DNA of 64,000 bases, taken from NCBI RefSeq assembly GCF_001601825.1, contig NZ_LUJK01000001.1:62001-126000 (forward strand), in the 5' to 3' direction. Each line of letters opens with the position of its first letter. Position 1 is the first letter of the stretch. The DNA comes from Limnobacter sp. CACIAM 66H1 (GTDB taxonomy: Bacteria; Pseudomonadota; Gammaproteobacteria; Burkholderiales; Burkholderiaceae_B). The notes beneath the pieces were generated by a model. The model saw nothing but the letters and a program-made list of their open reading frames with translations. It searched no databases and was not told the origin of the DNA. Shown here piece by piece: positions 1-64,000 of this stretch. Both the position numbers and the translations under genes were made by a program.

Positions 1-326
1 TATTCCACCGCTTTGTCGCCCTGAATGCGCAACTCTGGTTGCTTGTCTTGTTGTGCCACAGCCTGCAGGCGAAGCTCCAGGTTTTCAAAGGTCAGTGTTT
101 CATCGTTCCACATCAGGCTGCCATCCCGTTGCACGGTGAGTGTAACCACGTCGGGTTTGACCTCTGTGGGTTGCTGGCTGGCCTGCGGCAAATCAACTTT
201 CACCGAATGCGTAATCACCGGCACGGTGATGATGAAAATAATCAGCAGCACCAACATCACGTCCACCAGCGGCGTCATGTTGATTTCACTCATTTCCTGC
301 TGATCGTCGTAAGAATTGAACGACAT
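1..326 (-). CDS. exbD: ExbD/TolR biopolymer transport protein (partial)
   Basis: The gene runs off the left edge, so only the first 108 or so residues are visible. The protein begins MSFNSYDDQQEMSEINMTPL and continues with one transmembrane helix (LVDVMLVLLIIFIITVPV) carrying the conserved membrane Asp of the ExbD/TolR family, then the start of the periplasmic domain. ExbD forms the plug of the ExbB proton channel and transmits proton-motive force to TonB. The ATG sits three bases past the exbB stop codon, with an AAGGAGG ribosome site inside the end of exbB, so the two are translated together. The family is clear; the C-terminus cannot be seen. Confidence 0.95.
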   Translation of the reverse strand, partial: MSFNSYDDQQEMSEINMTPLVDVMLVLLIIFIITVPVITHSVKVDLPQASQQPTEVKPDVVTLTVQRDGSLMWNDETLTFENLELRLQAVAQQDKQPELRIQGDKAVE

Positions 327-329
327 GGC

Positions 330-1049
330 TTACGCCTCCTTTTTCAAGGGCATGGTGCGTACGGCAGAGTCTTTTTGCATGGGGGACCCGGTCAGGAAGT
401 AGGCGTGCAACTGGCGCGCAAATCGGTTCAACTTGCTCAGCAAGCCTTTGTTGGCCCGGGTCAGTGCGTTGTAGCCCAGCACCGCTGGAATGGCCACGGC
501 AAGGCCGAATGCAGTCATGATCAGGGCCTCGCCCACCGGGCCTGCGACTTTGTCGATACTGGCCTGGCCTGAAACACCAATGCCCACCAGCGCATGGTAA
601 ATGCCCCACACCGTACCGAACAGGCCAACAAACGGGGCTGTAGAACCCACTGAAGCCAAAATGGACAGACCAGACTGCAGCTTTTCAGCGGCTTCATCCA
701 TGGCGCCGCGCAGCGCTTCGCTGAGCCAGTCGGCCAGGCTGATTTGCCCGTGCAGGTCGTCTTTGTTCGTGCTGTGATGGTTCACAGCCGCCTGGCCCTC
801 GATCGCCATGTGGTGAAACGGGTTGCCGGTGTCTTTGCCCAGCACCTGAAGACCTTCTGCGAAGCTGTGGGTGTGCCAGAACTTGTCGACTGCGCCAACA
901 TTTTTACGCAGGCGATACAGGCGAATGCTGCGGGTGATGATGACGTACCAGGACGCAATCGACATGATCAACAGCAGCAGTGCCACGCTTTTGATGACCC
1001 AGTCACCTTGGGCCCACATGGCGGCCATACCGTAAGGGTTGTTTTCCAT
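330..1049 (-). CDS. exbB: ExbB/TolQ proton channel protein
   Basis: This 239-residue inner-membrane protein is of ExbB size. It has an N-terminal helix (about 15-38), a cytoplasmic loop, and two C-terminal helices with typical family sequence (GLFGTVWGIYHALVGIG near 145-160 and EALIMTAFGLAVAIPAV near 173-190). With ExbD it forms the proton channel that energises TonB. It lies between tonB and exbD in one operon, and a GAGG site precedes the ATG. Given the neighbours it should power the siderophore and haem receptors in this block. TolQ is the main alternative but is less likely beside tonB. Confidence 0.95.
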   Translation of the reverse strand: MENNPYGMAAMWAQGDWVIKSVALLLLIMSIASWYVIITRSIRLYRLRKNVGAVDKFWHTHSFAEGLQVLGKDTGNPFHHMAIEGQAAVNHHSTNKDDLHGQISLADWLSEALRGAMDEAAEKLQSGLSILASVGSTAPFVGLFGTVWGIYHALVGIGVSGQASIDKVAGPVGEALIMTAFGLAVAIPAVLGYNALTRANKGLLSKLNRFARQLHAYFLTGSPMQKDSAVRTMPLKKEA

Positions 1050-1079
1050 TTCAATAAACCTCGCTTAAATTCAATGTTC

Positions 1080-1793
1080 TCAGTTATTCAATACAAAAGA
1101 AACCGGTTGCACATACCAAAACGGAATTGGCTTGTCGCCTCGTTTCGCGGGCACGTACTTCCAGGTTTTCACAGCCTGAAGGGCTGCATTGTCCAGTCGC
1201 GGAAATCCGCTTGACCGGTTCAGCTTGATTTCACCCACACTACCGTCAGGGAGAATGTACACATCCAGCATCACCCGCCCTTGCTCGCCCAATCGGCGTG
1301 ACAGTGCCGGGTATTGCGGCGCCGGGTTGTTCAGGTGCGCGGCGTCCGTGCGTGGCGGCGTTACAGGTGCTGGCGCCTCGGGTGCTGGCGTGGCCTGTTG
1401 AACAGGCGCAGATGGCGGCGCAGGTGGAGTTGGGGCCGCTTGCTGTACCGGTTCCTGCGCCACTTCACGCACAGGCTCGGGCTTTGGTGTTGGCTTGGGC
1501 GTCGGTTTGGCCACAGGCTTTGGTGTGGGTACGGGTTTTGGTTCCGGCTTGGGCGGCGGCACTGGCTTGGGCGGTGGCGGGGCGGGTTCAGGTTCAGGCG
1601 CTACCAATACACCCACTACGCTGGGTGGCGTAACAACAGGCTCACTGACGCTGAGTTGTTGCGCGGCCCAAACCAAACCCAGCACGTGCAACAACACCAC
1701 ACCGGCGAAGGTGACGGCATTGCTGATTGTTTGAGTGTTGTTGCCCTGTAGAGCACTCATTGGAACGGACATGGTGTTCAACGTTGTGTTCAT
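1080..1793 (-). CDS. tonB: Energy transducer TonB
   Basis: The 237-residue protein has the TonB plan: a short cytoplasmic N-terminus, one transmembrane helix (about 28-48), a long Pro/Lys/Glu-rich spacer (about 60-150) and a C-terminal TonB domain (about 155-235; PQYPALSRRLGEQGRVMLD and the closing YVQPVSFVLNN). It carries energy from ExbBD to outer-membrane receptors. It is the first gene of a tonB-exbB-exbD operon, 30 bp before exbB. A Fur-like AT-rich site lies about 70-90 bp upstream. No strong ribosome site is visible, so the exact Met (1 or 8) is uncertain. Confidence 0.95.
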   Translation of the reverse strand: MNTTLNTMSVPMSALQGNNTQTISNAVTFAGVVLLHVLGLVWAAQQLSVSEPVVTPPSVVGVLVAPEPEPAPPPPKPVPPPKPEPKPVPTPKPVAKPTPKPTPKPEPVREVAQEPVQQAAPTPPAPPSAPVQQATPAPEAPAPVTPPRTDAAHLNNPAPQYPALSRRLGEQGRVMLDVYILPDGSVGEIKLNRSSGFPRLDNAALQAVKTWKYVPAKRGDKPIPFWYVQPVSFVLNN

Positions 1794-1861
1794 TGAGTCA
1801 ATTGCTTCGATCTTGCTTGCTGACTATTCAATCAGCAAGCAATTTTCATGCACTCCAATTT

Positions 1862-1880
1862 GTGAATGAGAATTAATATC
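1862..1880 (-). promoter_or_regulatory. Fur-box-like site upstream of tonB
   Basis: The minus strand reads GATATTAATTCTCATTC, a partial match to the palindromic Fur consensus GATAATGATAATCATTATC. It lies between tonB and the end of the receptor gene. The match is moderate; iron repression is inferred. Confidence 0.5.
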
Positions 1881-1906
1881 AAAAAGAGTGTAGCAGATCT
1901 TGGCGA

Positions 1907-4102
1907 TTAGAATTCGACCGACAAGCTCACATTGACGGTTCTCGGCGTGCTGGTACCCACACGCACTGCACCGAATGAATCGGTGGTAGTGCCTGCTTGC
2001 GCGTAGTTGTATTCTTCATCGGTGATGTTTTTCAGATTCAATTGCACTTTCCAACCATCTGCCTTGTAATAGGCCAAGGCATCCAGTTGCGCCCAGCCAT
2101 CGTATTTGGCACGGTTCTCTGTAGACACAAACGAGCCAGTTTGAGCAAACACGCCAAGTCCCAGGCCCAATCCCTTGTACTGGCCACGTTGCACTTCATA
2201 AACGCCAAACAAATTACCAGAATGTTCAGGAATACCCGGCAGGACATTGCCTTCCTGACCCGCCAGTGAAGGGTCTACTGCAAGAAGTTGATTGTCCAGA
2301 TAGGCATAGCCAGCCACCACGCGGAAAGAGTCATTCACTTTGCCAATGGCTTGAATGTCGAAGCCCAGGGTTTGGGTTTCGCCCAGGTTGGTGGACCATT
2401 GTTCCCCTGCTGGCAAACCAGATGAGGCCGGGTCAGTGACCGCCACATCGGACTTGCGCAAATCAAAAATTGCAGCGGTGATGTCCAGTTGCTTGTTCAA
2501 CAACTGTTTTTTGATACCCAGTTCATACTGCTCAGTGCGTTCCGGGTCCAGCGGTGCACCGCCGATACCGTTGCCTGTTGCAGGGTTAAAGCCGGTGGCG
2601 GTAGTGGGGGTAAAACCTTTGGCCCAACTGCCGTAATACGACAAGGTGTCGGTAGCCTTGTACACCAGGCCAAGTCGGGGTGAAATGTCATCGCTGTCCA
2701 CACCGGCTTGGCGATCTTCAAATTGGGTGCTGCGCAAACCCGCCAGCACATTCCATTTTTCTCCGATTGAGATCAGGTCTTGAATCACAAGGCCTTGCTG
2801 GCGCGCGCTGCTTCCGCCTTGGGTAAACGGACCCACCACCACTCCGCCGGGAGGAATGCCGCTGTATTGCCCGGTATTGACGTTGTATGTGATTTGGGTG
2901 CCCGACGCAGAAATCGTGTTGTTCACAATGCGTTCATAGTCACCTTGTAACAGGAACTTGTGACCGATGTTTTGCCCAAACAATGTGCCGCCATCGAGTT
3001 GCCACTGATACTTCAGCACCATGCTGTCGCTTTCGCCTTGGCCACCCTGTTGCGAGGCACGAATGGCCACATCGCCATTGTCTGCAACCACTTGCATATT
3101 GGGGCCAAGTGCTCTCGGGCTGGAGTCAAACAGGGTTTTGTCGACGCGGGTGCGTGAATAGTTGGCAGTGACCGACGAGCCATTGTCAAAGAAGTGTTCG
3201 GCCAGCAAGGCGAATCGATTGTAGTCGCTTTCGGTGTTTTCGTTCCAGCCGGGAATGCCGTAGAACTGGGTGCCGTTCAGGCGACCGCTGTAGGAATAGC
3301 CGGTGGCATTGTTGCCATCGAGCACCTGACCACGGTCTTGGGTGTAGGTGTCGGTGATGTATTCGTATTGCGCAGTGACCAGTGTTTGAGGACTCAGCTT
3401 CCAGGTCAACGAGGGCGCCACGAGCTGACGATCCCGGAAGGTGAAGTCACGGTGACTACCACTGTCCTCAGACGACAGAATCAATCGGTATGCAAACGTA
3501 TCGCTCAGCGGTCCGGTGAAATCAGCTTCGACGCGATAATAGTCGTCGCTGCCGGCAATCACCTCGGCCGCCCTGTACTCGGTGAACTTTGGTTTTTTGG
3601 TGACATAGTTGATGACACCGCCTGGTTCGCCCTGACCATACAAAATTGACGCAGGGCCTTTCAAAATGTCGTAGCGCTCAATATTGGCGGTTTCAGTGGT
3701 GGCAATGTTGGTGGCATTGAACACGTTGTTGATGCGTGCACCGTCTTTGTAAAGCGACTGGGATGCATCGAAACCCCGAATCGAGAATTTTTCCTCGCCA
3801 CCATTGCCCTGTTTGAATTTGGTGACACCAGCCACGTTGCGCAATGCATCTTCAACGTTGTTAACTTGCTGGTCTTCCAGAATGTCGATGGGAATGCTGA
3901 TGGTGGTCAGCGGTGTGCTCATCGGGTCCGCTTCGAAGCCCAAGGCTGTGTTGGTGGTCGGTTCTTTGTAAACCCGCTCAAACCCGGTGACCTGTACTTC
4001 TTGAAGTGTAGCCGCCTCATTTTGTTGAGTACTTTGTGACCATGCAGCCGGGTGACAACCTACAGCTGCGCCAATCGCCACGGCCAGCGCGCGTTTTTTC
4101 AT
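1907..4102 (-). CDS. TonB-dependent siderophore receptor
   Basis: The protein is about 731 residues from the preferred start MKKRALAVAIG, which begins a clear signal peptide; the longer track start adds ten residues before it. An N-terminal plug domain (ILEDQQVNNVEDALRNVAGV; later GPASILYGQGEPGGVINYVTKKP) is followed by a 22-strand-type barrel ending in the aromatic C-terminus SLSVEF. The sequence resembles the FpvA/FhuE-type ferric-siderophore receptor group. It sits downstream of a Fur-like site and beside tonB-exbBD, so it is most likely an iron-repressed siderophore importer. The ligand cannot be read from sequence. Confidence 0.9.
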   Translation of the reverse strand: MKKRALAVAIGAAVGCHPAAWSQSTQQNEAATLQEVQVTGFERVYKEPTTNTALGFEADPMSTPLTTISIPIDILEDQQVNNVEDALRNVAGVTKFKQGNGGEEKFSIRGFDASQSLYKDGARINNVFNATNIATTETANIERYDILKGPASILYGQGEPGGVINYVTKKPKFTEYRAAEVIAGSDDYYRVEADFTGPLSDTFAYRLILSSEDSGSHRDFTFRDRQLVAPSLTWKLSPQTLVTAQYEYITDTYTQDRGQVLDGNNATGYSYSGRLNGTQFYGIPGWNENTESDYNRFALLAEHFFDNGSSVTANYSRTRVDKTLFDSSPRALGPNMQVVADNGDVAIRASQQGGQGESDSMVLKYQWQLDGGTLFGQNIGHKFLLQGDYERIVNNTISASGTQITYNVNTGQYSGIPPGGVVVGPFTQGGSSARQQGLVIQDLISIGEKWNVLAGLRSTQFEDRQAGVDSDDISPRLGLVYKATDTLSYYGSWAKGFTPTTATGFNPATGNGIGGAPLDPERTEQYELGIKKQLLNKQLDITAAIFDLRKSDVAVTDPASSGLPAGEQWSTNLGETQTLGFDIQAIGKVNDSFRVVAGYAYLDNQLLAVDPSLAGQEGNVLPGIPEHSGNLFGVYEVQRGQYKGLGLGLGVFAQTGSFVSTENRAKYDGWAQLDALAYYKADGWKVQLNLKNITDEEYNYAQAGTTTDSFGAVRVGTSTPRTVNVSLSVEF

Positions 4103-4269
4103 GACAGCAAACCTTTGAAATAAAAGATGCACTGGCTTGCGGCGGCTGGCTGGTGCGGGAGGGTCTTTCTGAGCGAGGAAGGCCTACCGGTGAGGATGCC
4201 AACTGTTGCGAAGAAGGAGATTGATCGGTAGGCCCACGGCAATCTCACTCGGAAAGATAGAAACGAGAA

Positions 4270-4288
4270 GTGTTCTCATTATTATTTG
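4270..4288. promoter_or_regulatory. Fur-box-like site between receptor and bfr
   Basis: The plus strand reads TGTTCTCATTATTATTT and the minus strand AAATAATAATGAGAACA, a good half-palindromic Fur match. The 4103-4406 gap is shared by the divergent siderophore receptor and bacterioferritin genes and holds nothing else I can identify. Control of the receptor is more likely than control of bfr. Confidence 0.55.
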
Positions 4289-4406
4289 GCTTTTCGATTT
4301 TGGCAAGTACTTTTTTAAGAAGCGCACCAGAAAAGGGTTTCGGCCCCCTTGGCCCGCGTTGTACACTGTGGATTGAGTTGATTTTTGAATGCAAGGGAGA
4401 AGAACA

Positions 4407-4883
4407 ATGAAAGGTTCAAGCAAGGTGATTGCGGCACTGAATGCGCAATTGAAGAATGAATTGACTGCGATTAACCAGTATTTCCTGCATTCGCGCATTT
4501 TCGGCAATTGGGGCCTGGATGTATTGAAGAAGAAAGAATATGAGGAATCCATCGGTGAAATGAAGCACGCTGATTTGCTGATTGAACGCGTGCTGATGCT
4601 GGATGGTCTGCCCAATCTGCAAGACCTGGGCAAGTTGATGATTGGCGAAAATACACGCGAGATTCTGGAAAGCGACCTGAAAATGGAAAGCGCAGCCCAA
4701 GTGACGATTAAGGATGGCATCAAGGCGTCGGAAGACGAGCGCGATTATGTTTCTCGCGACATTCTGAAAGAAATTCTGGAAGACACCGAAGAACACATCG
4801 ATTGGCTGGAAACCCAGCTGAGCCTGATTGACAGGGTGGGTTTGCAGAATTATGAGCAATCCATGATGGGTGTTTCAGAGTAA
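4407..4883 (+). CDS. bfr: Bacterioferritin
   Basis: This is a 158-residue haem-binding ferritin of standard size that stores iron in a 24-subunit shell. The start at MKGSSKV is chosen because AAGGGAGAAG lies just before it; the track start six residues upstream is less likely. Visible ferroxidase ligands are Glu18, Glu51, His54, Glu94 and His130, and Met52 (EMKHAD) is the interface haem ligand. Position 127, Glu in E. coli Bfr, is Thr here (DTEEH); I recall this pattern in other betaproteobacterial Bfr proteins. The partner ferredoxin gene bfd follows. Confidence 0.95.
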   Translation: MKGSSKVIAALNAQLKNELTAINQYFLHSRIFGNWGLDVLKKKEYEESIGEMKHADLLIERVLMLDGLPNLQDLGKLMIGENTREILESDLKMESAAQVTIKDGIKASEDERDYVSRDILKEILEDTEEHIDWLETQLSLIDRVGLQNYEQSMMGVSE

Positions 4884-4929
4884 ATTTTCCAACGATTTTC
4901 GAATTGTGTTGAAAAAATGCTTGATTGTA

Positions 4930-4948
4930 GTAATGCGAATCATTATTA
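4930..4948 (+). promoter_or_regulatory. Fur box upstream of bfd
   Basis: GTAATGCGAATCATTATTA is one of the best Fur-consensus matches in the window, about 35 bp before the GTG start of bfd. It implies iron-starvation induction of bfd separately from bfr, which agrees with the known role of Bfd in iron release. Confidence 0.7.
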
Positions 4949-4982
4949 TTACTTTCAAGTTCAACGCAATTTGAGGTCACCC

Positions 4983-5183
4983 GTGATCGTCTGCATTTGT
5001 GCCAACGTTAGCGACCGTACCATTTCTGAAGCCGTGCGCAGCGGTTGTGGTTCAGTAGACGACATCACCATGAAAACAGGTGCATGTTCGGGCTGCGGCC
5101 AGTGTCGCATGCACTGTCAAAGTGAAATCGACGCGCACAACACGCTGATTCAAGTCAGCGAAATGAGCCAGCAAGCGGTTTGA
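4983..5183 (+). CDS. bfd: Bacterioferritin-associated ferredoxin
   Basis: This 66-residue [2Fe-2S] protein reads MIVCICANVSDRTISEAV from a GTG start; the track ORF begins earlier at an ATG lying over the Fur box. Two Cys in a CxC near the N-terminus and two in CSGCGQC form the cluster site typical of Bfd. It passes electrons into bacterioferritin to reduce and mobilise stored iron. It lies 99 bp after bfr behind its own Fur box. The start choice rests on family length and TGAGG upstream. Confidence 0.93.
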   Translation: MIVCICANVSDRTISEAVRSGCGSVDDITMKTGACSGCGQCRMHCQSEIDAHNTLIQVSEMSQQAV

Positions 5184-5218
5184 TTTTCCAGCTCAATCGC
5201 TTGCCTTTATTTCCCGCC

Positions 5219-5968
5219 TTAGCTTCCAAATTTCAAAATTCTCGCGGCTGCCCTGGCATGGCTGGGTTCACCCAAGGCTTGTTCGGGGCTTGAATTCCCT
5301 GATTCTGTAAATCGTCTTTTCGCGGCTTGCCGCGGCAACACAGTGCCTGCTTCGTTGCGAAACTGGTCGAAATAATCCAGCCACGGTTGAACCTTTGAAT
5401 TCGCTTGGGTTTGGCCTCCACATTGTTCTACGAATTCCTGATCGGTACGCCTGGCTTTGTAATCCGCCAGGCAATCAGCAAGCATTCCCGCCTGCAAGCC
5501 GTCAATGAAACGCGGGTTGATTTGGTATTTTAAAAAACCCGGCGTATTGGAGTGCACGATGTCTATTTTCAGGTCGGGTGCATTCTCGCGTGTCATGTGC
5601 AACACATGGGCGAAATTTGCGTCGCGTTTCAAATTCAGTTTGCCCAGTGTTTCTGGATTGGCCAGTTCTACTCGGCGAATTGCAGTGTCATTGACAACGA
5701 CATCAAGATCATGGGGAAGTGGCAGTTTGCATGTGGCGTTGGGGTGTTCCAGTGCATGAAGGTGCATGCAAGTGCTGCCCACCACGGTGTAGTTATTGCG
5801 CCCGCCTAGCAGGGTGTCGAGGGCATGAACCAGTTTACTCGCGTTGACGCCGGGGAGTGCATTTTCGAGGGTGGCTGTAACCCGTGTGGACACTGCTAGA
5901 TTTTGAGATCGATCAGGTGAATGACAGAGCGAACAGGATGTAAGGGGCGATAAGGATGATGCTTCCAT
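5219..5968 (-). CDS. Unknown protein with nucleotidyltransferase-like motif
   Basis: I do not recognise the family. The protein is about 249 residues from ATG 5968 (268 from a TTG at 6025); neither start has a clear ribosome site. The N-terminus is Ser/Thr/Asn-rich and probably disordered. The core contains VGSTCMHLHALEH and, about 20 residues on, PHDLDVVV. A GS followed by a DxD in a hydrophobic strand is the signature of the polymerase-beta-type nucleotidyltransferase fold. A third acidic residue may be in LKIDIVH. The C-terminus is basic and disordered-looking. There is no operon partner. Function is unknown. Confidence 0.5.
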   Translation of the reverse strand: MEASSLSPLTSCSLCHSPDRSQNLAVSTRVTATLENALPGVNASKLVHALDTLLGGRNNYTVVGSTCMHLHALEHPNATCKLPLPHDLDVVVNDTAIRRVELANPETLGKLNLKRDANFAHVLHMTRENAPDLKIDIVHSNTPGFLKYQINPRFIDGLQAGMLADCLADYKARRTDQEFVEQCGGQTQANSKVQPWLDYFDQFRNEAGTVLPRQAAKRRFTESGNSSPEQALGEPSHARAAARILKFGS

Positions 5969-6070
5969 GTTGTGATTGAGCGCAGTTGAATTGCTTGTGT
6001 GACTTTGGCGGGTGTGAGGGTTCAATAATTAATACATTTTGACGATAGATTTATTTTTTCATTTCAAAAT

Positions 6071-6095
6071 AAATAATAATAGAAACAATTATCAA
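6071..6095 (+). promoter_or_regulatory. Fur-like AT-rich site upstream of FecA-like receptor
   Basis: AATAATAATAGAAACAATTATCAA lies within 40 bp of the receptor start. It contains two overlapping Fur-type half sites. The stretch is so AT-rich that the match could partly be chance. Confidence 0.5.
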
Positions 6096-6111
6096 TAAAT
6101 AAAAAATAATC

Positions 6112-8190
6112 ATGTCAAATTTTTGTCGCAGCACCTGTTCCAACCATCTCAAACGGATTCCGATTGACTTTTTCGCGAGTGCGGTCACTCTTGCCTGCCT
6201 CTCCTTTAGCGGAGCTTCAATTGCACAGAACCTCGCCCCAGTCACGGTGCAATCGGATTGGTTAGGCCCACCCACTGAAGAAAGTGTGAAAACCTACACG
6301 GGTGCGCGCACAGTGCTTGAGAAAGAAGACCTTGAAGAGCGTGGTGCATTGAACCTGGAAGATGCCTTGCGCCGAGTGCCTGGCGTTCAAGTGCTGGATG
6401 AAACCGGCACCGGGATTTTGCCCAATATCGGTGTACGTGGCTTGAATCCTTTGCGCAGTGAACGTTTACAAATTCTGGTGGATGGTTACCCAATTGCAAT
6501 TGGACCTTACACCAATGTGGGTTTATCACTTTTCCCGGTTACATTGCCCAGTCTTGAGGCTGTGGATTTGGTGCGTGGCGGTGCAGCCGTTCATTACGGC
6601 CCGAACAATGTGGGTGGTGTATTGAACCTGGTAACCAAGCCTATTCCCGCCAAAACCAGTCAAACATTCCGCGAGCGTCTTCAAATTTCCGAAGAAACCG
6701 GCAATATGCTGACCGACACCTACTACCGCATTGGTGGTTTTGTGCGTGAAGACCTCGGCTTGCAATTTCAGGCCAACATTGTGGATGGCAAGGGGCAGCG
6801 TGATCGTTCAGACACCGAAGTACGCAACTTCATTGTGGATGGTGAGTACTACCTGAATTCCAACAACGATTTCAAGGCGCAGTTGCAGTATTACGAGGTA
6901 AAGGCCGAGCTGCCGGGTGCTCTAAGCCCTGCCGCTTATGATCAAAACCCCAACCAGTCGCAAAAACCCTTTGATGCGTATGATGCAGATATGTGGCGGG
7001 CCACTTTCACCTGGAATCATTCTTTCTCAGACGATTTCAAACTGACATGGCGCAATTTTGCCCACCAAGCCAACCGCACGTTCTTCTTTAGTCAGTCAGC
7101 CACTTTCTCGGATGACCCTGCACAAACGCCCGCGTTTGTTCTCGATTCCCCACGTGTATTCAGCGTACATGGCACAGAGCCTCGCTTTACCAAGCAGATC
7201 GACAACCACACCCTGATCGCTGGTGCACGTTTTGTGGAAGAAGATGTGCGTTTCGACGTAAGCCGCACAACGCTTGCAACAGGTGCAGTGAACCCTTTCC
7301 GCCGCTGGGACTTCAGCACCAAGGCGATGGCGTATTACGTCAGCGACACGATTGCCTTGATGGACGATCGCCTGAAAGTAACACCGGGTATTCGCTATGA
7401 GGACGTGGAAACCAACTACAGGGATTTGAACACGGGCGCACAGTTTCAGAACAACCCGGATGAATGGTTGCCCGGCTTGACTGTGGGTTATCAGGCCACG
7501 AAAGATGTGTTTGTATTTGCCAATGCGCAGCGCTCTTTGGTGCCGGTGCAAACTGCGCAGGTTACCCGCGGTGGTGATGTGGGCAATGAAACCGCTGAAA
7601 ACTATGAAATTGGTTCACGCTGGCAAATTAACCCACATGCCAATATCGCGGCAACCTTGTTCCGAGTGGATTACAAAGACCAAATCGTCTTCGACACGGG
7701 CGCGTTCCGCAACCTGGGTGAAACACGCCAGGAAGGTGTTGAACTGGAAGGTCGCTGGAACCTTGACAGTCAAACTGAACTCGGCATGAGCTACACCTAT
7801 CTGGATACGGAACAACTATCGGGCGCGGATCAAGGCAAGAAACTTCGCAATGCGCCAACTCACCACATTGGTGTTGACGCTGTACACAAGTTTGGCAAGT
7901 GGACTGCCAATGCGAATGCCTTGTATGTTTCTGAAAGTTTCAGTGATTCAGCGAACACACAGGCTGAAACTGCCAACGGCAGCGCCGGCGAGTTGCCTGC
8001 CTACACCCTGGTGAACATGCGAGTGGGTCGTGATTTTCCGATTGGTCAGGGCAAAAACATGAACCTTGGTTTTGGCATCAACAACCTGTTTGATGAGCAA
8101 TACTTCTTCCGTGGTGTGGATGTGAGTACCATCGGCCGGGTGCCTGCACCTGGACGTATGTTGCTGGTTGAAATGCAAGTTGATTTTTAA
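6112..8190 (+). CDS. TonB-dependent receptor, FecA-like
   Basis: The 692-residue outer-membrane receptor has a signal peptide ending near SGASIAQ, a plug domain (LEDALRRVPGVQVLDETG; RGLNPLRSERLQILVDGYPI; GPNNVGGVLNLVTKPIP) and a beta-barrel ending RMLLVEMQVDF. The plug resembles ferric-dicitrate receptor FecA, but the extra N-terminal signalling domain of FecA is absent, so it should not drive an anti-sigma relay. A Fur-like site overlaps its promoter and an intrinsic terminator follows. The substrate is inferred only as a ferric chelate. Confidence 0.88.
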   Translation: MSNFCRSTCSNHLKRIPIDFFASAVTLACLSFSGASIAQNLAPVTVQSDWLGPPTEESVKTYTGARTVLEKEDLEERGALNLEDALRRVPGVQVLDETGTGILPNIGVRGLNPLRSERLQILVDGYPIAIGPYTNVGLSLFPVTLPSLEAVDLVRGGAAVHYGPNNVGGVLNLVTKPIPAKTSQTFRERLQISEETGNMLTDTYYRIGGFVREDLGLQFQANIVDGKGQRDRSDTEVRNFIVDGEYYLNSNNDFKAQLQYYEVKAELPGALSPAAYDQNPNQSQKPFDAYDADMWRATFTWNHSFSDDFKLTWRNFAHQANRTFFFSQSATFSDDPAQTPAFVLDSPRVFSVHGTEPRFTKQIDNHTLIAGARFVEEDVRFDVSRTTLATGAVNPFRRWDFSTKAMAYYVSDTIALMDDRLKVTPGIRYEDVETNYRDLNTGAQFQNNPDEWLPGLTVGYQATKDVFVFANAQRSLVPVQTAQVTRGGDVGNETAENYEIGSRWQINPHANIAATLFRVDYKDQIVFDTGAFRNLGETRQEGVELEGRWNLDSQTELGMSYTYLDTEQLSGADQGKKLRNAPTHHIGVDAVHKFGKWTANANALYVSESFSDSANTQAETANGSAGELPAYTLVNMRVGRDFPIGQGKNMNLGFGINNLFDEQYFFRGVDVSTIGRVPAPGRMLLVEMQVDF

Positions 8191-8210
8191 TCGACGAACA
8201 CCATGGTGAA

Positions 8211-8247
8211 AAGCGGGTGGTGAAGGAATTCATCACCCGCTTTTTTT
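8211..8247 (+). terminator. Intrinsic terminator after FecA-like receptor
   Basis: AAGCGGGTGGTGAAGGAATT pairs with TTCATCACCCGCTT and is followed by seven T. It separates this gene from the convergent cytochrome c gene, whose stop codon overlaps the T-run. Confidence 0.85.
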
Positions 8248-9412
8248 ATTGTTTGCCGCGTTGCTTGTCCACTTCAATTGAGGCAACGCCGCTGGCATTG
8301 TTGCCCCAGCTTCGCCGAATGTAAGTGACCACTGCTGCAATGTCGTTGTTGCTCAGTTCTACACGATAAGGTGGCATGCCATGTGGGTAGGGGGCACCTT
8401 GTGTACTGGGTGAAAAACCGCCATTAAGCACCATTCGTATTGCGTTGACCGGGTTGGGGGCAATCACATTCACATTGCCAGCCAATGCCGGGAACTGATT
8501 CGCTTTGCCTTCGCCCTGTTTGCCATGACATTCTGCGCAGGTGTTGGTGTAAATGTTTGCGCCGCGCACCATCAGGGGTTGCAAGGTACGCTGGCCGAGA
8601 CCGGTTGATTCTTTTTCTGAAGGGGCTTGCGCAGGCAGGCTTTTCAGGTAAACCGCCATGGCTTTGGTGTCGGCAGTCGAGGCAAATTGCAGGCTGTGCG
8701 CAATCACCTCGCTCATTGGGCCATAAGTCGCTGCGTGGCGGTTCATGCCGGTTTGCAAATATTGGGCAATGTCGTCTTCAGTCCATTTTCCCAGCCCGTG
8801 CAGGGGGTGATTATTCAAGGCCGGTGCAAACCAGTTCAGTACTGGAATTGTGGCGCCGCTTAAGTTCAATTTGTCTTTCAGTCCACCCAAGGTATTGCGT
8901 GGTGTGTGGCACGCAGCACAATGGCCCAGGCCGTTGACCAAGTAGGCTCCGCGGTTCCACTGCGCAGTTTGCGTTGTATCGGGTTTGTACTCGCCTTCGG
9001 TGAAATACAAAGCCCGCCAAACTGCCAGCAGTGGGCGTTGATTGAAAGGAAATTGCAACTCAGGCTGCGGTGTTTTTTGGGCAATGGCGGGCAGGCGTTT
9101 TAGATAGGCGAACAAGTCATCCACCTCTGCACGGCTCATTTTGGTGTAGTCGGTGTAGGGAAATGCAGGGTATAGATAATCCCCGTTCTTTGAGATGCCA
9201 CTGTGCATGGCCTTGTAAAAATCGTCGGCAGTCCACTTGCCCAGTCCGTGTTCGGCGTTCGGTGTCAGGTTGGTGCTGTAAATTTTTCCGAAGGGTGTTT
9301 CGATTGCACGCCCGCCGGCATAGGGTTTTTTTGGGGTCGACGGTGTGGCAAGCGGCGCAATTGCCCAGGCGTGCCAAATATGCGCCACGTTTCTCTTGTT
9401 CGGACAACACAT
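8246..9412 (-). CDS. 3' fragment of frameshifted multiheme cytochrome c
   Basis: This frame carries the C-terminal part of a multiheme cytochrome. Real homology starts at about KPYAGGRAIETPFGKIYSTN (near 9325); residues before that in the track ORF are out-of-frame readthrough. Two CxxCH haem sites are visible, CAACHTPRN and CAECHGKQG. The sequence matches the triheme cytochrome subunit of membrane alcohol/gluconate dehydrogenases (AdhB type), whose first haem site lies on the 5' fragment. No start codon or ribosome site supports independent translation. Together the two fragments would form one periplasmic protein of about 630 residues with five haems. Confidence 0.8.
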   Translation of the reverse strand: MCCPNKRNVAHIWHAWAIAPLATPSTPKKPYAGGRAIETPFGKIYSTNLTPNAEHGLGKWTADDFYKAMHSGISKNGDYLYPAFPYTDYTKMSRAEVDDLFAYLKRLPAIAQKTPQPELQFPFNQRPLLAVWRALYFTEGEYKPDTTQTAQWNRGAYLVNGLGHCAACHTPRNTLGGLKDKLNLSGATIPVLNWFAPALNNHPLHGLGKWTEDDIAQYLQTGMNRHAATYGPMSEVIAHSLQFASTADTKAMAVYLKSLPAQAPSEKESTGLGQRTLQPLMVRGANIYTNTCAECHGKQGEGKANQFPALAGNVNVIAPNPVNAIRMVLNGGFSPSTQGAPYPHGMPPYRVELSNNDIAAVVTYIRRSWGNNASGVASIEVDKQRGKQ

Positions 9413-10160
9413 TCAACGCAATCGGCTCGGGCGAGACATTGTTGCTGCCCGGCACTGCTGTGGTGGTGTGTGTGCCGCACTTCAGCGGAAATTGAATGCT
9501 ATTGCTGGGTGCTGCCTTGGGGTTTTCGGGCACGGGCTGTGCTGCAAGGTATGCAGTGGCTGTATTCAATTGCTCAGGGCTGAGAGCTTTCACCAGCGCA
9601 TGCATGCAATCTGGGTCGGCGGCCTGGCGCTGACCGTTGCGCCATTTGCCAAGTTGCGCGTTCAGGTAATCGCGCGGTAAACCCAGCAACCCGGGTGTGT
9701 AGGGTTCAACACCAGTCAATGCTTGCCCGTGGCAGGCTGCGCATGCAGGAATTTTTTTGGATGCAACGCCGTCGAAAACCAGGCGTTTGCCTTGCTCAAT
9801 TTCTGAAGCAGAGGCGGTGCTCTTTGCGGGCGCAGGGTAGGGTGGATTTTGCGCAGCAAAGTACCTCGCCATTTGCTGTAAATAATCATTCGACAGATGT
9901 TGCACAATGCCATTCATGGCAGCGTGTTGACGGCTTCCCTCCCGAAAGGCAATCAGCTGGTTGTACAGATAACCTTCCGGTTTGCCCGCAATACGTGGGT
10001 AGTACCCTTCTGCACTGGCACGTCCTTCAGCGCCATGGCAAGCCACACAGGCTTGAACGCGATTGGCCATGTCGGCTGGGAGGGGTGGTGTACTGCTTTG
10101 TGCGTTCGCTGTAAGCGTGCACAACAGCATGAGGGCGGAGGTGACAACACGGGTGATCAT
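9117..10160 (-). CDS. 5' fragment of frameshifted multiheme cytochrome c
   Basis: This frame starts with a signal peptide (MITRVVTSALMLLCTLTANA). Two cytochrome c4-like haem domains (CVACHGAEG and CAACHGQAL) follow, then the first haem of an AdhB-like triheme module (GNCAACHTVDPKK). After the A7 run the frame turns into nonsense and runs over the 3' fragment. The intact ancestor would be a c4-plus-AdhB fusion moving electrons from a periplasmic dehydrogenase to a terminal oxidase. No dehydrogenase subunit is adjacent. Whether it is a pseudogene, an assembly error or a slippage product cannot be told here. Confidence 0.82.
   Translation of the reverse strand: MITRVVTSALMLLCTLTANAQSSTPPLPADMANRVQACVACHGAEGRASAEGYYPRIAGKPEGYLYNQLIAFREGSRQHAAMNGIVQHLSNDYLQQMARYFAAQNPPYPAPAKSTASASEIEQGKRLVFDGVASKKIPACAACHGQALTGVEPYTPGLLGLPRDYLNAQLGKWRNGQRQAADPDCMHALVKALSPEQLNTATAYLAAQPVPENPKAAPSNSIQFPLKCGTHTTTAVPGSNNVSPEPIALNVLSEQEKRGAYLARLGNCAACHTVDPKKTLCRRACNRNTLRKNLQHQPDTERRTRTGQVDCRRFLQGHAQWHLKERGLSIPCISLHRLHQNEPCRGG
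9326..9332 (-). other. A7 homopolymer at the cytochrome frameshift
   Basis: The coding strand reads GACCCCAAAAAAACCCTATG. Six A instead of seven restores one open frame (DPKK then PYAGG). The run marks the exact break between the two cytochrome fragments. Confidence 0.9.
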
Positions 10161-10216
10161 GACAACTGCTCATATTGAATGTGAAGCAATTATACACCCA
10201 CAATACAAGTGAGCGT

Positions 10217-10507
10217 TTATCTCGATGGGGCAAGCACCCAGGCCAAGACCACGGCCAGCATGGCCGCTGCCATGACCCAAAGCACAAGCCCGAAAGCAAG
10301 TCCCTCAATGGCAGCCAGTGCAGTTGCGCTGAGCAGCAACGCCACAATGCCGGTTGTGCGCCTTGCGCCAACAGACTTGAGGCCCACTGCATTGCAACGC
10401 CCGGCCCAGCGGTGATGATGGCAATGTGCCTGCTGTGAAAGCGCGATCAATAGCAACCCAAAAAAAAGCAGCGAAAAAGCCAGCGCAAGTTGTACCGTTA
10501 GTGGCAT
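10217..10507 (-). CDS. DUF3325 family membrane protein
   Basis: The 96-residue protein has three predicted membrane helices (VQLALAFSLLFFGLLLIAL; TGIVALLLSATALAAIEGLA; GLVLWVMAAAMLAVVLAWV) and a His-rich loop QAHCHHHRW. It matches the DUF3325 family, which accompanies PepSY and DUF3649 proteins next to siderophore receptors. Its ATG overlaps the end of the PepSY gene by 10 bp, so they are translationally coupled. The molecular role is unknown; help with iron release or reduction at the inner membrane is the usual guess. Confidence 0.75.
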   Translation of the reverse strand: MPLTVQLALAFSLLFFGLLLIALSQQAHCHHHRWAGRCNAVGLKSVGARRTTGIVALLLSATALAAIEGLAFGLVLWVMAAAMLAVVLAWVLAPSR

Positions 10508-12135
10508 TGTCCAACCTCGCTGGGCTCAGCATACTTCGCTGTCGCGCTGACTGACAGTTTGTGGGCGGTGAAGACACCGCTTGCAACCATCAGCATTAAA
10601 CCGATGTCGATGGCCAGTGAATTCATATCCCCTTGAGCCATGGCTTGAACCAGCCCACCTGTGTTGATCTGGTTGAGCAACCAGGCCAATGCACACAGGG
10701 CGGTAAATACGACCGTGGGTGGCAGCCATTGGCTGCTACGGTGCGCTTCGGCTTGGTTTTGCAGGTATTTGTATCGGAAGGCACTGACAAAGGCCCAAAC
10801 GATACTGAGTACCCACACGCCATAAAATACCCAGGTCTCGGCAGTGGCCCTGTTCTCGAGGTGATTCGGCAAAAGCTGGTTTGCAACCAGATAGGCGGCG
10901 GTGGCAATCATCATGCCTAGGGTACCTCCCACAGTCAGGGCCTGAACCACAGTGAAGCCTGGCAATTTTTTCTTGTGATGTTGAACACGGCGAGACTCGA
11001 GCCAAAACAAAAAACCAGTGTGAATCATGATGCAACCCAGCAAGCCCCCCACCACATACAGCACTCGAAGTGCAGTGTGGTCAAACTGGATGAAGTGCAG
11101 GCCATTGATCCAGTGCGTGAAGCCCTTGATGGGTTTGGGCTCGTGTGCATGCAGCAGTTCCCCGGTATGCAACAGCATGGTGTCAGCATGTGTGCTCATG
11201 CTGATACTGCGTTCAGGAAACACACGGCGAATTTCAAGTGTGGCGTTGCTGTCGCCCAAGTTTCGAATATTGATTGAATCAGCACGCGCGGTTTCACCCA
11301 GAGCCTGGCTCCAGGCAATTTCCCGCGCTTGAACCAAAGCCGGCACGCTTTTCAGTGCAGCGAGTTGTTGCTCGGCGTCTTCAACAAAACCACTGGGGGC
11401 ATGTTCAAAAAACCACTCATGGCGTTTCTGCGAGGCGGCTTTGTCACCATCAAATGCGGCCAGTGTGGCCCAGGGAAAATAGATGGAAAAAAAGATGAGC
11501 AAACCGGTGAAAGTGATGAGGAAGTGAAAGGGCAATGCCACCACGCTGCTCAGATTGTGCAAGTCGAGCATACTGCGCACGGTGTGCTTTTTGGGGCGAA
11601 ACAAAAAGAACTCAGCCAGCAGTTTTCGGTGAATGACAATGCCGCTGATCAGCAGCGCCATCATGGCCAGTCCGGCAATGCCCAGCAGAAAATAACCTAC
11701 GTTATTCCAGGCAATATTGAATTTGTAGTGAAAGGGAAAAAAGAAACCGCTGCCACCCAAAGTGTGTTCATTGGAGACCACTTTGCCTGTGTCTGGATCC
11801 ATGAAATACGCTTTCAAGGTTCGGTCGGGTTCCACGATCCGAATCAGCGTCATGGGCGTTCTCTCGGTGGGCAAGCGCAATCGAATGTTGTTGGATCCGG
11901 GCGCCAACTCATGGGCCTTCAGCAACACCGTTTCAAGTTGCTCTGGGCTCAGTGTGCAACATTCACCGGCAATGCTGCGGCTTTCCGGGTGCATCCACCG
12001 GTCAAACTCTTTGTCGAACACGGTGAGGGTACCCATCCAGAACACCGCAAACAGCAGAAAGCCGATGAACAGCCCAAACCAGGTGTGAAACCAGGCCATG
12101 TGTTGACGAACGGAAGGTGCTTTCTGCTTACTCAC
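10498..12135 (-). CDS. PepSY-domain iron-uptake membrane protein (PiuB-like)
   Basis: The 545-residue inner-membrane protein has a helix near residues 12-35 (WFHTWFGLFIGFLLFAVFWMG), a large periplasmic PepSY region, and further helices including FHFLITFTGLLIFFSIYF and YVVGGLLGCIMIHTGFLFW. This is the plan of PepSY-associated TM proteins (PiuB, FpvG-like), some of which act in siderophore-iron reduction in the periplasm. It is the third gene of a receptor-DUF3649-PepSY-DUF3325 operon, so a role in processing the receptor's ferric siderophore is likely. Confidence 0.85.
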   Translation of the reverse strand: MSKQKAPSVRQHMAWFHTWFGLFIGFLLFAVFWMGTLTVFDKEFDRWMHPESRSIAGECCTLSPEQLETVLLKAHELAPGSNNIRLRLPTERTPMTLIRIVEPDRTLKAYFMDPDTGKVVSNEHTLGGSGFFFPFHYKFNIAWNNVGYFLLGIAGLAMMALLISGIVIHRKLLAEFFLFRPKKHTVRSMLDLHNLSSVVALPFHFLITFTGLLIFFSIYFPWATLAAFDGDKAASQKRHEWFFEHAPSGFVEDAEQQLAALKSVPALVQAREIAWSQALGETARADSINIRNLGDSNATLEIRRVFPERSISMSTHADTMLLHTGELLHAHEPKPIKGFTHWINGLHFIQFDHTALRVLYVVGGLLGCIMIHTGFLFWLESRRVQHHKKKLPGFTVVQALTVGGTLGMMIATAAYLVANQLLPNHLENRATAETWVFYGVWVLSIVWAFVSAFRYKYLQNQAEAHRSSQWLPPTVVFTALCALAWLLNQINTGGLVQAMAQGDMNSLAIDIGLMLMVASGVFTAHKLSVSATAKYAEPSEVGQCH

Positions 12136-12144
12136 GGCCAGGGT

Positions 12145-12459
12145 TTACCAAGGAAAATAAATCACGATTGCACACAGCAAACCAAACAGCAGCCCTTTGG
12201 CACTTAGCCAGGCCAGGCTGGCTGTGCAGTATATCCACAGCACCCAGCAGGGCATGGCAAGGTAGGCCAGCAGCAGGCTCAGGGTCATGGCTTCGCTTTG
12301 TTCCATGCCAGCTTTGAACAGCAAAATGGCCAAGGCCGCTGCAAACAGATTCGCCAAGGCCAACCCTGCGGGAAAAGCCAGCAGCAGGCAAACAATTTGC
12401 CGACTGCTGATTTTTAGCCAGTGTGTTTTAGAAACGGTAGTTTGCACTGAACACCACAT
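12145..12459 (-). CDS. DUF3649 family small membrane protein
   Basis: The protein is about 104 residues from MWCSVQTTVSK, with three hydrophobic helices (IVCLLLAFPAGLALANLFAAA; TLSLLLAYLAMPCWVLWIY; LLFGLLCAIVIYFPW). The longer track start is rejected because it lies deep inside the receptor gene. The chosen ATG still overlaps the receptor's 3' end by about 32 bp, which suggests translational coupling. Family membership comes from size, topology and position between a siderophore receptor and a PepSY protein. Function is unknown. Confidence 0.7.
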   Translation of the reverse strand: MWCSVQTTVSKTHWLKISSRQIVCLLLAFPAGLALANLFAAALAILLFKAGMEQSEAMTLSLLLAYLAMPCWVLWIYCTASLAWLSAKGLLFGLLCAIVIYFPW

Positions 12460-14560
12460 TGCGTTCGACACCATAGAAACAGTCGCCACGAGACAGGCAA
12501 GTGGAGACATACTCCCGATTGGCCAGATTGGTCGCATTCACTGCGTAGCGCCAATCGCCAGTTTCATACGAGAGCATGGCGTCCAGCAGCGTCACGCTGG
12601 GTGTACGCACGTTGTCGATGCCGTCCCAGGATTCGTCAATGAACCGCAAGCCTGCGCCCCATTGCCAGCCGGGTAAGCCGAGCATGGAAAACTTCTGGCG
12701 TCCCCACACACTCAGCAACTGTTTGGGTACTGTCGCCAGGCGCTTGCCAACGTTGTTGGCGTTGGAGTCTGCGGTTACCTTGGCACTGGTGTAGCTATAT
12801 GCCGCCAAGACATCCACAGTAGGGCTTAAACGGTGGTTGGCCTCCAGTTCAACACCTTTGCTTTCAGCCTCACCCACCTGGATTTGATTGTTGGCTACAG
12901 CGGGGTCGGCGACACGGCGATTGTTTTCGGTGATCTCGAATACCGCGGCTGTGAACAATGAGCGCCCATCGGGTGTTTCATACTTCACGCCTGCTTCGAG
13001 CTGCTCCGCTTGTTGCGGTTTGAATGGACGACCAAAAAAGTCCAGTGTTGTAATCGGGAGGAACGATTCTGAATAACTTAGATACGGCATTGCACCGACA
13101 TTGGTGATGTATCCAATGCTGGCTTTGTAAGATGTCTCCCGGTCGTCGGTTGTCGCAGCCCGATTGTCTGTCTGTGATTTGGCCCAGTCACGTCGGATGC
13201 CCATCGTACCTAGCCAACGTTTGTCGTACTTCAGCTGATGTTGCGCGTAAATACCAGTTTGTCTTTGAAGGGTACCTGCCAAATCACGTTGGGTTGGAGC
13301 GACGAAGTTTCCGTATTGTGGGTTCAGGTAATCGATGGGTTGGGCACTTCCTCCAACACTGTCCGCCCCGCCAAGAGCCACTCGCTGAAAATCGACACCA
13401 ACAATCGTGGTGTTTTCAAATGCGCCATTTGTCCAGTTCGCTTGCAGTTGCGAGTCGCTTGTAAAGCTGTCCGCCACGTTGTATTGGGAAATGGCGACGC
13501 GATTGATCGTACGCCCATCTGAGTTGATGGTTGGGCGACCAACTGTGCCCCTGTTGAATGAGGAGTAAATCGAGTTGTACGACACCGCGCTGTCGCTTTG
13601 TTTCACTTTCTGGCTGAAGGTGAATACATCGTTCAGGCGATGATCAAATTCGAGTCCATATGAGGTTTGCTTGGCCAGGTACAGGTCGAAGCCTGGCTCG
13701 CTGATGAAAGTGTTGGTCGGAATTCGACCGTTTGGCCCTTCGAACCGTGTGCCGATGATCGGGAAAAAGCCCACTGAGGAACCCGATACATCCCGCTGCA
13801 CATTCAAATATGCGGTCAGGCTGGTGTCGGCGTTGGGCCTCCAGGTAATGGCGGGTGCGAACAGGTCTCGATCATCTGGCACAAAGTTCACTTGGGAGTC
13901 GCTGTCGCGAGTCAGTGCGATCATGCGGTACAGCAGGGTGCCGTCCTCATTCAGTGGGCCGGTCAAGTCGAGTGCCAGTTGTTTGCGCCCGTATTCGCCA
14001 AGCTGCACCCCCACTTCACCAGCCTGTTCGCGTTGTGGGCGCTTGCTGACCATATTCACCAGGCCGCCAAAACCACCCTGGCCATACAACACCGATGAAG
14101 GGCCTTTCACCACTTCAACACGTTCCAGGGTAAACGGGTCGGGGCGTACATTGTTGTAAAAACCAAAAAGCTGTTTCAAACCATCCTGGTACTGCACAAA
14201 CGAAGTACCGCGGATAAAAGCCCAGTCGCCGCGATTGTCAAAGCCATAAGAGCCAGCACTTACGCCTGCGGTGTAGCCGAGCGCGTCTTGCAGGGTCAGT
14301 GCACCCTGATCTTCAATGCGGTCGCGTGTAATCACCGAAATGGATTGCTGGGTTTCAACAATGGGAGTGCCGGTCTTGGTCGCAGAAAATGTGCTGTTGG
14401 CTTTGTACCCGTCCACTGGCGCTGAAGGGCTTGGTTCGGCTTGTACCTGCCCCTCTACTTTGACAGCGGGCAGGGTGACGGCGTCTTGGGCGTTTGAAAG
14501 TTGGGGCCAACAAAGGGCAATTGCGCTGATGGCGCAAGGCAGAATTTTTTTCGGGTTCAT
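12428..14560 (-). CDS. TonB-dependent siderophore receptor
   Basis: This 710-residue outer-membrane receptor has a signal peptide (MNPKKILPCAISAIALCWP...SNA), a plug domain (TQQSISVITRDRIEDQGALT; KGPSSVLYGQGGFGGLVNMV) and a barrel ending in an aromatic residue (VVFSANYRF). It belongs to the TonB-siderophore receptor group. It leads the DUF3649-PepSY-DUF3325 operon, an arrangement known around hydroxamate or pyoverdine-type uptake. Ligand identity is not readable. Confidence 0.92.
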   Translation of the reverse strand: MNPKKILPCAISAIALCWPQLSNAQDAVTLPAVKVEGQVQAEPSPSAPVDGYKANSTFSATKTGTPIVETQQSISVITRDRIEDQGALTLQDALGYTAGVSAGSYGFDNRGDWAFIRGTSFVQYQDGLKQLFGFYNNVRPDPFTLERVEVVKGPSSVLYGQGGFGGLVNMVSKRPQREQAGEVGVQLGEYGRKQLALDLTGPLNEDGTLLYRMIALTRDSDSQVNFVPDDRDLFAPAITWRPNADTSLTAYLNVQRDVSGSSVGFFPIIGTRFEGPNGRIPTNTFISEPGFDLYLAKQTSYGLEFDHRLNDVFTFSQKVKQSDSAVSYNSIYSSFNRGTVGRPTINSDGRTINRVAISQYNVADSFTSDSQLQANWTNGAFENTTIVGVDFQRVALGGADSVGGSAQPIDYLNPQYGNFVAPTQRDLAGTLQRQTGIYAQHQLKYDKRWLGTMGIRRDWAKSQTDNRAATTDDRETSYKASIGYITNVGAMPYLSYSESFLPITTLDFFGRPFKPQQAEQLEAGVKYETPDGRSLFTAAVFEITENNRRVADPAVANNQIQVGEAESKGVELEANHRLSPTVDVLAAYSYTSAKVTADSNANNVGKRLATVPKQLLSVWGRQKFSMLGLPGWQWGAGLRFIDESWDGIDNVRTPSVTLLDAMLSYETGDWRYAVNATNLANREYVSTCLSRGDCFYGVERNVVFSANYRF

Positions 14561-14628
14561 GATACTGGATGAAAAAAACGCTGGCTGGCTACTCGTTTTG
14601 CTGGCTTGCGATTGAGGGTGAGAGAAAT

Positions 14629-14814
14629 TTATTTGGTCAAAATCAGTTTGCCTTGGGCGGTAATTCGCAAACGATACTCGGTGTTGTCATGAACAATCGT
14701 CCTTTCTCGACTACCCAAAGGAAACAAGGTTTTGGTGTTCAAAGGTGTTGCGGCTGCCGGCTCAGTCTGGCTTGCGGGCACGGTGCCGGTTTTCAGCGTT
14801 GCTTGGGTGTTCAT
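14629..14814 (-). CDS. hemP: Hemin uptake protein HemP
   Basis: The true product is about 61 residues starting MNTQATLKTG; the track start 36 residues earlier lies over the Fur-like site. The C-terminus holds the HemP signature (LFPLGSRERTIVHDNTEYRL followed by RITAQGKLILTK). HemP/HmuP is a small activator or accessory of haem receptor expression in betaproteobacteria. It precedes the siderophore receptor gene, 68 bp away and on the same strand, and faces the imelysin operon. No haem receptor lies next to it, which is slightly unusual. Confidence 0.9.
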   Translation of the reverse strand: MNTQATLKTGTVPASQTEPAAATPLNTKTLFPLGSRERTIVHDNTEYRLRITAQGKLILTK

Positions 14815-14879
14815 GGTGGCTCTGGATATGTTGAATTGCCTGTATTTGATGTGTCGAAGTGTAATGGATGTTCTTATTA

Positions 14880-14903
14880 ATTGCAAATCATTCTCATTAC
14901 TAT
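14880..14903. promoter_or_regulatory. Shared Fur box between hemP and imelysin operon
   Basis: TTGCAAATCATTCTCATTACTATT lies between the two divergent starts. It has the ATCATTCTCATTA core of Fur boxes, so one site probably controls both directions. Confidence 0.65.
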
Positions 14904-14948
14904 TAACATACAGGCTGTTCAAGATTGATCCAAAGGTTTTATCTCCTC

Positions 14949-16118
14949 ATGATGTATTCGTGGTTCGACGCAACAAAAAAAGGGATGGTTGCTGGCTTGG
15001 CGCTGGCAGTTTGCAATATGGCCGTGGCCGCTCCCACTGATCAAGACGTGGTGAAGGGGTATGGGCAATTGGTGTATGCCAATTACACCGATTCGGTGAA
15101 TGCAGCCCGGCAAATGCAGACCGCCATTGATGCATTTTTGAAAGCACCTTCCCAGGCTGGCCTGGAAGCGGCCAAAAAAGCATGGCTCAATGCGCGCGAG
15201 TTTTACGGGCAAACTGAGGCTTTCCGTTTTTATGGTGGCCCGATTGATGATGAAAACGGGCCTGAAGGGCAAATCAATGCCTGGCCGATGGATGAATCGT
15301 ATGTGGACTATGTGCAAGGCAATGCACGCAGTGGTTTTATCAACAATCCAAAATTCAAGATTACCCGCGATGCCTTGATCGAAGAAAATGAGCGGGGTGG
15401 TGAAGAAAACATTGCCACAGGTTGGCATGCCATTGAGTTTTTGCTGTGGGGTCAGGATTTGAGTGAGAATGGCCCTGGCAAGCGGCCTTACACTGATTAT
15501 GTGAAAGGCAAAGGCCAGAATGCAGAACGTCGCGCTGCTTATTTGCGCGAGGTTACGGCCCTGTTGATCCACGATCTCGAAACAGTGCAATCGGCTTGGG
15601 ATCCGAAGAAGGCAGATAACTTTCGCGCCAGTTTTGAAAAGGATGGCAAGGAATCCATTCGGAAAATCCTGGTGGGTTTGGGTTCACTCTCGCGCGGAGA
15701 GCTGGCCGGTGAACGCCTTGAAGTGGCTCTGTTCAGCCAGGATCAAGAAGATGAACACTCCTGCTTTTCTGACAACACCCATCGCGATGCGGTGACCAAC
15801 GCGCAAGGTATTTTGAATGTGTGGACTGGCACTTACAAACAGGCCGACGGGGCCATGTTGAGGGTGCCTTCACTGGCCGAGTTGGTGGGGGCCCGTGCAC
15901 CCGAAGTTGCGAAGAAAACCACGCAGCAAATCCAGAACTCAGTGGCAGCCGCAAGTGCCATTCAAGCACCCTTTGACCGGGAAATTATTGGTGGTGTAAA
16001 CGCGCCAGGCCCGCAACGCGTGAAAGCCACCGTAGACAGCCTGGTTGAGCAGAGCACCCTGCTGGTTGAATCAGCCAATGCAATTGGCATTACCCAACTT
16101 ACCCTGACCTTGCCCTGA
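14949..16118 (+). CDS. Imelysin-family iron-regulated protein (IrpA-like)
   Basis: The protein is about 389 residues starting MMYSWFDATKKGM with a signal peptide; the track start upstream is a TTG before the AAAGG site. It carries the imelysin (peptidase M75) signature GxHxxE as GWHAIEFLLWGQD and the conserved acidic core FRFYGGPIDDENGPEGQINA. Imelysins such as IrpA and EfeO-related proteins are periplasmic and act in iron uptake; peptidase activity is disputed. Its stop overlaps the next start as TGATG. It is the first gene of a four-gene operon behind a Fur-like site. Confidence 0.9.
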   Translation: MMYSWFDATKKGMVAGLALAVCNMAVAAPTDQDVVKGYGQLVYANYTDSVNAARQMQTAIDAFLKAPSQAGLEAAKKAWLNAREFYGQTEAFRFYGGPIDDENGPEGQINAWPMDESYVDYVQGNARSGFINNPKFKITRDALIEENERGGEENIATGWHAIEFLLWGQDLSENGPGKRPYTDYVKGKGQNAERRAAYLREVTALLIHDLETVQSAWDPKKADNFRASFEKDGKESIRKILVGLGSLSRGELAGERLEVALFSQDQEDEHSCFSDNTHRDAVTNAQGILNVWTGTYKQADGAMLRVPSLAELVGARAPEVAKKTTQQIQNSVAAASAIQAPFDREIIGGVNAPGPQRVKATVDSLVEQSTLLVESANAIGITQLTLTLP

Positions 16119-17527
16119 TGAAAGCAGCTGTTTGTTTGGCAGGGGGAACCCTGTTGTTTGCCGGGGTGGCTTGGGCTGCCGTTGAGGGAATGACTGCGCG
16201 TACAGCCGGGGATGTCACTGTGTTTGCCGATGGTCGAAATGCATTCTCATTTCCCGCCGCGAATTTGCCCGATGAGGAACGAACACGGTTTGCAATTGGC
16301 AATTCGTTTTTCAAGCGCAACTGGGTGCAGGGCCCGGCATCGACCACTGCGCGTGACGGACTGGGCCCGCATTTTATTGCCCGGTCCTGCGGTGGTTGCC
16401 ATGTGCAGGACGGCCGAGGAAAGCCGCCCGAAATTCTGGATCGCTTAAGCACTGAACAACCGGTGGACCTTTTGTTCCGCCTGTCCGTCCCCGGCACCGA
16501 TTCCAAACACGGTGTTGTGCCCGACCCTGTGTATGGCGATCAGTTCAACAACGCTGCCATTGCGGGCGTGAAGCCAGAAGGCAAGGTGCATATTCAAATG
16601 ACAGAGTTACATGGAAAGTACCCGGATGGCACACCCTATGTGTTGAAAAAGCCGAGCTATTCTTTCTCTGATTTGGGTTATGGCCCCATGCACCCCCAGG
16701 TGATGGTGAGCCCGCGAATTGCGCCACAGGTCATTGGCTTGGGCTTGCTGGAAGCGATCGAAGAAAAGGATGTGTTGAACAATGCCAAGCGGCAGGCGGC
16801 ACAGCCCGGCCCAATCAAGGGTGTGCCCAACCGGGTTTGGGATGCGTATGCACAAAAGGACATGTTGGGCCGCTTTGGCTGGAAGGCCAATGTGGCTACG
16901 CTGGCGCACCAAACCGGCGGCGCTTTTCTGGGCGACATTGGCATCACCAGCAGTTTGTTTCCTGCCGAGAATTGCACACCGGCCCAGAAAGACTGTGTGC
17001 AGGCACCCAACGGTTCCGAGAACGGCGAGCCTGAACTCAGCGACAAACTGTTCAACGAGATTGTGTTTTATCAAGCCGTGTTGGCACCACCCGCTCGTCG
17101 CAATGTGAATGATGCACAGGTGTTAAAGGGTCAGAAGTTGTTTGAGCAAGCGCAGTGTGCTGTGTGCCATCGCCCTTCCTACACCACAGGCAAAGTGCCT
17201 TTCCCGGCTTTGAGCAGCAAAGCGTTGGAAGGACAGGAAATTTGGCCCTACACCGATTTGTTGTTGCATGACATGGGCGAAGGCCTTGCGGATAACCGTC
17301 CCGATTTCAAAGCCAATGGCCGTCAGTGGAAAACACCGCCGCTGTGGGGTATCGGGCTGATTCCTGATGTGAACAACCACATGCGTTTGTTGCACGATGG
17401 CCGCGCCGATGGCGTTGAAGAAGCCATTCTCTGGCACGGCGTTGAAGCCGAGCAAAGCAAGAAACGCTTCATGAATTTTTCGGCTGAAGATCGTGCAGCA
17501 CTGATTCGTTTTGTGGAGTCTTTGTAA
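16118..17527 (+). CDS. Di-heme oxidoreductase family protein (DUF1111)
   Basis: The 469-residue secreted protein (signal peptide to about residue 21) has two CxxCH haem sites, CGGCHVQDG near 91-95 and CAVCHRPSY near 346. The family is distantly like MauG and bacterial cytochrome c peroxidases. In imelysin operons it is thought to handle redox steps of iron or haem uptake; the substrate is not established. Start and stop overlap both neighbours by one or two bases (TGATG and TAATG), showing tight co-translation. Confidence 0.9.
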   Translation: MKAAVCLAGGTLLFAGVAWAAVEGMTARTAGDVTVFADGRNAFSFPAANLPDEERTRFAIGNSFFKRNWVQGPASTTARDGLGPHFIARSCGGCHVQDGRGKPPEILDRLSTEQPVDLLFRLSVPGTDSKHGVVPDPVYGDQFNNAAIAGVKPEGKVHIQMTELHGKYPDGTPYVLKKPSYSFSDLGYGPMHPQVMVSPRIAPQVIGLGLLEAIEEKDVLNNAKRQAAQPGPIKGVPNRVWDAYAQKDMLGRFGWKANVATLAHQTGGAFLGDIGITSSLFPAENCTPAQKDCVQAPNGSENGEPELSDKLFNEIVFYQAVLAPPARRNVNDAQVLKGQKLFEQAQCAVCHRPSYTTGKVPFPALSSKALEGQEIWPYTDLLLHDMGEGLADNRPDFKANGRQWKTPPLWGIGLIPDVNNHMRLLHDGRADGVEEAILWHGVEAEQSKKRFMNFSAEDRAALIRFVESL

Positions 17528-18648
17528 TGAATCCCCAACATCAGCATGAATTGAAAACTGGCTTGTTGCGCGGACTGGTCTGGGTGGTGTTGGCCTTCGT
17601 GTTGTTGTTGGTGCTGAATTTTGCCAATTCTGCCGTGGCTGCAAAACCCGTGGACAGAAGCAACATGCTGTTTCCTTACTACGAGGTGGCTGAGGTACTG
17701 AACAGTGTGGCGACACACCACCATGCCAAAGACACCGCCGCGTTAACTGATCAACTCGAGGCGTTGAGTGTGGCCACGGCGCAATATTGCAAAACGGATG
17801 GGAAAACGCAGCCTGCCAACATGCAACAGTTGCAGGCGCAATATGCCAAGGCCTACCTGGCCTGGCTGGAACTGTCGGCGGTGGTGATGGGGCCCATGCT
17901 GGACAACAACACGGTGCGCCAAATCGATTTTCGACCTTTGCGCCTGAACTTGCTTGAGCGTGCAATTAAAAAACAGCCGCAAGGTGCGCAAGGCATGGTC
18001 TTGATCGGCAGCCCGGCCAAAGGTTTTCCTGCCCTGGAGTATTTGTTGACGCAAAACGATTTTCAAGGGGGCACCCCTCAGTGCAACTACGCGCACGAGG
18101 TAGTGCTCGACATTGCGCGCACTGTGGCCGGTTTAAGTTGGCAAACCAATCCAACGCAAGCCAATGAAGACGACGCGAAGGCGCTGAGTGCAGGCATGCA
18201 ATTGTATTTCAACCAGTTGGTTGGAGCCACGCACAACCTGGCCTGGGAGCGCATGGAAAAGCCGCTCTTGAAAAACAAGGATGCAGCCGGTGCAAATGCA
18301 GGACATTGGCCATTTTCAGAATTTCAACTGACCGAAAAAGCCTGGGCTGCACAGTGGCAAGGCATCGAACATTTGTTGATGGTGACTGGCCAAACGGTGC
18401 CGCAGGCCGATACGCAGGTGATACCACTGGAGGCTTATTTGCGCGGCTTGGGGAAAATTGAACTGGCCGACACCTTGGTGACGTACAGCAGTGCTGTGGC
18501 TGTGGCCATGCGGTCCAACGACATCACAAAGCCAGCCAGTGTTGAGCAGTCAGTGAAAGCACTCAAGGTGCTCAAGGGGTTTTTGGAAAGCGAGGTGGCC
18601 AAGGGTTTGAAAGTGTCTATTCAGTTTTCATCTTCTGATGGTGATTGA
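17527..18648 (+). CDS. Second imelysin-family protein
   Basis: This 373-residue protein has an N-terminal membrane helix (LVWVVLAFVLLLVLNFANS) that acts as a signal or anchor. The core resembles imelysin, but the GxHxxE position reads GFPALEYLL, so the metal-ligand His is Pro. It is likely a non-catalytic paralogue of the first imelysin, acting as a binding or scaffold subunit. It overlaps the upstream gene by one base and the downstream gene by 11 bp. Confidence 0.85.
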   Translation: MNPQHQHELKTGLLRGLVWVVLAFVLLLVLNFANSAVAAKPVDRSNMLFPYYEVAEVLNSVATHHHAKDTAALTDQLEALSVATAQYCKTDGKTQPANMQQLQAQYAKAYLAWLELSAVVMGPMLDNNTVRQIDFRPLRLNLLERAIKKQPQGAQGMVLIGSPAKGFPALEYLLTQNDFQGGTPQCNYAHEVVLDIARTVAGLSWQTNPTQANEDDAKALSAGMQLYFNQLVGATHNLAWERMEKPLLKNKDAAGANAGHWPFSEFQLTEKAWAAQWQGIEHLLMVTGQTVPQADTQVIPLEAYLRGLGKIELADTLVTYSSAVAVAMRSNDITKPASVEQSVKALKVLKGFLESEVAKGLKVSIQFSSSDGD

Positions 18649-19717
18649 TTCAGTGTTCAATTCGCGTCGGCAATTTCTGGTTCAAAGCAGCGCGTTGGCC
18701 TTGAGTATGGCCTTGCCCCTGCCCGTCGAATCGGCAACTCCTACTCGTCAGGTCCGTTTACTGGCAGCCTGGCAACTTCCTAATGGGGGCTATCAGGTGG
18801 GTGTGCTTACCGCAGCCGGGCAAGGTTCTTCGCTAACTTACGTCGTCACCATGGTATTCGATTTGCCCACACGTCCGCACGGTTTAATGCACCTGCACGG
18901 CGATGAGTATTTGCTCATTGCTCGCCGCCCTGGCGACTGGTTGTTGCGCTTGAATATTCGCAGCGGCGAAACCTCGCGAGTTTGGCAAGACGAAGACCGG
19001 CATTTGAACGGCCACAGCGCCGTGTATGGCGATTGGCTTTACACCACAGAAACGGATGTGCTCAACGGTACGGGTGCCTTGGCGGTTCGAGACCGCCATA
19101 CCTTCGAGTTGCTGGATGTGTGGTCCACACTGGGCAAAGATCCCCATGAAATGCTGGTCCTGCCCAGGGGTGGGTTGGGCATTGATGAACCTTTTTTGTT
19201 GGTGGCCAACGGCGGAATACCTACGCATGCGGACATGGGCAGAACCCAGTTGAATCAACTGCCCATGGATTCTTCCATCGTGGCCATGAACCCGCGAACA
19301 GGCAAGGTGTTCAATCAATGGGCCTTGAGCGATACGCGACTCAGTTTGAGACACATGGCGGCACACACCAGTGGTGTGGTGGGCATTGCCATGCAGGCAC
19401 ACCATAGCACCGCTGCACTTCGGGATGCTGCGCCGGTACTGGCTTTGCTTGATGCAAACGGACTGCGCACGGTGGGCGAATCGGCGGGTGTGAAGGGTTA
19501 TGCCGGCGACATTGTTGCCACCCCACAGGGCTTTGTGATCAGCTGCACCAAAAACAATTCTGCCGCGCAATTCGATGTGCAAGGCAATTTGTTGCATTCA
19601 CAGGCTGCGAATGCCGCATGTGCACTGGCTGCCGACGGAGAGCAGGTGTGGCTTGGAAGCTCGGCTGTTGAGTTCAGCAAGCCATTGGAGCTGGATAATC
19701 ACTGGCTGCTTATTTAG
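18638..19717 (+). CDS. DUF1513 beta-propeller-like protein
   Basis: The 359-residue protein begins with a twin-arginine-like export signal (NSRRQFLVQSSALALSMALP). The rest is of DUF1513 type, with repeated strand patterns consistent with a seven-bladed propeller (RPHGLMHLHGDEYLLIARRP; GKDPHEMLVLPRGG; RHMAAHTSGVVGIAMQAHH). It is the usual last gene of imelysin/DUF1111 operons. It may bind a periplasmic ligand or cofactor that requires Tat export; the function is unknown. It converges on the PQQ dehydrogenase gene and the ends overlap by 8 bp. Confidence 0.83.
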   Translation: MVIDSVFNSRRQFLVQSSALALSMALPLPVESATPTRQVRLLAAWQLPNGGYQVGVLTAAGQGSSLTYVVTMVFDLPTRPHGLMHLHGDEYLLIARRPGDWLLRLNIRSGETSRVWQDEDRHLNGHSAVYGDWLYTTETDVLNGTGALAVRDRHTFELLDVWSTLGKDPHEMLVLPRGGLGIDEPFLLVANGGIPTHADMGRTQLNQLPMDSSIVAMNPRTGKVFNQWALSDTRLSLRHMAAHTSGVVGIAMQAHHSTAALRDAAPVLALLDANGLRTVGESAGVKGYAGDIVATPQGFVISCTKNNSAAQFDVQGNLLHSQAANAACALAADGEQVWLGSSAVEFSKPLELDNHWLLI

Positions 19718-21482
19718 CCCGCAGTGCCCAAGCCTTGATGGTTTGTCCCTGCTTGAAACCAAACAGTTTGTTGCCACCGACAGCCACGGCCAAAAACTGT
19801 TTTTTATCCACTTCGTAGGCAATGGGTGGTGCATTCACGCCCGCTGAATTGTTGTGTTGCCACACACGTTTGCCCGTGTTTGAATCGAGTGCAAAAAACT
19901 CACCACTGCCTTCACCTGAAAAAACCAAACCTGTTTGTGTGCTGAGGACACCACCAATCAAGGGCGCATTCACCCTGTGTTGCCACATCAGTTTGCCGGT
20001 GTCCAAGTGGATGGCTGATAACAAACCGTATTTTTCGCCGTTTTCAATGGGTGACATCGACGAATACTTCAACGCAGGCTTGTTGCCCTTCGCTTTCAGC
20101 TCGTGCAATTGATACTTCACCGGCCAGTGAATGCCGGCGATAAACGCCATGCGGCGTCGCTCATCGACCGACACCGGCGACCAGTTGGCGCCGCCAATGA
20201 CACCGGGGTAAATCACATTGCCTTGTTCAGTGGGCAAGGTAAACATATTGTGCTGCGGTACGAAGGCCTCGCTCTTGAACAACAATTCCCCTGTGATGCG
20301 ATTGTGTACATAAAACCAACCAGTTTTGCCGGCTTGCCCAACGGCTTCAATCGCTTGGCCTTGGTGGTGACTGGTGAACAACACGGGTGGGCTTGCAACG
20401 TCGTACCCCCACATGTCATGCGGCACTTGCTGGTAGTGCCATTTCAGCTTGCCGGTGCGCACATCCAGCGCCACCAGGGAGGCGGTGTACAAGTTGTCGC
20501 CTGGACGTGACGAGCCTTCCATTTGTGGTGAAGGGTTGCCCGTGCCGAAATACAGAATGCCATTCTTGCGATCAATGGCGGGGGTACTCCAGGCTGATCC
20601 GCCGCCGAATTTCCAGGCATCCGGGTATTGGGCTGCAGCGGCTTTTTCCTGTTCAATGTTTCGGGGCAGTGTCACACCGTCGGGAGTCGTTTGCCTGAAT
20701 TCACCCTCCCAGCCTTGCTCAGGGACTGTGTCGAATTTCCACGCCAGTGTGCCGGTGTTGGCGTCATATGCAGCCATGAAACCACGGCGTCCGTAGTTGC
20801 CTGCAATACCCACCACTGCACCGAGTGGCGCATCGGGGTCGGGAGAATCCAGGTGCAAGCCATAGCCCACACCGGTAATGCCCACAATGACCTTGCCATC
20901 GAACACCATGGGTGCCATGTTGATGCCAGCACCTGACGCACCCGACACCTCCAGTTTTCCGCCCTGCGTGTCCAGTTGCGTCCCCAGTGTGGCGGCATCT
21001 TCCTGCACGCCTTGCTCGCCCTTGGTGACATCAATGTCCCACAGCTTTTGGCCCGTGCGTGCATCCAGTGCCAGCAGGCGTGAATCGACTGTGCCCATGA
21101 ATACCTTGCCATCACTCACAGCAACGCCCCGGTTGGCGGGGCCGCAGCACATGGGGCGATCTTTGATCCTGTCGTGCGTGTAACGCCACACCAATTTTCC
21201 GGTGTCGGCTTTCAAGGCCACCACATGGTTAAAAGGCAGCGATACAAACATGATGCCGTTCACCACGATAGGTGTGGCTTGAAAGCTGGATGACACACCC
21301 GTGTCGAATTCCCAGGCCAAGTCAAGCTGTCGGATATTGTCAGGCGTAATTTGCTTGGACAGCGTGTGCCGCTGATGATCCCAGTTGCCTCCAAATAATG
21401 GCCATTCTGTGTCTGAGCTGGCAAACGTGGCGGTGCAAACAACTAGTGAGAAAGCGGCGGCGAAGGCTTGATGCAGCGTCAT
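19710..21482 (-). CDS. PQQ-dependent alcohol dehydrogenase (type I)
   Basis: This 590-residue periplasmic quinoprotein has a signal peptide and eight propeller blades with tryptophan-docking repeats (TGKLVWRYTHD; TGQKLWDIDVTKG; TGKRVWQHNN). The vicinal disulfide that stacks on PQQ is visible as RPMCCGPANRG. The likely catalytic Asp is in SLVALDVRTGKLKW; the residue two after it is Arg, not the Asp of lanthanide-dependent enzymes, which argues for calcium. There is no haem domain, so electrons must go to a separate cytochrome. A TGTCACAAAACTGTC site and a weak sigma-54 promoter lie upstream. The substrate is unknown. Confidence 0.9.
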   Translation of the reverse strand: MTLHQAFAAAFSLVVCTATFASSDTEWPLFGGNWDHQRHTLSKQITPDNIRQLDLAWEFDTGVSSSFQATPIVVNGIMFVSLPFNHVVALKADTGKLVWRYTHDRIKDRPMCCGPANRGVAVSDGKVFMGTVDSRLLALDARTGQKLWDIDVTKGEQGVQEDAATLGTQLDTQGGKLEVSGASGAGINMAPMVFDGKVIVGITGVGYGLHLDSPDPDAPLGAVVGIAGNYGRRGFMAAYDANTGTLAWKFDTVPEQGWEGEFRQTTPDGVTLPRNIEQEKAAAAQYPDAWKFGGGSAWSTPAIDRKNGILYFGTGNPSPQMEGSSRPGDNLYTASLVALDVRTGKLKWHYQQVPHDMWGYDVASPPVLFTSHHQGQAIEAVGQAGKTGWFYVHNRITGELLFKSEAFVPQHNMFTLPTEQGNVIYPGVIGGANWSPVSVDERRRMAFIAGIHWPVKYQLHELKAKGNKPALKYSSMSPIENGEKYGLLSAIHLDTGKLMWQHRVNAPLIGGVLSTQTGLVFSGEGSGEFFALDSNTGKRVWQHNNSAGVNAPPIAYEVDKKQFLAVAVGGNKLFGFKQGQTIKAWALRAK

Positions 21483-21520
21483 GGTGGTCGGCTCTTAATT
21501 GGAATTGTCTGGAGAGACAA

Positions 21521-21535
21521 GCAAGGATCAATCCA
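21521..21535 (-). promoter_or_regulatory. Possible sigma-54 promoter of the first PQQ dehydrogenase
   Basis: The minus strand reads TGGATTGATCCTTGC: GG-N10-GC spacing with a good -12 but an imperfect -24. It is the weakest of the eight, accepted because an activator-type repeat lies just upstream. Confidence 0.45.
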
Positions 21536-21566
21536 CAGCGACTGTTGCAATGTGGGGCAGATGGTC

Positions 21567-21581
21567 TGTCACAAAACTGTC
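21567..21581 (-). promoter_or_regulatory. Repeat TGTCACAAAACTGTC, copy 1
   Basis: This exact 15-mer also occurs before exaA and before the porin. Identity with the porin copy extends to 19 bases (TGTCACAAAACTGTCATCC). CTGTTGCAATGT at 21542 also recurs beside the exaA copy. It is a probable activator site for the PQQ dehydrogenase on the minus strand. Confidence 0.6.
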
Positions 21582-21641
21582 ATCCAATGCGCAGCCGCTT
21601 GCGTGTATATTTCGCGTACCCGATTCTATTGGTAAATGATC

Positions 21642-21797
21642 ATGAAGCAACAACTTGAGCTGTTGAAAGAAATCGAACACAAGCTCGAAGAATTGAGCAA
21701 AGACAAAGACCTGAAAGAAAAGCGCCCACTGGAAGTCAAAGAGATCAAAGGTTTGCGCTTGGTGGTGTCGTCGATTATTCGCCGTATGGCCAGCTAA
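21642..21797 (+). CDS. Small coiled-coil hypothetical protein
   Basis: This 51-residue ORF is below the track cut-off: MKQQLELLKEIEHKLEELSK leads into a basic end RLVVSSIIRRMAS. The first 35 residues are a charged amphipathic helix with coiled-coil spacing. The ATG lacks a strong ribosome site. It sits alone between the divergent PQQ dehydrogenase promoter and the convergent MFS gene. I do not recognise it; codon choice looks coding. Confidence 0.5.
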   Translation: MKQQLELLKEIEHKLEELSKDKDLKEKRPLEVKEIKGLRLVVSSIIRRMAS

Positions 21798-21813
21798 GCC
21801 ACGATTAAGCCGT

Positions 21814-23034
21814 TTATTGATAGACCTTCAGACGCTTTGCAATCAACAGTGCGGTCAAGTTAAACGAGATCGCGATCACGCTGCATATCCAGAAGTTTTC
21901 GATCAGACCCTCTGCATTGCGCGAGATCACCATGCCACCTACCAAGGCGGCAAGGCCCATGGCAGCAGACTGCATGGACGAGTTCAGGGTCATGAATGTG
22001 CCCCTGTTTTTCGGGTTGCCTGCTGCGCTGACCAAAGCCATGCCTGGAATCATTCTTCCGCTGACAAACACAAAGAAGAACGTGGTGATCACCAGAATGA
22101 CTGTCATGCTCAGGCCCGCAGTCACCGTAATCAATGCCATGGGCAAAATTGCCGTACCTGCGATGATTTGCAGCATTTTCAATTTGCCAATTCGATCGCT
22201 GAGCTTGCCGATGATTTGCGCACTGAACAAGGTGGCCGCGCCGCCAGCGAGATAAATCACTGGAATGTCTGAAGGTGTCAGCCCTGCATTGATTTGCATG
22301 TAAATCGTGATGTACGGAATGATTGAAAACCCGGCGAAGATCATGCAAAACGAAAACAGGAACGCACGCAGGTGATTCGAATCGCGAAGGACCTGTGCAA
22401 TGCCCTGAAGCGGGCCGGTTTCGCCACGTGCGTGTAAATGGCCTTGAAGTGTTGGAATGACGTACCAGCCGGCCACCGCCAACACAAAGCTGATGCCGGC
22501 AATTCCGAAGAAGGGGGTGTGCCAGTCTGAATTGGCAGCTACATAGAGACCCAGAGGTACTCCCATCACCGTGGACACAGAGAATGATGTCATGATGACA
22601 CCCATGGCCTTCCCTCTGCGGGCAAACGGCACTACGTCTGCCACAATGGTCTGAATCATGGCCGACAGTATGCCGCCAAAAAGCCCGGCTGCAATTCTGG
22701 CGCTCATCAGCGTTTCATAGGTGGGCGCGAGGCCGCAGGCCAGGGTGGCTGCGGCAAACAGCACATAAAGAATAAGCAACAGCCTGCGTCGCTCGAACCT
22801 GTCGATGTACAACGAGGCCAACAAACCCGACGCACCAGCCGCGAAAGTGTAGGCGGACACCAGCAGGCCGAACTTTGCATCTGAAATGCTGAACGCCGCC
22901 GTAAGCTGAGGCCCCAGCGGCATCATGATCATGAAGTCGAGAATGTGGGTGAACTGTATGCCGGCAAGAATCAGCAGCAGGGCCCACTCGCGCTGGGGCG
23001 TCATCTTCACTTGGCATGCTGTGGGGCTATTCAT
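21814..23034 (-). CDS. MFS transporter
   Basis: The 406-residue protein has about 12 membrane helices and the major-facilitator motif between helices 2 and 3 (GLLASLYIDRFERRRLL). It resembles the AraJ/DHA1-like efflux group, which exports small molecules in exchange for protons. It is transcribed with no clear partner, 58 bp downstream of the AEC transporter gene on the same strand. Substrate cannot be assigned; export of an aldehyde or organic acid made in this island is possible. Confidence 0.85.
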   Translation of the reverse strand: MNSPTACQVKMTPQREWALLLILAGIQFTHILDFMIMMPLGPQLTAAFSISDAKFGLLVSAYTFAAGASGLLASLYIDRFERRRLLLILYVLFAAATLACGLAPTYETLMSARIAAGLFGGILSAMIQTIVADVVPFARRGKAMGVIMTSFSVSTVMGVPLGLYVAANSDWHTPFFGIAGISFVLAVAGWYVIPTLQGHLHARGETGPLQGIAQVLRDSNHLRAFLFSFCMIFAGFSIIPYITIYMQINAGLTPSDIPVIYLAGGAATLFSAQIIGKLSDRIGKLKMLQIIAGTAILPMALITVTAGLSMTVILVITTFFFVFVSGRMIPGMALVSAAGNPKNRGTFMTLNSSMQSAAMGLAALVGGMVISRNAEGLIENFWICSVIAISFNLTALLIAKRLKVYQ

Positions 23035-23092
23035 GTACTGCTACCTGTGGATGGATTTTTTTGAGATATGACCTTGAGTGTAACGCGCCACA

Positions 23093-24037
23093 CTAATGCC
23101 CCAAGGCGGTGAGCGCATAAATGCCGATCGTCATGGAAAGTATGGACACCAGCGTGGTGAGCGCAATGATGTTGGCAGCCAGCTTGCCATCACCGCCTGC
23201 GGCCACGGCCATGGCAAAACTGGCTGCGGCAGTGGGGCTGGCGAAAAACATCCAGAGAATGATGAGGTCTCGCCCCTCAATGCCAACGGTCCATGCAGCC
23301 GCGCAGGCGAGTATGGGTAGTATGGCAATTTTAATGGCGCTTGATTGCATGGCAGACAAGCCCGAGGCTTTGACCCCGGCCAGTGACAGTGTTCCACCCA
23401 CACAGATCAACGCCAGTGGCAGGGTGAGCCCAGCAAAATACTCGCCCGACTTCAACAGCCACTGCGGTATGTAAAGCTGTGTTGCACTGGCCAGCATACC
23501 CAGCACTACCGCAATAATCAGCGGGTTTTTGATCAGTTCCTTGCTCACTGCGCCTGGGCTGAATTTCAGGGTGGGGCTGTAAATGGAGAGGATCAACACC
23601 GACAGCACATTGAACAGCAAAATGGTAAAGCCAACCAACACGCCGCCTACCGACAGGCCATACTCGCCATAGTAACTGGCCACCAGCGCAAAGCTGACTA
23701 CTCCACAGTTGCCCCTGAATGCCCCTTGAACAAACACGCCGCGTTGGTCATAGGGAATGAATCGGGTGGCCCACCACCAACTGGCCAGAAAACCAAGCAC
23801 CGTGGCCGCACACAAAAAAAGTACCAGCTCGGCATTGAATGCGCTTTGCAGATCGGCCTGCCAAATGGACAGGAAGAACAGCGTTGGCATGGTGGCTTTG
23901 TAAGTCAGCGTTGACGCGGTCTGAATAAAGGAGTCATTGATCAGATTGATTTTGCGCAGCACCAGACCCATGAATACCATGGCAAACACAGGGGCGGTGA
24001 CTCCCAGAATTTCCGAGAGCACATTGAATTGATTCAT
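23093..24037 (-). CDS. AEC family transporter (auxin efflux carrier / malonate permease type)
   Basis: From MNQFNVLSEI the protein is about 314 residues with roughly ten helices in the AEC pattern: an N-terminal half with VFAMVFMGLVLRKINLI and a C-terminal half with LTLPLALICVGGTLSLAG. Such carriers move organic acids such as malonate across the inner membrane. The track start ten residues earlier is possible but less typical. The gene lies between the aldehyde dehydrogenase and MFS genes; a role in organic-acid transport is inference. Confidence 0.85.
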   Translation of the reverse strand: MNQFNVLSEILGVTAPVFAMVFMGLVLRKINLINDSFIQTASTLTYKATMPTLFFLSIWQADLQSAFNAELVLFLCAATVLGFLASWWWATRFIPYDQRGVFVQGAFRGNCGVVSFALVASYYGEYGLSVGGVLVGFTILLFNVLSVLILSIYSPTLKFSPGAVSKELIKNPLIIAVVLGMLASATQLYIPQWLLKSGEYFAGLTLPLALICVGGTLSLAGVKASGLSAMQSSAIKIAILPILACAAAWTVGIEGRDLIILWMFFASPTAAASFAMAVAAGGDGKLAANIIALTTLVSILSMTIGIYALTALGH

Positions 24038-24131
24038 GTTGACGGGTGTGGCTTGGAGTAGCAGCAATTATTTCATTACTGAATTTCGGGTCAATTGTGG
24101 ATGACCCTTGCTACACACTCAAGATTTCCTG

Positions 24132-24503
24132 TTATTTCACGGCTTCCACCGGTGGCAGTGCCGCAAATTCCTCATCGGAATACAAACGCGAACGGGTCAG
24201 GAATCGTAGGCCGCTGGGGCGTTCGAGGCTGAACATGCCGCCATTGCCTTTCACCACGTCAATCGTCAGGTGAGTGTGTTCCCAGTACGTGAATTGCGAT
24301 TTGCTCATGTAGAACGGCACACCGCCAATTTCTCCCAGTTTTACATCTGCGCCGCCCAGGGGGAAATCGGAGCGCGGAAACAGCATGGGGGCGCTGCCGT
24401 CGCAACAGCCGCCGCTTTGGTGAAAAATCACGTCGCCATGTTTCGCTTTCAATGTTGCGATCAATTCCAGTGCTTGCGCGCTTGCGCTAACTCGGTTTGC
24501 CAT
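24132..24503 (-). CDS. DUF779 family protein
   Basis: The protein is about 123 residues from MANRVSASAQALE, chosen for the GGAG site six bases upstream. It has the DUF779 pattern including HQSGGCCDGSAPMLF and FTYWEHTHLTIDVVKG. DUF779 genes almost always neighbour acetaldehyde dehydrogenase genes, as here, 76 bp after the stop of the dehydrogenase. The conserved Cys pair and His suggest a metal site, but its role, perhaps in dehydrogenase maturation or aldehyde sensing, is unknown. Confidence 0.88.
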   Translation of the reverse strand: MANRVSASAQALELIATLKAKHGDVIFHQSGGCCDGSAPMLFPRSDFPLGGADVKLGEIGGVPFYMSKSQFTYWEHTHLTIDVVKGNGGMFSLERPSGLRFLTRSRLYSDEEFAALPPVEAVK

Positions 24504-24579
24504 CATTTTCTCCACATCAATGGAAGAACCGCCCAACCCCTGTGGAATTGAGCGGTTCAAGCTACCTCAATTCACGCGC

Positions 24580-26100
24580 TCAGAAAAAGCCCAATGCGTT
24601 GGGGTTGTAGCTCACCAGCAGGTTTTTGGTTTGCTGGTAATGGTGCAGCATCATTTTGTGGTTTTCGCGGCCAATACCCGATTGCTTGTAGCCACCAAAT
24701 GCGGCATGAGCCGGATACAGGTGGTAGCAGTTGGTCCACACGCGGCCAGCCTGAATGGCACGGCCCATGCGGAAGGCTCGTGCGCCATCTCGACTCCAGA
24801 CCCCTGCACCCAATCCGTACAGCGTGTCGTTGGCAATTTGCAGGGCTTCGGCTTCGTCTTTAAAGGTAGTTACCGACAACACGGGGCCGAAAATTTCTTC
24901 CTGAAAAATACGCATTTTGTTGTGGCCTTTGAATACGGTTGGTTTTACATAGTAGCCACCAGCCAAGTCGCCGCTTTGTTTGTTTTGTTCGCCCCCAATC
25001 AGGCACTTGGCGCCTTCCTGTTTGCCCAAGTCGATGTAGCTCAGGATTTTCTCCAGTTGTTCTGAAGAAGCTTGTGCGCCAATCATGGTGCTCTCATCCA
25101 GCGGGTTGCCCTGTTTGATTTTGCTCACGCGCTCAATGGCACGTTCAATGAAAGCGTCGTAGATGTCTTCCTGAATCAGGGCGCGTGAGGGGCAGGTACA
25201 CACTTCACCTTGGTTCAAAGCAAACATGGCAAAACCTTCCAGGGTTTTGTCGAAGAAGGCATCGTCGGCGTCCATGATGTCAGAGAAGAAAATATTGGGT
25301 GATTTTCCGCCCAGTTCCAAAGTGACTGGAATCAGGTTTTGGGCAGCGTACTGCATGATCAATCGACCTGTGGATGTTTCACCGGTGAATGCAATTTTTG
25401 CAATTCGCGGGTTGCTCGCCAATGGTTTGCCAGCTTCCAGTCCAAATCCATTCACGATGTTCAGCACGCCGGGCGGCAGTAAGTCAGCAATCAAATCCAT
25501 GACCACCAGCAGAGACGCTGGTGTTTGTTCTGCAGGCTTTAACACCACACAATTGCCAGCAGCCAGTGCAGGTGCCAGCTTCCACGCCGCCATCAGAATT
25601 GGAAAATTCCAGGGAATGATTTGCCCTACAACACCCAGAGGTTCATTGAAGTGGTAAGCGTAGGTTTGGTGGTCGATCTCGCAAATACTGCCTTCTTCAC
25701 CGCGAATACAGGCTGCGAAATAACGGAAATGATCGATCGCAAGGGGAATGTCCGCAGCCATGGTTTCGCGCAGGGGTTTGCCGTTGTCCAGGGTTTCTGC
25801 CACCGCGATCAGGCGCAGGTTTTCTTCCATTCGATCTGCAATGCGATTCAGAATCATGGAGCGCTCAGTGGGGGAGCGTTTGCCCCAAGCGTCTTTCGCT
25901 GCATGCGCAGCGTCCAGTGCCAGTTCAATGTCCTCTGCTTGCGATCGGGCTACCTTGCACAGCACCTGGCCGGTTACCGGTGTAACGTTGTCGAAATACT
26001 GGCCACTTTTTGGAGCGACCCATTTGCCGCCGATGAAGTTGTCGTATTTCGCTTTGAACGGAAACGCCACGCCCAGGTTTAATTCGTCAACCATATTCAT
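24580..26100 (-). CDS. exaC: NAD-dependent acetaldehyde dehydrogenase (ExaC/AldB type)
   Basis: The true start [10 protein letters not shown] (AGGAG nine bases upstream) gives 506 residues, the normal length; the track start 61 codons upstream covers the promoter. The Rossmann and catalytic features are present: [30 protein letters not shown], catalytic Glu in LELGGKSPN and catalytic Cys in [11 protein letters not shown]. It oxidises acetaldehyde and similar aldehydes to acids in the cytoplasm, the step after the PQQ alcohol dehydrogenases. A near-perfect sigma-54 promoter lies about 45-60 bp upstream. Confidence 0.95.
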
Positions 26101-26144
26101 GTCCCTAACTCCTTTGTAGTGTTGATGGTGGTAGGGCACTTTGC

Positions 26145-26159
26145 GCAATGGGCATGCCA
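26145..26159 (-). promoter_or_regulatory. Sigma-54 promoter of aldehyde dehydrogenase
   Basis: The minus strand reads TGGCATGCCCATTGC, matching the -24/-12 consensus TGGCACG-N4-TTGC with GG-N10-GC spacing. It lies 45 bp before the start codon. Confidence 0.85.
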
Positions 26160-26304
26160 GCGTAGATTGCCAACAATATCCGGAAGTTCTTTTCCGAAAG
26201 TCGATCTGGCTTGAAAACCAATCAGGAATAAACTTGCCAGACTTGGAGCAAAGGTGGCAGAGGGGTTTTAATTTATTATGCAATTAATTGCATAATTTTG
26301 TTGC

Positions 26305-26323
26305 GATGCACAGTTTTGACACA
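26305..26323 (-). promoter_or_regulatory. Degenerate activator repeat upstream of aldehyde dehydrogenase
   Basis: The plus strand reads GATGCACAGTTTTGACACA, close to GATGACAGTTTTGTGACA, the complement of the repeat found near the porin. It sits about 150 bp upstream of the sigma-54 promoter, a normal distance for an enhancer site. Confidence 0.45.
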
Positions 26324-26337
26324 CCAAAAAGGGGGGG

Positions 26338-27414
26338 TTAGTTGGCTTGAATTTCGTTGAGAAACAATTCCAGTGCCTGTGTTCTTCCCAAGTTCGACGG
26401 ATTGTAGCCCGCCGCATTCTTGACATGGTCCAATACTTCCGCACTGCGCAACCAAGGCAGCAAAATATTCATTGCTGGGTATTGCAAATCGCTGTTGTGC
26501 AATACCAAAAAATATCGTTCTTTCGACACTGGACGAAATTGCAGGGCGTAATGGTCAGCTGCAGCTCGAATGCCCAAGCCCAAATCACCGTGTCCTGCTG
26601 CAATGGTACAGGCCACTGCCAAATGGGAGTTCTCTTCGTGAAAAAATCCCGGCAAGTCTTCTGCCTTCAGGCAGGCCTTGGTGATCAAGGCATCCAGCTG
26701 GTGGTGGGTGGATGAAGCCGAGTTGCGGTTCACCAGCAGAGCACGCTTTTGGGCCACATCCTCCAAAGTTGGGGGCTTGGCGGCTGGGCGGCTCATCCAG
26801 CCGATGTCGCGCTCGAACAGTTCAATCACACTGAGGTTGGAACCGCGCAACCAGCGCCGCATGATGTGATGAACATGGGAGTGTTCCTCAAGGCCAACCG
26901 GCAAGTGGCAACCAGCAACGCGCACTTCACCGCGGTGCAGGGCCGAGAGTGCCGCGATACTGCCCGACCAGCGTAGCGACAGTTGCAGTTTTTTGTACAG
27001 TGCGGTGTTTTGAAACAGGTTTTGCAGCACCAGGTCGTCGCTCAATGCCAGGCTGATCCAAGGCTTGTTTTGATCGACATCCAGCCATTCGGCGTTCAGT
27101 TGCTCGCCCACGGTACCCAGGTCGGGGGCCACGCGCACATTGCCCTGTTCCACCATCCAGATCAACTTGTGCCCAAACCGGGTCAGGCAGGCACCAGCCC
27201 TGCCGTGTGTGGCTACCAGTTCTTCGCCCAGTAGTTGGTTGTATTGCTGGATTTGCGACCATAGGGTACGGTATGAGATGCCCAGCGCCTTACAGGCCAG
27301 CGAAATGGAGCCTTCCGAGTCAATGGTTTTAAGGGTGTTCAACATGCGCTGGTCCAGTTCAACAAACTGACCATCGTCTTTTTTCCAGCGGGCGGATATT
27401 TTTAGATTTAGCAT
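26338..27414 (-). CDS. ModE/LysR-like regulator with binding-protein domain
   Basis: The 358-residue protein has an N-terminal winged helix (about 15-80: LNTLKTIDSEGSISLACKAL, then GISYRTLWSQI) of ModE/LysR type. Its C-terminal half resembles a periplasmic-binding-protein fold, as in one-component molybdate- or substrate-sensing regulators. It lies between the divergent aldehyde dehydrogenase and SoxYZ-like promoters. Because a tungsten/molybdopterin aldehyde oxidoreductase is encoded nearby, sensing of oxyanions is an attractive but unproven idea. Confidence 0.75.
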   Translation of the reverse strand: MLNLKISARWKKDDGQFVELDQRMLNTLKTIDSEGSISLACKALGISYRTLWSQIQQYNQLLGEELVATHGRAGACLTRFGHKLIWMVEQGNVRVAPDLGTVGEQLNAEWLDVDQNKPWISLALSDDLVLQNLFQNTALYKKLQLSLRWSGSIAALSALHRGEVRVAGCHLPVGLEEHSHVHHIMRRWLRGSNLSVIELFERDIGWMSRPAAKPPTLEDVAQKRALLVNRNSASSTHHQLDALITKACLKAEDLPGFFHEENSHLAVACTIAAGHGDLGLGIRAAADHYALQFRPVSKERYFLVLHNSDLQYPAMNILLPWLRSAEVLDHVKNAAGYNPSNLGRTQALELFLNEIQAN

Positions 27415-27424
27415 TTACGGATAC

Positions 27425-27440
27425 AGGCATGTCGATTGCT
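27425..27440 (+). promoter_or_regulatory. Sigma-54 promoter of the SoxYZ-like operon
   Basis: AGGCATGTCGATTGCT has GG-N10-GC spacing and a TTGCT -12 element, 40 bp before the SoxYZ-like start. No clear activator repeat was seen upstream; it would lie inside the regulator gene. Confidence 0.7.
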
Positions 27441-27480
27441 TGCATTCTGACAGATTACAAAATGCAGGAGACAGGTAATC

Positions 27481-28332
27481 ATGATGTTCAGCAGTACAAA
27501 ACAATCGATTGGTAAAAAGTCCCCGCTCGGGGTTTTCTTGGGCAGTGTCTTGCTGGTGAGCAATTTCTTCGCCAGCCCGGTTCTTTCAGCACCCGCCGAG
27601 CTTGGCGCAGTCAAAGGCGATTTGACCGGCGGTGATCCACTGGGTTCCATGCAGTGGCCCGACATGAAAGGTCAGTTCTTCGATGCGGACGCAAAAACCG
27701 TGTTTGATTCCCGCATCAAGGTCACAGTGCCCTTGTTTGCCGAAGATGCCATGAATGTGCCCGTGTCATTTGATGCTTCTGCCTTGGGCAAGGTAAAAAA
27801 AATCGTGGTGCTGGTGGACAGAAACCCGATTCGAAAAGTGCTGGAGTTCATTCCCGAGAAAGCCAAACCTGCCTTGAATTTCCGGTTCAAGCTGGAGCAA
27901 GCCAGCCCCATTCGCGTTGCAGCCCTGACTGAAGACGGCGTGTGGCATGTGGGCTATGCGTTTATTGAAGCGGCTGGCGGCGGGTGTACTGTGCCTGGCG
28001 CAACGCGGGCCGATGGCAGTTGGCCCCAAACCTTGAACAAAGTGGCTGGGAAAATGTTTGATGCCAACCAGTTGCGCGATGACGCACGTCTGCGTGTGCA
28101 GGTGTCGCACCCGATGGACACAGGTTTGGTGGCTGGTGTACCCGCTTTTTACATCGAAGAGATGATTCTGCAGGACAAGAACAAACAAGTGCTGGCCAAG
28201 CTATACCCATTTGAACCCGTATCGGAGAACCCTTTGTTCTCGTTTGATTTTGACAAAAAACCGGTGGGCCCGATCAGTTTGGTAGGGCGCGACAACAATG
28301 GCAACCGGATTGATGCAAAGGTTACCCAATGA
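27481..28332 (+). CDS. Quinoprotein dehydrogenase-associated SoxYZ-like carrier
   Basis: The 283-residue exported protein (signal peptide to about residue 37) fuses a SoxY-like half (about 60-165) and a SoxZ-like half (about 185-283, VQVSHPMDTGLVAGVPAFYIEEM). The SoxY-type swinging-arm Cys appears internally as AAGGGCTVPG. Such fused proteins are known beside PQQ dehydrogenases and are thought to relay a covalently bound intermediate, not sulfur. It overlaps the next gene as ATGA and is preceded by AGGAG and a sigma-54 promoter. Confidence 0.88.
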   Translation: MMFSSTKQSIGKKSPLGVFLGSVLLVSNFFASPVLSAPAELGAVKGDLTGGDPLGSMQWPDMKGQFFDADAKTVFDSRIKVTVPLFAEDAMNVPVSFDASALGKVKKIVVLVDRNPIRKVLEFIPEKAKPALNFRFKLEQASPIRVAALTEDGVWHVGYAFIEAAGGGCTVPGATRADGSWPQTLNKVAGKMFDANQLRDDARLRVQVSHPMDTGLVAGVPAFYIEEMILQDKNKQVLAKLYPFEPVSENPLFSFDFDKKPVGPISLVGRDNNGNRIDAKVTQ

Positions 28333-29315
28333 GTTTGTGCAAAGCTGTGCGCGCAATAGTTGCCGTGTCCATGTTCAATGTTCTTGCTGCCCCTGCGTTG
28401 GCCGAACTGCCCAATGTTGCCAAACCAACACCCAATAAATCGACCCTTGATTACGGCTTGAAAGCCACCAGACTGGCGGGAGGCTGGTATGTCATTGCAG
28501 GTGCGAATGATGATTTTTCCCAGGCCAATGGCTGCAACATCATCAACACCGGCTTTTATGTGGATGAGGCCGGGGTGTACGTCATCAACACCGGAACCTC
28601 GCGTATTTATGGCGAGCAGCAGCGTGCCTTGATTGATTCAGTCAGCAAGAGCAAGCCGGTCAAGCAGGTGGTGGCACTGAATCTTCACCCGGATTATTTT
28701 CTGGGCAACCAGGCTTACCCCCAGGAATCACTGGCCGCGACGAAGCTGACCATCCAGGGCATCAAGGCGGAAGCCGAATTGTATGAAACCAACTTGTACC
28801 GCTTGTGTGGCGACTGGATGAAGGGCACGGAAAGCGTATTTCCCGTGCAGACCATTGTGCCGGGCAGGTTGAAGACCTTCGGGGACAAATCCATCGAAAC
28901 CCTGGAGTTAAAAGGCCACACTGATTCGGATTTGGTGGTGTTTGATCCGGAAAGCAGGGTGATGTGGGCAGGGGGCCTGGTGTTTTACAAGCGCATTGTG
29001 ACCACGCCGCATGCCCAGTTGAAACCCTGGATTGAAAGCCTCAAAAAACTGCAAGCCATGAAACCCAAAGTGGTGGTGCCCAGTCATGGTCCTGTGAGTT
29101 GGGGTAGTGAAGCGATTGACCAAACGCTGGATTACCTGACCTGGCTGGACAAACGACTCACTGATGCAGCCAATATGGGCGAGGAAATCAATGATGTAAT
29201 GAGGAAAGGTGCTCCCGAGCGATTCCGGAACTTTGCCGCTTACCCGGCCGAGTTTTATCGCAATGTGACCAATTTGTATCCTCTATATGAGAAGCAGGCT
29301 TTGGGCGGATTCTGA
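28329..29315 (+). CDS. Quinoprotein-associated metallo-beta-lactamase-fold protein
   Basis: The 328-residue exported protein has the metallo-beta-lactamase fold of the quinoprotein relay metallohydrolases. The usual HxHxDH metal motif is altered to NLHPDYFLGN, keeping only the second His and the Asp; later ligands GHTDSD and SHGP are present. The metal site is therefore incomplete. It is coupled to the SoxYZ-like carrier by a 4-bp overlap and probably acts on whatever that carrier holds. The substrate is unknown. A more degenerate relative is encoded at 57114. Confidence 0.85.
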   Translation: MSLCKAVRAIVAVSMFNVLAAPALAELPNVAKPTPNKSTLDYGLKATRLAGGWYVIAGANDDFSQANGCNIINTGFYVDEAGVYVINTGTSRIYGEQQRALIDSVSKSKPVKQVVALNLHPDYFLGNQAYPQESLAATKLTIQGIKAEAELYETNLYRLCGDWMKGTESVFPVQTIVPGRLKTFGDKSIETLELKGHTDSDLVVFDPESRVMWAGGLVFYKRIVTTPHAQLKPWIESLKKLQAMKPKVVVPSHGPVSWGSEAIDQTLDYLTWLDKRLTDAANMGEEINDVMRKGAPERFRNFAAYPAEFYRNVTNLYPLYEKQALGGF

Positions 29316-29343
29316 GAAAAATCATCAGGGTTAACGCTGTACC

Positions 29344-29420
29344 AAGTGTGTCAAAAAGGGACAGTTTGTGTGTTGCTGAACAGGTGCGCTGTTGCAATGT
29401 CACAAAACTGTCTCTTTTTT
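29344..29420 (+). repeat. Long imperfect inverted repeat before exaA
   Basis: AAAAAGGGACAGTTTGTG pairs with CACAAAACTGTCTCTTTTT, ending in a T-run. It may terminate the upstream operon. Its arms are also two opposed activator-type repeats, the right arm being the exact TGTCACAAAACTGTC. The rest of the 29316-29615 gap holds an AT-rich stretch and the exaA promoter. Confidence 0.65.
29398..29412 (+). promoter_or_regulatory. Repeat TGTCACAAAACTGTC, copy 2
   Basis: This exact copy lies about 105 bp upstream of the exaA sigma-54 promoter, the right distance for an enhancer. It is preceded by CTGTTGCAATGT, as near copy 1. Confidence 0.65.
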
Positions 29421-29516
29421 TGTTGATCGCGGTGAAGGAAATCACTCAAATGAGGGTGTTTTCTTAAAGTACTGATTTTATTGAATAAAAAATTTATTTA
29501 GATGAATTATTCTACT

Positions 29517-29531
29517 TGGCATGAAGCTTGC
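29517..29531 (+). promoter_or_regulatory. Sigma-54 promoter of exaA-like gene
   Basis: TGGCATGAAGCTTGC matches the -24/-12 consensus with exact spacing, about 85 bp before the start codon. The AT-rich stretch between it and the repeat could hold an IHF bend. Confidence 0.85.
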
Positions 29532-29615
29532 GCTAGGTTGTCACTGGGTAGCCCCGACTCTGCAAACGAGGGGCGAGAACCTCAAAGTAACGGATGAAGA
29601 GAGGAGAAACAAATA

Positions 29616-31361
29616 ATGCGCAAAACTCTGCTTAGCGCGATGGTAGCAACCGCACTGGCGATTCCCGCAGTGGCTTCGGCCGCTGTGACAGACGCAATGA
29701 TTCAAAACGATGCCAAATCCACAGGCGACGTGTTGTCCTGGGGTATTGGTACAGAGGGTCAGCGTTACAGCCCATTGAAAGACATCAACGTATCGAACAT
29801 TGGCAAGCTGGTTCCAGCCTGGTCATTCTCGTTCGGCGGTGAAAAGCAGCGTGGTCAGGAAAGCCAGCCGCTGATTCACAACGGCAAGATGTTTGTCACC
29901 GGTTCCTATTCACGCATTTACGCACTGGACGCTGCCACAGGTGAAAAGCTGTGGAAGTACGAACACCGTCTGCCAGAAGGCATTATGCCTTGCTGCGACG
30001 TGGTGAACCGCGGTGCCGCCTTGTATGACAACCTGGTTATTTTCTCGACACTGGATGCCCAGTTGATCGCTCTGGACCAGAACACCGGTAAGGTGGTTTG
30101 GAAGGACAAGATTGACGACTACGCCGCTGGTTATTCCAACACTGCTGCACCCATCATCGCCAATGGTTTGGTGTTGACAGGCGTATCTGGTGGTGAATTT
30201 GGTGTGGTAGGCCGCGTTGAGGCCCGCAATGCCAAGACCGGTGAAATGGTATGGCTGCGTCCAACCGTTGAAGGTCACATGGGTTACGTGTGGGACAAAG
30301 ACGGTAACAAGAAGGAAGCTGGTATTTCCGGTACCACGAATGCCACCTGGAAAGGCGACATGTGGAAAACCGGTGGTGCAGCAACCTGGCTGGGCGGTAC
30401 ATACGACAGCAAGACTGGCTTGGCCTACTTCGGTACTGGTAACCCAGCTCCCTGGAACAGCCACCTGCGCCCCGGCGACAACCTGTATTCCACATCCACA
30501 GTGGCAATCGATGTAAAAACCGGCCAGATCAAGTGGCACTACCAGTCCACACCGAACGACGGTTGGGACTACGACGGTGTGAACGAGTTCGTGACCTTCG
30601 ACATGAATGGCAAGCGTGTTGGCGCCAAGGCTGACCGCAACGGCTTCATGTACATCAATGACGCTGCAACCGGCAAGCTGGAAAACGCCTTCCCATTCGT
30701 GAAGAAGATCACATGGGCCAAGGGCATCGACATGAAGACAGGTCGTCCGATTTTCGATCCAGCCAACCGTCCTGGCGATCCTACTGCCAAAGATGGCAAG
30801 AAGGGTGAGGTTGTATTCTCTGCACCATCTTTCCTGGGTGGCAAGAACCAGCAACCCATGGCTTACAGCCCTGACACAGGTCTGTTCTATGTTCCTGCCA
30901 ACGAGTGGGGCATGGAAATCTGGAACGAGCCAATCACTTACAAGAAAGGTGCTGCTTACCTGGGCGCTGGTTTCACCATCAAGACATTGCCTGGCTTTGA
31001 CTACATCGGCGCCCTGCGTGCGATGAACCCCAAGACTGGCAAGATCGAATGGGAAATCACCAACAATGCGCCTCTGTGGGGTGGTGTTCTGACCACTGGC
31101 GGTAACCTGGTGTTCTGGGGTACTCCAGAAGGCTTCCTGAAGGCGGCTGATGCCAAGACCGGTAAGGAAGTATGGAAGTTCCAGACTGGCTCCGGCGTGG
31201 TTGCACCTCCCGTGACCTGGAAAGGCAAAGACGGTCAGCAGTACGTGGCTGTTGTGTCTGGTTGGGGCGGCGCTGTTCCCCTGTGGGGCGGTGACGTAGC
31301 CAGCAAGGTGAACTACCTTGAACAAGGTGGCTCCGTGTGGGTATTCAAGCTGATGAAGTAA
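29616..31361 (+). CDS. exaA: Quinoprotein ethanol dehydrogenase (ExaA-like)
   Basis: This 581-residue periplasmic PQQ enzyme closely follows Pseudomonas ExaA throughout, for example [20 protein letters not shown] and [20 protein letters not shown]. The signal peptide ends near ASA; the vicinal Cys pair is [10 protein letters not shown]; the catalytic Asp is in [13 protein letters not shown]. Lys two positions after that Asp argues against lanthanide dependence, so calcium is expected. It oxidises primary alcohols to aldehydes and reduces a cytochrome c-550, here most likely PedF. RBS GAGAGGAG and a sigma-54 promoter precede it. Confidence 0.96.
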
Positions 31362-31380
31362 TCGGTTTGTGAAGTACATC

Positions 31381-31404
31381 AAACCGCCCCGTGTGGGGTG
31401 GTTT
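31381..31404 (+). terminator. Hairpin after exaA
   Basis: AAACCGCCCC-GTGT-GGGGTGGTTT forms a strong stem 20 bp after the stop but has no T-run on either side. It may be a 3'-end stabiliser more than a terminator. Confidence 0.55.
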
Positions 31405-31598
31405 GGTGAGTAGTGAAGTAGTAGAGCGTTTTAGAAGTGTTGTCATTTTCACCCCCAAGTTTTCTGCCTGCTCCGCAGGGAACTTATTGACGCAAACGGT
31501 TTAATCAAATTGCTCCTTGGGACCTTTTTCCAGCATTGATTGGGAGCCGGAAAAAGTTGTGGCGGTTTGAGAGTCTCCTAAACGAATGCGTCTTTTCA

Positions 31599-31624
31599 GC
31601 CCGGCCTTGAGCCGGGCATTTTTT
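31599..31624 (+). terminator. Plus-strand intrinsic terminator before fadL end
   Basis: GCCCGGC-CTTGA-GCCGGGC is followed by A and six T. It is oriented to end plus-strand transcripts, about 240 bp past the exaA stop. The 31405-31598 stretch in front shows no convincing ORF. Confidence 0.75.
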
Positions 31625-31636
31625 CGCCTGAAGGTT

Positions 31637-32914
31637 TTAGAACTTGTAGGACACTTGGCCTGAGAGGATGAATGCATCGCCCTCGGCTGTGCCAAGAATG
31701 CGGCTTTGAGCTCCACCAGCGCCTTCAGTGCTGTCAATTTTTGCCTTGTCGGGCATCACATACTGAAAGGCCACATCGAAGGTGGTGGCTTTGTCGAACT
31801 GGTACTGTGATCCCACGGCAAAAGTAATTCGGTTTTCATCCGGCAAGCGAACTTTGCGACGCTCGTCGGGCACTGGGGTAATGTCATAAGCCAAACCGGC
31901 TTTCAGGTTGATGGTGTCGCTGTACTTGTAAATACCACCCACCGCAAAGCGCCAGCTGTTTTTCCATTCGTAGTCTTGCACTGGAATGGGCGCAGCGCCT
32001 CCACCTGCATTGACACGGTCAAACTGCAGTTTCTGAATGGTTGTCCATTCGGTCCATGTGGCGTCTGCCAACAGTTGCCACTTGGGATTCAACTCGGTGA
32101 CGCTGGAAATGCTCAGTGAAGAGGGCAGGCGGATCTTGCTGCTCAAGTCACTATTCTGCGTGGCCGCGGCCGGGCCACTGAATGTGACATTGCCTTCGAG
32201 ATCCTGTTCGATTGCTGAGCGATAGGCGATACCTACGCGTGTTGCTGGTGTGACTTGACCCATCACACCCAGGTTAAAGCCATAACCCCAACCGTCGCCA
32301 GCAATAGTGGTCAGCGACTCAGTATTCAGCCCCAATACAGTGGAAGAACTGAGCTTGGCATCCAGTTTTTGAGCTGACACGCCGACGCCTGCAGACCACT
32401 GTTCATTGAACTTGTAGGACAGCGACGGGTTGATGTTCAATGATTTGATGTCAGAGGTGATGCCCTGAAAGCGACCAATCCAGTCGGCTTGATAATCAGT
32501 TTTCAAACCAAACGGAGTGGCCACAGAAAAACCGAAATTGATCTTGTCATTAAAGGGCACAACCAGATGAAAGTTAGGGATGTAACCTTCTGAACCGAAA
32601 TCACCCACATTGCGACCAGGGTTCGCAGGCATTGCAGCAGGAGAAGTAGACCCTTCGTTGTTGAATTCGCTATTCAAGTCGATGTAGTGCCCACCCAGCA
32701 CCACTTGACGTTCTTTCAAGCGGCTCATGCTGGCTGGGTTGAACCAAGCTGCGCTGGCGTCTTCGCCAATGGCGGCTTTGCCCGCATAGGCCACACCGGC
32801 ACCACTTGCGTTTTGCTCGAGCAGGGCAAAACCTGCTGCTTGTGCAGTGCCTGCAAGGCTCAAGGTGGCGATTGCGGCACCAATGCTTTTGATTTGGAAA
32901 GGGGATTGTTTCAT
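31637..32914 (-). CDS. fadL: FadL/OmpP1 family outer-membrane transporter
   Basis: The 425-residue outer-membrane protein begins with a signal peptide (to AQA) and the FadL N-terminal hatch AGFALLEQNASGAGVAYAGK, then NPASMSRL. It ends with strand ILSGQVSYKF. FadL channels let hydrophobic molecules, such as long-chain fatty acids, alcohols or alkyl aromatics, cross the outer membrane. Position inside the alcohol-oxidation island suggests substrate entry. The start is followed back by GAGGAC, and that site can pair with an upstream GTCCTCG. Confidence 0.9.
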   Translation of the reverse strand: MKQSPFQIKSIGAAIATLSLAGTAQAAGFALLEQNASGAGVAYAGKAAIGEDASAAWFNPASMSRLKERQVVLGGHYIDLNSEFNNEGSTSPAAMPANPGRNVGDFGSEGYIPNFHLVVPFNDKINFGFSVATPFGLKTDYQADWIGRFQGITSDIKSLNINPSLSYKFNEQWSAGVGVSAQKLDAKLSSSTVLGLNTESLTTIAGDGWGYGFNLGVMGQVTPATRVGIAYRSAIEQDLEGNVTFSGPAAATQNSDLSSKIRLPSSLSISSVTELNPKWQLLADATWTEWTTIQKLQFDRVNAGGGAAPIPVQDYEWKNSWRFAVGGIYKYSDTINLKAGLAYDITPVPDERRKVRLPDENRITFAVGSQYQFDKATTFDVAFQYVMPDKAKIDSTEGAGGAQSRILGTAEGDAFILSGQVSYKF

Positions 32915-32917
32915 GTC

Positions 32918-32958
32918 GTCCTCGTAAGTCCGTTTTTGAGAATGGAATTTTCGAGGAC
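32918..32958 (-). promoter_or_regulatory. Hairpin able to cover the fadL ribosome site
   Basis: On the transcript, GTCCTCG pairs with CGAGGAC seven bases before the loop closes on the start region, covering the AGGA ribosome site. The loop is about 27 nt. Translational control is inference. Confidence 0.35.
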
Positions 32959-32997
32959 ATTGTAAGTAAAAATACGAACGACCGTGCTAATGCACTG

Positions 32998-33012
32998 TAG
33001 AGTTTTACTCTA
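32998..33012. promoter_or_regulatory. Perfect palindrome upstream of fadL
   Basis: TAGAGTTTTACTCTA is a 6-bp perfect inverted repeat with a 3-bp centre, about 85 bp before fadL. It has operator shape, but no regulator can be named. Confidence 0.4.
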
Positions 33013-33036
33013 TAAATCCTAGGTATAATTAGTATT

Positions 33037-33867
33037 TTACTGGTTTAGGGGTACTGCCGCGCCGCTTTGCGAAAACTTCCAGGTGGCCACACTGAGCATG
33101 ATCACGGTTGCGCCAATGAGCACCAAAGTGGCAAACATCAAGCCAAATTCTGCGTGGCTGCTGAACGCATGTCGCAGCAAGTCGACACAGTAAGAAAATG
33201 GATTGAGCAAGGCTACCCAACGTGCCAGGGCCGGCATGGGTTCGATGGGGTATAAGGCACCGCTGAAAAAGAACACCGGGAAAATCACGAAGTTCATCAT
33301 GACGGCAAAGCCGTCAATACTCTTGGCAAAGGTGCCACACAGTACACCCAAGGCCGCGCACGCCAAAGCTGCCAAGGCGGCGCCAGGCAGCAGTACATGT
33401 AACTCAGGCCACAAGGTACGACCAACCCATGGCAGTACGTCTTGTAAATCAAAGCCCAAGGGAAACAGAAGGGTGTACAGGCCTTCAAGCGCGAGTAGCA
33501 AGGTGATCAGCAAGCCCATTTGAACCAGCGCACCTATTGCGGCCCCGAGGGTTTTTGCAATCAGGATGTGGTGTGTTTTGACAGGGGCGGTCACCAGCAG
33601 GCGCATGGTGCCGGCGTCTTTGTCCAGCGCAATGCTCAGGCCACCCACCATGCCGCCAAACAGCAGTGTCATGCCCACAATGCCGGGTAGCAAACGTGCG
33701 GTGTAGTCACCGCCGGCCAAAGCTTGCATGCCGCCACCGATGATCCACAACCACAGCACAGGGCGCACCATGGCTGCTGCAAGGCGATCTCGTTGCTTCA
33801 ACAGCTTTTGGCTTTCGCGGCGTATTACAGCCCAGTAAAAATGCATCAACATCTCAGTGGGCTCCAC
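33037..33867 (-). CDS. pedC: ABC transporter permease, PedC type
   Basis: The 276-residue ABC-2 type permease has six helices (MTLLFGGMVGGLSIALD; MGLLITLLLALEGLYTLLF; VMMNFVIFPVFFFSGALYPI). It matches the permease family found with PQQ-dependent alcohol dehydrogenase systems (PedC). It overlaps the ATPase gene by 14 bp and ends the pqq operon. Its substrate is unknown; export of PQQ or a pathway product are the usual suggestions. Confidence 0.87.
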   Translation of the reverse strand: MEPTEMLMHFYWAVIRRESQKLLKQRDRLAAAMVRPVLWLWIIGGGMQALAGGDYTARLLPGIVGMTLLFGGMVGGLSIALDKDAGTMRLLVTAPVKTHHILIAKTLGAAIGALVQMGLLITLLLALEGLYTLLFPLGFDLQDVLPWVGRTLWPELHVLLPGAALAALACAALGVLCGTFAKSIDGFAVMMNFVIFPVFFFSGALYPIEPMPALARWVALLNPFSYCVDLLRHAFSSHAEFGLMFATLVLIGATVIMLSVATWKFSQSGAAVPLNQ

Positions 33868-34687
33868 CGTTCATTTTCCAGACAAACCAGTCCGCCAGGG
33901 TGGCTGTGCGCACGCTGGTGACGCTTTGGTCGGGCAATTCATCCAGCGCTTGTGCAGGTGTGCCCAGCCAATTCAATTCACCTTGGTGAAGAAAACCGAC
34001 CCGGTCGCAACTGTTGGCTTCGTCCATCAAATGCGTCGCAATGAAAATAGTCAGTCCGTCAATCGCCTGCAGGGTCTTCAAGGTTTGCCACACGCTGTTT
34101 TTGGACGGCACGTCCAGCGCAGTGGTGGGTTCGTCGAGAATAAGAACGCCGGGTTTGTGCACCATGGCGCGTGCAATATCCACCAGCCTTTTTTGCCCGC
34201 CAGACAAACTTCCCACCGTGCGGTGTAACCAGGGCTGGATCGGGAAAATGCTGTACAAGTGTGCCAGGTTTGCTTTGGCCTGCGTTTTGTTCAAACCTTG
34301 CAGGCCCGCTGCAAACAGCAGGTTTTCCTCCACGGTCATGAAGCGGTCCAGTGATACCGATTGAAAGACAAAGCCCAGGTTTTTGCGGGCCAGGTCGGCG
34401 GCCCTGCGGGTGCTGTAACCCAGCACCGAGAGCTCGCCCTGGTCGGGAGTGATCAGGCCTGCGATCAGGCTGATGAGCGTGGTTTTACCGGCACCATTGG
34501 GCCCGAGCAGGCCGAACATTTCGCCTGAATTCAAATCAAGGCTGACATTGCTCAGTGCCCGCCGTTCTCCCCAAGAGAAGCACAAGCCCTGTGCGTGCAG
34601 GCGGATGGTGGTGTCGATTGCGGTGTTGGTGGTGTTCAAGTGCCGTTTTTGCTGAGGTGCAAGCTGTTGTGATCGCTGCGATACCAT
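33854..34687 (-). CDS. ABC transporter ATPase of the PQQ alcohol dehydrogenase system
   Basis: The 277-residue ATP-binding subunit shows Walker A GPNGAGKTT, signature LSGGQKRL, Walker B VLILDEPT and a switch His (IATHLMDEA). It pairs with the PedC-type permease. The ATG at 34687 lies 52 bp inside pqqE; a TTG at 34639 that overlaps the pqqE stop as TTGA is an alternative, giving 261 residues. Co-transcription with pqqABCDE links it to PQQ handling. Confidence 0.9.
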   Translation of the reverse strand: MVSQRSQQLAPQQKRHLNTTNTAIDTTIRLHAQGLCFSWGERRALSNVSLDLNSGEMFGLLGPNGAGKTTLISLIAGLITPDQGELSVLGYSTRRAADLARKNLGFVFQSVSLDRFMTVEENLLFAAGLQGLNKTQAKANLAHLYSIFPIQPWLHRTVGSLSGGQKRLVDIARAMVHKPGVLILDEPTTALDVPSKNSVWQTLKTLQAIDGLTIFIATHLMDEANSCDRVGFLHQGELNWLGTPAQALDELPDQSVTSVRTATLADWFVWKMNGGAH

Positions 34688-35832
34688 ACCACGGGCACCT
34701 CGGTGGTATTGGCCAATGCTTGCTGTTCAGGCTTCTGAACCTTCAGGTAATCGTTGGGATTGTCGCGACGCTGCGCCGCATCAACGAAGGCGATTACTTT
34801 GTCATGATCAGGTGATTTGTGGCATACCGGGTCGGCGCTGGTGGCGTCGCCTGTGATCAGGTAGGCCTGGCACCTGCAACCGCCGTAATCTTTGGCCTTG
34901 TCGGGGCAGGTTCTGCAGGGGTCCTTCATCCACGCATCGCCACGGTAACGGGTGAATCCATCGCTCTCGTACCAAATGTGTTCAACCGTGCTGGTTTTTA
35001 CATTTGGAAATTCAAAGCCGGGCAGCATGCGTGCGGCCTGGCAGGGCAAAGCGGTGCCGTCGGGGCTGATGCTGAGAAATACATTGCCCCATCCGCTCAT
35101 GCAGGGCTTGGGGGTTTTCTCGAAATAATCGGGCACCACGAACAACAATTTCATGCGGTTGCCCAACTTCTCGCGCCACACGGCTACGCGTTCTTCGGCG
35201 TGTTTTAACTGTTCATGGGTCGGAATCAGGGCAGCCTTGTTTTTAAATGCCCAGCCGTAATACTGGGTATTCGCCAGCTCCAGGTATTCAACGCCCAGTT
35301 TGACAGCCAACTCAATAATTGAATCAATGTGGTCGAGATTCAAACGATGGAGTACCACGTTCAACACCATGGGCCAACCGGCCGCTTTCACAGCGCTTGC
35401 AATTTCCAGTTTCTTGGCAAATGTTTTTGTATCACTCAGTGCATCATTTGCGGCCTGGGTTGCATCTTGAAAACTCACCTGGATGTGGTCGAGGCCAGCG
35501 GCTTTCAGGGCATCAAGCCGTGCGGGTTTCAGGCCGATGCCTGAGGTGATCAAGTTGGTGTAGTAGCCCAGTTCATGGCCATAGGCCACCAACTCTTCGA
35601 GGTCGTCTCGAAGCAAAGGCTCACCACCGGAAAAACCCAATTGAACTGCACCCAGCGCACGGGCCTGCTTCATGGTGTCTTTCCACTCGGCAGTGCTCAA
35701 TTCATGCGTGTTGGTCTTGTAATCAACCGGGTTGTAGCAGAACACACAATGCAGCGGGCAGCGGTAAGTCAGTTCAGCCAATAGCCAAAGTGGGCCAGCG
35801 GGGCGAGTGTTGGTTGAACTCACGCCTGTCAT
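34636..35832 (-). CDS. pqqE: PQQ biosynthesis radical SAM protein PqqE
   Basis: The 398-residue radical SAM enzyme has the CxxxCxxC cluster motif CPLHCVFCYNP near 29-36 and SPASM-type C-terminal cysteines (CMSGWGN, LPCQAARM, CRTCPDKAKDYGGCRCQ). It forms the carbon-carbon bond between Glu and Tyr of PqqA, the first step of PQQ synthesis. The start overlaps the pqqD stop as ATGA. Confidence 0.97.
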   Translation of the reverse strand: MTGVSSTNTRPAGPLWLLAELTYRCPLHCVFCYNPVDYKTNTHELSTAEWKDTMKQARALGAVQLGFSGGEPLLRDDLEELVAYGHELGYYTNLITSGIGLKPARLDALKAAGLDHIQVSFQDATQAANDALSDTKTFAKKLEIASAVKAAGWPMVLNVVLHRLNLDHIDSIIELAVKLGVEYLELANTQYYGWAFKNKAALIPTHEQLKHAEERVAVWREKLGNRMKLLFVVPDYFEKTPKPCMSGWGNVFLSISPDGTALPCQAARMLPGFEFPNVKTSTVEHIWYESDGFTRYRGDAWMKDPCRTCPDKAKDYGGCRCQAYLITGDATSADPVCHKSPDHDKVIAFVDAAQRRDNPNDYLKVQKPEQQALANTTEVPVVWYRSDHNSLHLSKNGT

Positions 35833-36110
35833 GCTTCCAGCCAGTTTCGTCGAGTGGCCTCTTGCAGCATGCTTCGCACATCCGCTTCCAGTCCGCTTGC
35901 GTTGAATTTCGCTTCAAGCGCAGCGACAATATCGCTCACGGTGCGCGTACCGTCACACAGCAGCAAAATTTCACTGGCGGATTGGTTCAGCTTCACCATG
36001 CCCTCTGGGTAAAGTAACACATGGGTTTTCTGCGCCTCTTCGTATTGCAGGCGAAACAGGCGGTTCAGCTTTGGGCGCTCCGGTAGCGTTGGGTTTGTCT
36101 CTGTGTTCAT
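35829..36110 (-). CDS. pqqD: PQQ biosynthesis peptide chaperone PqqD
   Basis: The true start [14 protein letters not shown] gives 93 residues; the track ORF adds residues from within pqqC. It has the PqqD core [20 protein letters not shown] and [18 protein letters not shown]. PqqD binds the PqqA precursor peptide and presents it to PqqE. Both its start and stop overlap neighbours by ATGA, so pqqC, pqqD and pqqE are translated as a chain. Confidence 0.96.
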
Positions 36111-36832
36111 TGTTTTTTTCGTTTTGTTTTTGCTGGCTCGTTCGGATAAGCCAGTGCTATTGCATCTGACATGCTCCACAGCACATCCAGTTTAAATTGA
36201 AGAATTTCAAGCGCGCGCTCTTGTTGCGCACGGGTCTTGAAATAATTCAAAGTCACTTCCAGTCCATGTTCGACGTCGCGTTGCGCCAGGCTGATTCGTG
36301 AGCGAAAATAATTCAGTCCTTCGGCGGCAACCCATTTGTAATCTTTGGGCCAATTGCTCAGGCGCTGTTTGTGAATTTCAGGGGCGAACATCTCGGTCAG
36401 CGACGAGCACACCGCCTCTTGCCATGGCGCACGGCGCGCGAAATTCACGTAGGCGTCCACCGCAAAACGGACACCTGGCAACACCAGTTGCTGGCTCCAC
36501 AGTACATCCCTCTCAATGCCCACCGCTTCGCCCAGGCGGCTCCATGCCTCTATACCACCGGCATTGCCCTCCCAACCATCGTGGTCAAGAATACGTTGTA
36601 CCCAACGGCGGCGGGTTTCACGGTCGTCGCAGTTGGCCATCACAGCGGCGTCTTTTTGCGGAATGCAAACCTGGTAATAAAAGCGGTTGGCCACCCAACC
36701 ACGCAATTGTTCACGGCTTAATTTGCCTTCACGCATGGCCACATTGAAAGGGTGGTGTATGTGGTAGCGGTCGCCTTTGGCACGCAGACGTTCTTCGAAC
36801 TCTTTTTTACTCCACGCCTTGTTGCTGCTCAT
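36107..36832 (-). CDS. pqqC: Pyrroloquinoline-quinone synthase PqqC
   Basis: This 241-residue all-helical oxidase closes the rings and performs the final oxidation of PQQ. Family sequence is dense: [58 protein letters not shown]. The start overlaps the pqqB stop as ATGA. The lysine-rich tail (AKTKRKKQ) is ordinary variation. Confidence 0.97.
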
Positions 36833-37761
36833 GCAAGAATCTCCATGCCGTCATAAGACACTTCAATTCCATTGTCGGCCAGAATGGCGCGTTCGTCGCC
36901 ATGCTCGTACAAAATCGGGTTGGTGTTGTTGATGTGAATCAGGATTTTGCGCTGGTGCTCGAATTGGCGAAGCTGACTGATCATGCCTGAACCACGCTTG
37001 CCTGGTTTGTCGGTTTGCGGCAGGTGGCCCATATCGGCTGCCATTTTTGTTGAGAAACCCTGTGTGACCATTTCGTCTTCGGTCCAGAACGTGCCGTCCA
37101 CCATCAACACGTCAGCTTGTTGCATGTAGGGCAGAATATCGGGCGTAATTTCTCCGAGGCCCGGCGCATAAAAAACCTTCTTGCCCGTGTTGATGTCTTC
37201 GATCAGCAAGCCAATGTTGTCGCCACGGCGTTGCGCATATCGGTTCGGCGAATAGGGCGGCGCTTTGCTGATCAATGGAATTGATTTGATCTTGATGCTG
37301 TCCATCGGGCTGATGGTGAGGGGGTCGTCGCATTCGGTACACAAAGGTGTCCATTTCACGCCGCAATAAAATCCCAAAGTGGGTACCAAGGGCAAACCAT
37401 TGGTGAGGTCTTCCCACACTGCGGGAGTGGTGTAAAGGCGCATGGGTATTTTGCCTTCACGCATCATCAACAGGCCAGTGGTGTGGTCAAATTGCGCGTC
37501 CATCAAAATGACGGCAGAAATACCGGTGTCGCGTGGTCCTCTATTGGGTTGTAACTCTGGGGTATTTTTGATTTGCGCAAGAATATCGGGCGACGCGTTC
37601 ACGAGAATCCAGTTGGCCGACCCGTCCGATATGGCAATCGACGACTGGGTGCGCGCAGTGTATCCAGGCGCTCTGGCCCTGACAGCTTGGCAGTTGTTGC
37701 AGTTACAGTTCCATTGTGGGAACCCTCCGCCTGCTGCGGAACCCAGAACTTTGATTTTCAT
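36829..37761 (-). CDS. pqqB: PQQ biosynthesis protein PqqB
   Basis: The 310-residue metallo-beta-lactamase-fold protein has N-terminal [18 protein letters not shown], the PqqB hallmark, and metal-site stretches [24 protein letters not shown] and HINNTNPIL. It hydroxylates the Tyr moiety of the cross-linked intermediate in current models. It follows pqqA after a hairpin that may limit readthrough. Confidence 0.97.
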
Positions 37762-37781
37762 AGTTGCTTTTTTTCAGGGGT

Positions 37782-37818
37782 AAAAAAAGCCCCGCCAGCC
37801 GAAAGGCTATCCGGGGCT
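37782..37818 (-). terminator. Attenuator-like hairpin between pqqA and pqqB
   Basis: On the transcript, AGCCCCGG-AT-AGCC pairs with GGCT-GG-CGGGGCT and is followed by seven U. This is an intrinsic terminator inside the operon. Partial readthrough would give an excess of pqqA message over pqqB-E. Confidence 0.85.
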
Positions 37819-37833
37819 GTGCGAACCGTCAAA

Positions 37834-37908
37834 TTAACGGTTGGCGATGTACATGGTGATTTCGAAACCGAAACGCATGTCAACGAATGATGGTGTAGTC
37901 CACTGCAT
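37834..37908 (-). CDS. pqqA: PQQ precursor peptide PqqA
   Basis: This 24-residue peptide, too short for the ORF track, reads MQWTTPSFVDMRFGFEITMY ending IANR. Glu16 and Tyr20 in the required ExxxY spacing are the atoms that become PQQ. An AGGAGG ribosome site lies eight bases before the ATG. It is the first gene of the pqq operon. Confidence 0.97.
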   Translation of the reverse strand: MQWTTPSFVDMRFGFEITMYIANR

Positions 37909-38006
37909 GAAAAATCCTCCTTTTGCTTTATTGAAATGCACCTTGGCTCACGGCTAGGGTGAAGAACTTGGCTTGCGCCGTTTTGTTCGTCCTCAGAGTG
38001 TGAATA

Positions 38007-38021
38007 GCAATTCCCGTGCCT
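38007..38021 (-). promoter_or_regulatory. Sigma-54 promoter of pqqA
   Basis: The minus strand reads AGGCACGGGAATTGC, matching the consensus with GG-N10-GC spacing about 100 bp before pqqA. Activator-type sites lie 55-90 bp further upstream. Confidence 0.82.
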
Positions 38022-38075
38022 TAGGGGGCCGTCTGTCGGCATTTTTGTAATGTGGAAAATGTGCGCTGGAGTTGA

Positions 38076-38110
38076 TGTTTCAGTTGTTCAAACTGTTGCA
38101 GTTTGAAACA
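38076..38110 (-). promoter_or_regulatory. Tandem TGTTNCA/TGAAACA activator sites upstream of pqqA
   Basis: TGTTTCAGTTGTTCAAACTG leads into TGTTGCA-GTT-TGAAACA. The second unit is a full TGTTNCA-N3-TGAAACA inverted repeat, the type bound by AcoR-like activators; the first is a weaker unit. The gap 37909-38179 otherwise holds only the promoter and the porin terminator. Confidence 0.75.
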
Positions 38111-38116
38111 CCCAGC

Positions 38117-38152
38117 AAAAAGGCGCGAACCTTTTGAGTTCGCGCCTTAGGA
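38117..38152 (-). terminator. Terminator of the porin gene
   Basis: AAGGCGCGAAC pairs with GTTCGCGCCTT around a 7-nt loop. On the minus strand it is followed by TTTTTGC, so it ends porin transcripts 25 bp after the stop. Confidence 0.85.
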
Positions 38153-38179
38153 CAATCGTTAACGGAGGGTGGTTAACGA

Positions 38180-39370
38180 TCAGAAGAACAAGATCGCGCC
38201 GACTGCGATTGTGTTCTCTTCACCCTTTGGTGTACCAGCGGGTGCAAAGCGATACTGCTCTTCGCGGGTGATGTATTCACCAGCGATGGTCAGACTTGGT
38301 GTCAGGTTGTGATACACGCCGAGAACCAACTGGCTTGTCTCGTCCAGCATGATTGCTGCATCATTGCTTGTAGCGTCCAGAGTGGATGCGCCGTAGTTAA
38401 TACCAAATTTGGTGTTGCCCACTTTGTATGTGGCTTGCACCAAGTAGCCGTCAGAATCACGCTCTTGGCCTTGGAGGTCCGCGCCACCAAATCCAATCAA
38501 AGTGGTACCCAAGCCTTCACCAGTGAAGTAATTGCCCACTAAACCCAGGTTACCAAAGTTCAGCGCCGCGCCAACTTCATACCCGGCGATGTCGCTCTGG
38601 GCATTGTTACCTGTGACAGCGGGATCGTCTGGCAATGAGTCGCGGCTTTGATTAATCAAAGCGCCCCATACCTTGCCTGCGTCACCCAAGCTGTATGTTG
38701 CCAAGGCTTGCAATCCAGGTGAGTCTGCTTCGCCACGTGGGGTTTTAGGCTGGAATACACCGGCAGACAAGCTAAGGTTGCCGATGGCTGGGGTGGTGTA
38801 AGTAATCTGAGGCTGGAACTCAGTATAGATGTAGCCCGCGCCAATAGAACCCAATGTGGTGTTCAAGGCACCATTAAAGCCAGAGCCGCCACCAACAGCC
38901 AGCAATGACATATCATTCAAAATTGCGTTTTGACCGAATAGACCAATGTCACGACCGGCCTTGATTGTACCCATGCTCTCATTGCCGAACTGCAAGAACA
39001 CACGGCGTTGGTCACCAACCAACTGGCCGGACGTGCCAGTACCCGCGCCAGTGAAAGTTGTGCCTGGATCGATAGAAATCACGGCCTTCAAGTCGTAGCC
39101 GGCCTGTTTGGTCGATGCTGAGAAAATAATAAAGCCGGGCAGCAGACCGTTTTGGATTGAAGTGCGGTCTTGTCCAGTTGCAGTGCCGCCGCAAACGCCC
39201 AAAGCGCCGTCAGCTGCTGCACCGGCATTGTCGCAACTCGTCGTGTTGTAGTAAGCGTTTACCGAGCCGGAAATGTCCATTTCCCACTCGCCGGCCTTGA
39301 AGCCGATCGCGTGTGCCGAGGTCCCCATTGCTGCCAAGATGGAAGCTGCTACTAATTTTTTGCTGATCAT
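38180..39370 (-). CDS. Outer-membrane porin
   Basis: The 396-residue protein has a signal peptide (MISKKLVAASILAAMGTSAHA) and a beta-barrel of Burkholderiales general-porin type, beginning IGFKAGEWEMDISGSVNAYY and ending TIAVGAILFF. It would let small hydrophilic molecules such as short alcohols into the periplasm. A near-perfect sigma-54 promoter and a TGTCACAAAACTGTC site lie upstream, so it appears to be an inducible member of the alcohol regulon and not a housekeeping porin. Confidence 0.85.
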   Translation of the reverse strand: MISKKLVAASILAAMGTSAHAIGFKAGEWEMDISGSVNAYYNTTSCDNAGAAADGALGVCGGTATGQDRTSIQNGLLPGFIIFSASTKQAGYDLKAVISIDPGTTFTGAGTGTSGQLVGDQRRVFLQFGNESMGTIKAGRDIGLFGQNAILNDMSLLAVGGGSGFNGALNTTLGSIGAGYIYTEFQPQITYTTPAIGNLSLSAGVFQPKTPRGEADSPGLQALATYSLGDAGKVWGALINQSRDSLPDDPAVTGNNAQSDIAGYEVGAALNFGNLGLVGNYFTGEGLGTTLIGFGGADLQGQERDSDGYLVQATYKVGNTKFGINYGASTLDATSNDAAIMLDETSQLVLGVYHNLTPSLTIAGEYITREEQYRFAPAGTPKGEENTIAVGAILFF

Positions 39371-39470
39371 AAGATCAACCCTCCAGTTTTAGTTTTTAAA
39401 GGTTGTTGCTTGTTTGTCTTCTAAAGCTCGCCAACACACCGCAGAGTAGCGCTGGCTTGAGGGGACTAGG

Positions 39471-39485
39471 GCAAAAGACATGCCA
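39471..39485 (-). promoter_or_regulatory. Sigma-54 promoter of the porin
   Basis: The minus strand reads TGGCATGTCTTTTGC with exact spacing, about 100 bp before the start codon. The AT-rich stretch 39486-39535 between it and the repeat could hold an IHF site. Confidence 0.85.
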
Positions 39486-39617
39486 GTATTTAAGTTATTG
39501 ATTTTATGGAAATAAATATAAATGTAGGGCTTTTGATGACAGGATGAGGCAGTGCAGTTGCTTTGCGCCAGGCGGTGCGCTTTGAAACAGGATTGTGTGT
39601 GGCTGGAGCAGGTGGAT

Positions 39618-39632
39618 GACAGTTTTGTGACA
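39618..39632 (-). promoter_or_regulatory. Repeat TGTCACAAAACTGTC, copy 3
   Basis: The plus strand reads GACAGTTTTGTGACA, the exact complement of the repeat at 21567 and 29398, about 135 bp upstream of the porin promoter. CAACTGTTCAGG follows on the plus strand. Confidence 0.65.
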
Positions 39633-39651
39633 ACTGTTCAGGTGTTTTGTG

Positions 39652-39685
39652 CCAAAAAAAACCACCCGATAATCGGGTGGTTTTT
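39652..39685. terminator. Bidirectional terminator after the sigma-54 activator gene
   Basis: AACCACCCGAT-AATCGGGTGGTT is flanked by nine A on one side and TTTTT on the other, so it can end transcripts from either strand. It closes the activator gene, whose stop is at 39722. Confidence 0.85.
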
Positions 39686-39721
39686 AGTTGCAATGTGCAG
39701 CTTGGTGCTATGTATTATTGG

Positions 39722-42130
39722 CTACTTCGAATTCAAGCGTCTATAAATGGTATTCCGGGAAATTCCCAGCATTCTCGCAGCAGCACTCACGTTGCCTCTG
39801 CAGGTTTCCAAGGCGTCCTGAATTGCTCGCGATTCCAAATCGTCCAGGTTAATCGGGTTGTCCACTGGGGCCCTCGCAGTGGCTTGGCGTGAGCCCAGAT
39901 AACCTTGGGCACGGGCATCATAGGCCCGTGTGTCGTAGCTGTCTTCCCTGAAGCGTGGCGCCTGTGGCAGCGTCTCCGCCAGTTCTTCACGATTGGCGAG
40001 CTTCTGGCTGTGCGTCCAGCTGTCAAATCGACCTTCCCTGAATTTGCTGAAGGTTTGATCCAGGCCGCTGCCCTTGGGTGTTGCCCCTGGCCGATGATGA
40101 ACCTGCACTTCAAATGCGCTGGCTCGGCTTTTTGAGGGAAAAGCGGGTGCGTTGTTGCGAGGCGGAGCCGCAATTTTGGTTTGCATTGAGAAATTGCTGC
40201 GAACACTGAATTGAGGGCGCGTACTGGCCACTGGTGCGCTAGCAGGTGCGGTGTGAAGATTTTCTTCGGGTTGAGCCGGCGCCTGATCCGCTTGTCTGGT
40301 TTTGTTGTCCAGTCGCAAAGCGTGCCATTCGTCGAGGAAGTCATCGGGCAGGTGATCCCACTCAATGGTCTCTGCTTCATCCGTCATTACGCTGGCTGTG
40401 CGCAAAATATTCGTCAGCTGGCGAATATTGCCTGGCCATGCGTGAGTCGTGAATGCCTTCATCACCTCAGGTGATACTCGTATGCGTGGATTGTGCGATT
40501 CATTCTCCAGAATTCGATGAATGATTTTCTGCAAGTCGGTTCGCTCACGCAAGGCCGGGATTCGTACCACCAAACCATGCAAACGGTAATACAAGTCTTC
40601 GCGGAAGTGTCCTGTTGCAATTTGATCGCGCAGATTGCGGTGTGTGGCGCAAATGACTTGCAAGTTCACTGGAATGCTTTTTTGGCTACCCAGCGGCGTC
40701 ACCACTCTTTCCTGCAAAACCCTCAACAATCGGGCTTGCAGCGAAATTGGCATGTCTCCGATTTCATCGAGGAACAGGGTTCCGCCATTCGCCTGGAGAA
40801 TTCGACCTTGTGATCCTTTCTTCTTCGCTCCAGTGAAGGCGCCATCCTCGTATCCGAAAAGCTCGGACTCAATCAGGGTTTCCGGTATTGATGCACAATT
40901 CACAGCCACAAAGGGCTTGTCCGCGCGTGGTGAATCGTTGTGGATGGCCTGTGCCAGAATTTCTTTGCCTGTGCCGGTCTCGCCAAGAATCAGGATGGGA
41001 ATGTCCTTGTCGATGACTTTGCCCACTTTTTCGATGATTTTTGCCACTTGGGGGTCGCCTGTATTCAGATACTTCAGGCTGGAGAGGTGGCGACTTTTTT
41101 GGCAAGTGGTGTTTGACTTCAGAGATACCTGGTTTGGCTGTTGACTGACGCTGGGCTCCACATGGTTTTTGACCAGACCCACCGAGTCGAAAATGCGACC
41201 ACGCCCCACGCTGCCCAGACTGGCTCGCGCAGTGACCTGATTGCCGTTGTGCAAGCACAAAATCAACGGGATCGGATTGCAGGTGCGATAGTGGTCAATC
41301 AGCGCCGACAAAGGCATGCCGAACAGCGAACTGAATGTATGGCTTTTCAGTGCATTGGCGGACATGCCGAATTGCACCATGGCTGCACGGTTGGCCGCAA
41401 GGAATTTGCCCGCAGGCGAGAAGGCTGCTGCACCTTCCACCACAGATCCCAGAAACTCTCCGCGCTGGTGAAACTGAACAATAATCGCGTCCTGAAACGA
41501 GCTGTTGAACAGATGGTTTTCAATCATCTGCGCCGACATTCGCACCAAGCCCATGGTGTGGCGGTGGTAGCTGCGGTAGTCGCCGGTTACATCCAGCACG
41601 CCGATGGCCACACCGTTCGGATCAAAGATTGGCGCCGCCGAACAAGTCAGGAACCGATTCACATCCAGAAAGTGGTCCTGGCCATGAACCACAGTGGGCA
41701 GCTCTTCAATCAGCGCAGTACCAATCGCATTGGTGCCCTTGTGTTCTTCACTCCAGGTAACTCCAGGAGCAAGGGCGACTTTCTGTGCTTTGACCAAAAA
41801 GTCGTCATCGCCGAGCGATTCAATAATGGTTCCGCTGGCATCGGTCAGCAGCACCATGCTGTGTGTATTGACCACCTGCTCGTACAGGGTTTCCATGAAG
41901 GGCAGGGCACACGACTTCAACCGGTTGTTTTTCTCGATTAACTCTTTCAGCGCGCTGCTGGGCGGCGGGGCCATGTCTACCTTGGAAGTGGTGTCCAAGC
42001 CTGCTGCTGTGGAGCGCTGGTGTGCACGTCGGATAAATTCCAGGTGTCCCTCTGTACCTGGGTCGATCAGTTCAATCACTTGGGCGTTGGATGCGAGGCT
42101 GCCGCCATCCCGCTCGGATAAGAATGCCAT
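39722..42130 (-). CDS. Sigma-54-dependent activator, AcoR-like
   Basis: The 802-residue enhancer-binding protein has an N-terminal GAF sensor region (about 60-215, VLLTDASGTIIESLGDDDFL; SEEHKGTNAIGTAL), a PAS-like stretch (about 225-300), a central AAA+ domain with Walker A GETGTGKE and sigma-54 contact loop GAFTGA, and a C-terminal Fis helix-turn-helix (NVSAAARMLGISRNTIYRRL). The linker before the Fis domain is unusually long (about 120 residues, basic and disordered). AcoR-type proteins respond to small alcohols, ketones or aldehydes. It is the obvious candidate to drive the sigma-54 promoters of this island. Confidence 0.93.
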   Translation of the reverse strand: MAFLSERDGGSLASNAQVIELIDPGTEGHLEFIRRAHQRSTAAGLDTTSKVDMAPPPSSALKELIEKNNRLKSCALPFMETLYEQVVNTHSMVLLTDASGTIIESLGDDDFLVKAQKVALAPGVTWSEEHKGTNAIGTALIEELPTVVHGQDHFLDVNRFLTCSAAPIFDPNGVAIGVLDVTGDYRSYHRHTMGLVRMSAQMIENHLFNSSFQDAIIVQFHQRGEFLGSVVEGAAAFSPAGKFLAANRAAMVQFGMSANALKSHTFSSLFGMPLSALIDHYRTCNPIPLILCLHNGNQVTARASLGSVGRGRIFDSVGLVKNHVEPSVSQQPNQVSLKSNTTCQKSRHLSSLKYLNTGDPQVAKIIEKVGKVIDKDIPILILGETGTGKEILAQAIHNDSPRADKPFVAVNCASIPETLIESELFGYEDGAFTGAKKKGSQGRILQANGGTLFLDEIGDMPISLQARLLRVLQERVVTPLGSQKSIPVNLQVICATHRNLRDQIATGHFREDLYYRLHGLVVRIPALRERTDLQKIIHRILENESHNPRIRVSPEVMKAFTTHAWPGNIRQLTNILRTASVMTDEAETIEWDHLPDDFLDEWHALRLDNKTRQADQAPAQPEENLHTAPASAPVASTRPQFSVRSNFSMQTKIAAPPRNNAPAFPSKSRASAFEVQVHHRPGATPKGSGLDQTFSKFREGRFDSWTHSQKLANREELAETLPQAPRFREDSYDTRAYDARAQGYLGSRQATARAPVDNPINLDDLESRAIQDALETCRGNVSAAARMLGISRNTIYRRLNSK

Positions 42131-42270
42131 CCATGTCTCCTGCTTCTAGTGGTGCTGCGTTTTATAGGTATGTTTTTGGGTGCAACTTGAAGCGCTGAAT
42201 ATTTTTGTTTCTATTGGTGATTCAGCTGCCATGTTCCTCAATGCAAGCACTGTGCCAACTCAATTCAATG

Positions 42271-42287
42271 TGTTTCAGAATGAAACA
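42271..42287 (+). promoter_or_regulatory. Activator site upstream of pedF
   Basis: TGTTTCA-GAA-TGAAACA is a perfect inverted repeat of AcoR-type form, 99 bp before the pedF sigma-54 promoter. In the 42131-42445 gap it also lies near the activator's own start, so autoregulation is possible. Confidence 0.8.
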
Positions 42288-42385
42288 CCTTTTGATGAAA
42301 AGTAGCACAGATCGAACGCTGAAGCCATAGAGTTCGCCATATGTCACAATTGGTAAAACTAATTCACAAATCCGAACGGATAGGG

Positions 42386-42400
42386 TGGCATGGGGATTGC
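42386..42400 (+). promoter_or_regulatory. Sigma-54 promoter of pedF
   Basis: TGGCATGGGGATTGC is essentially consensus with exact GG-N10-GC spacing, 46 bp before the pedF start. Confidence 0.9.
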
Positions 42401-42445
42401 AACGACTATCGCGTGTTGATCATTCTTAGAAATACAGGAGTTGTG

Positions 42446-42901
42446 ATGTTAGTTCGTAAAGCCCTAGTGGCAACCATTTTTTCAATTGCTGCCTCGGTGG
42501 CGATGGCCCATGGTGACGTAACCCCGCAGGTTGTGGATGTGTCCACCCTCAAGCCGCTGGGCGATGACATGCTGGAAACCAATCCCTACACCGGCGACAA
42601 GGAAGCAATTCGCGTGGGTAGCTCTGCATACAACCAGAACTGTGCGCGCTGTCATGGCCTTGAGGCAGTCAGTGGAGGCATTTCTCCCGACCTTCGCAAA
42701 ATGAACACCGAATGCGATTCCTTCGCGGGCAAAAAAGCCAAAGAACAATGCAAGGTGGAAATTGATACTTATTACCGCAACTCGGTGCTGGGTGGCAAGG
42801 TGCGTGGTGACAGGGTTTACATGCCAGCTTTCGCCGGCATTTTGAGCCAAGAGGCCATTTGGGCGATCAAGGCCTACGTCGAAACCCGCAAGTACGAGTA
42901 A
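42446..42901 (+). CDS. pedF: Cytochrome c-550 PedF
   Basis: The true start MLVRKALVATIF (AGGAG upstream) gives 151 residues; the track ORF adds the promoter region. After a signal peptide (to AMA) there is a single haem site CARCHGLEA and a C-terminal Met ligand region RVYMPAFAGIL. PedF-type cytochromes accept electrons from PQQ alcohol dehydrogenases. It is first in a two-gene unit with the binding protein. Confidence 0.93.
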   Translation: MLVRKALVATIFSIAASVAMAHGDVTPQVVDVSTLKPLGDDMLETNPYTGDKEAIRVGSSAYNQNCARCHGLEAVSGGISPDLRKMNTECDSFAGKKAKEQCKVEIDTYYRNSVLGGKVRGDRVYMPAFAGILSQEAIWAIKAYVETRKYE

Positions 42902-43015
42902 TCACTGGCGCGGCTCTACAGGGTGGGTCGGCGAACTGAGATGCCGCCCCCTCTGCCTTATCAAATATCTATTCAGAATAAAAGTGCATCCAAGGCACTA
43001 CCATCAGGAGACCTT

Positions 43016-43888
43016 ATGAATGCTTTCAATTCGAAGTGCAAATCCCCGTTGATTAAATGGTTGGGTGCAGTTGCGCTGGGCTTTTCAATTCAGTTCGGCG
43101 CGGCTGCCCAAGAACTTAGCGATTGGGCCAAAGTACAGGCCTCAGGCGTGCTGACTGTCGCCGTTTACAATTATTTGGCACCCTATTCTCACGAAGGCAA
43201 GGGGATTGACGTGGATATCGCCAAAGCCCTGGCGGCCAAGTTGGGCCTGGGTTTGCGGGTGCGTCCATTTACGGAAGATGAAGAGTTTTCGGATGACATC
43301 CGAAATATGGTGACCCGTGGCCACTACCTGGCCGGAGCGCCGGCAGATGTTTTGATGCACGCGCCAGTGGATGCGTACATCATGCAGAAAGAAGATCAGG
43401 CGCTGTTCTTCTCTCCCTATACCCGGGACGATATTTTCGTGGCGCGTAACATCAAGAAGTTGCCCACGCTGGACAGCCTGAAACCTTTTTCAGAGGCCGG
43501 TAACAAGATAGGCGCCGAAGCGGCAGCCCTGCCCAGCATTATGTTGGCAGGGGCGGATGGTGCCGCTTATGCGGACAACCTTGTGAACTTCAAAACCCCG
43601 AAAGAGGCCGTGGATGCCATGGTCAATGGCGAACTGGTGGCTGTCATGGCGACCAAAGCCGAGCTGGAGTGGGCCTTGCACCAGCATCCAGACAAGAAGG
43701 CAGATTATTTCGTATCCAAAGTTCCGCACAATTCTCTGCCACCCAAAGGTTGGGCTGTGGGCATGGCCACCAAGAAAAGCAACAAGGAATTGGCTGAAAA
43801 ACTGACTGTGGCCATGAATGAGCTGAAGGAGAGTGGTGAGCTGGAGAAGATTTTCGCGAACTATGGCGTGAAGTACATGAGGCCATGA
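43016..43888 (+). CDS. Quinoprotein-associated periplasmic binding protein
   Basis: From MNAFNSKCKSPL the protein is 290 residues with a signal peptide and the solute-binding fold of the group always found beside quinoprotein alcohol dehydrogenases (LTVAVYNYLAPYSHEGKGID; PADVLMHAPVDAYI). No matching permease is encoded next to it. It may act as a periplasmic chaperone or relay and not in import. It follows pedF by 114 bp and ends in a terminator. Confidence 0.85.
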   Translation: MNAFNSKCKSPLIKWLGAVALGFSIQFGAAAQELSDWAKVQASGVLTVAVYNYLAPYSHEGKGIDVDIAKALAAKLGLGLRVRPFTEDEEFSDDIRNMVTRGHYLAGAPADVLMHAPVDAYIMQKEDQALFFSPYTRDDIFVARNIKKLPTLDSLKPFSEAGNKIGAEAAALPSIMLAGADGAAYADNLVNFKTPKEAVDAMVNGELVAVMATKAELEWALHQHPDKKADYFVSKVPHNSLPPKGWAVGMATKKSNKELAEKLTVAMNELKESGELEKIFANYGVKYMRP

Positions 43889-43917
43889 CTCGGTGTTGAG
43901 GCCTGACAAGCTGTGAA

Positions 43918-43947
43918 GGCCCTGCAATTCTGCGGGGCTTTTTTTCA
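43918..43947 (+). terminator. Terminator after the binding-protein gene
   Basis: GCCCTGCA-ATTC-TGCGGGGC followed by seven T forms an intrinsic terminator, placed just before the activator site of the next operon. Confidence 0.85.
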
Positions 43948-43956
43948 TGGGACAGT

Positions 43957-43973
43957 TGTTCCATTTTGAAACA
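43957..43973 (+). promoter_or_regulatory. Activator site upstream of the AOR operon
   Basis: TGTTCCA-TTT-TGAAACA is the same inverted-repeat class as at pedF and pqqA, flanked by ACAGTTGT and ACAGCTGT. It lies about 80 bp upstream of the sigma-54 promoter. Confidence 0.8.
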
Positions 43974-44053
43974 GCTGTGTTGCATCGGGAAAACCCCGAC
44001 CTCCGAAAGTCGGGAAACTGTTGCCGGGATCGGTCGAAATTCTGTTTTTAAGT

Positions 44054-44068
44054 TGGCAGGCTTATTGC
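44054..44068 (+). promoter_or_regulatory. Sigma-54 promoter of the AOR operon
   Basis: TGGCAGGCTTATTGC has perfect -24 and -12 elements and GG-N10-GC spacing, about 60 bp before the first gene. Confidence 0.88.
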
Positions 44069-44127
44069 ATAACACGATGAGTATGTAGTGCCTAAAACAA
44101 ATAACCAAAGAAGCGAGGAACAACGGG

Positions 44128-44601
44128 ATGCAAAAATCTCTTCACATCACGCCTGACAAATGTACAGGCTGCCTTCAGTGTGAAATGGCATGTAGCTATG
44201 AAAATTACCAGGTGTTCAACACCTCACTGTCGCGAATCAAGGTATTCGATTTCCATCACACCGGCAAAAAAGTGCCCTACACCTGTACACAGTGCGATGA
44301 GGCCTGGTGTATGCACGCTTGCCCGGTAGAAGCAATCACCATGGACAAAACCAACGGTGTGAAAGTGGTGTCTGAGGACACCTGCGTGGGTTGCAAGGTG
44401 TGCACCATTGCGTGTCCGTTTGGTACGGTCAATTACGTTCAGGAAACTGGCAAGGTACAAAAGTGCGACCTGTGCGGCGGAGACCCCGCTTGTGCAACTG
44501 CCTGCCCAACTGGCGCAATCACTTATGTGGATGCCAACTGGACTGGTTTGGACAAGATGAAGCAGTGGGCCGAGAAGCTGAGCAACCAGGCTCACGCGTA
44601 A
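44128..44601 (+). CDS. aorA: AOR electron-transfer subunit, four-cluster ferredoxin
   Basis: This 157-residue iron-sulfur protein has four sets of cysteines for [4Fe-4S] clusters (CTGCLQCEMAC; CTQCDEAWCMHACP; CVGCKVCTIACP; CDLCGGDPACATACP). It resembles the AorA subunit of Aromatoleum-type aldehyde oxidoreductases, where it forms an electron wire between the tungsten subunit and the FAD subunit. It is the first gene of the aor operon behind a sigma-54 promoter, 43 bp before the catalytic gene. Confidence 0.9.
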   Translation: MQKSLHITPDKCTGCLQCEMACSYENYQVFNTSLSRIKVFDFHHTGKKVPYTCTQCDEAWCMHACPVEAITMDKTNGVKVVSEDTCVGCKVCTIACPFGTVNYVQETGKVQKCDLCGGDPACATACPTGAITYVDANWTGLDKMKQWAEKLSNQAHA

Positions 44602-44644
44602 CTCGTTGACCATTGAATAGAACAGAGAGAAGGGAGTAATACAA

Positions 44645-46492
44645 ATGGCATGGACCGGTAAAGTACTGCGCGTGAACCTGACTGCAGGCACCTGCACGAC
44701 CGAAGACTTGAGAATGGATTGGGCGAAAAGCTACCTTGGCCAGCGTGGTTTGGCTACCAAGTACTTCGTGGAAGAAGTGAATGCGAAAGTGGATCCACTT
44801 TCACCTGAGAACAAGATTATTTATGCAACTGGCCCGCTGACAGGCACCATGGCCTCCACTGGCGGCCGCTATTCAGTGATTACCAAAGGCCCATTGACAG
44901 GTGCAATCGCCTGCTCGAACTCAGGCGGCTACTTTGGCAATGAATTGAAGAGCGCTGGCTGGGATATGGTGATCATGGAAGGCAAGTCACCCAAGCCGGT
45001 GTACCTGCTGATCGAAAACGAAAATGCCAAGTTGATGGACGCTTCAGACCTGTGGGGCAAGAGCGTGTGGGACACCGAGCCTGCCATCAAAACAAAGCAC
45101 CAAGACCCGCTGATGCGTGTGTGTTCAATCGGCAAGGCTGGTGAAAACCAGGTGTTGTACGCCGCCATTGTGAACGACTTGCACCGTGCAGCTGGTCGCT
45201 CAGGCGTGGGTGCCGTCATGGGTTCCAAAAACGTCAAAGCGATTGCAGTGCGTGGTACCAAAGGCGTTGGCAACATTTCCAACCCCAAGGAGTTCATGAA
45301 GGTCACCTACGAGAAGAAAAAGATTCTCGCCGAGAATGCCGTGACTGGTACTGGCCTGCCCACCTATGGCACCCAGGTGTTGATGAACGTGATCAATGAA
45401 ATGGGTGCCATGCCCACCAACAACCACCGCGATGTTCAGTTCGATGGCGCCAAGGATATTTCCGGCGAAAAAATGCATGAACCCCGCAAAACAGACGGCA
45501 AGGCCAACCTGGTGACCAACCAGGCCTGTTTTGGTTGCACGATTGCTTGCGGTCGCATCTCCAAAATTGATGAAACCCACTTCACCGTGGAAAACAAGCC
45601 GCAGTACCATGGTGCGTCCGGCGGTCTGGAATACGAAGCTGCATGGGCCTTGGGATCATCAAACGGCGTGAACGACCTGGAAGCGCTCACTTACGTGAAC
45701 TTCCTGTGCAACGAACACGGCATTGATCCAATTTCTTTGGGTGCCACAGTGTCAGCCGTGATGGAATTGTATGAAATGGGTGTGTTGACCGAAGCGCAAC
45801 TGGGTTGCAAGGCCCCGTTTGGTTCAGCCGAGGCGCTGGTGAAATTGAGTGAAGACACCTGCAACGGCGTTGGTTTCGGCGTGGAAATTGGCCAGGGCTC
45901 CAAGCGCCTGACTGCCAAATATGGCCACCCCGAATTGTCGATGAGCGTAAAGGGTCAGGAATTCCCGGCCTACGACTCTCGCGGTATTCAGGGTATGGGT
46001 TTGGCGTATGCCACTTCCAACCGCGGTGCCTGCCACTTGCGTGGTTACACCGTAGCATCGGAAGTGCTGGGTATTCCGGTTAAAACCGACCCATTGACCA
46101 CCGACGGCAAGCCCGCTTTGGTCAAGGCGTTTCAGGATGCTACCGCTGTGTTTGACTCAGCCGGTATTTGCGTGTTCACCAGCTTTGCCTGGACACTGGC
46201 TGACGTGCAGCCTCAGGTGGCTGCTGCCTGTGGGGACGAGTTCGACATGGCCAATCTTGAAACCATGGGTGAGCGCATCTGGAACATGGAGCGCCAGTTC
46301 AACCTGGAAGCCGGTTTCACCAAAGCCGATGACGATCTCCCCGCACGTTTGAAGAAAGACGCCGCGAAAGTGGGGCCCGCCAAAGGCTTGGTCAACGGCA
46401 TCGACAAAATGCTGCCTGAGTACTTCGAGCTGCGTGGCTGGGACACCGAGGGTCGCCCAACGGCTGCAACACTGGAGCGCTTGGGGCTATGA
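44645..46492 (+). CDS. aorB: Tungsten-dependent aldehyde oxidoreductase, catalytic subunit
   Basis: The 615-residue subunit has the AOR N-terminal domain that binds the bis-pyranopterin cofactor (GPLTGTMASTGGRYSVITKG, then CSNSGGYFGNELKSAGWD), and iron-sulfur ligands CFGCTIAC with a late Cys in GICVFTS. These enzymes oxidise aldehydes, including aromatic ones, to acids, and the Aromatoleum type also uses hydrogen or runs in reverse. Tungsten is assumed from family. GGGAG precedes the start. Confidence 0.94.
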   Translation: MAWTGKVLRVNLTAGTCTTEDLRMDWAKSYLGQRGLATKYFVEEVNAKVDPLSPENKIIYATGPLTGTMASTGGRYSVITKGPLTGAIACSNSGGYFGNELKSAGWDMVIMEGKSPKPVYLLIENENAKLMDASDLWGKSVWDTEPAIKTKHQDPLMRVCSIGKAGENQVLYAAIVNDLHRAAGRSGVGAVMGSKNVKAIAVRGTKGVGNISNPKEFMKVTYEKKKILAENAVTGTGLPTYGTQVLMNVINEMGAMPTNNHRDVQFDGAKDISGEKMHEPRKTDGKANLVTNQACFGCTIACGRISKIDETHFTVENKPQYHGASGGLEYEAAWALGSSNGVNDLEALTYVNFLCNEHGIDPISLGATVSAVMELYEMGVLTEAQLGCKAPFGSAEALVKLSEDTCNGVGFGVEIGQGSKRLTAKYGHPELSMSVKGQEFPAYDSRGIQGMGLAYATSNRGACHLRGYTVASEVLGIPVKTDPLTTDGKPALVKAFQDATAVFDSAGICVFTSFAWTLADVQPQVAAACGDEFDMANLETMGERIWNMERQFNLEAGFTKADDDLPARLKKDAAKVGPAKGLVNGIDKMLPEYFELRGWDTEGRPTAATLERLGL

Positions 46493-47862
46493 CTGTAACC
46501 ACTCCAACACGGCACGTTATCTTGGGTAACGGGCCTGCGGGGGTGGTCGCTGCCGAGCAAATTCGCAAGCAGCGGCCTCGCGATTCGATCGTGATGGTGG
46601 GTGCCGAACCGGAACCACCATACTCCCGCATGGCTATTCCTTACTTGCTGATTGGCAAAGTGGGCGAGAAGGGCACTTACCTTCGCAAAGACCCCGACCA
46701 TTTCAAGAAGCAGGATATTCAGGAAATACGCGCCCGCGCCACCAAGCTGGACACGGCAGGCAAGAAAGTTCACCTGGACAATGGCGATGTACTGGAATAC
46801 GACAAGTTGCTGATTGCAACTGGCGCACGCCCAATTTCACCACCCATTCCCGGTGTGAATTTGCCCGGCGTACACCCTTGCTGGACACTTGAGAATGCAC
46901 GGCAGATTATCGAGCTGGCCAAGCCCGGATCGCGCGTGTTGCAAATGGGTGCGGGTTTTATCGGTTGCATCATCATGGAAGCGCTGGCCCTGCGCGGTGT
47001 CAAGCTGACTGTGGTTGAAATGGGCAATCGCATGGTGCCCCGCATGATGACCGAAGGTGCAGGTTCCATGATTCGTGACTGGTGCATCAAGAAAGGTGTG
47101 GACGTGCATTGTTCCACCCGAGTGGAGGCCATTGAAGTGGGCAGCCAGGCCGAGCAGCAGAGCTTGATTGCAAAGATCGGTTCTGCCATCGGGTTTGGCA
47201 CCGCAGTGGCTGCCAAAGACGGTGCGCCCTTGCGGGTGAAGTTGTCCAACGGTGAAACGCTTGAAGTTGATCTGGTGATTTCTGCCACTGGCGTGAAGCC
47301 CAATCTGGACTTTCTGGAAGGCAGCGGCTTGCAAATGGATCAGGGTTTGTTGGTGGACGATCACATGCAAACCAACATCAAAGATGTGTATGCCGCAGGC
47401 GATGTAGCCCAGGTGCGCGATTTCTCCACCGGTGAGAAAACCGTGAACATGATTCAACCTGCTGCCGCCGATGATGCCCGAATTGCTGCGCAAAACATGA
47501 TGGGGCAAGGCACTACCACACAAGGCAGTCTGGCCATGAACGTGCTGGACACGCTGGGCTTGATTGCTGCCTCTTTTGGGCAGTGGTGGGGCGCTGAAGG
47601 TGGGCAAAGCGTTGAATTGCAAAACAAGGACGAATTCACCTACCTGCGTTTGGAATTTCTTGGCGATGTGCTGATTGGTGCAACCAGTTTGGGGCTAACG
47701 AACCATGTTGGCGTTATGCGGGGTCTGATTCAGGGCAAAATCCATTTGGGCGAATGGAAAGATCATTTGCTCGAAGATCCAACCCGATTAATGGAAGCCT
47801 ACCTGGCTTGCGCTCAGTCACAAAGTACATGGAAATTACCTTCAAGCTCTTTGCAACACTGA
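46489..47862 (+). CDS. aorC: AOR FAD/NAD-binding subunit
   Basis: The 457-residue flavoprotein has a first Rossmann motif GNGPAGVVAAEQI, ATGARP, a second Rossmann GAGFIGCIIMEALALRG for NAD and an FAD-site Asp in DVYAAGDVAQV. It passes electrons from the ferredoxin subunit to NAD+. It overlaps aorB by 4 bp (ATGA). Single-function NADH oxidases look similar, but operon position fixes the role. Confidence 0.9.
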   Translation: MTVTTPTRHVILGNGPAGVVAAEQIRKQRPRDSIVMVGAEPEPPYSRMAIPYLLIGKVGEKGTYLRKDPDHFKKQDIQEIRARATKLDTAGKKVHLDNGDVLEYDKLLIATGARPISPPIPGVNLPGVHPCWTLENARQIIELAKPGSRVLQMGAGFIGCIIMEALALRGVKLTVVEMGNRMVPRMMTEGAGSMIRDWCIKKGVDVHCSTRVEAIEVGSQAEQQSLIAKIGSAIGFGTAVAAKDGAPLRVKLSNGETLEVDLVISATGVKPNLDFLEGSGLQMDQGLLVDDHMQTNIKDVYAAGDVAQVRDFSTGEKTVNMIQPAAADDARIAAQNMMGQGTTTQGSLAMNVLDTLGLIAASFGQWWGAEGGQSVELQNKDEFTYLRLEFLGDVLIGATSLGLTNHVGVMRGLIQGKIHLGEWKDHLLEDPTRLMEAYLACAQSQSTWKLPSSSLQH

Positions 47863-48080
47863 CCGACTATTTGCCGACGAACCGTGTGGACAACGCGGTT
47901 CGTCTTCAGATTAAAGATGGCAGTACCGTGCAGCAAATTATTGACCAGTTTCATCTTCCGGAGAAACTTACCCACCTGGTGCTAGTGAATGGTGTGTATG
48001 TGGACCCTGCCGATCGAGCCAGTAAAGTATTAACACCCGATGATGTGTTGGCCATTTGGCCACCCATTGCGGGCGGTTAG
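47829..48080 (+). CDS. MoaD/ThiS-like sulfur carrier of the AOR operon
   Basis: From MEITFKLFATLTDYLP the protein is 83 residues of beta-grasp type ending in the Gly-Gly tail (PPIAGG) that becomes a thiocarboxylate. It supplies sulfur to the dithiolene of the pyranopterin cofactor. It overlaps aorC by 34 bp; the longer track start lies deeper in aorC. A dedicated copy next to AOR suggests tungsten-cofactor-specific use. Confidence 0.85.
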   Translation: MEITFKLFATLTDYLPTNRVDNAVRLQIKDGSTVQQIIDQFHLPEKLTHLVLVNGVYVDPADRASKVLTPDDVLAIWPPIAGG

Positions 48081-48086
48081 TTGCGC

Positions 48087-48389
48087 ATGGCGATTTTCAA
48101 CACCGACAAAGCATTGGACATGTCCTGCACCGAGCGCGAATTGCGTCGCTGGGTGCACATGATTGCCGAATTGTTTCCAATGACTTCAGAGCAAGCGGAT
48201 CACGCAGATTTTGAAGTGCAGGGCGGTACCGCGCGAATCGCGTGGAAGGATATGCCCGATCGTGTGATTGCCTTGGTGCGTTTAAAACGCATGGAGGTAA
48301 CACTGGCGTTTTCTGATGGTGTGCCTGCCGATGCGAGGGCGCATTTCTCGAGGCAGTTTCAGATGCATACACTGCGGGGTGGGGGCTGA
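48087..48389 (+). CDS. Unknown last gene of the AOR operon
   Basis: The 100-residue protein (MAIFNTDKALDMSCTERELR onward) follows the MoaD-like gene directly; the track start is a TTG just after the preceding stop. The fold looks alpha-beta, with AWKDMPDRVIALVRLKRMEV and an end rich in Gly. I do not recognise it beyond its place in the operon. Cofactor insertion or maturation for AOR is a reasonable guess. Confidence 0.6.
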   Translation: MAIFNTDKALDMSCTERELRRWVHMIAELFPMTSEQADHADFEVQGGTARIAWKDMPDRVIALVRLKRMEVTLAFSDGVPADARAHFSRQFQMHTLRGGG

Positions 48390-48800
48390 GGCTGGCGGTT
48401 GGTGATTGTTGATTGTTGATTGGTGATTGGTGAGGCTTGGGTGCAGTACCGATTGGCCTAAGCAAGGCTTCTGATTCCGGCTTGATGCTTCTGGCTTGGG
48501 GCATGCGAAACGCTTAAGCGTCTTCGCATCGACCTTTCAGGTCGCCCCGCGCTGTGAAGCCGCCGGGAAGCCTTGCAAAGCCGGCCAGCCGTTACCGCAC
48601 CCAAGCCTCACCCGACCACATTGCATACCGCGCACCGCTAGTCTCCGGCGCGAGAGGGTATGCAACTGAGCAAGCTAGTCAACGGGTATGCTGCTGAGCA
48701 AGCTTGACAAACGGGTATGCACCTGAGCAAGCCAGGCAAACAGGTATGCACATGAGCAGGCTAGTCAACAGGTATGCGCCTGAGTACGCTACGCAATCGG
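48390..48800. other. Noncoding gap with degenerate repeats
   Basis: No ORF is convincing here. The first 45 bp carry short direct repeats (GTTGATT / GGTGATT), followed by a GACC-TTTCA-GGTC mini-hairpin near 48528 and a GC-rich stretch to about 48655. The right end is the 28/29-bp tandem array listed separately. Confidence 0.6.
48656..48798. repeat. Five imperfect 28/29-bp tandem repeats
   Basis: Units start at 48656, 48684, 48713, 48742 and 48770, each near GGTATGC-N3-TGAGCAAGC-N4-CAAC. Lengths alternate 28 or 29 bp, which is not a multiple of three, so the array is not a coding repeat. No spacers separate the units. It abuts the stop of the DUF1850 gene. Confidence 0.8.
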
Positions 48801-49196
48801 TTACCTGCCCGCCTGGATGGTAAACAACTCAACGCCTCGATCTTCGAACTTCGCAAAGTCAATGCACTCGCCTGTTTCATGAGTCACTGAATTCAACACA
48901 CAAAGCATCCAGTTGTCGGGCGTCAATTCCGAATTGGCCAGTGAAATGGCAGGTACAGTCAACGGCGATTCAGGTACCCAGCGATACCAGCCGTTCTCAA
49001 GCACTGCGTTGGGTGCGGGGTCAATTCCAGCACCGCTGCCTTTGACAAATGTTTCTTTCAATACCAGTTGTTCATCTTTCAGCTGCCAGTGTTCAACCCA
49101 CTCGGTTTTTTCCACCGAGTGAGTCCAGCTCAGGGAAAACAGCAAACCTGCGAGGCAGGCTGCTGATTTCCCGGCGATGACCACACACAGGCTCAT
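48801..49196 (-). CDS. DUF1850 family protein
   Basis: The 131-residue protein has an N-terminal hydrophobic signal (VVIAGKSAACLAGLLFSLSW) and the DUF1850 core (VEHWQLKDEQLVLKETFVKG...GAGIDPAP; GWYRWVP). DUF1850 genes lie next to TAXI-type TRAP transporters, as here, where it overlaps the permease by 4 bp. It is probably a small periplasmic partner of that transporter. Its function is not known. Confidence 0.85.
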   Translation of the reverse strand: MSLCVVIAGKSAACLAGLLFSLSWTHSVEKTEWVEHWQLKDEQLVLKETFVKGSGAGIDPAPNAVLENGWYRWVPESPLTVPAISLANSELTPDNWMLCVLNSVTHETGECIDFAKFEDRGVELFTIQAGR

Positions 49197-51295
49197 GCGG
49201 TTTGCAATTTGCCTTTTAAAGTTTTGGCATTGCGCCAGGCCATGAAGCCAAACACCAATGACAGGGCAAAGCCGATTTCATCGGTGATGGGCAACGCTGC
49301 AATGAGCGTGAATGATGTCGCCATGGCCAGCACACGCAACCACACGGGTAATTTCGCACCCAGATAACCAATCACCGCAGCACCCCAAAGGCTGATCGCC
49401 AGCACCGTTTTTATCACGATGTAGATAACAGCCGGAATGTAGCCAATTTCACTGGCCAGCGGGCCGCCATCTTGCAGCATCAGTGAGGGGGTGTAAACCG
49501 CCATAAAAGGAATAACAAATCCTGCTGCCGCGATTTTAACCGCCTCCATCGAGATGGTCAGGCCGCGTTCCTTGGCAATCGGGGCTGCTGCAAAACAGGC
49601 CAAAGCGACTGGTGGCGTCAGGTCGGCCAGAATTCCGAAATAGAACACAAACATGTGGCTGACGATCAAAGGTACACCCAGTTGCTCCAGTGCCGGGCCA
49701 GCAATACTGGAGGTGATGATGTAGTTGGGAATGGTTGGAATGCCCATGCCCAACACAATGCAGGTGAGCATGGTCAGCACCAGTGACAGGAACAAACTGT
49801 TCTCGCCGACGCTGACTACAAACTGGCCGAAAGTGTTGGCTGCGCCAGTCAGAGTCATGGTACCGATGATCACACCCACCATGGCACAAGCTACACCCAC
49901 AGGCAAGGCGGATTTTGCGCCGTCGGCCAGTGAGTCACGGCAAACTCCCAACGTTTCCCGTCCGCCTTTTCGAAATGCGTTAATTGCAATCAAGGCCAGA
50001 ATGGCGCTTGCAATCACCCAGATGCCAAATTGTAGAAATGCTGCACACACCACGCCCAAGCCCATCCAAAACAGCACGCGGATCGCCATGTTAGGCAAAC
50101 CAATTGCAATGGATGCGCCCAAGATGAGCACCACAGTGAATGCCAAGCCTACTGTGCCTGCGAATAAGGGTGTGTAGCCACCCACCAAAAGCCAAACCAA
50201 GGCAATCAATGGAAGCACCAGGTACCATTGGTCCTTGACGGCTTTCCAGGGATTGGGCAAGTCCCTCTTCTCCATGCCTTTCAAGCCACGTTTGCCAGCT
50301 TCCAGGTGCACCATCCAGAACGCGCCGAAGAAGTACAAAATAGCCGGGATGATGGCGGCTTTCACAATTTCAGAATACGGAACACCCAGCGTTTCAGCCA
50401 TGATGAACGCCACAGCACCCATAACCGGCGGCATTAATTGCCCACCCATGGATGCGGTTGCTTCCACACCGCCAGCAAACGCGGCTTTGTAGCCGAAGCG
50501 TTTCATCAGGGGAATTGTAAATTGACCCGTTGTAACCACGTTGGCTACGCCTGAACCGGAAATTGTACCCATGAGAGCGGAGGACACCACCGCCACTTTG
50601 GCGGCACCGCCCTGCGCATGGCCAACAAGGCCCAGCGCAAAATCAGTGAAAAGTTTGATCATGCCAGCCTTTTCAAGAAAGGCACCAAACAAAATAAACA
50701 GGAAAATATAAGACGCTGACACATAGGTTGGAATGCCATAAATACCTTCTGTGCCGTAGGCCATGTGCTCGATGACCTGGTGGAAATCATAACCTCGGTG
50801 ATCAAATGGGGCTGGCAGGAATTGGCCAAACAGGCAGTAGGCGAAAAATGTACCGCAGATAATCGGCAGGGCTGGGCCCATCAGTTGCCAGGTGGCCACG
50901 AAAACTGTGACCAATGCAACGATGCCTAGGTAGATATCCAACTCAGTTGGGTCGCCAGCACGGAGCAGTAAAGGCTCGTATTCAATCAATTGGTAGCACG
51001 CTATCAAGAACGCAGACAGTGCGAGAACCCATGCGATTATTTTGTAGGGCGCACTTTTCTGAAGTGCAATCAAGGGGAAAGCGAGCAAGAGCAAAAAGCC
51101 CACGTGGAATGCACGTTGCACCTGGCTTGGAAAATCAATCAAATGGGCGGCTGTCGCAATTTGAAAGATCGAGAAAAATACAGCGATCCAGAACAGCAGG
51201 CGACCTTCAAATGATCGAGTGAACCCTGCTGAGGTTGGATCGTGAAAACCGGAACTGGCTTCGATGGCTGGGGCTGAATCGGGTGTATTGGACAT
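49193..51295 (-). CDS. TRAP transporter fused permease (TAXI type)
   Basis: The 700-residue permease fuses the small 4-helix and large 12-helix TRAP subunits. Conserved stretches include GGVEATASMGGQLMPPVMGA, TGSGVANVVTTGQFTIP and TIPNYIITSSIAGPALEQLG. It imports organic acids or amino acids with sodium or protons using the TAXI binding protein encoded just upstream. A strong hairpin separates the two genes. The substrate is unknown; glutamate and C4 acids are known for relatives. Confidence 0.93.
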   Translation of the reverse strand: MSNTPDSAPAIEASSGFHDPTSAGFTRSFEGRLLFWIAVFFSIFQIATAAHLIDFPSQVQRAFHVGFLLLLAFPLIALQKSAPYKIIAWVLALSAFLIACYQLIEYEPLLLRAGDPTELDIYLGIVALVTVFVATWQLMGPALPIICGTFFAYCLFGQFLPAPFDHRGYDFHQVIEHMAYGTEGIYGIPTYVSASYIFLFILFGAFLEKAGMIKLFTDFALGLVGHAQGGAAKVAVVSSALMGTISGSGVANVVTTGQFTIPLMKRFGYKAAFAGGVEATASMGGQLMPPVMGAVAFIMAETLGVPYSEIVKAAIIPAILYFFGAFWMVHLEAGKRGLKGMEKRDLPNPWKAVKDQWYLVLPLIALVWLLVGGYTPLFAGTVGLAFTVVLILGASIAIGLPNMAIRVLFWMGLGVVCAAFLQFGIWVIASAILALIAINAFRKGGRETLGVCRDSLADGAKSALPVGVACAMVGVIIGTMTLTGAANTFGQFVVSVGENSLFLSLVLTMLTCIVLGMGIPTIPNYIITSSIAGPALEQLGVPLIVSHMFVFYFGILADLTPPVALACFAAAPIAKERGLTISMEAVKIAAAGFVIPFMAVYTPSLMLQDGGPLASEIGYIPAVIYIVIKTVLAISLWGAAVIGYLGAKLPVWLRVLAMATSFTLIAALPITDEIGFALSLVFGFMAWRNAKTLKGKLQTA

Positions 51296-51340
51296 AGACG
51301 AAAAGCCCTGAACGGGCCCACAAGGTAACTGAGGTTGAAA

Positions 51341-51363
51341 GCCACACCCCGGCGGGGTGTGGC
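51341..51363 (-). terminator. Strong hairpin between TAXI and TRAP permease genes
   Basis: GCCACACCCC-GGC-GGGGTGTGGC is a near-perfect stem in the 97-bp gap. The minus strand has only a short T-run after it, so it probably reduces permease message relative to the binding protein and does not stop it fully. Confidence 0.65.
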
Positions 51364-51392
51364 AGGCGCTACTTGCTAAACGCTTTGCAGGT

Positions 51393-52349
51393 TTACTTGA
51401 TCAAACCTTTTTCGCGGTAATACTTCTCTGCACCTGGGTGCAGTGGTACTGGCATGCCTTGCAGGGCGTTTTCAAACTTGATGGCTTCTGCCGCTTTGTG
51501 GGCGGACCGCAGGGCTGCCAGGTTCTCCCACAGAAGTTTGGTCATTTGATAGGCCGTTTCGTCAGACACTTCAGAATGCGTGATCAAGAAGTTCACAATC
51601 GCTGCAGTGGGAACATCTTTGGTTTGACCCTGATAAGTACCTGCTGGAATGGTACCGGGCACGTAAGGCGCGCCCAGCTTTTTAACCACTTCAGGAGGCA
51701 CTGCAACCATGTTCACTTCCATGGAGGCAGACAGGTCTTTCAGCGAGGCAACACCCAGGCCAGCCGACTGCAGGGTGGCGTCCAGTTGTCGGTTTTTCAT
51801 CAATTCAACCGATTCTGCGTAAGGCAGGTATTCAGTTTTGCCAAGGTCTTTGTAGGTCATGCCAGCAGCGCCCAAGATGGCGCGGGCATTCAATTCCGTG
51901 CCTGATTTGGCAGCACCCACCGACAGGCCTTTGCCTTTGAGCTGGTCCAGAGAGGTGATGCCCGAGGACTTGGAGGCCACGATTTGCACATAGTTGGGAT
52001 AAATGGCCGCAATGCCGCGCAGCTTGTTCAGCGGTGCCTTGAAACCAGCATCTGCGTCACCTTCCCAAGCCAGTTTTACGGAGTCGCCCAGTGAAATACC
52101 CAATTCACCACGGCCTTGCTGCAACAGGTTGAGGTTTTCAACAGAGGCCTTGGTGGCTTGCACCTGGGTACGTGCCCCTTTAATGTTGTCGCCATACACC
52201 TTGGACAGGGCAACACCAATCGGGTAATAAATACCAGACGTACCGCCGGTCAGAATGTTGATGAATTCGGCTTTGGCGGGTGTGGCGGCAAGGGCAAGGC
52301 TGGTAATCGCTGCGGCCAGAATGGCCGTTTTCGCTTTGCGTAGCATCAT
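51393..52349 (-). CDS. TAXI-family TRAP solute-binding protein
   Basis: The true start MMLRKAKTAILAAA (GGAGG nine bases upstream) gives about 318 residues; the track ORF extends far into the regulator gene and is rejected there. A signal peptide ends near TPAKA and the TAXI signature follows (NILTGGTSGIYYPIGVALSK). It captures the substrate in the periplasm for the fused TRAP permease. It is the first gene of a three-gene transport operon. Confidence 0.94.
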   Translation of the reverse strand: MMLRKAKTAILAAAITSLALAATPAKAEFINILTGGTSGIYYPIGVALSKVYGDNIKGARTQVQATKASVENLNLLQQGRGELGISLGDSVKLAWEGDADAGFKAPLNKLRGIAAIYPNYVQIVASKSSGITSLDQLKGKGLSVGAAKSGTELNARAILGAAGMTYKDLGKTEYLPYAESVELMKNRQLDATLQSAGLGVASLKDLSASMEVNMVAVPPEVVKKLGAPYVPGTIPAGTYQGQTKDVPTAAIVNFLITHSEVSDETAYQMTKLLWENLAALRSAHKAAEAIKFENALQGMPVPLHPGAEKYYREKGLIK

Positions 52350-52488
52350 GCGTAAATCCTCCTGAGAAAGTGTTGTCGTATTTTGGTTGTGGGTTGAATA
52401 TCCCCGAGAACGCCACAGGTTGCAAGGCAAAGCGGCTTGTTTTTGGGCAAAATACGGGAAAATACGAATGAGGAAAACGTGAGTATCT

Positions 52489-53199
52489 TTACTCGCCGAA
52501 ACCGGGAGGTTTTCTTCCAAAACCCTGGCTCCACGCCCAGAAAGCCAACTCGAAATCTGTTTGAACCCCCAGCTTTTGACGAATCTGTGACAGGTTGTTA
52601 CTGACTGTTTTGCCACTGATTCCCAAGCTGGTTGCCACCTGTTCAATGGTGTGGCCTTCGACCAGCAGGCGCACCACGTCCACTTCTCGTGGAGTCAAGC
52701 CACAGTTCGCGCTGGGTCCCGATTCCGGTGATTCATGCGTCGCCTTTGGCGGGTTTTCCTGCCCATGCTGTCGCCAGGTGCCGGTGAGAAGACCCTGGCT
52801 TTGGACATCACTTGACACGAAGGTTTGCTCGCCCAAAGCCATTCGAATGCCTTGAATCAATTCCTCGGGTTCGCTTGATTTGGTCACATAGGCCCGCGCA
52901 CCTTGCTCAAGCGCCTTGGAGGCCACCACAGGGCTGTCATGCATGGAAAGCACCACCAAGGCCAATCTGGGCCATTTCAAGCGCACTCGCCTGATGAGTT
53001 CCAGCCCGCTTTGTCCGGGCATGCTGATATCCAGCACCAAGGCATCACAAGTCGTGGTTTTCAGCAGAGCGAATGCCTGGTCAGCGTTACCGGCTTCGCC
53101 CACTACAGTCATGTCACTCTCGGAGTCAATGAAACGTTTGTAGCCTGCGCGTACCGCAGCATGGTCATCAACCAGAATGATTCTGGATTCAAGCAGCAT
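52489..53199 (-). CDS. NarL/FixJ-type response regulator
   Basis: From MLLESRIILVDDHAAVRAGY the protein is 236 residues: a receiver domain with phospho-acceptor Asp in ALVLDISMPG, a variable linker and a C-terminal LuxR-type helix-turn-helix (LTPREVDVVRLLVEGHTIEQ). It overlaps the sensor kinase gene by 11 bp. Adjacency to the TRAP operon on the same strand makes that operon its most likely target, but the nearby TonB receptor is possible too. Confidence 0.92.
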   Translation of the reverse strand: MLLESRIILVDDHAAVRAGYKRFIDSESDMTVVGEAGNADQAFALLKTTTCDALVLDISMPGQSGLELIRRVRLKWPRLALVVLSMHDSPVVASKALEQGARAYVTKSSEPEELIQGIRMALGEQTFVSSDVQSQGLLTGTWRQHGQENPPKATHESPESGPSANCGLTPREVDVVRLLVEGHTIEQVATSLGISGKTVSNNLSQIRQKLGVQTDFELAFWAWSQGFGRKPPGFGE

Positions 53200-54346
53200 C
53201 GTCCACCCCCGCAACTGGCACGTGACAGCGCAGCACAAATCGATCTTCATCTGTGTTCCAGTTGACCCGGCCCTGCAGACTGGCCATTCGTTCTCGAATG
53301 CCGGTCAGTCCCAAAGAAGGTTCCACCGGACCTGTTGGCGCGACGCCGTCGTTTTCCACAATCAGTATGAATTCACGAGCCCGTTCATCAAAGCCAGCCA
53401 GAACTTTCAATTTCTTGGTGTTGGCATGGCGGGCTGCATTGGTGAGTGCTTCTTGCAGGGTTCTGTACAGGGCAATGGGAGCCTCTTTGGTGAGGGTCGG
53501 TGTGTTGGGGGCCCAGGCAAAGTCAACGTACCAGCCATGGCGTTTTGCCCAATTGTCCAGCAGGTCCAGCGCTGCGTCGCGAAGTGAGACCTCAAGCAGC
53601 AGGTGTGGTTTCAGTTCGCGCAGCGAACTGCGCAGCCACCCCATCATCTCCTGAGCTTGGTCGTGCACTGCCTTGGCCGCTTCTTGCGTATTGGCTTGGG
53701 TATTTTTCACCAGGAAAGCAGAGTTCACTGAAATGGAGGTCAAGGATTGTCCGAAGTAGTCGTGCAAATCCTGTGCAATCGCCTGGCGCTCACGCTCTTG
53801 CAAATCAACGACCCGATTCAACAATTCGCGACTTTTCTTTTGCTCTGTGTGCAGGGTTTTGATCAGTTCTGAGACACTGTCGTGAATTCGTTTGAACTCT
53901 TCGATTTTGAACTGTTCTCTGCCCTCCAGGGTTGGTGCGGGTCGCGCTGGGTCTCGCTCGGATTTCTCATAGTCACGCAGCCACTGAACCAGTTCCTGCA
54001 AGGGCTTGTTCAACGCCGGTTTTAGGGAATACCACACCACGACGCCGCTTCCCGCAGCCATCAGTAGCAGCATGGCGCTGATCAAATAAAGTTCTCGACG
54101 TGTTTCCCGTCGCTCTTGCTCTGCTTTTCGTTCGGCCAGCTGTTGGCGCAGGCGCTGAAGTTCGATATTGCTCAAGGGTTCGGCGTTTGACAGTCCGCGG
54201 TGCAAGTCATCCACCAGCTCCGAGGCGGTCGAATACTCGGTTTCCACATCAAGCCGGCCCATGGTGAATACCACCAGCACGCAGCAGGCAGCCCAGAGAC
54301 CTAACCAGGTCAGCAACCGTCTTACCAACAACTCGCTTAAACGCAT
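53189..54346 (-). CDS. Sensor histidine kinase (NarX/DegS-like)
   Basis: The 385-residue kinase has two membrane helices (about 13-30 and 88-110) around a short periplasmic region of about 55 residues. A HisKA_3 phosphoacceptor (ERERQAIAQDLHDYFGQSLT) and a HATPase domain (QEALTNAARHAN; LGLTGIRERMASL) follow. It would phosphorylate the adjacent NarL-type regulator. The small sensor loop suggests contact with a partner protein or the membrane and not direct binding of a large ligand. Confidence 0.92.
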   Translation of the reverse strand: MRLSELLVRRLLTWLGLWAACCVLVVFTMGRLDVETEYSTASELVDDLHRGLSNAEPLSNIELQRLRQQLAERKAEQERRETRRELYLISAMLLLMAAGSGVVVWYSLKPALNKPLQELVQWLRDYEKSERDPARPAPTLEGREQFKIEEFKRIHDSVSELIKTLHTEQKKSRELLNRVVDLQERERQAIAQDLHDYFGQSLTSISVNSAFLVKNTQANTQEAAKAVHDQAQEMMGWLRSSLRELKPHLLLEVSLRDAALDLLDNWAKRHGWYVDFAWAPNTPTLTKEAPIALYRTLQEALTNAARHANTKKLKVLAGFDERAREFILIVENDGVAPTGPVEPSLGLTGIRERMASLQGRVNWNTDEDRFVLRCHVPVAGVDDAA

Positions 54347-54376
54347 GAATTGAATTTCTTGTTTGAACAGTCACAA

Positions 54377-54400
54377 TGTGCACCAGAAAAGGTGTGCACA
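54377..54400. promoter_or_regulatory. Palindrome between kinase and TonB receptor
   Basis: TGTGCACC-AGAAAA-GGTGTGCACA is an almost perfect inverted repeat in the divergent gap. It is a possible operator, for example for the neighbouring response regulator. Confidence 0.45.
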
Positions 54401-54447
54401 GAAGGGGGAGAATACTTTTCGGGAAAACTTCCCTGTCGGGATGTGGC

Positions 54448-54467
54448 AATGTTATCGATCATTATCA
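54448..54467 (+). promoter_or_regulatory. Fur-box-like site upstream of the TonB receptor
   Basis: AATGTTATCGATCATTATCA keeps the GATCATTATC half of the Fur consensus. Iron control of the downstream receptor is plausible. Confidence 0.45.
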
Positions 54468-54563
54468 AAACAAGTCGCGCGCTTGCCTGGCCAATCTCCA
54501 TGGCGCGCAGAGCAGGTCATTCGCGCGACTACACAATTAAAAATCAAGATCAAAGGGCTATGT

Positions 54564-57047
54564 ATGTTTGTGCGTCAACGGTCGTATCAGTGCATCCGTG
54601 TTGTTGCACTTTCCTCTCTGTTTACTGTTGCGCCAGTGTTGGCGCAGCAATTGGAAGAAATTGAAGTCATTTCCTCCACGCCCCTGCCTGGGGCTGTCCT
54701 GCCTGTTGATCAAGCGCCTTTCAGTGTGAAAAAGCTCAATTCTCCCGAGCAGAATTCCAGCAGGGAGTCGATCAGCCGCAGTCTTTTTCGTGGCATCAGC
54801 GGTGTTCAGGTGACTGACAACCAGGGCAATCCGTATCAATCTGATGTGACTTATCGAGGCTTTTCGGTGACACCTTTGTTGGGAACGCCGCCGGGTTTGT
54901 CTGTTTACGTAGATGGCGTTCGGCAAAATGAAACGTTCGGCGATGTAGTGCGGTTTGATGCCATACCCCAGTCTGCCCTGAAGGAGCTTACTGTACTGCC
55001 CGGTACCATGCCGCAATTTGGTTTGAATTCGCTGGGCGGTGCCATTGTGATGCAAACCAAAAGCGGTCGGGATTTCCAGGGCACGCAGCTGGATGCAGAG
55101 CTGGGTGACTTTGGACGAACTCGATTGGGTTTGCAGAAAGGTTGGGTGGATGAGTCCAAGCAGCGTGATTTTTATCTGAACATCAATTCCTTCAATGAAG
55201 ATGGTTGGCGCGTCCTCTCGCCCAGTTCTGTTCTTCAACTGTTTGGCAAAATGGGGATCGTTTCTGGCGATACCCAGACCAATTTCAGCCTTGCGTTGTA
55301 TGAGTCTGACTTGAACGGCAATGGCGTGGTGCCTCGCAGTTTTTACGAACAGAATCGCGCCCAGTCGTACACCTATTTTGACAACACTCAAAATACGGGT
55401 GGGCAGTTTGCGGTGGACTTCACGCGCTACTTGCAAAGCGGAGCCGAGTTGACGGCAAACGCTTATTACCGAAGTTCAAGGTCGGTCACATTCAATGGCG
55501 ATGGTAACGAAAACGAAGACTACCGATTCGGTGTGGCCGAGTTCGAACCTGACCGCGCTGAAGTGGAAGGCAATCTGGGGCCGGGTACTTACAACGTGAC
55601 TTGCAGTGCACCAGCCTCTAACGCTTACGCGCCGGGCTCGGTGACTTTTGATGAAAACGACCCTGCTGCCATGGAACCTGACAGCGCAGACTGCCCAGGG
55701 GCCAATAACCGTGGCGTGCTGAATCAGGATGTGGTTGGGGTGGGCTTGCAGTATGCCTTGGCACCCATCGGGGCGCACAAGGTGTTGTTGGGTACTCAGC
55801 TTGAATTCGGGAAATCCGATTTTCGTCGCAGCTATGCCTTGGGCGTGTTCAACAATGATCGCACGGTGCGAGAATTGTACGCACCGATTGAGCAGGTCAA
55901 TGTGGAGGCGAACAACCGACAATTCGGTGTATATGCCCAGGACGTGTGGACTTTGAATGACAAAACCACCTTGCTGGTGGGCGGTCGATACAACCACGCC
56001 TCGGTCAAAACCACAGACCGTTTAAGCCCGGTGTTGATCAACGAGGAGGGCGAGGCCAGTCCCGGGCTGAACAATGACTACACCTATCGGCGCTTCAACC
56101 CCTCAGTTGGAATTTCTTATCAGACCGCCAAGCACAGCACCTGGTTTGCCAGTGCGGGCACCAGCAATCGGGTGCCGACTCCGGTTGAGCTGGCTTGTTC
56201 TGACCCTGAGTTTCCATGCCTGTTACCCAACGCCATGGCAGCGGACCCGTTTCTCGAGCAGGTCATTACCTCGACTGTCGAGGGTGGCTACCGCACCCGC
56301 TGGATCAGTGGTGGCAACGAGTATGGTTTTTCATTCAACGTGTTTCGGGCCAACAACAAAAACGACATTCTGTTTGTTACTGATGGCGCAGGATCGGGAG
56401 GGTTCTTCCAGAACTTCGGAAAAACCCGTCGGCAGGGGATTGAACTTGATTTCGATTGGGAAACGTCTGTATGGAATCTGGATGCCAGTTACCAATACCT
56501 GAATGCAACGTTTCAAAGCCCGGCACGTTTGGCCAGCGAGGGCAACAGCAGTGCTGTGGATTTGAATGGTGATCCAGCGGTGGAGGGTGGTTTCATCCAG
56601 GTGCAACCAGGCAACAAAATTCCGGGTTTGGCCGAGCACAATGTGAAGTTGTCATTGGGATACAAGGCCAGCAACTCCACCACCGTATTTGTGGACATGC
56701 AGGCGCAAAGCGAGCAATACGCGAGAGGCAACGAGAACAACCAGCATCAGGCGGGTATCGTGAACATTCCGGGAGAAGGGCCGGTGGAGTTCAAGGACAA
56801 TGGTCGAGTCCCCGGTTTTGCAGTGTTCAATTTGGGCGTGAATCACGCCTTGAGCAAAAGTGTCACCCTGATCGCGCGCGTGAACAATGTGTTTGATCGT
56901 GAATACTTCAATGGCGCTTTGCTGGGAGGAAATATTTTCGACCGCAATGGTTCTTTGGTGGACGATGAAGATGACATCACTTATGAATCATTTCTCGCGC
57001 CAGGTACCCCCCGAAATGCGTGGGTGGGAGTCAGTCTGAAGTTCTAG
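54564..57047 (+). CDS. TonB-dependent receptor of unknown ligand
   Basis: From MFVRQRSYQCIRVVA the protein is 827 residues; AAAGGG lies upstream and the longer track start crosses the promoter. A signal peptide (to VLAQ) is followed by a plug (SISRSLFRGISGVQVTDNQG; GLSVYVDGVRQNETFGDVVR; QFGLNSLGGAIVMQTKSGRD) and a barrel ending RNAWVGVSLKF. The plug differs from the siderophore group in this window. Receptors of this kind occur near quinoprotein genes in other bacteria, to my recollection, so a cofactor, metal or carbon ligand is possible. Confidence 0.85.
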   Translation: MFVRQRSYQCIRVVALSSLFTVAPVLAQQLEEIEVISSTPLPGAVLPVDQAPFSVKKLNSPEQNSSRESISRSLFRGISGVQVTDNQGNPYQSDVTYRGFSVTPLLGTPPGLSVYVDGVRQNETFGDVVRFDAIPQSALKELTVLPGTMPQFGLNSLGGAIVMQTKSGRDFQGTQLDAELGDFGRTRLGLQKGWVDESKQRDFYLNINSFNEDGWRVLSPSSVLQLFGKMGIVSGDTQTNFSLALYESDLNGNGVVPRSFYEQNRAQSYTYFDNTQNTGGQFAVDFTRYLQSGAELTANAYYRSSRSVTFNGDGNENEDYRFGVAEFEPDRAEVEGNLGPGTYNVTCSAPASNAYAPGSVTFDENDPAAMEPDSADCPGANNRGVLNQDVVGVGLQYALAPIGAHKVLLGTQLEFGKSDFRRSYALGVFNNDRTVRELYAPIEQVNVEANNRQFGVYAQDVWTLNDKTTLLVGGRYNHASVKTTDRLSPVLINEEGEASPGLNNDYTYRRFNPSVGISYQTAKHSTWFASAGTSNRVPTPVELACSDPEFPCLLPNAMAADPFLEQVITSTVEGGYRTRWISGGNEYGFSFNVFRANNKNDILFVTDGAGSGGFFQNFGKTRRQGIELDFDWETSVWNLDASYQYLNATFQSPARLASEGNSSAVDLNGDPAVEGGFIQVQPGNKIPGLAEHNVKLSLGYKASNSTTVFVDMQAQSEQYARGNENNQHQAGIVNIPGEGPVEFKDNGRVPGFAVFNLGVNHALSKSVTLIARVNNVFDREYFNGALLGGNIFDRNGSLVDDEDDITYESFLAPGTPRNAWVGVSLKF

Positions 57048-57113
57048 CATTTTGAAGCAAGGCGTGAATCGGCTATTCTTTCGGGATTGTGTTGATTCAG
57101 GCTTTGCTTTCAC

Positions 57114-58130
57114 ATGTCTTTGAACGTTCGAAATTTTATCTTCGCAACTGCCTTGCTTTTGCTTGCACCGATTGCCCATTCCCAAGCGGGAGATTGCTGG
57201 CAACAACACCGTGCCACGGTGTATGAATGGACTTGTGCTGGCCAAAGCCTGCCCGCAGAGGGGCAGGATTTTGCACTGTCGATTGTGGTGGTTGATTCGC
57301 CCAAAGTCTTGATGGTGATTGATTCCGGCGCAACTGCCGCTGTGGGCGAAAGCGCAGCCGCAGCCATTCGTTCCAAATTCGGTACCAAGCCTGTGTGGGT
57401 TTTGAATACGCAACCCAAGCCTGAGCACGTGCTTGGCAATGTCGGTTTTCGGGCTGCATTTGCAAGCACACTTGCCCCGGGCGAGAATTTTTCAAGCCGT
57501 GTTGTGGCTGGCAAACGCACCGCTGATTTGATGCGCGAGCGCTGCCCCACCTGCATTGAAAACTTTTCCGAACGTATGGGCAGCGATTCTGTAAAAGGCA
57601 CTGAGTCACTGGTTCCAGGCCGTATTTTACGAACCAAAACAGGACACCTGGGTTTGTTGCACAATGATTGGGTGCCCTGGAAGTTTCGTTTGTACAAGGA
57701 TCTTGAAACCGAAGAAGCTTTGGTATTGCGCAATCAGGAACTGAAATTGTGGTGGGTAGGCTCGGCCGTTCAAAACAGGGATATTCCGGATCTGTACGAC
57801 GGCAATGTGGTGGAGCGAATCAATTTTTTAGGTCGCTTGAAGGCGCGAATGGGGGCAGATGATACGGTATTGACCTCATTTGGCGTGTTGGGCAGGGATT
57901 GGATAGAGCGCAACCTGAGCTACTTTGTGCGCGTTCAACAGGCTGTGTTGTACGGGCTGGAGGATGGTGTCAGCGAGGTGGAGCTGATTGAGCAGATCAG
58001 CTCGGATATTGGTGAGTTTAAAAACGCGGTTTACGTACAAACCGACCCCAAATTGAATGCCAAGGCGCTTGAAACACACCAATTGAATATTCAACGTATT
58101 TTCCGGCAAACAGAGCCGTTTGCTTTTTAG
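57114..58130 (+). CDS. Degenerate metallo-beta-lactamase-fold protein (pseudoenzyme)
   Basis: The 338-residue exported protein aligns by eye with quinoprotein relay metallohydrolases (VLMVIDSGATAAVGESAAAA; WVLNTQPKPEHVLGNVGFRA). The HxHxDH metal motif has become QPKPEH, keeping one His, and the later GHTD and SHG ligands are missing. Two vicinal-type Cys occur in ERCPTCIENF. It is probably a binding or structural protein. It follows the TonB receptor by 66 bp on the same strand and precedes the proton-channel operon. Confidence 0.75.
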   Translation: MSLNVRNFIFATALLLLAPIAHSQAGDCWQQHRATVYEWTCAGQSLPAEGQDFALSIVVVDSPKVLMVIDSGATAAVGESAAAAIRSKFGTKPVWVLNTQPKPEHVLGNVGFRAAFASTLAPGENFSSRVVAGKRTADLMRERCPTCIENFSERMGSDSVKGTESLVPGRILRTKTGHLGLLHNDWVPWKFRLYKDLETEEALVLRNQELKLWWVGSAVQNRDIPDLYDGNVVERINFLGRLKARMGADDTVLTSFGVLGRDWIERNLSYFVRVQQAVLYGLEDGVSEVELIEQISSDIGEFKNAVYVQTDPKLNAKALETHQLNIQRIFRQTEPFAF

Positions 58131-58217
58131 AGGGCCTGCTGGAATGTAGCTTGCTAGTAGTCTTTCGAACTGTTGCAAACTGGGACAGGGCAAATAACAA
58201 CAAAGGGACTACTCGCA

Positions 58218-58868
58218 TTGACTACCAATAAAACACACACCCTGTTTTTACTGTGGGTGTTGCTGATCAGCCTTACCGGCTTTGGCCTTTACATGACTTG
58301 GCACAAAGGCCTTTTTCAGTGGATTATCCTGACCGACAACACACGCATTTGCGTGGTGATCGTATTCGCATTTGCGGTGGGCAGTGGCCTTGCGGGTTGG
58401 CGAAGTATTTATTTAAGTCGACAGTTTCGCTACTTTGACCAGATCCAAAGCGGGTTCACTGATTTCAAACTCGGGCAATCCATTTGTCATGATTACCTGA
58501 CTCACCCTTTGGCGCATCCCAGCGAAGGTCAGCTTATGGCCGAGGTGATGGCTGAACGCGCGCGTGGTTCTCACCAGGTGGGCTGGTTTGTCACTGGACT
58601 GATGATCAAGCTGGGTTTGTTGGGCACTGTGGTGGGTTTCATCATGATGCTCAGTAGCCTCGAAGGATTGGAGCAACTGGACATCTCCGATATTAAAACC
58701 TTGATGCAGCAAATGACACAGGGCATGGGCGTGGCCATGAACACCACCTTGGTGGGCTTGATTGGCAGCATTTTGTTGGGTGTGCAGTTTTTGATGCTGG
58801 ATCGCCACGCCGACAAGTTGATTGCGGCTACCGTGGATTACGCACACCGCAACGTGAAGGCGAGCTGA
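58218..58868 (+). CDS. MotA/TolQ/ExbB-type proton channel protein
   Basis: The best start is TTG 58218 (MTTNKTHTLFLLW) behind AAAGGGA, giving 216 residues; the track start is 15 codons earlier. Helices lie near 8-28, 34-58, 131-150 (MIKLGLLGTVVGFIMMLSSL) and 172-195 (GVAMNTTLVGLIGSILLGVQ), the TolQ/ExbB pattern with a short cytoplasmic loop. It should form a proton-driven stator pentamer. It is not near TonB or Tol genes but leads an operon with a D-in-membrane partner, a membrane protein and a lipoprotein. Confidence 0.82.
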   Translation: MTTNKTHTLFLLWVLLISLTGFGLYMTWHKGLFQWIILTDNTRICVVIVFAFAVGSGLAGWRSIYLSRQFRYFDQIQSGFTDFKLGQSICHDYLTHPLAHPSEGQLMAEVMAERARGSHQVGWFVTGLMIKLGLLGTVVGFIMMLSSLEGLEQLDISDIKTLMQQMTQGMGVAMNTTLVGLIGSILLGVQFLMLDRHADKLIAATVDYAHRNVKAS

Positions 58869-58873
58869 ACCGC

Positions 58874-59482
58874 ATGCCGCTTTTCAACCACAAGCCAGAC
58901 TTTGAGCTGGACCCGTTCACGGATTTGATTTTCAACGCCTTGTTGATTTTCACTTTCCTCTTTTTGATGGCCCTGTTGCTGTTGAACCCACCTGCCAAAA
59001 GCGGAATTATTGATCCCAAAGCGGAGTTTTTGGTGACTGTCAGTTGGCCAGACAATGACCCCAACGACATTGATGTTTGGGCAGCAGGACCCGCAGGTGC
59101 ACAAGTGTGGTTTATGCGTCCCCAAGACGGTTTGTTACACCTTGATCGCGATGACCGTGGCCTGGCCAACGACACACAGGAAATTGAGGGACAGGTGTTT
59201 GTGAACCCGCTGAATCAGGAAGTGCTCACAATACGTGGCCGCCCGCCGGGTGAATATATTGTCAACCTGCATTACTACAAAACTGAAAACAATGCCCCGG
59301 TGCCCGTGAATATTTATGTGGCCGAGGTGAACCCGAAATTGAAAGTGTTGCATTACTCGACGGTGAACCTGCAGCAGGAGGGTGATGAGGCCACAGCAGT
59401 CCGCTTCACGATCGATGCAAACGGCACGGTGAGCAACATCAATCAACTTGAAAAATCTTTGGTGAAGGCAGACGGAAAATGA
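58874..59482 (+). CDS. ExbD/MotB-like plug protein with YfaP/DUF2135-like domain
   Basis: The 202-residue protein has one N-terminal membrane helix (DPFTDLIFNALLIFTFLFLM) in which P-x-x-D matches the proton-carrying Asp motif of ExbD and MotB (PLVDVMLVLLIIF); here it is Asp17. The periplasmic part is a beta-sandwich (FLVTVSWPDNDPNDIDVWAA; LDRDDRG; RPPGEYIVNLHYYK) like DUF2135/YfaP and not the TolR or OmpA-type domain. The start is 5 bp after the channel gene. The domain pairing is unusual. Confidence 0.7.
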   Translation: MPLFNHKPDFELDPFTDLIFNALLIFTFLFLMALLLLNPPAKSGIIDPKAEFLVTVSWPDNDPNDIDVWAAGPAGAQVWFMRPQDGLLHLDRDDRGLANDTQEIEGQVFVNPLNQEVLTIRGRPPGEYIVNLHYYKTENNAPVPVNIYVAEVNPKLKVLHYSTVNLQQEGDEATAVRFTIDANGTVSNINQLEKSLVKADGK

Positions 59483-59994
59483 ATGAAGTTTTAGTAGGTT
59501 TGGGCATCGCCTATATATTTTTGGCCGCCTTGTTGCTGTTGGCCCTTGTTTATGGCCGAATGAACTGGACGGTCAAGCTGGTTCTGATTGTGGTGTCCGT
59601 GGGCTTTTATTGGGTCAGTTACATCAACTGGCAGAATGCACAGGGCTGGCCCAGCCAGGCTGATTTGCCGAAGCGGTTTTTGTTCTACGCCGTGGTGGTT
59701 GAAGAACCTGACAAGACAGAGGGCATCAAAGGGCGACTGTTCGTATGGGCCAGCGACCTGGCCAATGATCGGCCCTCGGATACGCCGCGTGCTTACGTGT
59801 TGCCCTACGACAAGGACTTGCATGTCAAGCTGGATGCAGCTCAGCGTCAGATGCGCAATGGCAATTTGCAAATAGGGGAAGTGGGCGGCGAATTGTTCGA
59901 TCCGCAGGCCACTCGTGACAATACGCGCATTGCAGACAAGAAAATTGATCTGGAATTCACGGATTTGCCCGACCCTCAGTTGCCGGAGAAGTAA
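59479..59994 (+). CDS. Membrane protein of the proton-channel operon
   Basis: The 171-residue protein has two N-terminal helices (about 4-24 and 32-50) and a soluble C-terminal part of about 115 residues with acidic tail DLPDPQLPEK. No known domain is visible. It overlaps the preceding gene by 4 bp (ATGA), which suggests a fixed complex. The soluble domain contains FYAVVVEEPDKTEGIKGRLF and YVLPYDKDLHVKLDAAQRQM; side of the membrane is uncertain. Confidence 0.6.
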   Translation: MNEVLVGLGIAYIFLAALLLLALVYGRMNWTVKLVLIVVSVGFYWVSYINWQNAQGWPSQADLPKRFLFYAVVVEEPDKTEGIKGRLFVWASDLANDRPSDTPRAYVLPYDKDLHVKLDAAQRQMRNGNLQIGEVGGELFDPQATRDNTRIADKKIDLEFTDLPDPQLPEK

Positions 59995-59997
59995 GCC

Positions 59998-60711
59998 ATG
60001 TTGAAAATTTTAAGTGTGGCCGTTTTAGCGCTGGGTCTGGCTGGCTGTTCCAAAGTGGGTGGGGGTGAATACTTTCCGCTGGATGAGGGGATGCAGTGGA
60101 ATTACAAACTCGATTTTGTGATGCCCGATGGCAAAAACAAAAAAGATTTGATGATCCGCAGCGTCGGGCAGTCCAGTTTCAAAACGGAGGACGATGAAAT
60201 CCAGGGTATTGTGCGTCGGACGTCAGACGGTACGGATTACTTCGTGCAAGAGCGTGATGACGGCTTTTACCGCGTTGGAAAGCGTGTGATTGTACAGACC
60301 AAACCGCAAGCGGATCCTTCTCCTCGCCTGATACTGCCCAAGGGGCGAAACCTGCGGGTTGGGTACACCTGGACCATGGATACCAGCCCCTACGTGATGC
60401 ACTGGATGCCGCCCTTCATTGAGGCCAATGCCAGTATTAAACCATTCGATTTGGTGTATGAAGTGGCCTCTTTGGATGACACGGTAGAAACACCTGCCGG
60501 TATTTTCGAGAAATGCGTTCGATTGGAGGCTACCGGCAAAATGGTTTTTTACGCCGATGCCAGTGCAGGCTATCAGGAAATCCTGATCAACCACAGCGAG
60601 TGGTATGCACCCGGTGTGGGTTTGGTGAAGCTGGAGCGCGATGAGCCTTTGGACACCAGCATCATGAAAGGGGGCAAGGTGACCATGGTGCTCAGCAGTT
60701 TTAGCCACTGA
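59998..60711 (+). CDS. Lipoprotein of the proton-channel operon
   Basis: The 237-residue protein has a lipobox LAGCS at 15-19, so it is a lipid-anchored envelope protein. The body is beta-rich (YFPLDEGMQWNYKLDFVMPD; GVGLVKLERDEP) and resembles generic surface or periplasmic lipoproteins with a LolA-like or TapB-like look, but I cannot name a family. It starts three bases after the previous stop with GGAGAAG upstream. A terminator follows directly, so it closes the operon. Confidence 0.65.
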   Translation: MLKILSVAVLALGLAGCSKVGGGEYFPLDEGMQWNYKLDFVMPDGKNKKDLMIRSVGQSSFKTEDDEIQGIVRRTSDGTDYFVQERDDGFYRVGKRVIVQTKPQADPSPRLILPKGRNLRVGYTWTMDTSPYVMHWMPPFIEANASIKPFDLVYEVASLDDTVETPAGIFEKCVRLEATGKMVFYADASAGYQEILINHSEWYAPGVGLVKLERDEPLDTSIMKGGKVTMVLSSFSH

Positions 60712-60718
60712 GATTCTC

Positions 60719-60742
60719 CCGGCGACGCCCCCCGCCGGTTTT
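60719..60742 (+). terminator. Terminator of the proton-channel operon
   Basis: CCGGCG-ACGCCCCC-CGCCGG followed by TTTT forms an intrinsic terminator just after the lipoprotein gene, at the convergent junction. Confidence 0.7.
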
Positions 60743-61280
60743 ACTTGTTGAACAGTCCCTCAAGCACTTGATCGCAGAAGCGTTCACGCTTCTCGCCGTT
60801 GCCGGTCACTGTGCAATGTTCAATTAAAACCTGGTCTCCCACAATGCTGTGTGACTCCACACGGTCTGCGTAAAGCAGAATTTCTTCGGTGTCCAGACTG
60901 AACTTGGAATCCAGATCCATCTGGTTCAAATCGGGTCTGCGCCAGTGCACTGTGAAAAGTGGCTGGTTTTGAAACACCTCACCTTTCTGGTTCTGTAGTT
61001 CTGTCACCGCTTGTACCGACAGCATGGGGTGGCTGTTGAACTCTTGCGGGTAATGGCGTTTCATTTCGCGCATGATGTTGTAAGCGTCAGTTGCAAACAG
61101 GGTCACGATTCGATTGCGCGTGACGAAGGTGAGCTGCTCAGTATTCAACCCGCGAATTTCCACAATATTGCCATTGGCCATTTTGTCCATCGACTCGGGG
61201 GGTGGTGGGCTACATGCTGCCAGCAGGGTTGCACAGGCCAGTAGCGTGGCGTGTTGAAAGTGGCGCAACGTAAGGCGCAT
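60741..61280 (-). CDS. Hypothetical lipoprotein
   Basis: The 179-residue protein has a signal peptide and lipobox LLAACSPPPP, giving Cys near residue 23 as the lipid site. The mature part is alpha-beta with no recognised domain (VTLFATDAYNIMREMKRHYP; LNQMDLDSKFSLDTEEILLY). It converges on the proton-channel operon and stands alone. A role in the envelope is all that can be said. Confidence 0.6.
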   Translation of the reverse strand: MRLTLRHFQHATLLACATLLAACSPPPPESMDKMANGNIVEIRGLNTEQLTFVTRNRIVTLFATDAYNIMREMKRHYPQEFNSHPMLSVQAVTELQNQKGEVFQNQPLFTVHWRRPDLNQMDLDSKFSLDTEEILLYADRVESHSIVGDQVLIEHCTVTGNGEKRERFCDQVLEGLFNK

Positions 61281-61342
61281 TCATGGTCTCCGGTTTGGTG
61301 TTGTTGTGCCAGCAGTATAGGGTGTAAATGTTGTCACCGGGC

Positions 61343-61951
61343 TTACATAGAGCCTAGTTCCCTTTCCACATAATGCCCGGCCATATCGGCCAAACCTTTG
61401 GCCAGGTCATCAAAAGAGAAGCTTGGGTTGGGGTGATTCAAGTAGCGAATCATGGTGGCAATGCCGCTATTGATGAAGATGTAGGTCATCGTCTGAAGAT
61501 TGTTCAATCGCAGTATTTCAGGGTGTTTGATGGCGTGCTGAACAAACAGATCGCCCAGCGCGCGATAAATCGGGCCGAAAGGAACATGCTTCTCCATCAA
61601 GGCCGATTCACGGGCACAGCGCAGGTAAAGTTCGTCGTCTTTTCTCAGAAACTGAGCAGTTTGAGCGATCAGTTCATACACAGCATCGCGCAGCGAAAGC
61701 CGAACAACGTTGCTGGTTGCACCCTGAATGACCCCCACCATTTCCTTTGAAAAGCGCTCGCCCATGGCGCTGAAAATCGCCTCTTTGTTTTCAAAGTACT
61801 CGTAAATCGAGCCTACCCCTACACCGGCATATTCCGCGATTTGCCGTGTTGTTGCGCCTTCCGCACCATGTTTGGCCAAGGCAATGAACGCGCCTTGAAC
61901 AATGGTTTCTACCGTGTTCTGGGAGCGGGTCTGTTTGGGTTTTCTGGTCAT
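61343..61951 (-). CDS. TetR-family transcriptional regulator
   Basis: From MTRKPKQTRSQ the protein is 202 residues, with an N-terminal TetR helix-turn-helix (GAEGATTRQIAEYAGVGVGS, IYEYFENKEAIF) and a helical ligand domain. It is divergent from the SDR-diiron operon across a 93-bp gap with a CGAAC/GTTCG palindrome, so it most likely represses that operon and itself. The inducer is unknown; lipids or steroids are common for such neighbours. Confidence 0.92.
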   Translation of the reverse strand: MTRKPKQTRSQNTVETIVQGAFIALAKHGAEGATTRQIAEYAGVGVGSIYEYFENKEAIFSAMGERFSKEMVGVIQGATSNVVRLSLRDAVYELIAQTAQFLRKDDELYLRCARESALMEKHVPFGPIYRALGDLFVQHAIKHPEILRLNNLQTMTYIFINSGIATMIRYLNHPNPSFSFDDLAKGLADMAGHYVERELGSM

Positions 61952-61971
61952 GAATAAATCCGAATTGAATC

Positions 61972-61985
61972 CGAACAAACGTTCG
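61972..61985. promoter_or_regulatory. Probable TetR operator
   Basis: CGAAC-AAAC-GTTCG lies 21 bp before the regulator start in the divergent gap, and GTTCGTTTTA extends the AAACGTTCGTTT-type palindrome. This is the usual form for TetR sites. Confidence 0.6.
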
Positions 61986-62044
61986 TTTTAAGATGACATT
62001 GTTCAATGTCACGGTCGCTATGTCAAACGCAACAGGATTCAACC

Positions 62045-62932
62045 ATGTTTGGAAAGAAGATTACCAAGGGTGCCAACGCAGTGGTCACCGGCGCGGGCAG
62101 CGGCATTGGCCGCGCTTTCGCGCTTGAAATTGTTCGTCGCGGTGGTCGCGTGGTGTGTGCTGACATCAGCCTTGAACGTGCCCAGGAAACTGTGGATCTG
62201 GTTATGGACCAAGTGGCAGGCAAACTGAAGAATCCAGACCTGGTGTTCGTTCCACAAGCCTGGGCGGTGAAATGCGACGTCAGCAAACTGAAAGATGTTG
62301 AAGCTTTGGCCGATAGGGCCGAGGAATTGTTTGGTGGAACCGAGGACAACACCGCGATTGATTTGGTGGTGAATAACGCGGGTGTAGGCGCCGGCGGTAA
62401 ACCGATCGGAGAAACCACGATTGAAGACTGGAAGTGGACCCTCGGCGTGAACCTGTGGGGTGTGATTCACGGCTGCCACGTGTTTGCACCGCGCCTGCGC
62501 AAGAAAGGCGCCACTGCGAAGTGCGGCATTGTCAACGTGGCTTCCACAGCCAGTTTCGCGGCTGCCCCCTTGATGAGTGCCTACAACGTGACCAAGGCCG
62601 GTGCATTGGCGTTGAGTGAAACTCTGGCAGCTGAAATGGCCGGCACCGGTGTGAACGTGACGGCGCTGTGCCCCACCTTTGTCAAAACCAACATCACGAA
62701 AGATGGCCGGATTGATGCCGCGTCGAACCAACTGGCCAACAAGTTGATGGAGTGGACGGGGGTGTCTGCCGACGGCGTGGTGAAAGAAACATTGAATGCA
62801 TTGGACAAGGGGCAGCTGTATGTGTTGCCTCAGTTGGATGCACGCATGATTTGGCGCATGAAGCGCTTGATGCCTCGCAGCTACACGCGCGGGGCTGGTT
62901 TATTGGCCCGTGTGGCCGCCAAAGCTTTTTAA
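62045..62932 (+). CDS. Short-chain dehydrogenase/reductase
   Basis: From MFGKKITKGANAVVTGAG the protein is 295 residues of classical SDR type: cofactor loop TGAGSGIG, VNNAGVG, catalytic Ser in NVASTASFAA and YNVTK active site. The Asp in VCADIS favours NAD over NADP. It probably oxidises or reduces an alcohol or ketone group on a lipid-like substrate. It leads an operon with the diiron protein 12 bp away. Confidence 0.92.
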   Translation: MFGKKITKGANAVVTGAGSGIGRAFALEIVRRGGRVVCADISLERAQETVDLVMDQVAGKLKNPDLVFVPQAWAVKCDVSKLKDVEALADRAEELFGGTEDNTAIDLVVNNAGVGAGGKPIGETTIEDWKWTLGVNLWGVIHGCHVFAPRLRKKGATAKCGIVNVASTASFAAAPLMSAYNVTKAGALALSETLAAEMAGTGVNVTALCPTFVKTNITKDGRIDAASNQLANKLMEWTGVSADGVVKETLNALDKGQLYVLPQLDARMIWRMKRLMPRSYTRGAGLLARVAAKAF

Positions 62933-62944
62933 GGAGTACACAAA

Positions 62945-63871
62945 ATGCCTCAACTCGATCTGGAAAAAACACTGCGCCGCATCAAGGAAAATCAATGGGC
63001 TTTGGCTGACATTGACTGGGATGCGCCAGGCCGTGAATTGATCACGGAAGAACAGTGGCCCAAGCTGAAAGCCTTTATGGCCGACCTGACCTGGATTGAA
63101 CACATTGGTGCGCGCGGTTTTGCGGCCATGGCCAAAAAAGCGCCCAACGATACATTGAAAGAAATCTACACCTGGTTTCATGCCGAGGAACAGCGCCACG
63201 CCAATGCCGAACTGGCACTGATGCAACGCTGGGGCATGCTGGAAGACGGCGAAATTCCTGAGCCCAATATCAATTTGCGTTTAACGATTGAATGGTTGGA
63301 CAAGTACAGCGATGACATGCCTTTGAATGTGCTGGGTAGCGTCATTCCCATGTTGGAAGTGACTCTGGATGGCGCCTTGTGCAAGTTTTTGCTGGATGAA
63401 GTGAAAGACCCGGTGTGCCACGAGGTGTTCAAGAAGATCAATGCGGACGAAGCCCGCCACTTGGGTGTGGATTTTCATGTGCTGGAGATGCTGGGACATG
63501 GACCGATGTATCGCCTGGCACTGGAGTCCTTCGCAGCCGCCATCAACCCGAAGTTGTTGCTTGGCGTGGCGGTGTACTTCCCTTTGTTGAACCGCATGCG
63601 CGACAACATTGTGACCATGGGATTGAAAGAAGAAAAGCTGTATGAAGCCATGGCCAAGTTTGAAAAGTACGGCGGTGAAGCGCCAGAAAGTCGCCGCAAC
63701 CCCTGGTATCAGCTGATGCGCCTGCACGGCCAGTGGGTGATCGATCGCAACAATCGCTTTTACCACGCACCAGTGGATGCAGCCGTGAAATTGTCCAACT
63801 ACATTCCGAAAAGCTGGCTGCCCGAAGTGCCAAGCTGGGTGAACAAACTGACCTGGCACACCACAGCTTGA
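62945..63871 (+). CDS. Ferritin-like diiron protein
   Basis: The 308-residue helical protein has two metal motifs of ExxH type, AEEQRHANAEL and NADEARHLGVD, plus Glu residues in WIEHIGARGF and MLEVTLDGAL, forming a four-helix diiron site. It resembles uncharacterised ferritin-like hydroxylases or desaturases more than storage ferritins. With the SDR it could make a two-step modification of a fatty or steroid compound. AAGGAG lies upstream. Oxygenase activity is inference. Confidence 0.8.
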   Translation: MPQLDLEKTLRRIKENQWALADIDWDAPGRELITEEQWPKLKAFMADLTWIEHIGARGFAAMAKKAPNDTLKEIYTWFHAEEQRHANAELALMQRWGMLEDGEIPEPNINLRLTIEWLDKYSDDMPLNVLGSVIPMLEVTLDGALCKFLLDEVKDPVCHEVFKKINADEARHLGVDFHVLEMLGHGPMYRLALESFAAAINPKLLLGVAVYFPLLNRMRDNIVTMGLKEEKLYEAMAKFEKYGGEAPESRRNPWYQLMRLHGQWVIDRNNRFYHAPVDAAVKLSNYIPKSWLPEVPSWVNKLTWHTTA

Positions 63872-63889
63872 ACCATGCGAGAGACCACA

Positions 63890-64000
63890 ATGACGATTGA
63901 AAATAGAAAGCCTGCGAAGGCACTGAAAGGCACCACTGCTGCGCGTACTACCGTGCGTCGAAGTTCAAGCAAAAGTGCCGCTGCAAAAAGCGGCGAGCAC
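63890..64000 (+). CDS. Basic Ala/Lys/Ser-rich protein (partial)
   Basis: The gene runs off the right edge; 37 residues are visible (MTIENRKPAKALKGTTAART then RRSSSKSAAAKSG). The N-terminus is strongly basic and low-complexity. An in-frame ATG at 63875 is an alternative start. It is co-directional with and 18 bp after the diiron gene. No function can be assigned from this fragment. Confidence 0.5.
   Translation, partial: MTIENRKPAKALKGTTAARTTVRRSSSKSAAAKSGEH

Follow-up and report, generated by a model that had tools for sequence, protein, structure and literature searches.

Motors of the 5:2 group drive processes as varied as nutrient uptake, upkeep of the cell envelope, motility, gliding and phage defence, and a new plug domain on such a motor would imply a new job. 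In ExbBD-TonB, a MotA/TolQ/ExbB-type channel and a plug helix with a P-x-x-D motif work in a trans-envelope setting (PMC12905483). The same elements occur in an operon of Limnobacter sp. CACIAM 66H1 that lies within the 64,000-nucleotide stretch of DNA analysed here (the window); unlike ExbBD-TonB, it has a plug with a beta-sandwich where ExbD has its own fold, four predicted channel helices instead of the three of ExbB, a two-helix protein and a lipoprotein in addition, and no TonB. TolQRA-Pal resembles it in that channel, plug and lipoprotein are encoded together, whereas the lipoprotein here has no OmpA-like domain (it is not Pal), the plug domain is a different one, and TolA and TolB are missing. 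Searches of the four operon proteins against Pfam and NCBIfam gave no match to a TonB or TolA transducer. MotAB and PomAB share the four-helix channel, and MotA is the best match of the motor profile among solved structures (MotA 1.3e-3, TolQ 0.011 and ExbB 0.083 against the PDB), but here the plug is without an OmpA-like peptidoglycan domain, the cytoplasmic loop is short and there are no flagellar genes. ZorAB and GldLM are also 5:2 group members with special plug domains; the plug domain here differs from both, and neither ZorC/D/E nor type IX secretion genes accompany it.

On sequence grounds, the motor belongs to the known 5:2 group, where it falls among those that PMC12505986 treats as diverse generic ion transporters. 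No published description of its plug domain, partners or context was found. The original prediction knew of no described system with this gene set, and none appears in the literature searched, mostly papers available without subscription; within that scope, no description of a motor connected with quinoproteins or lanthanides was found either. The motor family provides a testable link between proton power and lanthanide- or PQQ-based alcohol oxidation. To our knowledge, metal loading and PQQ export are open questions. How lanthanides cross the outer membrane of P. putida and similar organisms is likewise unsettled (PMC12997753). Operons of the type found in the window (type A below) are embedded in quinoprotein loci of the PedA1A2BC/XoxF kind (PMC6839425, PMC12997753), and the motor is unnamed both in a review of ped (PMC12997753) and in the lanthanome paper.

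Organisation of the operon and its proteins

The operon and the genes directly before it are arranged as follows.

54363 to 57047, + strand: TonB-dependent receptor (PF00593, 8e-39), co-directional, 66 nt before the next gene
57114 to 58130, + strand: quinoprotein-relay metallohydrolase-like protein directly upstream of the motor (TIGR04558 3e-10, TIGR04559 4.5e-10, below cut-off)
58218 to 58868, + strand: motor subunit, four-helix MotA/TolQ/ExbB-type channel, 216 aa, TTG start
58874 to 59482, + strand: plug, one transmembrane helix with P14-x-x-D17 followed by a beta-sandwich, 202 aa
59479 to 59994, + strand: two-helix membrane protein with a periplasmic domain and a conserved C-terminal tail, 171 aa
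59998 to 60711, + strand: lipoprotein, probably outer-membrane, accessory of type A, 237 aa
60719 to 60738, + strand: terminator-like hairpin closing the operon, 6 GC pairs then TTTT

All four genes that had been claimed at 58218-60711 were located there. Their tight or overlapping spacing was also borne out, with successive distances of 5 nt, a 4-nt overlap (ATGA) and 3 nt, as was the closing terminator in the form of a hairpin whose 6-bp stem is all GC; terminator-like sites number 8 in the tally against 5.8 expected, so the hairpin match alone is weak. An AAGGG motif precedes the motor start at TTG 58218 by about 10 nt, and TTG 58173 is a possible alternative start. The metallohydrolase-like protein has a degenerate metal motif (NTQPKPEH) and is therefore probably no enzyme; its gene stands upstream of the motor in identical order in all Limnobacter loci, and the TonB-dependent receptor is kept upstream in L036-L040. 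Window positions 1-1793 carry canonical genes for ExbD, ExbB and TonB, so the genome also has an ordinary Ton motor. The operon is, as proposed, a separate unit, distinct from this Ton motor and from the other PF01618 proteins of the genome.

For the motor subunit, the proposal of a TolQ/ExbB-like channel agrees with the Pfam search, in which PF01618 scores 36.1 bits over its curated cut-off of 22.9 and covers positions 54-123 of 127. Hydropathy suggests two helices, a loop of cytoplasmic length and two further helices, and the polar threonines expected of the last two helices of MotA/TolQ/ExbB channels are present. Across 43 aligned homologues, phages included, D40, G133, G136 and T177 are invariant, while T137 and T176 are kept in more than 90% of the rows.

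The AlphaFold model of the plug comprises a helix at 14-37 and a beta-sandwich at 52-190 (mean pLDDT 83.6). A DUF2135/YfaP-like beta-sandwich had been predicted; the sandwich stands in the model, but the kinship to DUF2135 is weak. The window plug has no Pfam match to PF09906 (DUF2135), PF09906 scores 22.3 bits, just over its cut-off of 22, within one homologous plug, and hhalign of the plug against a true DUF2135 protein gives a probability of 75.6 (E=2.4e-5). There is no Pfam match to ExbD/TolR at E<=1, and the modelled fold is a beta-sandwich rather than that of ExbD. Foldseek returned no PDB match for the model at E<=0.001 and, against a viral library, a few beta-rich matches of low identity that were uninformative. 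D65, D67, D93, D94, G96, E116 and R121 are invariant in 113 of 113 aligned plugs, phages included, and D91 is kept in 110 of them. Four of the seven invariant residues are Asp, and those of the sandwich could form a candidate metal site.

Loss of the membrane aspartate in homologues had been named beforehand as a point of refutation. The proposal largely withstands this check: D17 is kept in 104 of the 113 aligned plugs, those of phages among them. It is Ala or Val in one or two lineages, a loss that weighs against the motor reading. Nine distinct plugs, termed LFK, have Ala or Val at position 17 and Lys at position 21 in place of N21, and their motors share H119N and V/I121F, two substitutions that would fit a contact between plug and motor. 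A compensating acidic residue was sought in the motors paired with Asp-less plugs and none was found. That two lineages lost D17 by convergence, together with H119N and V121F in the motor, was also considered and set aside, a single origin not being rejected (p-AU 0.525). Asp-less plugs are encoded at L095, L098, L102, L110, L021, L024, L027, L028 and L030, and at L145 and L146.

The model of the two-helix protein (pLDDT 70.9) has helices at 2-25 and 30-54 and a small alpha/beta part at low confidence, with no match in the PDB; the family carries the consensus tail DLPDPxLPEK. The lipoprotein has the lipobox LAGC with an invariant Cys17, and it is probably located in the outer membrane because the +2 residue of the family is mostly other than Asp. 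It shows a sub-threshold DUF3108_like match and a profile match to the putative lipoprotein 4fvs (E=1.1e-3).

Distribution, four contexts and phage versions

Relatives of the plug are encoded at no fewer than 344 places in a species-level genome collection; they occur in 40 of 369 sampled genomes of the source organism's class and are rarer in the rest of the phylum. The Limnobacter loci L037, L039 and L040 encode plugs with 96-99% identity to that of the window, and plasmids gave distant Azospirillum matches only. When the gene set was sought in other genomes, as had been suggested, the motor, plug and two-helix genes were found to recur together across many proteobacteria. They always lie on one strand, with median gaps of 3 and 6 nt; motor and plug are co-directional in 115 of 115 cases, and the gap between them is -30 to 60 nt in 111 of the 115. 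The predicted four-gene system thus stands as a coherent and widely conserved unit, but only three of its genes make up the core, the lipoprotein being an accessory confined to one type.

This conserved core of channel, plug and two-helix gene, the last a member in every type, occurs in four contexts. Type A, that of the window, adds the lipoprotein and accounts for 48 rows in the plug tree. In type B (45 rows), the core is preceded by genes for an L,D-transpeptidase (YkuD) and a DUF302 lipoprotein and followed by one for a VWA-FHA membrane protein, often at a fixed chromosomal site adjoining tilS, accA, dnaE and rnhB (genes named by eye). Type C is the core without accessory genes, and phages carry the fourth version. 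The type labels cluster strongly on the plug tree, where A and B are each not one clean clade; as A and B were assigned from the accessory genes present in short loci, a few assignments may be wrong. One example of type B is L068:8112-12657, with YkuD, DUF302 and VWA-FHA genes flanking the core. The VWA-FHA protein has a single internal helix between its VWA and FHA parts.

Phage versions, like the quinoprotein association described below, had been overlooked in the original prediction. Plug relatives are present in IMG/VR contigs and in 23 Rhizobium/Sinorhizobium phage records, and the phage loci examined carry all three core genes, annotated as hypothetical in the phage records. Core loci with coordinates are listed here; others are L125 and L126 (phage) and L150 (prophage-like).

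L116:4466-6117, phage core locus
L118:4453-6198, phage core locus
L120:4508-6064, phage core locus
L123:4426-5930, phage core locus
L124:4440-5947, phage core locus

In L118, L124, L125, L126 and the prophage-like L150, a gene for a trypsin-like peptidase lies next to the core or a short distance away. The phage plugs retain D17, and a search of PHROGs yielded nothing useful. The family points to phages that encode proton motors, and a phage-encoded proton motor appears to be undescribed. Since phages carry the core, its action is not quinoprotein-specific.

Association with PQQ-dependent oxidation

The association with PQQ is the strongest clue to the function of the motor. The window itself contains a large PQQ alcohol-oxidation island (27481-47862).

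27481 to 31361, + strand: SoxYZ-like relay carrier, relay metallohydrolase 1 and PQQ alcohol dehydrogenase (TIGR04557, TIGR04558 and TIGR03075 over cut-off)
33037 to 37761, - strand: PedC/PedB-like ABC genes, pqqE, pqqD, pqqC and pqqB (PqqE TIGR02109 over cut-off; TIGR03861 and TIGR03864 below; pqqB, pqqC and pqqD named by sequence reading)
42341 to 43888, + strand: cytochrome c-550 PedF (TIGR04494 over cut-off) and XoxJ-like periplasmic protein (weak TIGR03871)

Inspection by eye also placed a tungsten-type aldehyde oxidoreductase (44645-46492) and partner genes in the island.

Across the 369 genomes of the class, PQQ alcohol dehydrogenase was scored by TIGR03075 at E<=1e-100. It is present in 8/8 type A genomes, 17/18 type B genomes, 2/14 other genomes with a plug and 36/329 genomes with none; the single type B genome that lacks it is 64% complete. 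Types A and B together give 25/26 against 38/343 for the remaining genomes (Fisher p=1.4e-20, for genomes only partly independent of one another), and counting by family gives 17/17 against about 24/165, the family total being approximate. Among the genomes of named loci, 14 of 15 are positive for PQQ dehydrogenase, many having been picked for the absence of local PQQ genes. Quinoprotein function does not depend on the motor, since 38 of the 63 PQQ-positive genomes are without types A and B; conversely, the core is present without PQQ in type C genomes and in phages.

Gene neighbourhood adds to the co-occurrence. At least one PQQ-system marker lies within about 10 kb in 18 of the 25 type A loci with full flanks; overall, a marker accompanies 27/42 type A loci, the other 15 having none in the available flanks, and 9/38 type B loci, type B being mostly distant from PQQ genes. 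In L042 and L103, a PQQ-dehydrogenase-like gene is directly upstream of the motor on the same strand, and in the type B genomes of L158 and L159 a second copy with the lipoprotein is near a PQQ dehydrogenase. Homologues of PedA1, PedA2 and PedC, called by TIGR03863, TIGR03866 and TIGR03861, adjoin the operon in several type A lineages (L045, L058, L101, L106, L107, L112, L113 and L115). PedA1-like TIGR03863 is found in 6/8 type A genomes (p=2e-7); in type B, with 2/18, there is no association. PedA1A2BC is the lanthanide transporter of P. putida (PMC6839425). The link of types A and B to PQQ is shown by gene neighbourhood and by genome co-occurrence.

Proposed mechanism and alternatives

On balance, it seems probable that the operon encodes a 5:2-type motor separate from the known ones and recruited, in types A and B, for periplasmic quinoprotein oxidation. 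The three-gene core would be an inner-membrane motor of the 5:2 superfamily driven by proton-motive force, in which, judging from family signatures and conservation, five channel subunits may ring the helices of two plugs. The proton path would run through D17 of the plug and the conserved threonines of the channel, and the motion would reach the small two-helix partner as well as the periplasmic beta-sandwich of the plug. The reaching end in type A would be the lipoprotein, which is probably located on the outer membrane. The oxidation served in types A and B would be that of alcohols, PQQ-dependent and often lanthanide-dependent. Speculatively, the task may be an energised handling, at the cell envelope, of Ln3+/Ca2+ or PQQ alongside ABC transport of the PedA1A2BC type. 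Since P. putida takes up lanthanide through PedA1A2BC, the most economical guess for type A is a role in handling metal or cofactor. The presence of the core in phages means that what it basically does must be general and that the task is set by accessory proteins. The wider claim of a new proton-driven trans-envelope machine devoted to lanthanide/calcium or PQQ handling on behalf of periplasmic quinoprotein dehydrogenases, whose core phages also use on the host envelope, is tentative and may well not hold.

The genetic linkage of type B to L,D-transpeptidase, DUF302 lipoprotein and VWA-FHA membrane protein genes, the cores of phages, often with a trypsin-like protease, and the existence of type C without PQQ would all suit a general envelope-integrity motor for peptidoglycan or outer-membrane upkeep, with the PQQ link reflecting periplasmic aldehyde or redox stress instead of metal or cofactor handling. 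This is a rather unlikely possibility, as many lineages have type A within PQQ/Ped loci, even when their genomes contain a type B copy at another place. It is improbable that the motor takes over from TonB-ExbBD as the dedicated energiser of a TonB-dependent receptor for the import of a lanthanide or PQQ chelate: the operon has no TonB-like protein, a canonical TonB-ExbB-ExbD set is present in the same window and the receptor is not a constant neighbour, although methylotroph TonB receptors import lanthanide (PMC9301485) and the co-directional run in Limnobacter starts with a TonB receptor gene.

A Zorya-like anti-phage device was suggested by the best NCBIfam and PADLOC matches of the motor, which are ZorA models. 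These matches are far below their cut-offs (26 against 100 bits, others less), the plug has no ZorB match, nuclease and helicase partners are missing and the neighbours are metabolic, making such a device very improbable. A chance neighbourhood of unrelated membrane genes, which would be favoured by nothing but the hypothetical status of each protein, is refuted by conservation of the core across bacteria and phages and deserves next to no credence. Returning to the motor recruited for quinoprotein oxidation, VWA proteins of mxa clusters are said to help calcium insertion, and the VWA-FHA partner of type B recalls them as a lead.
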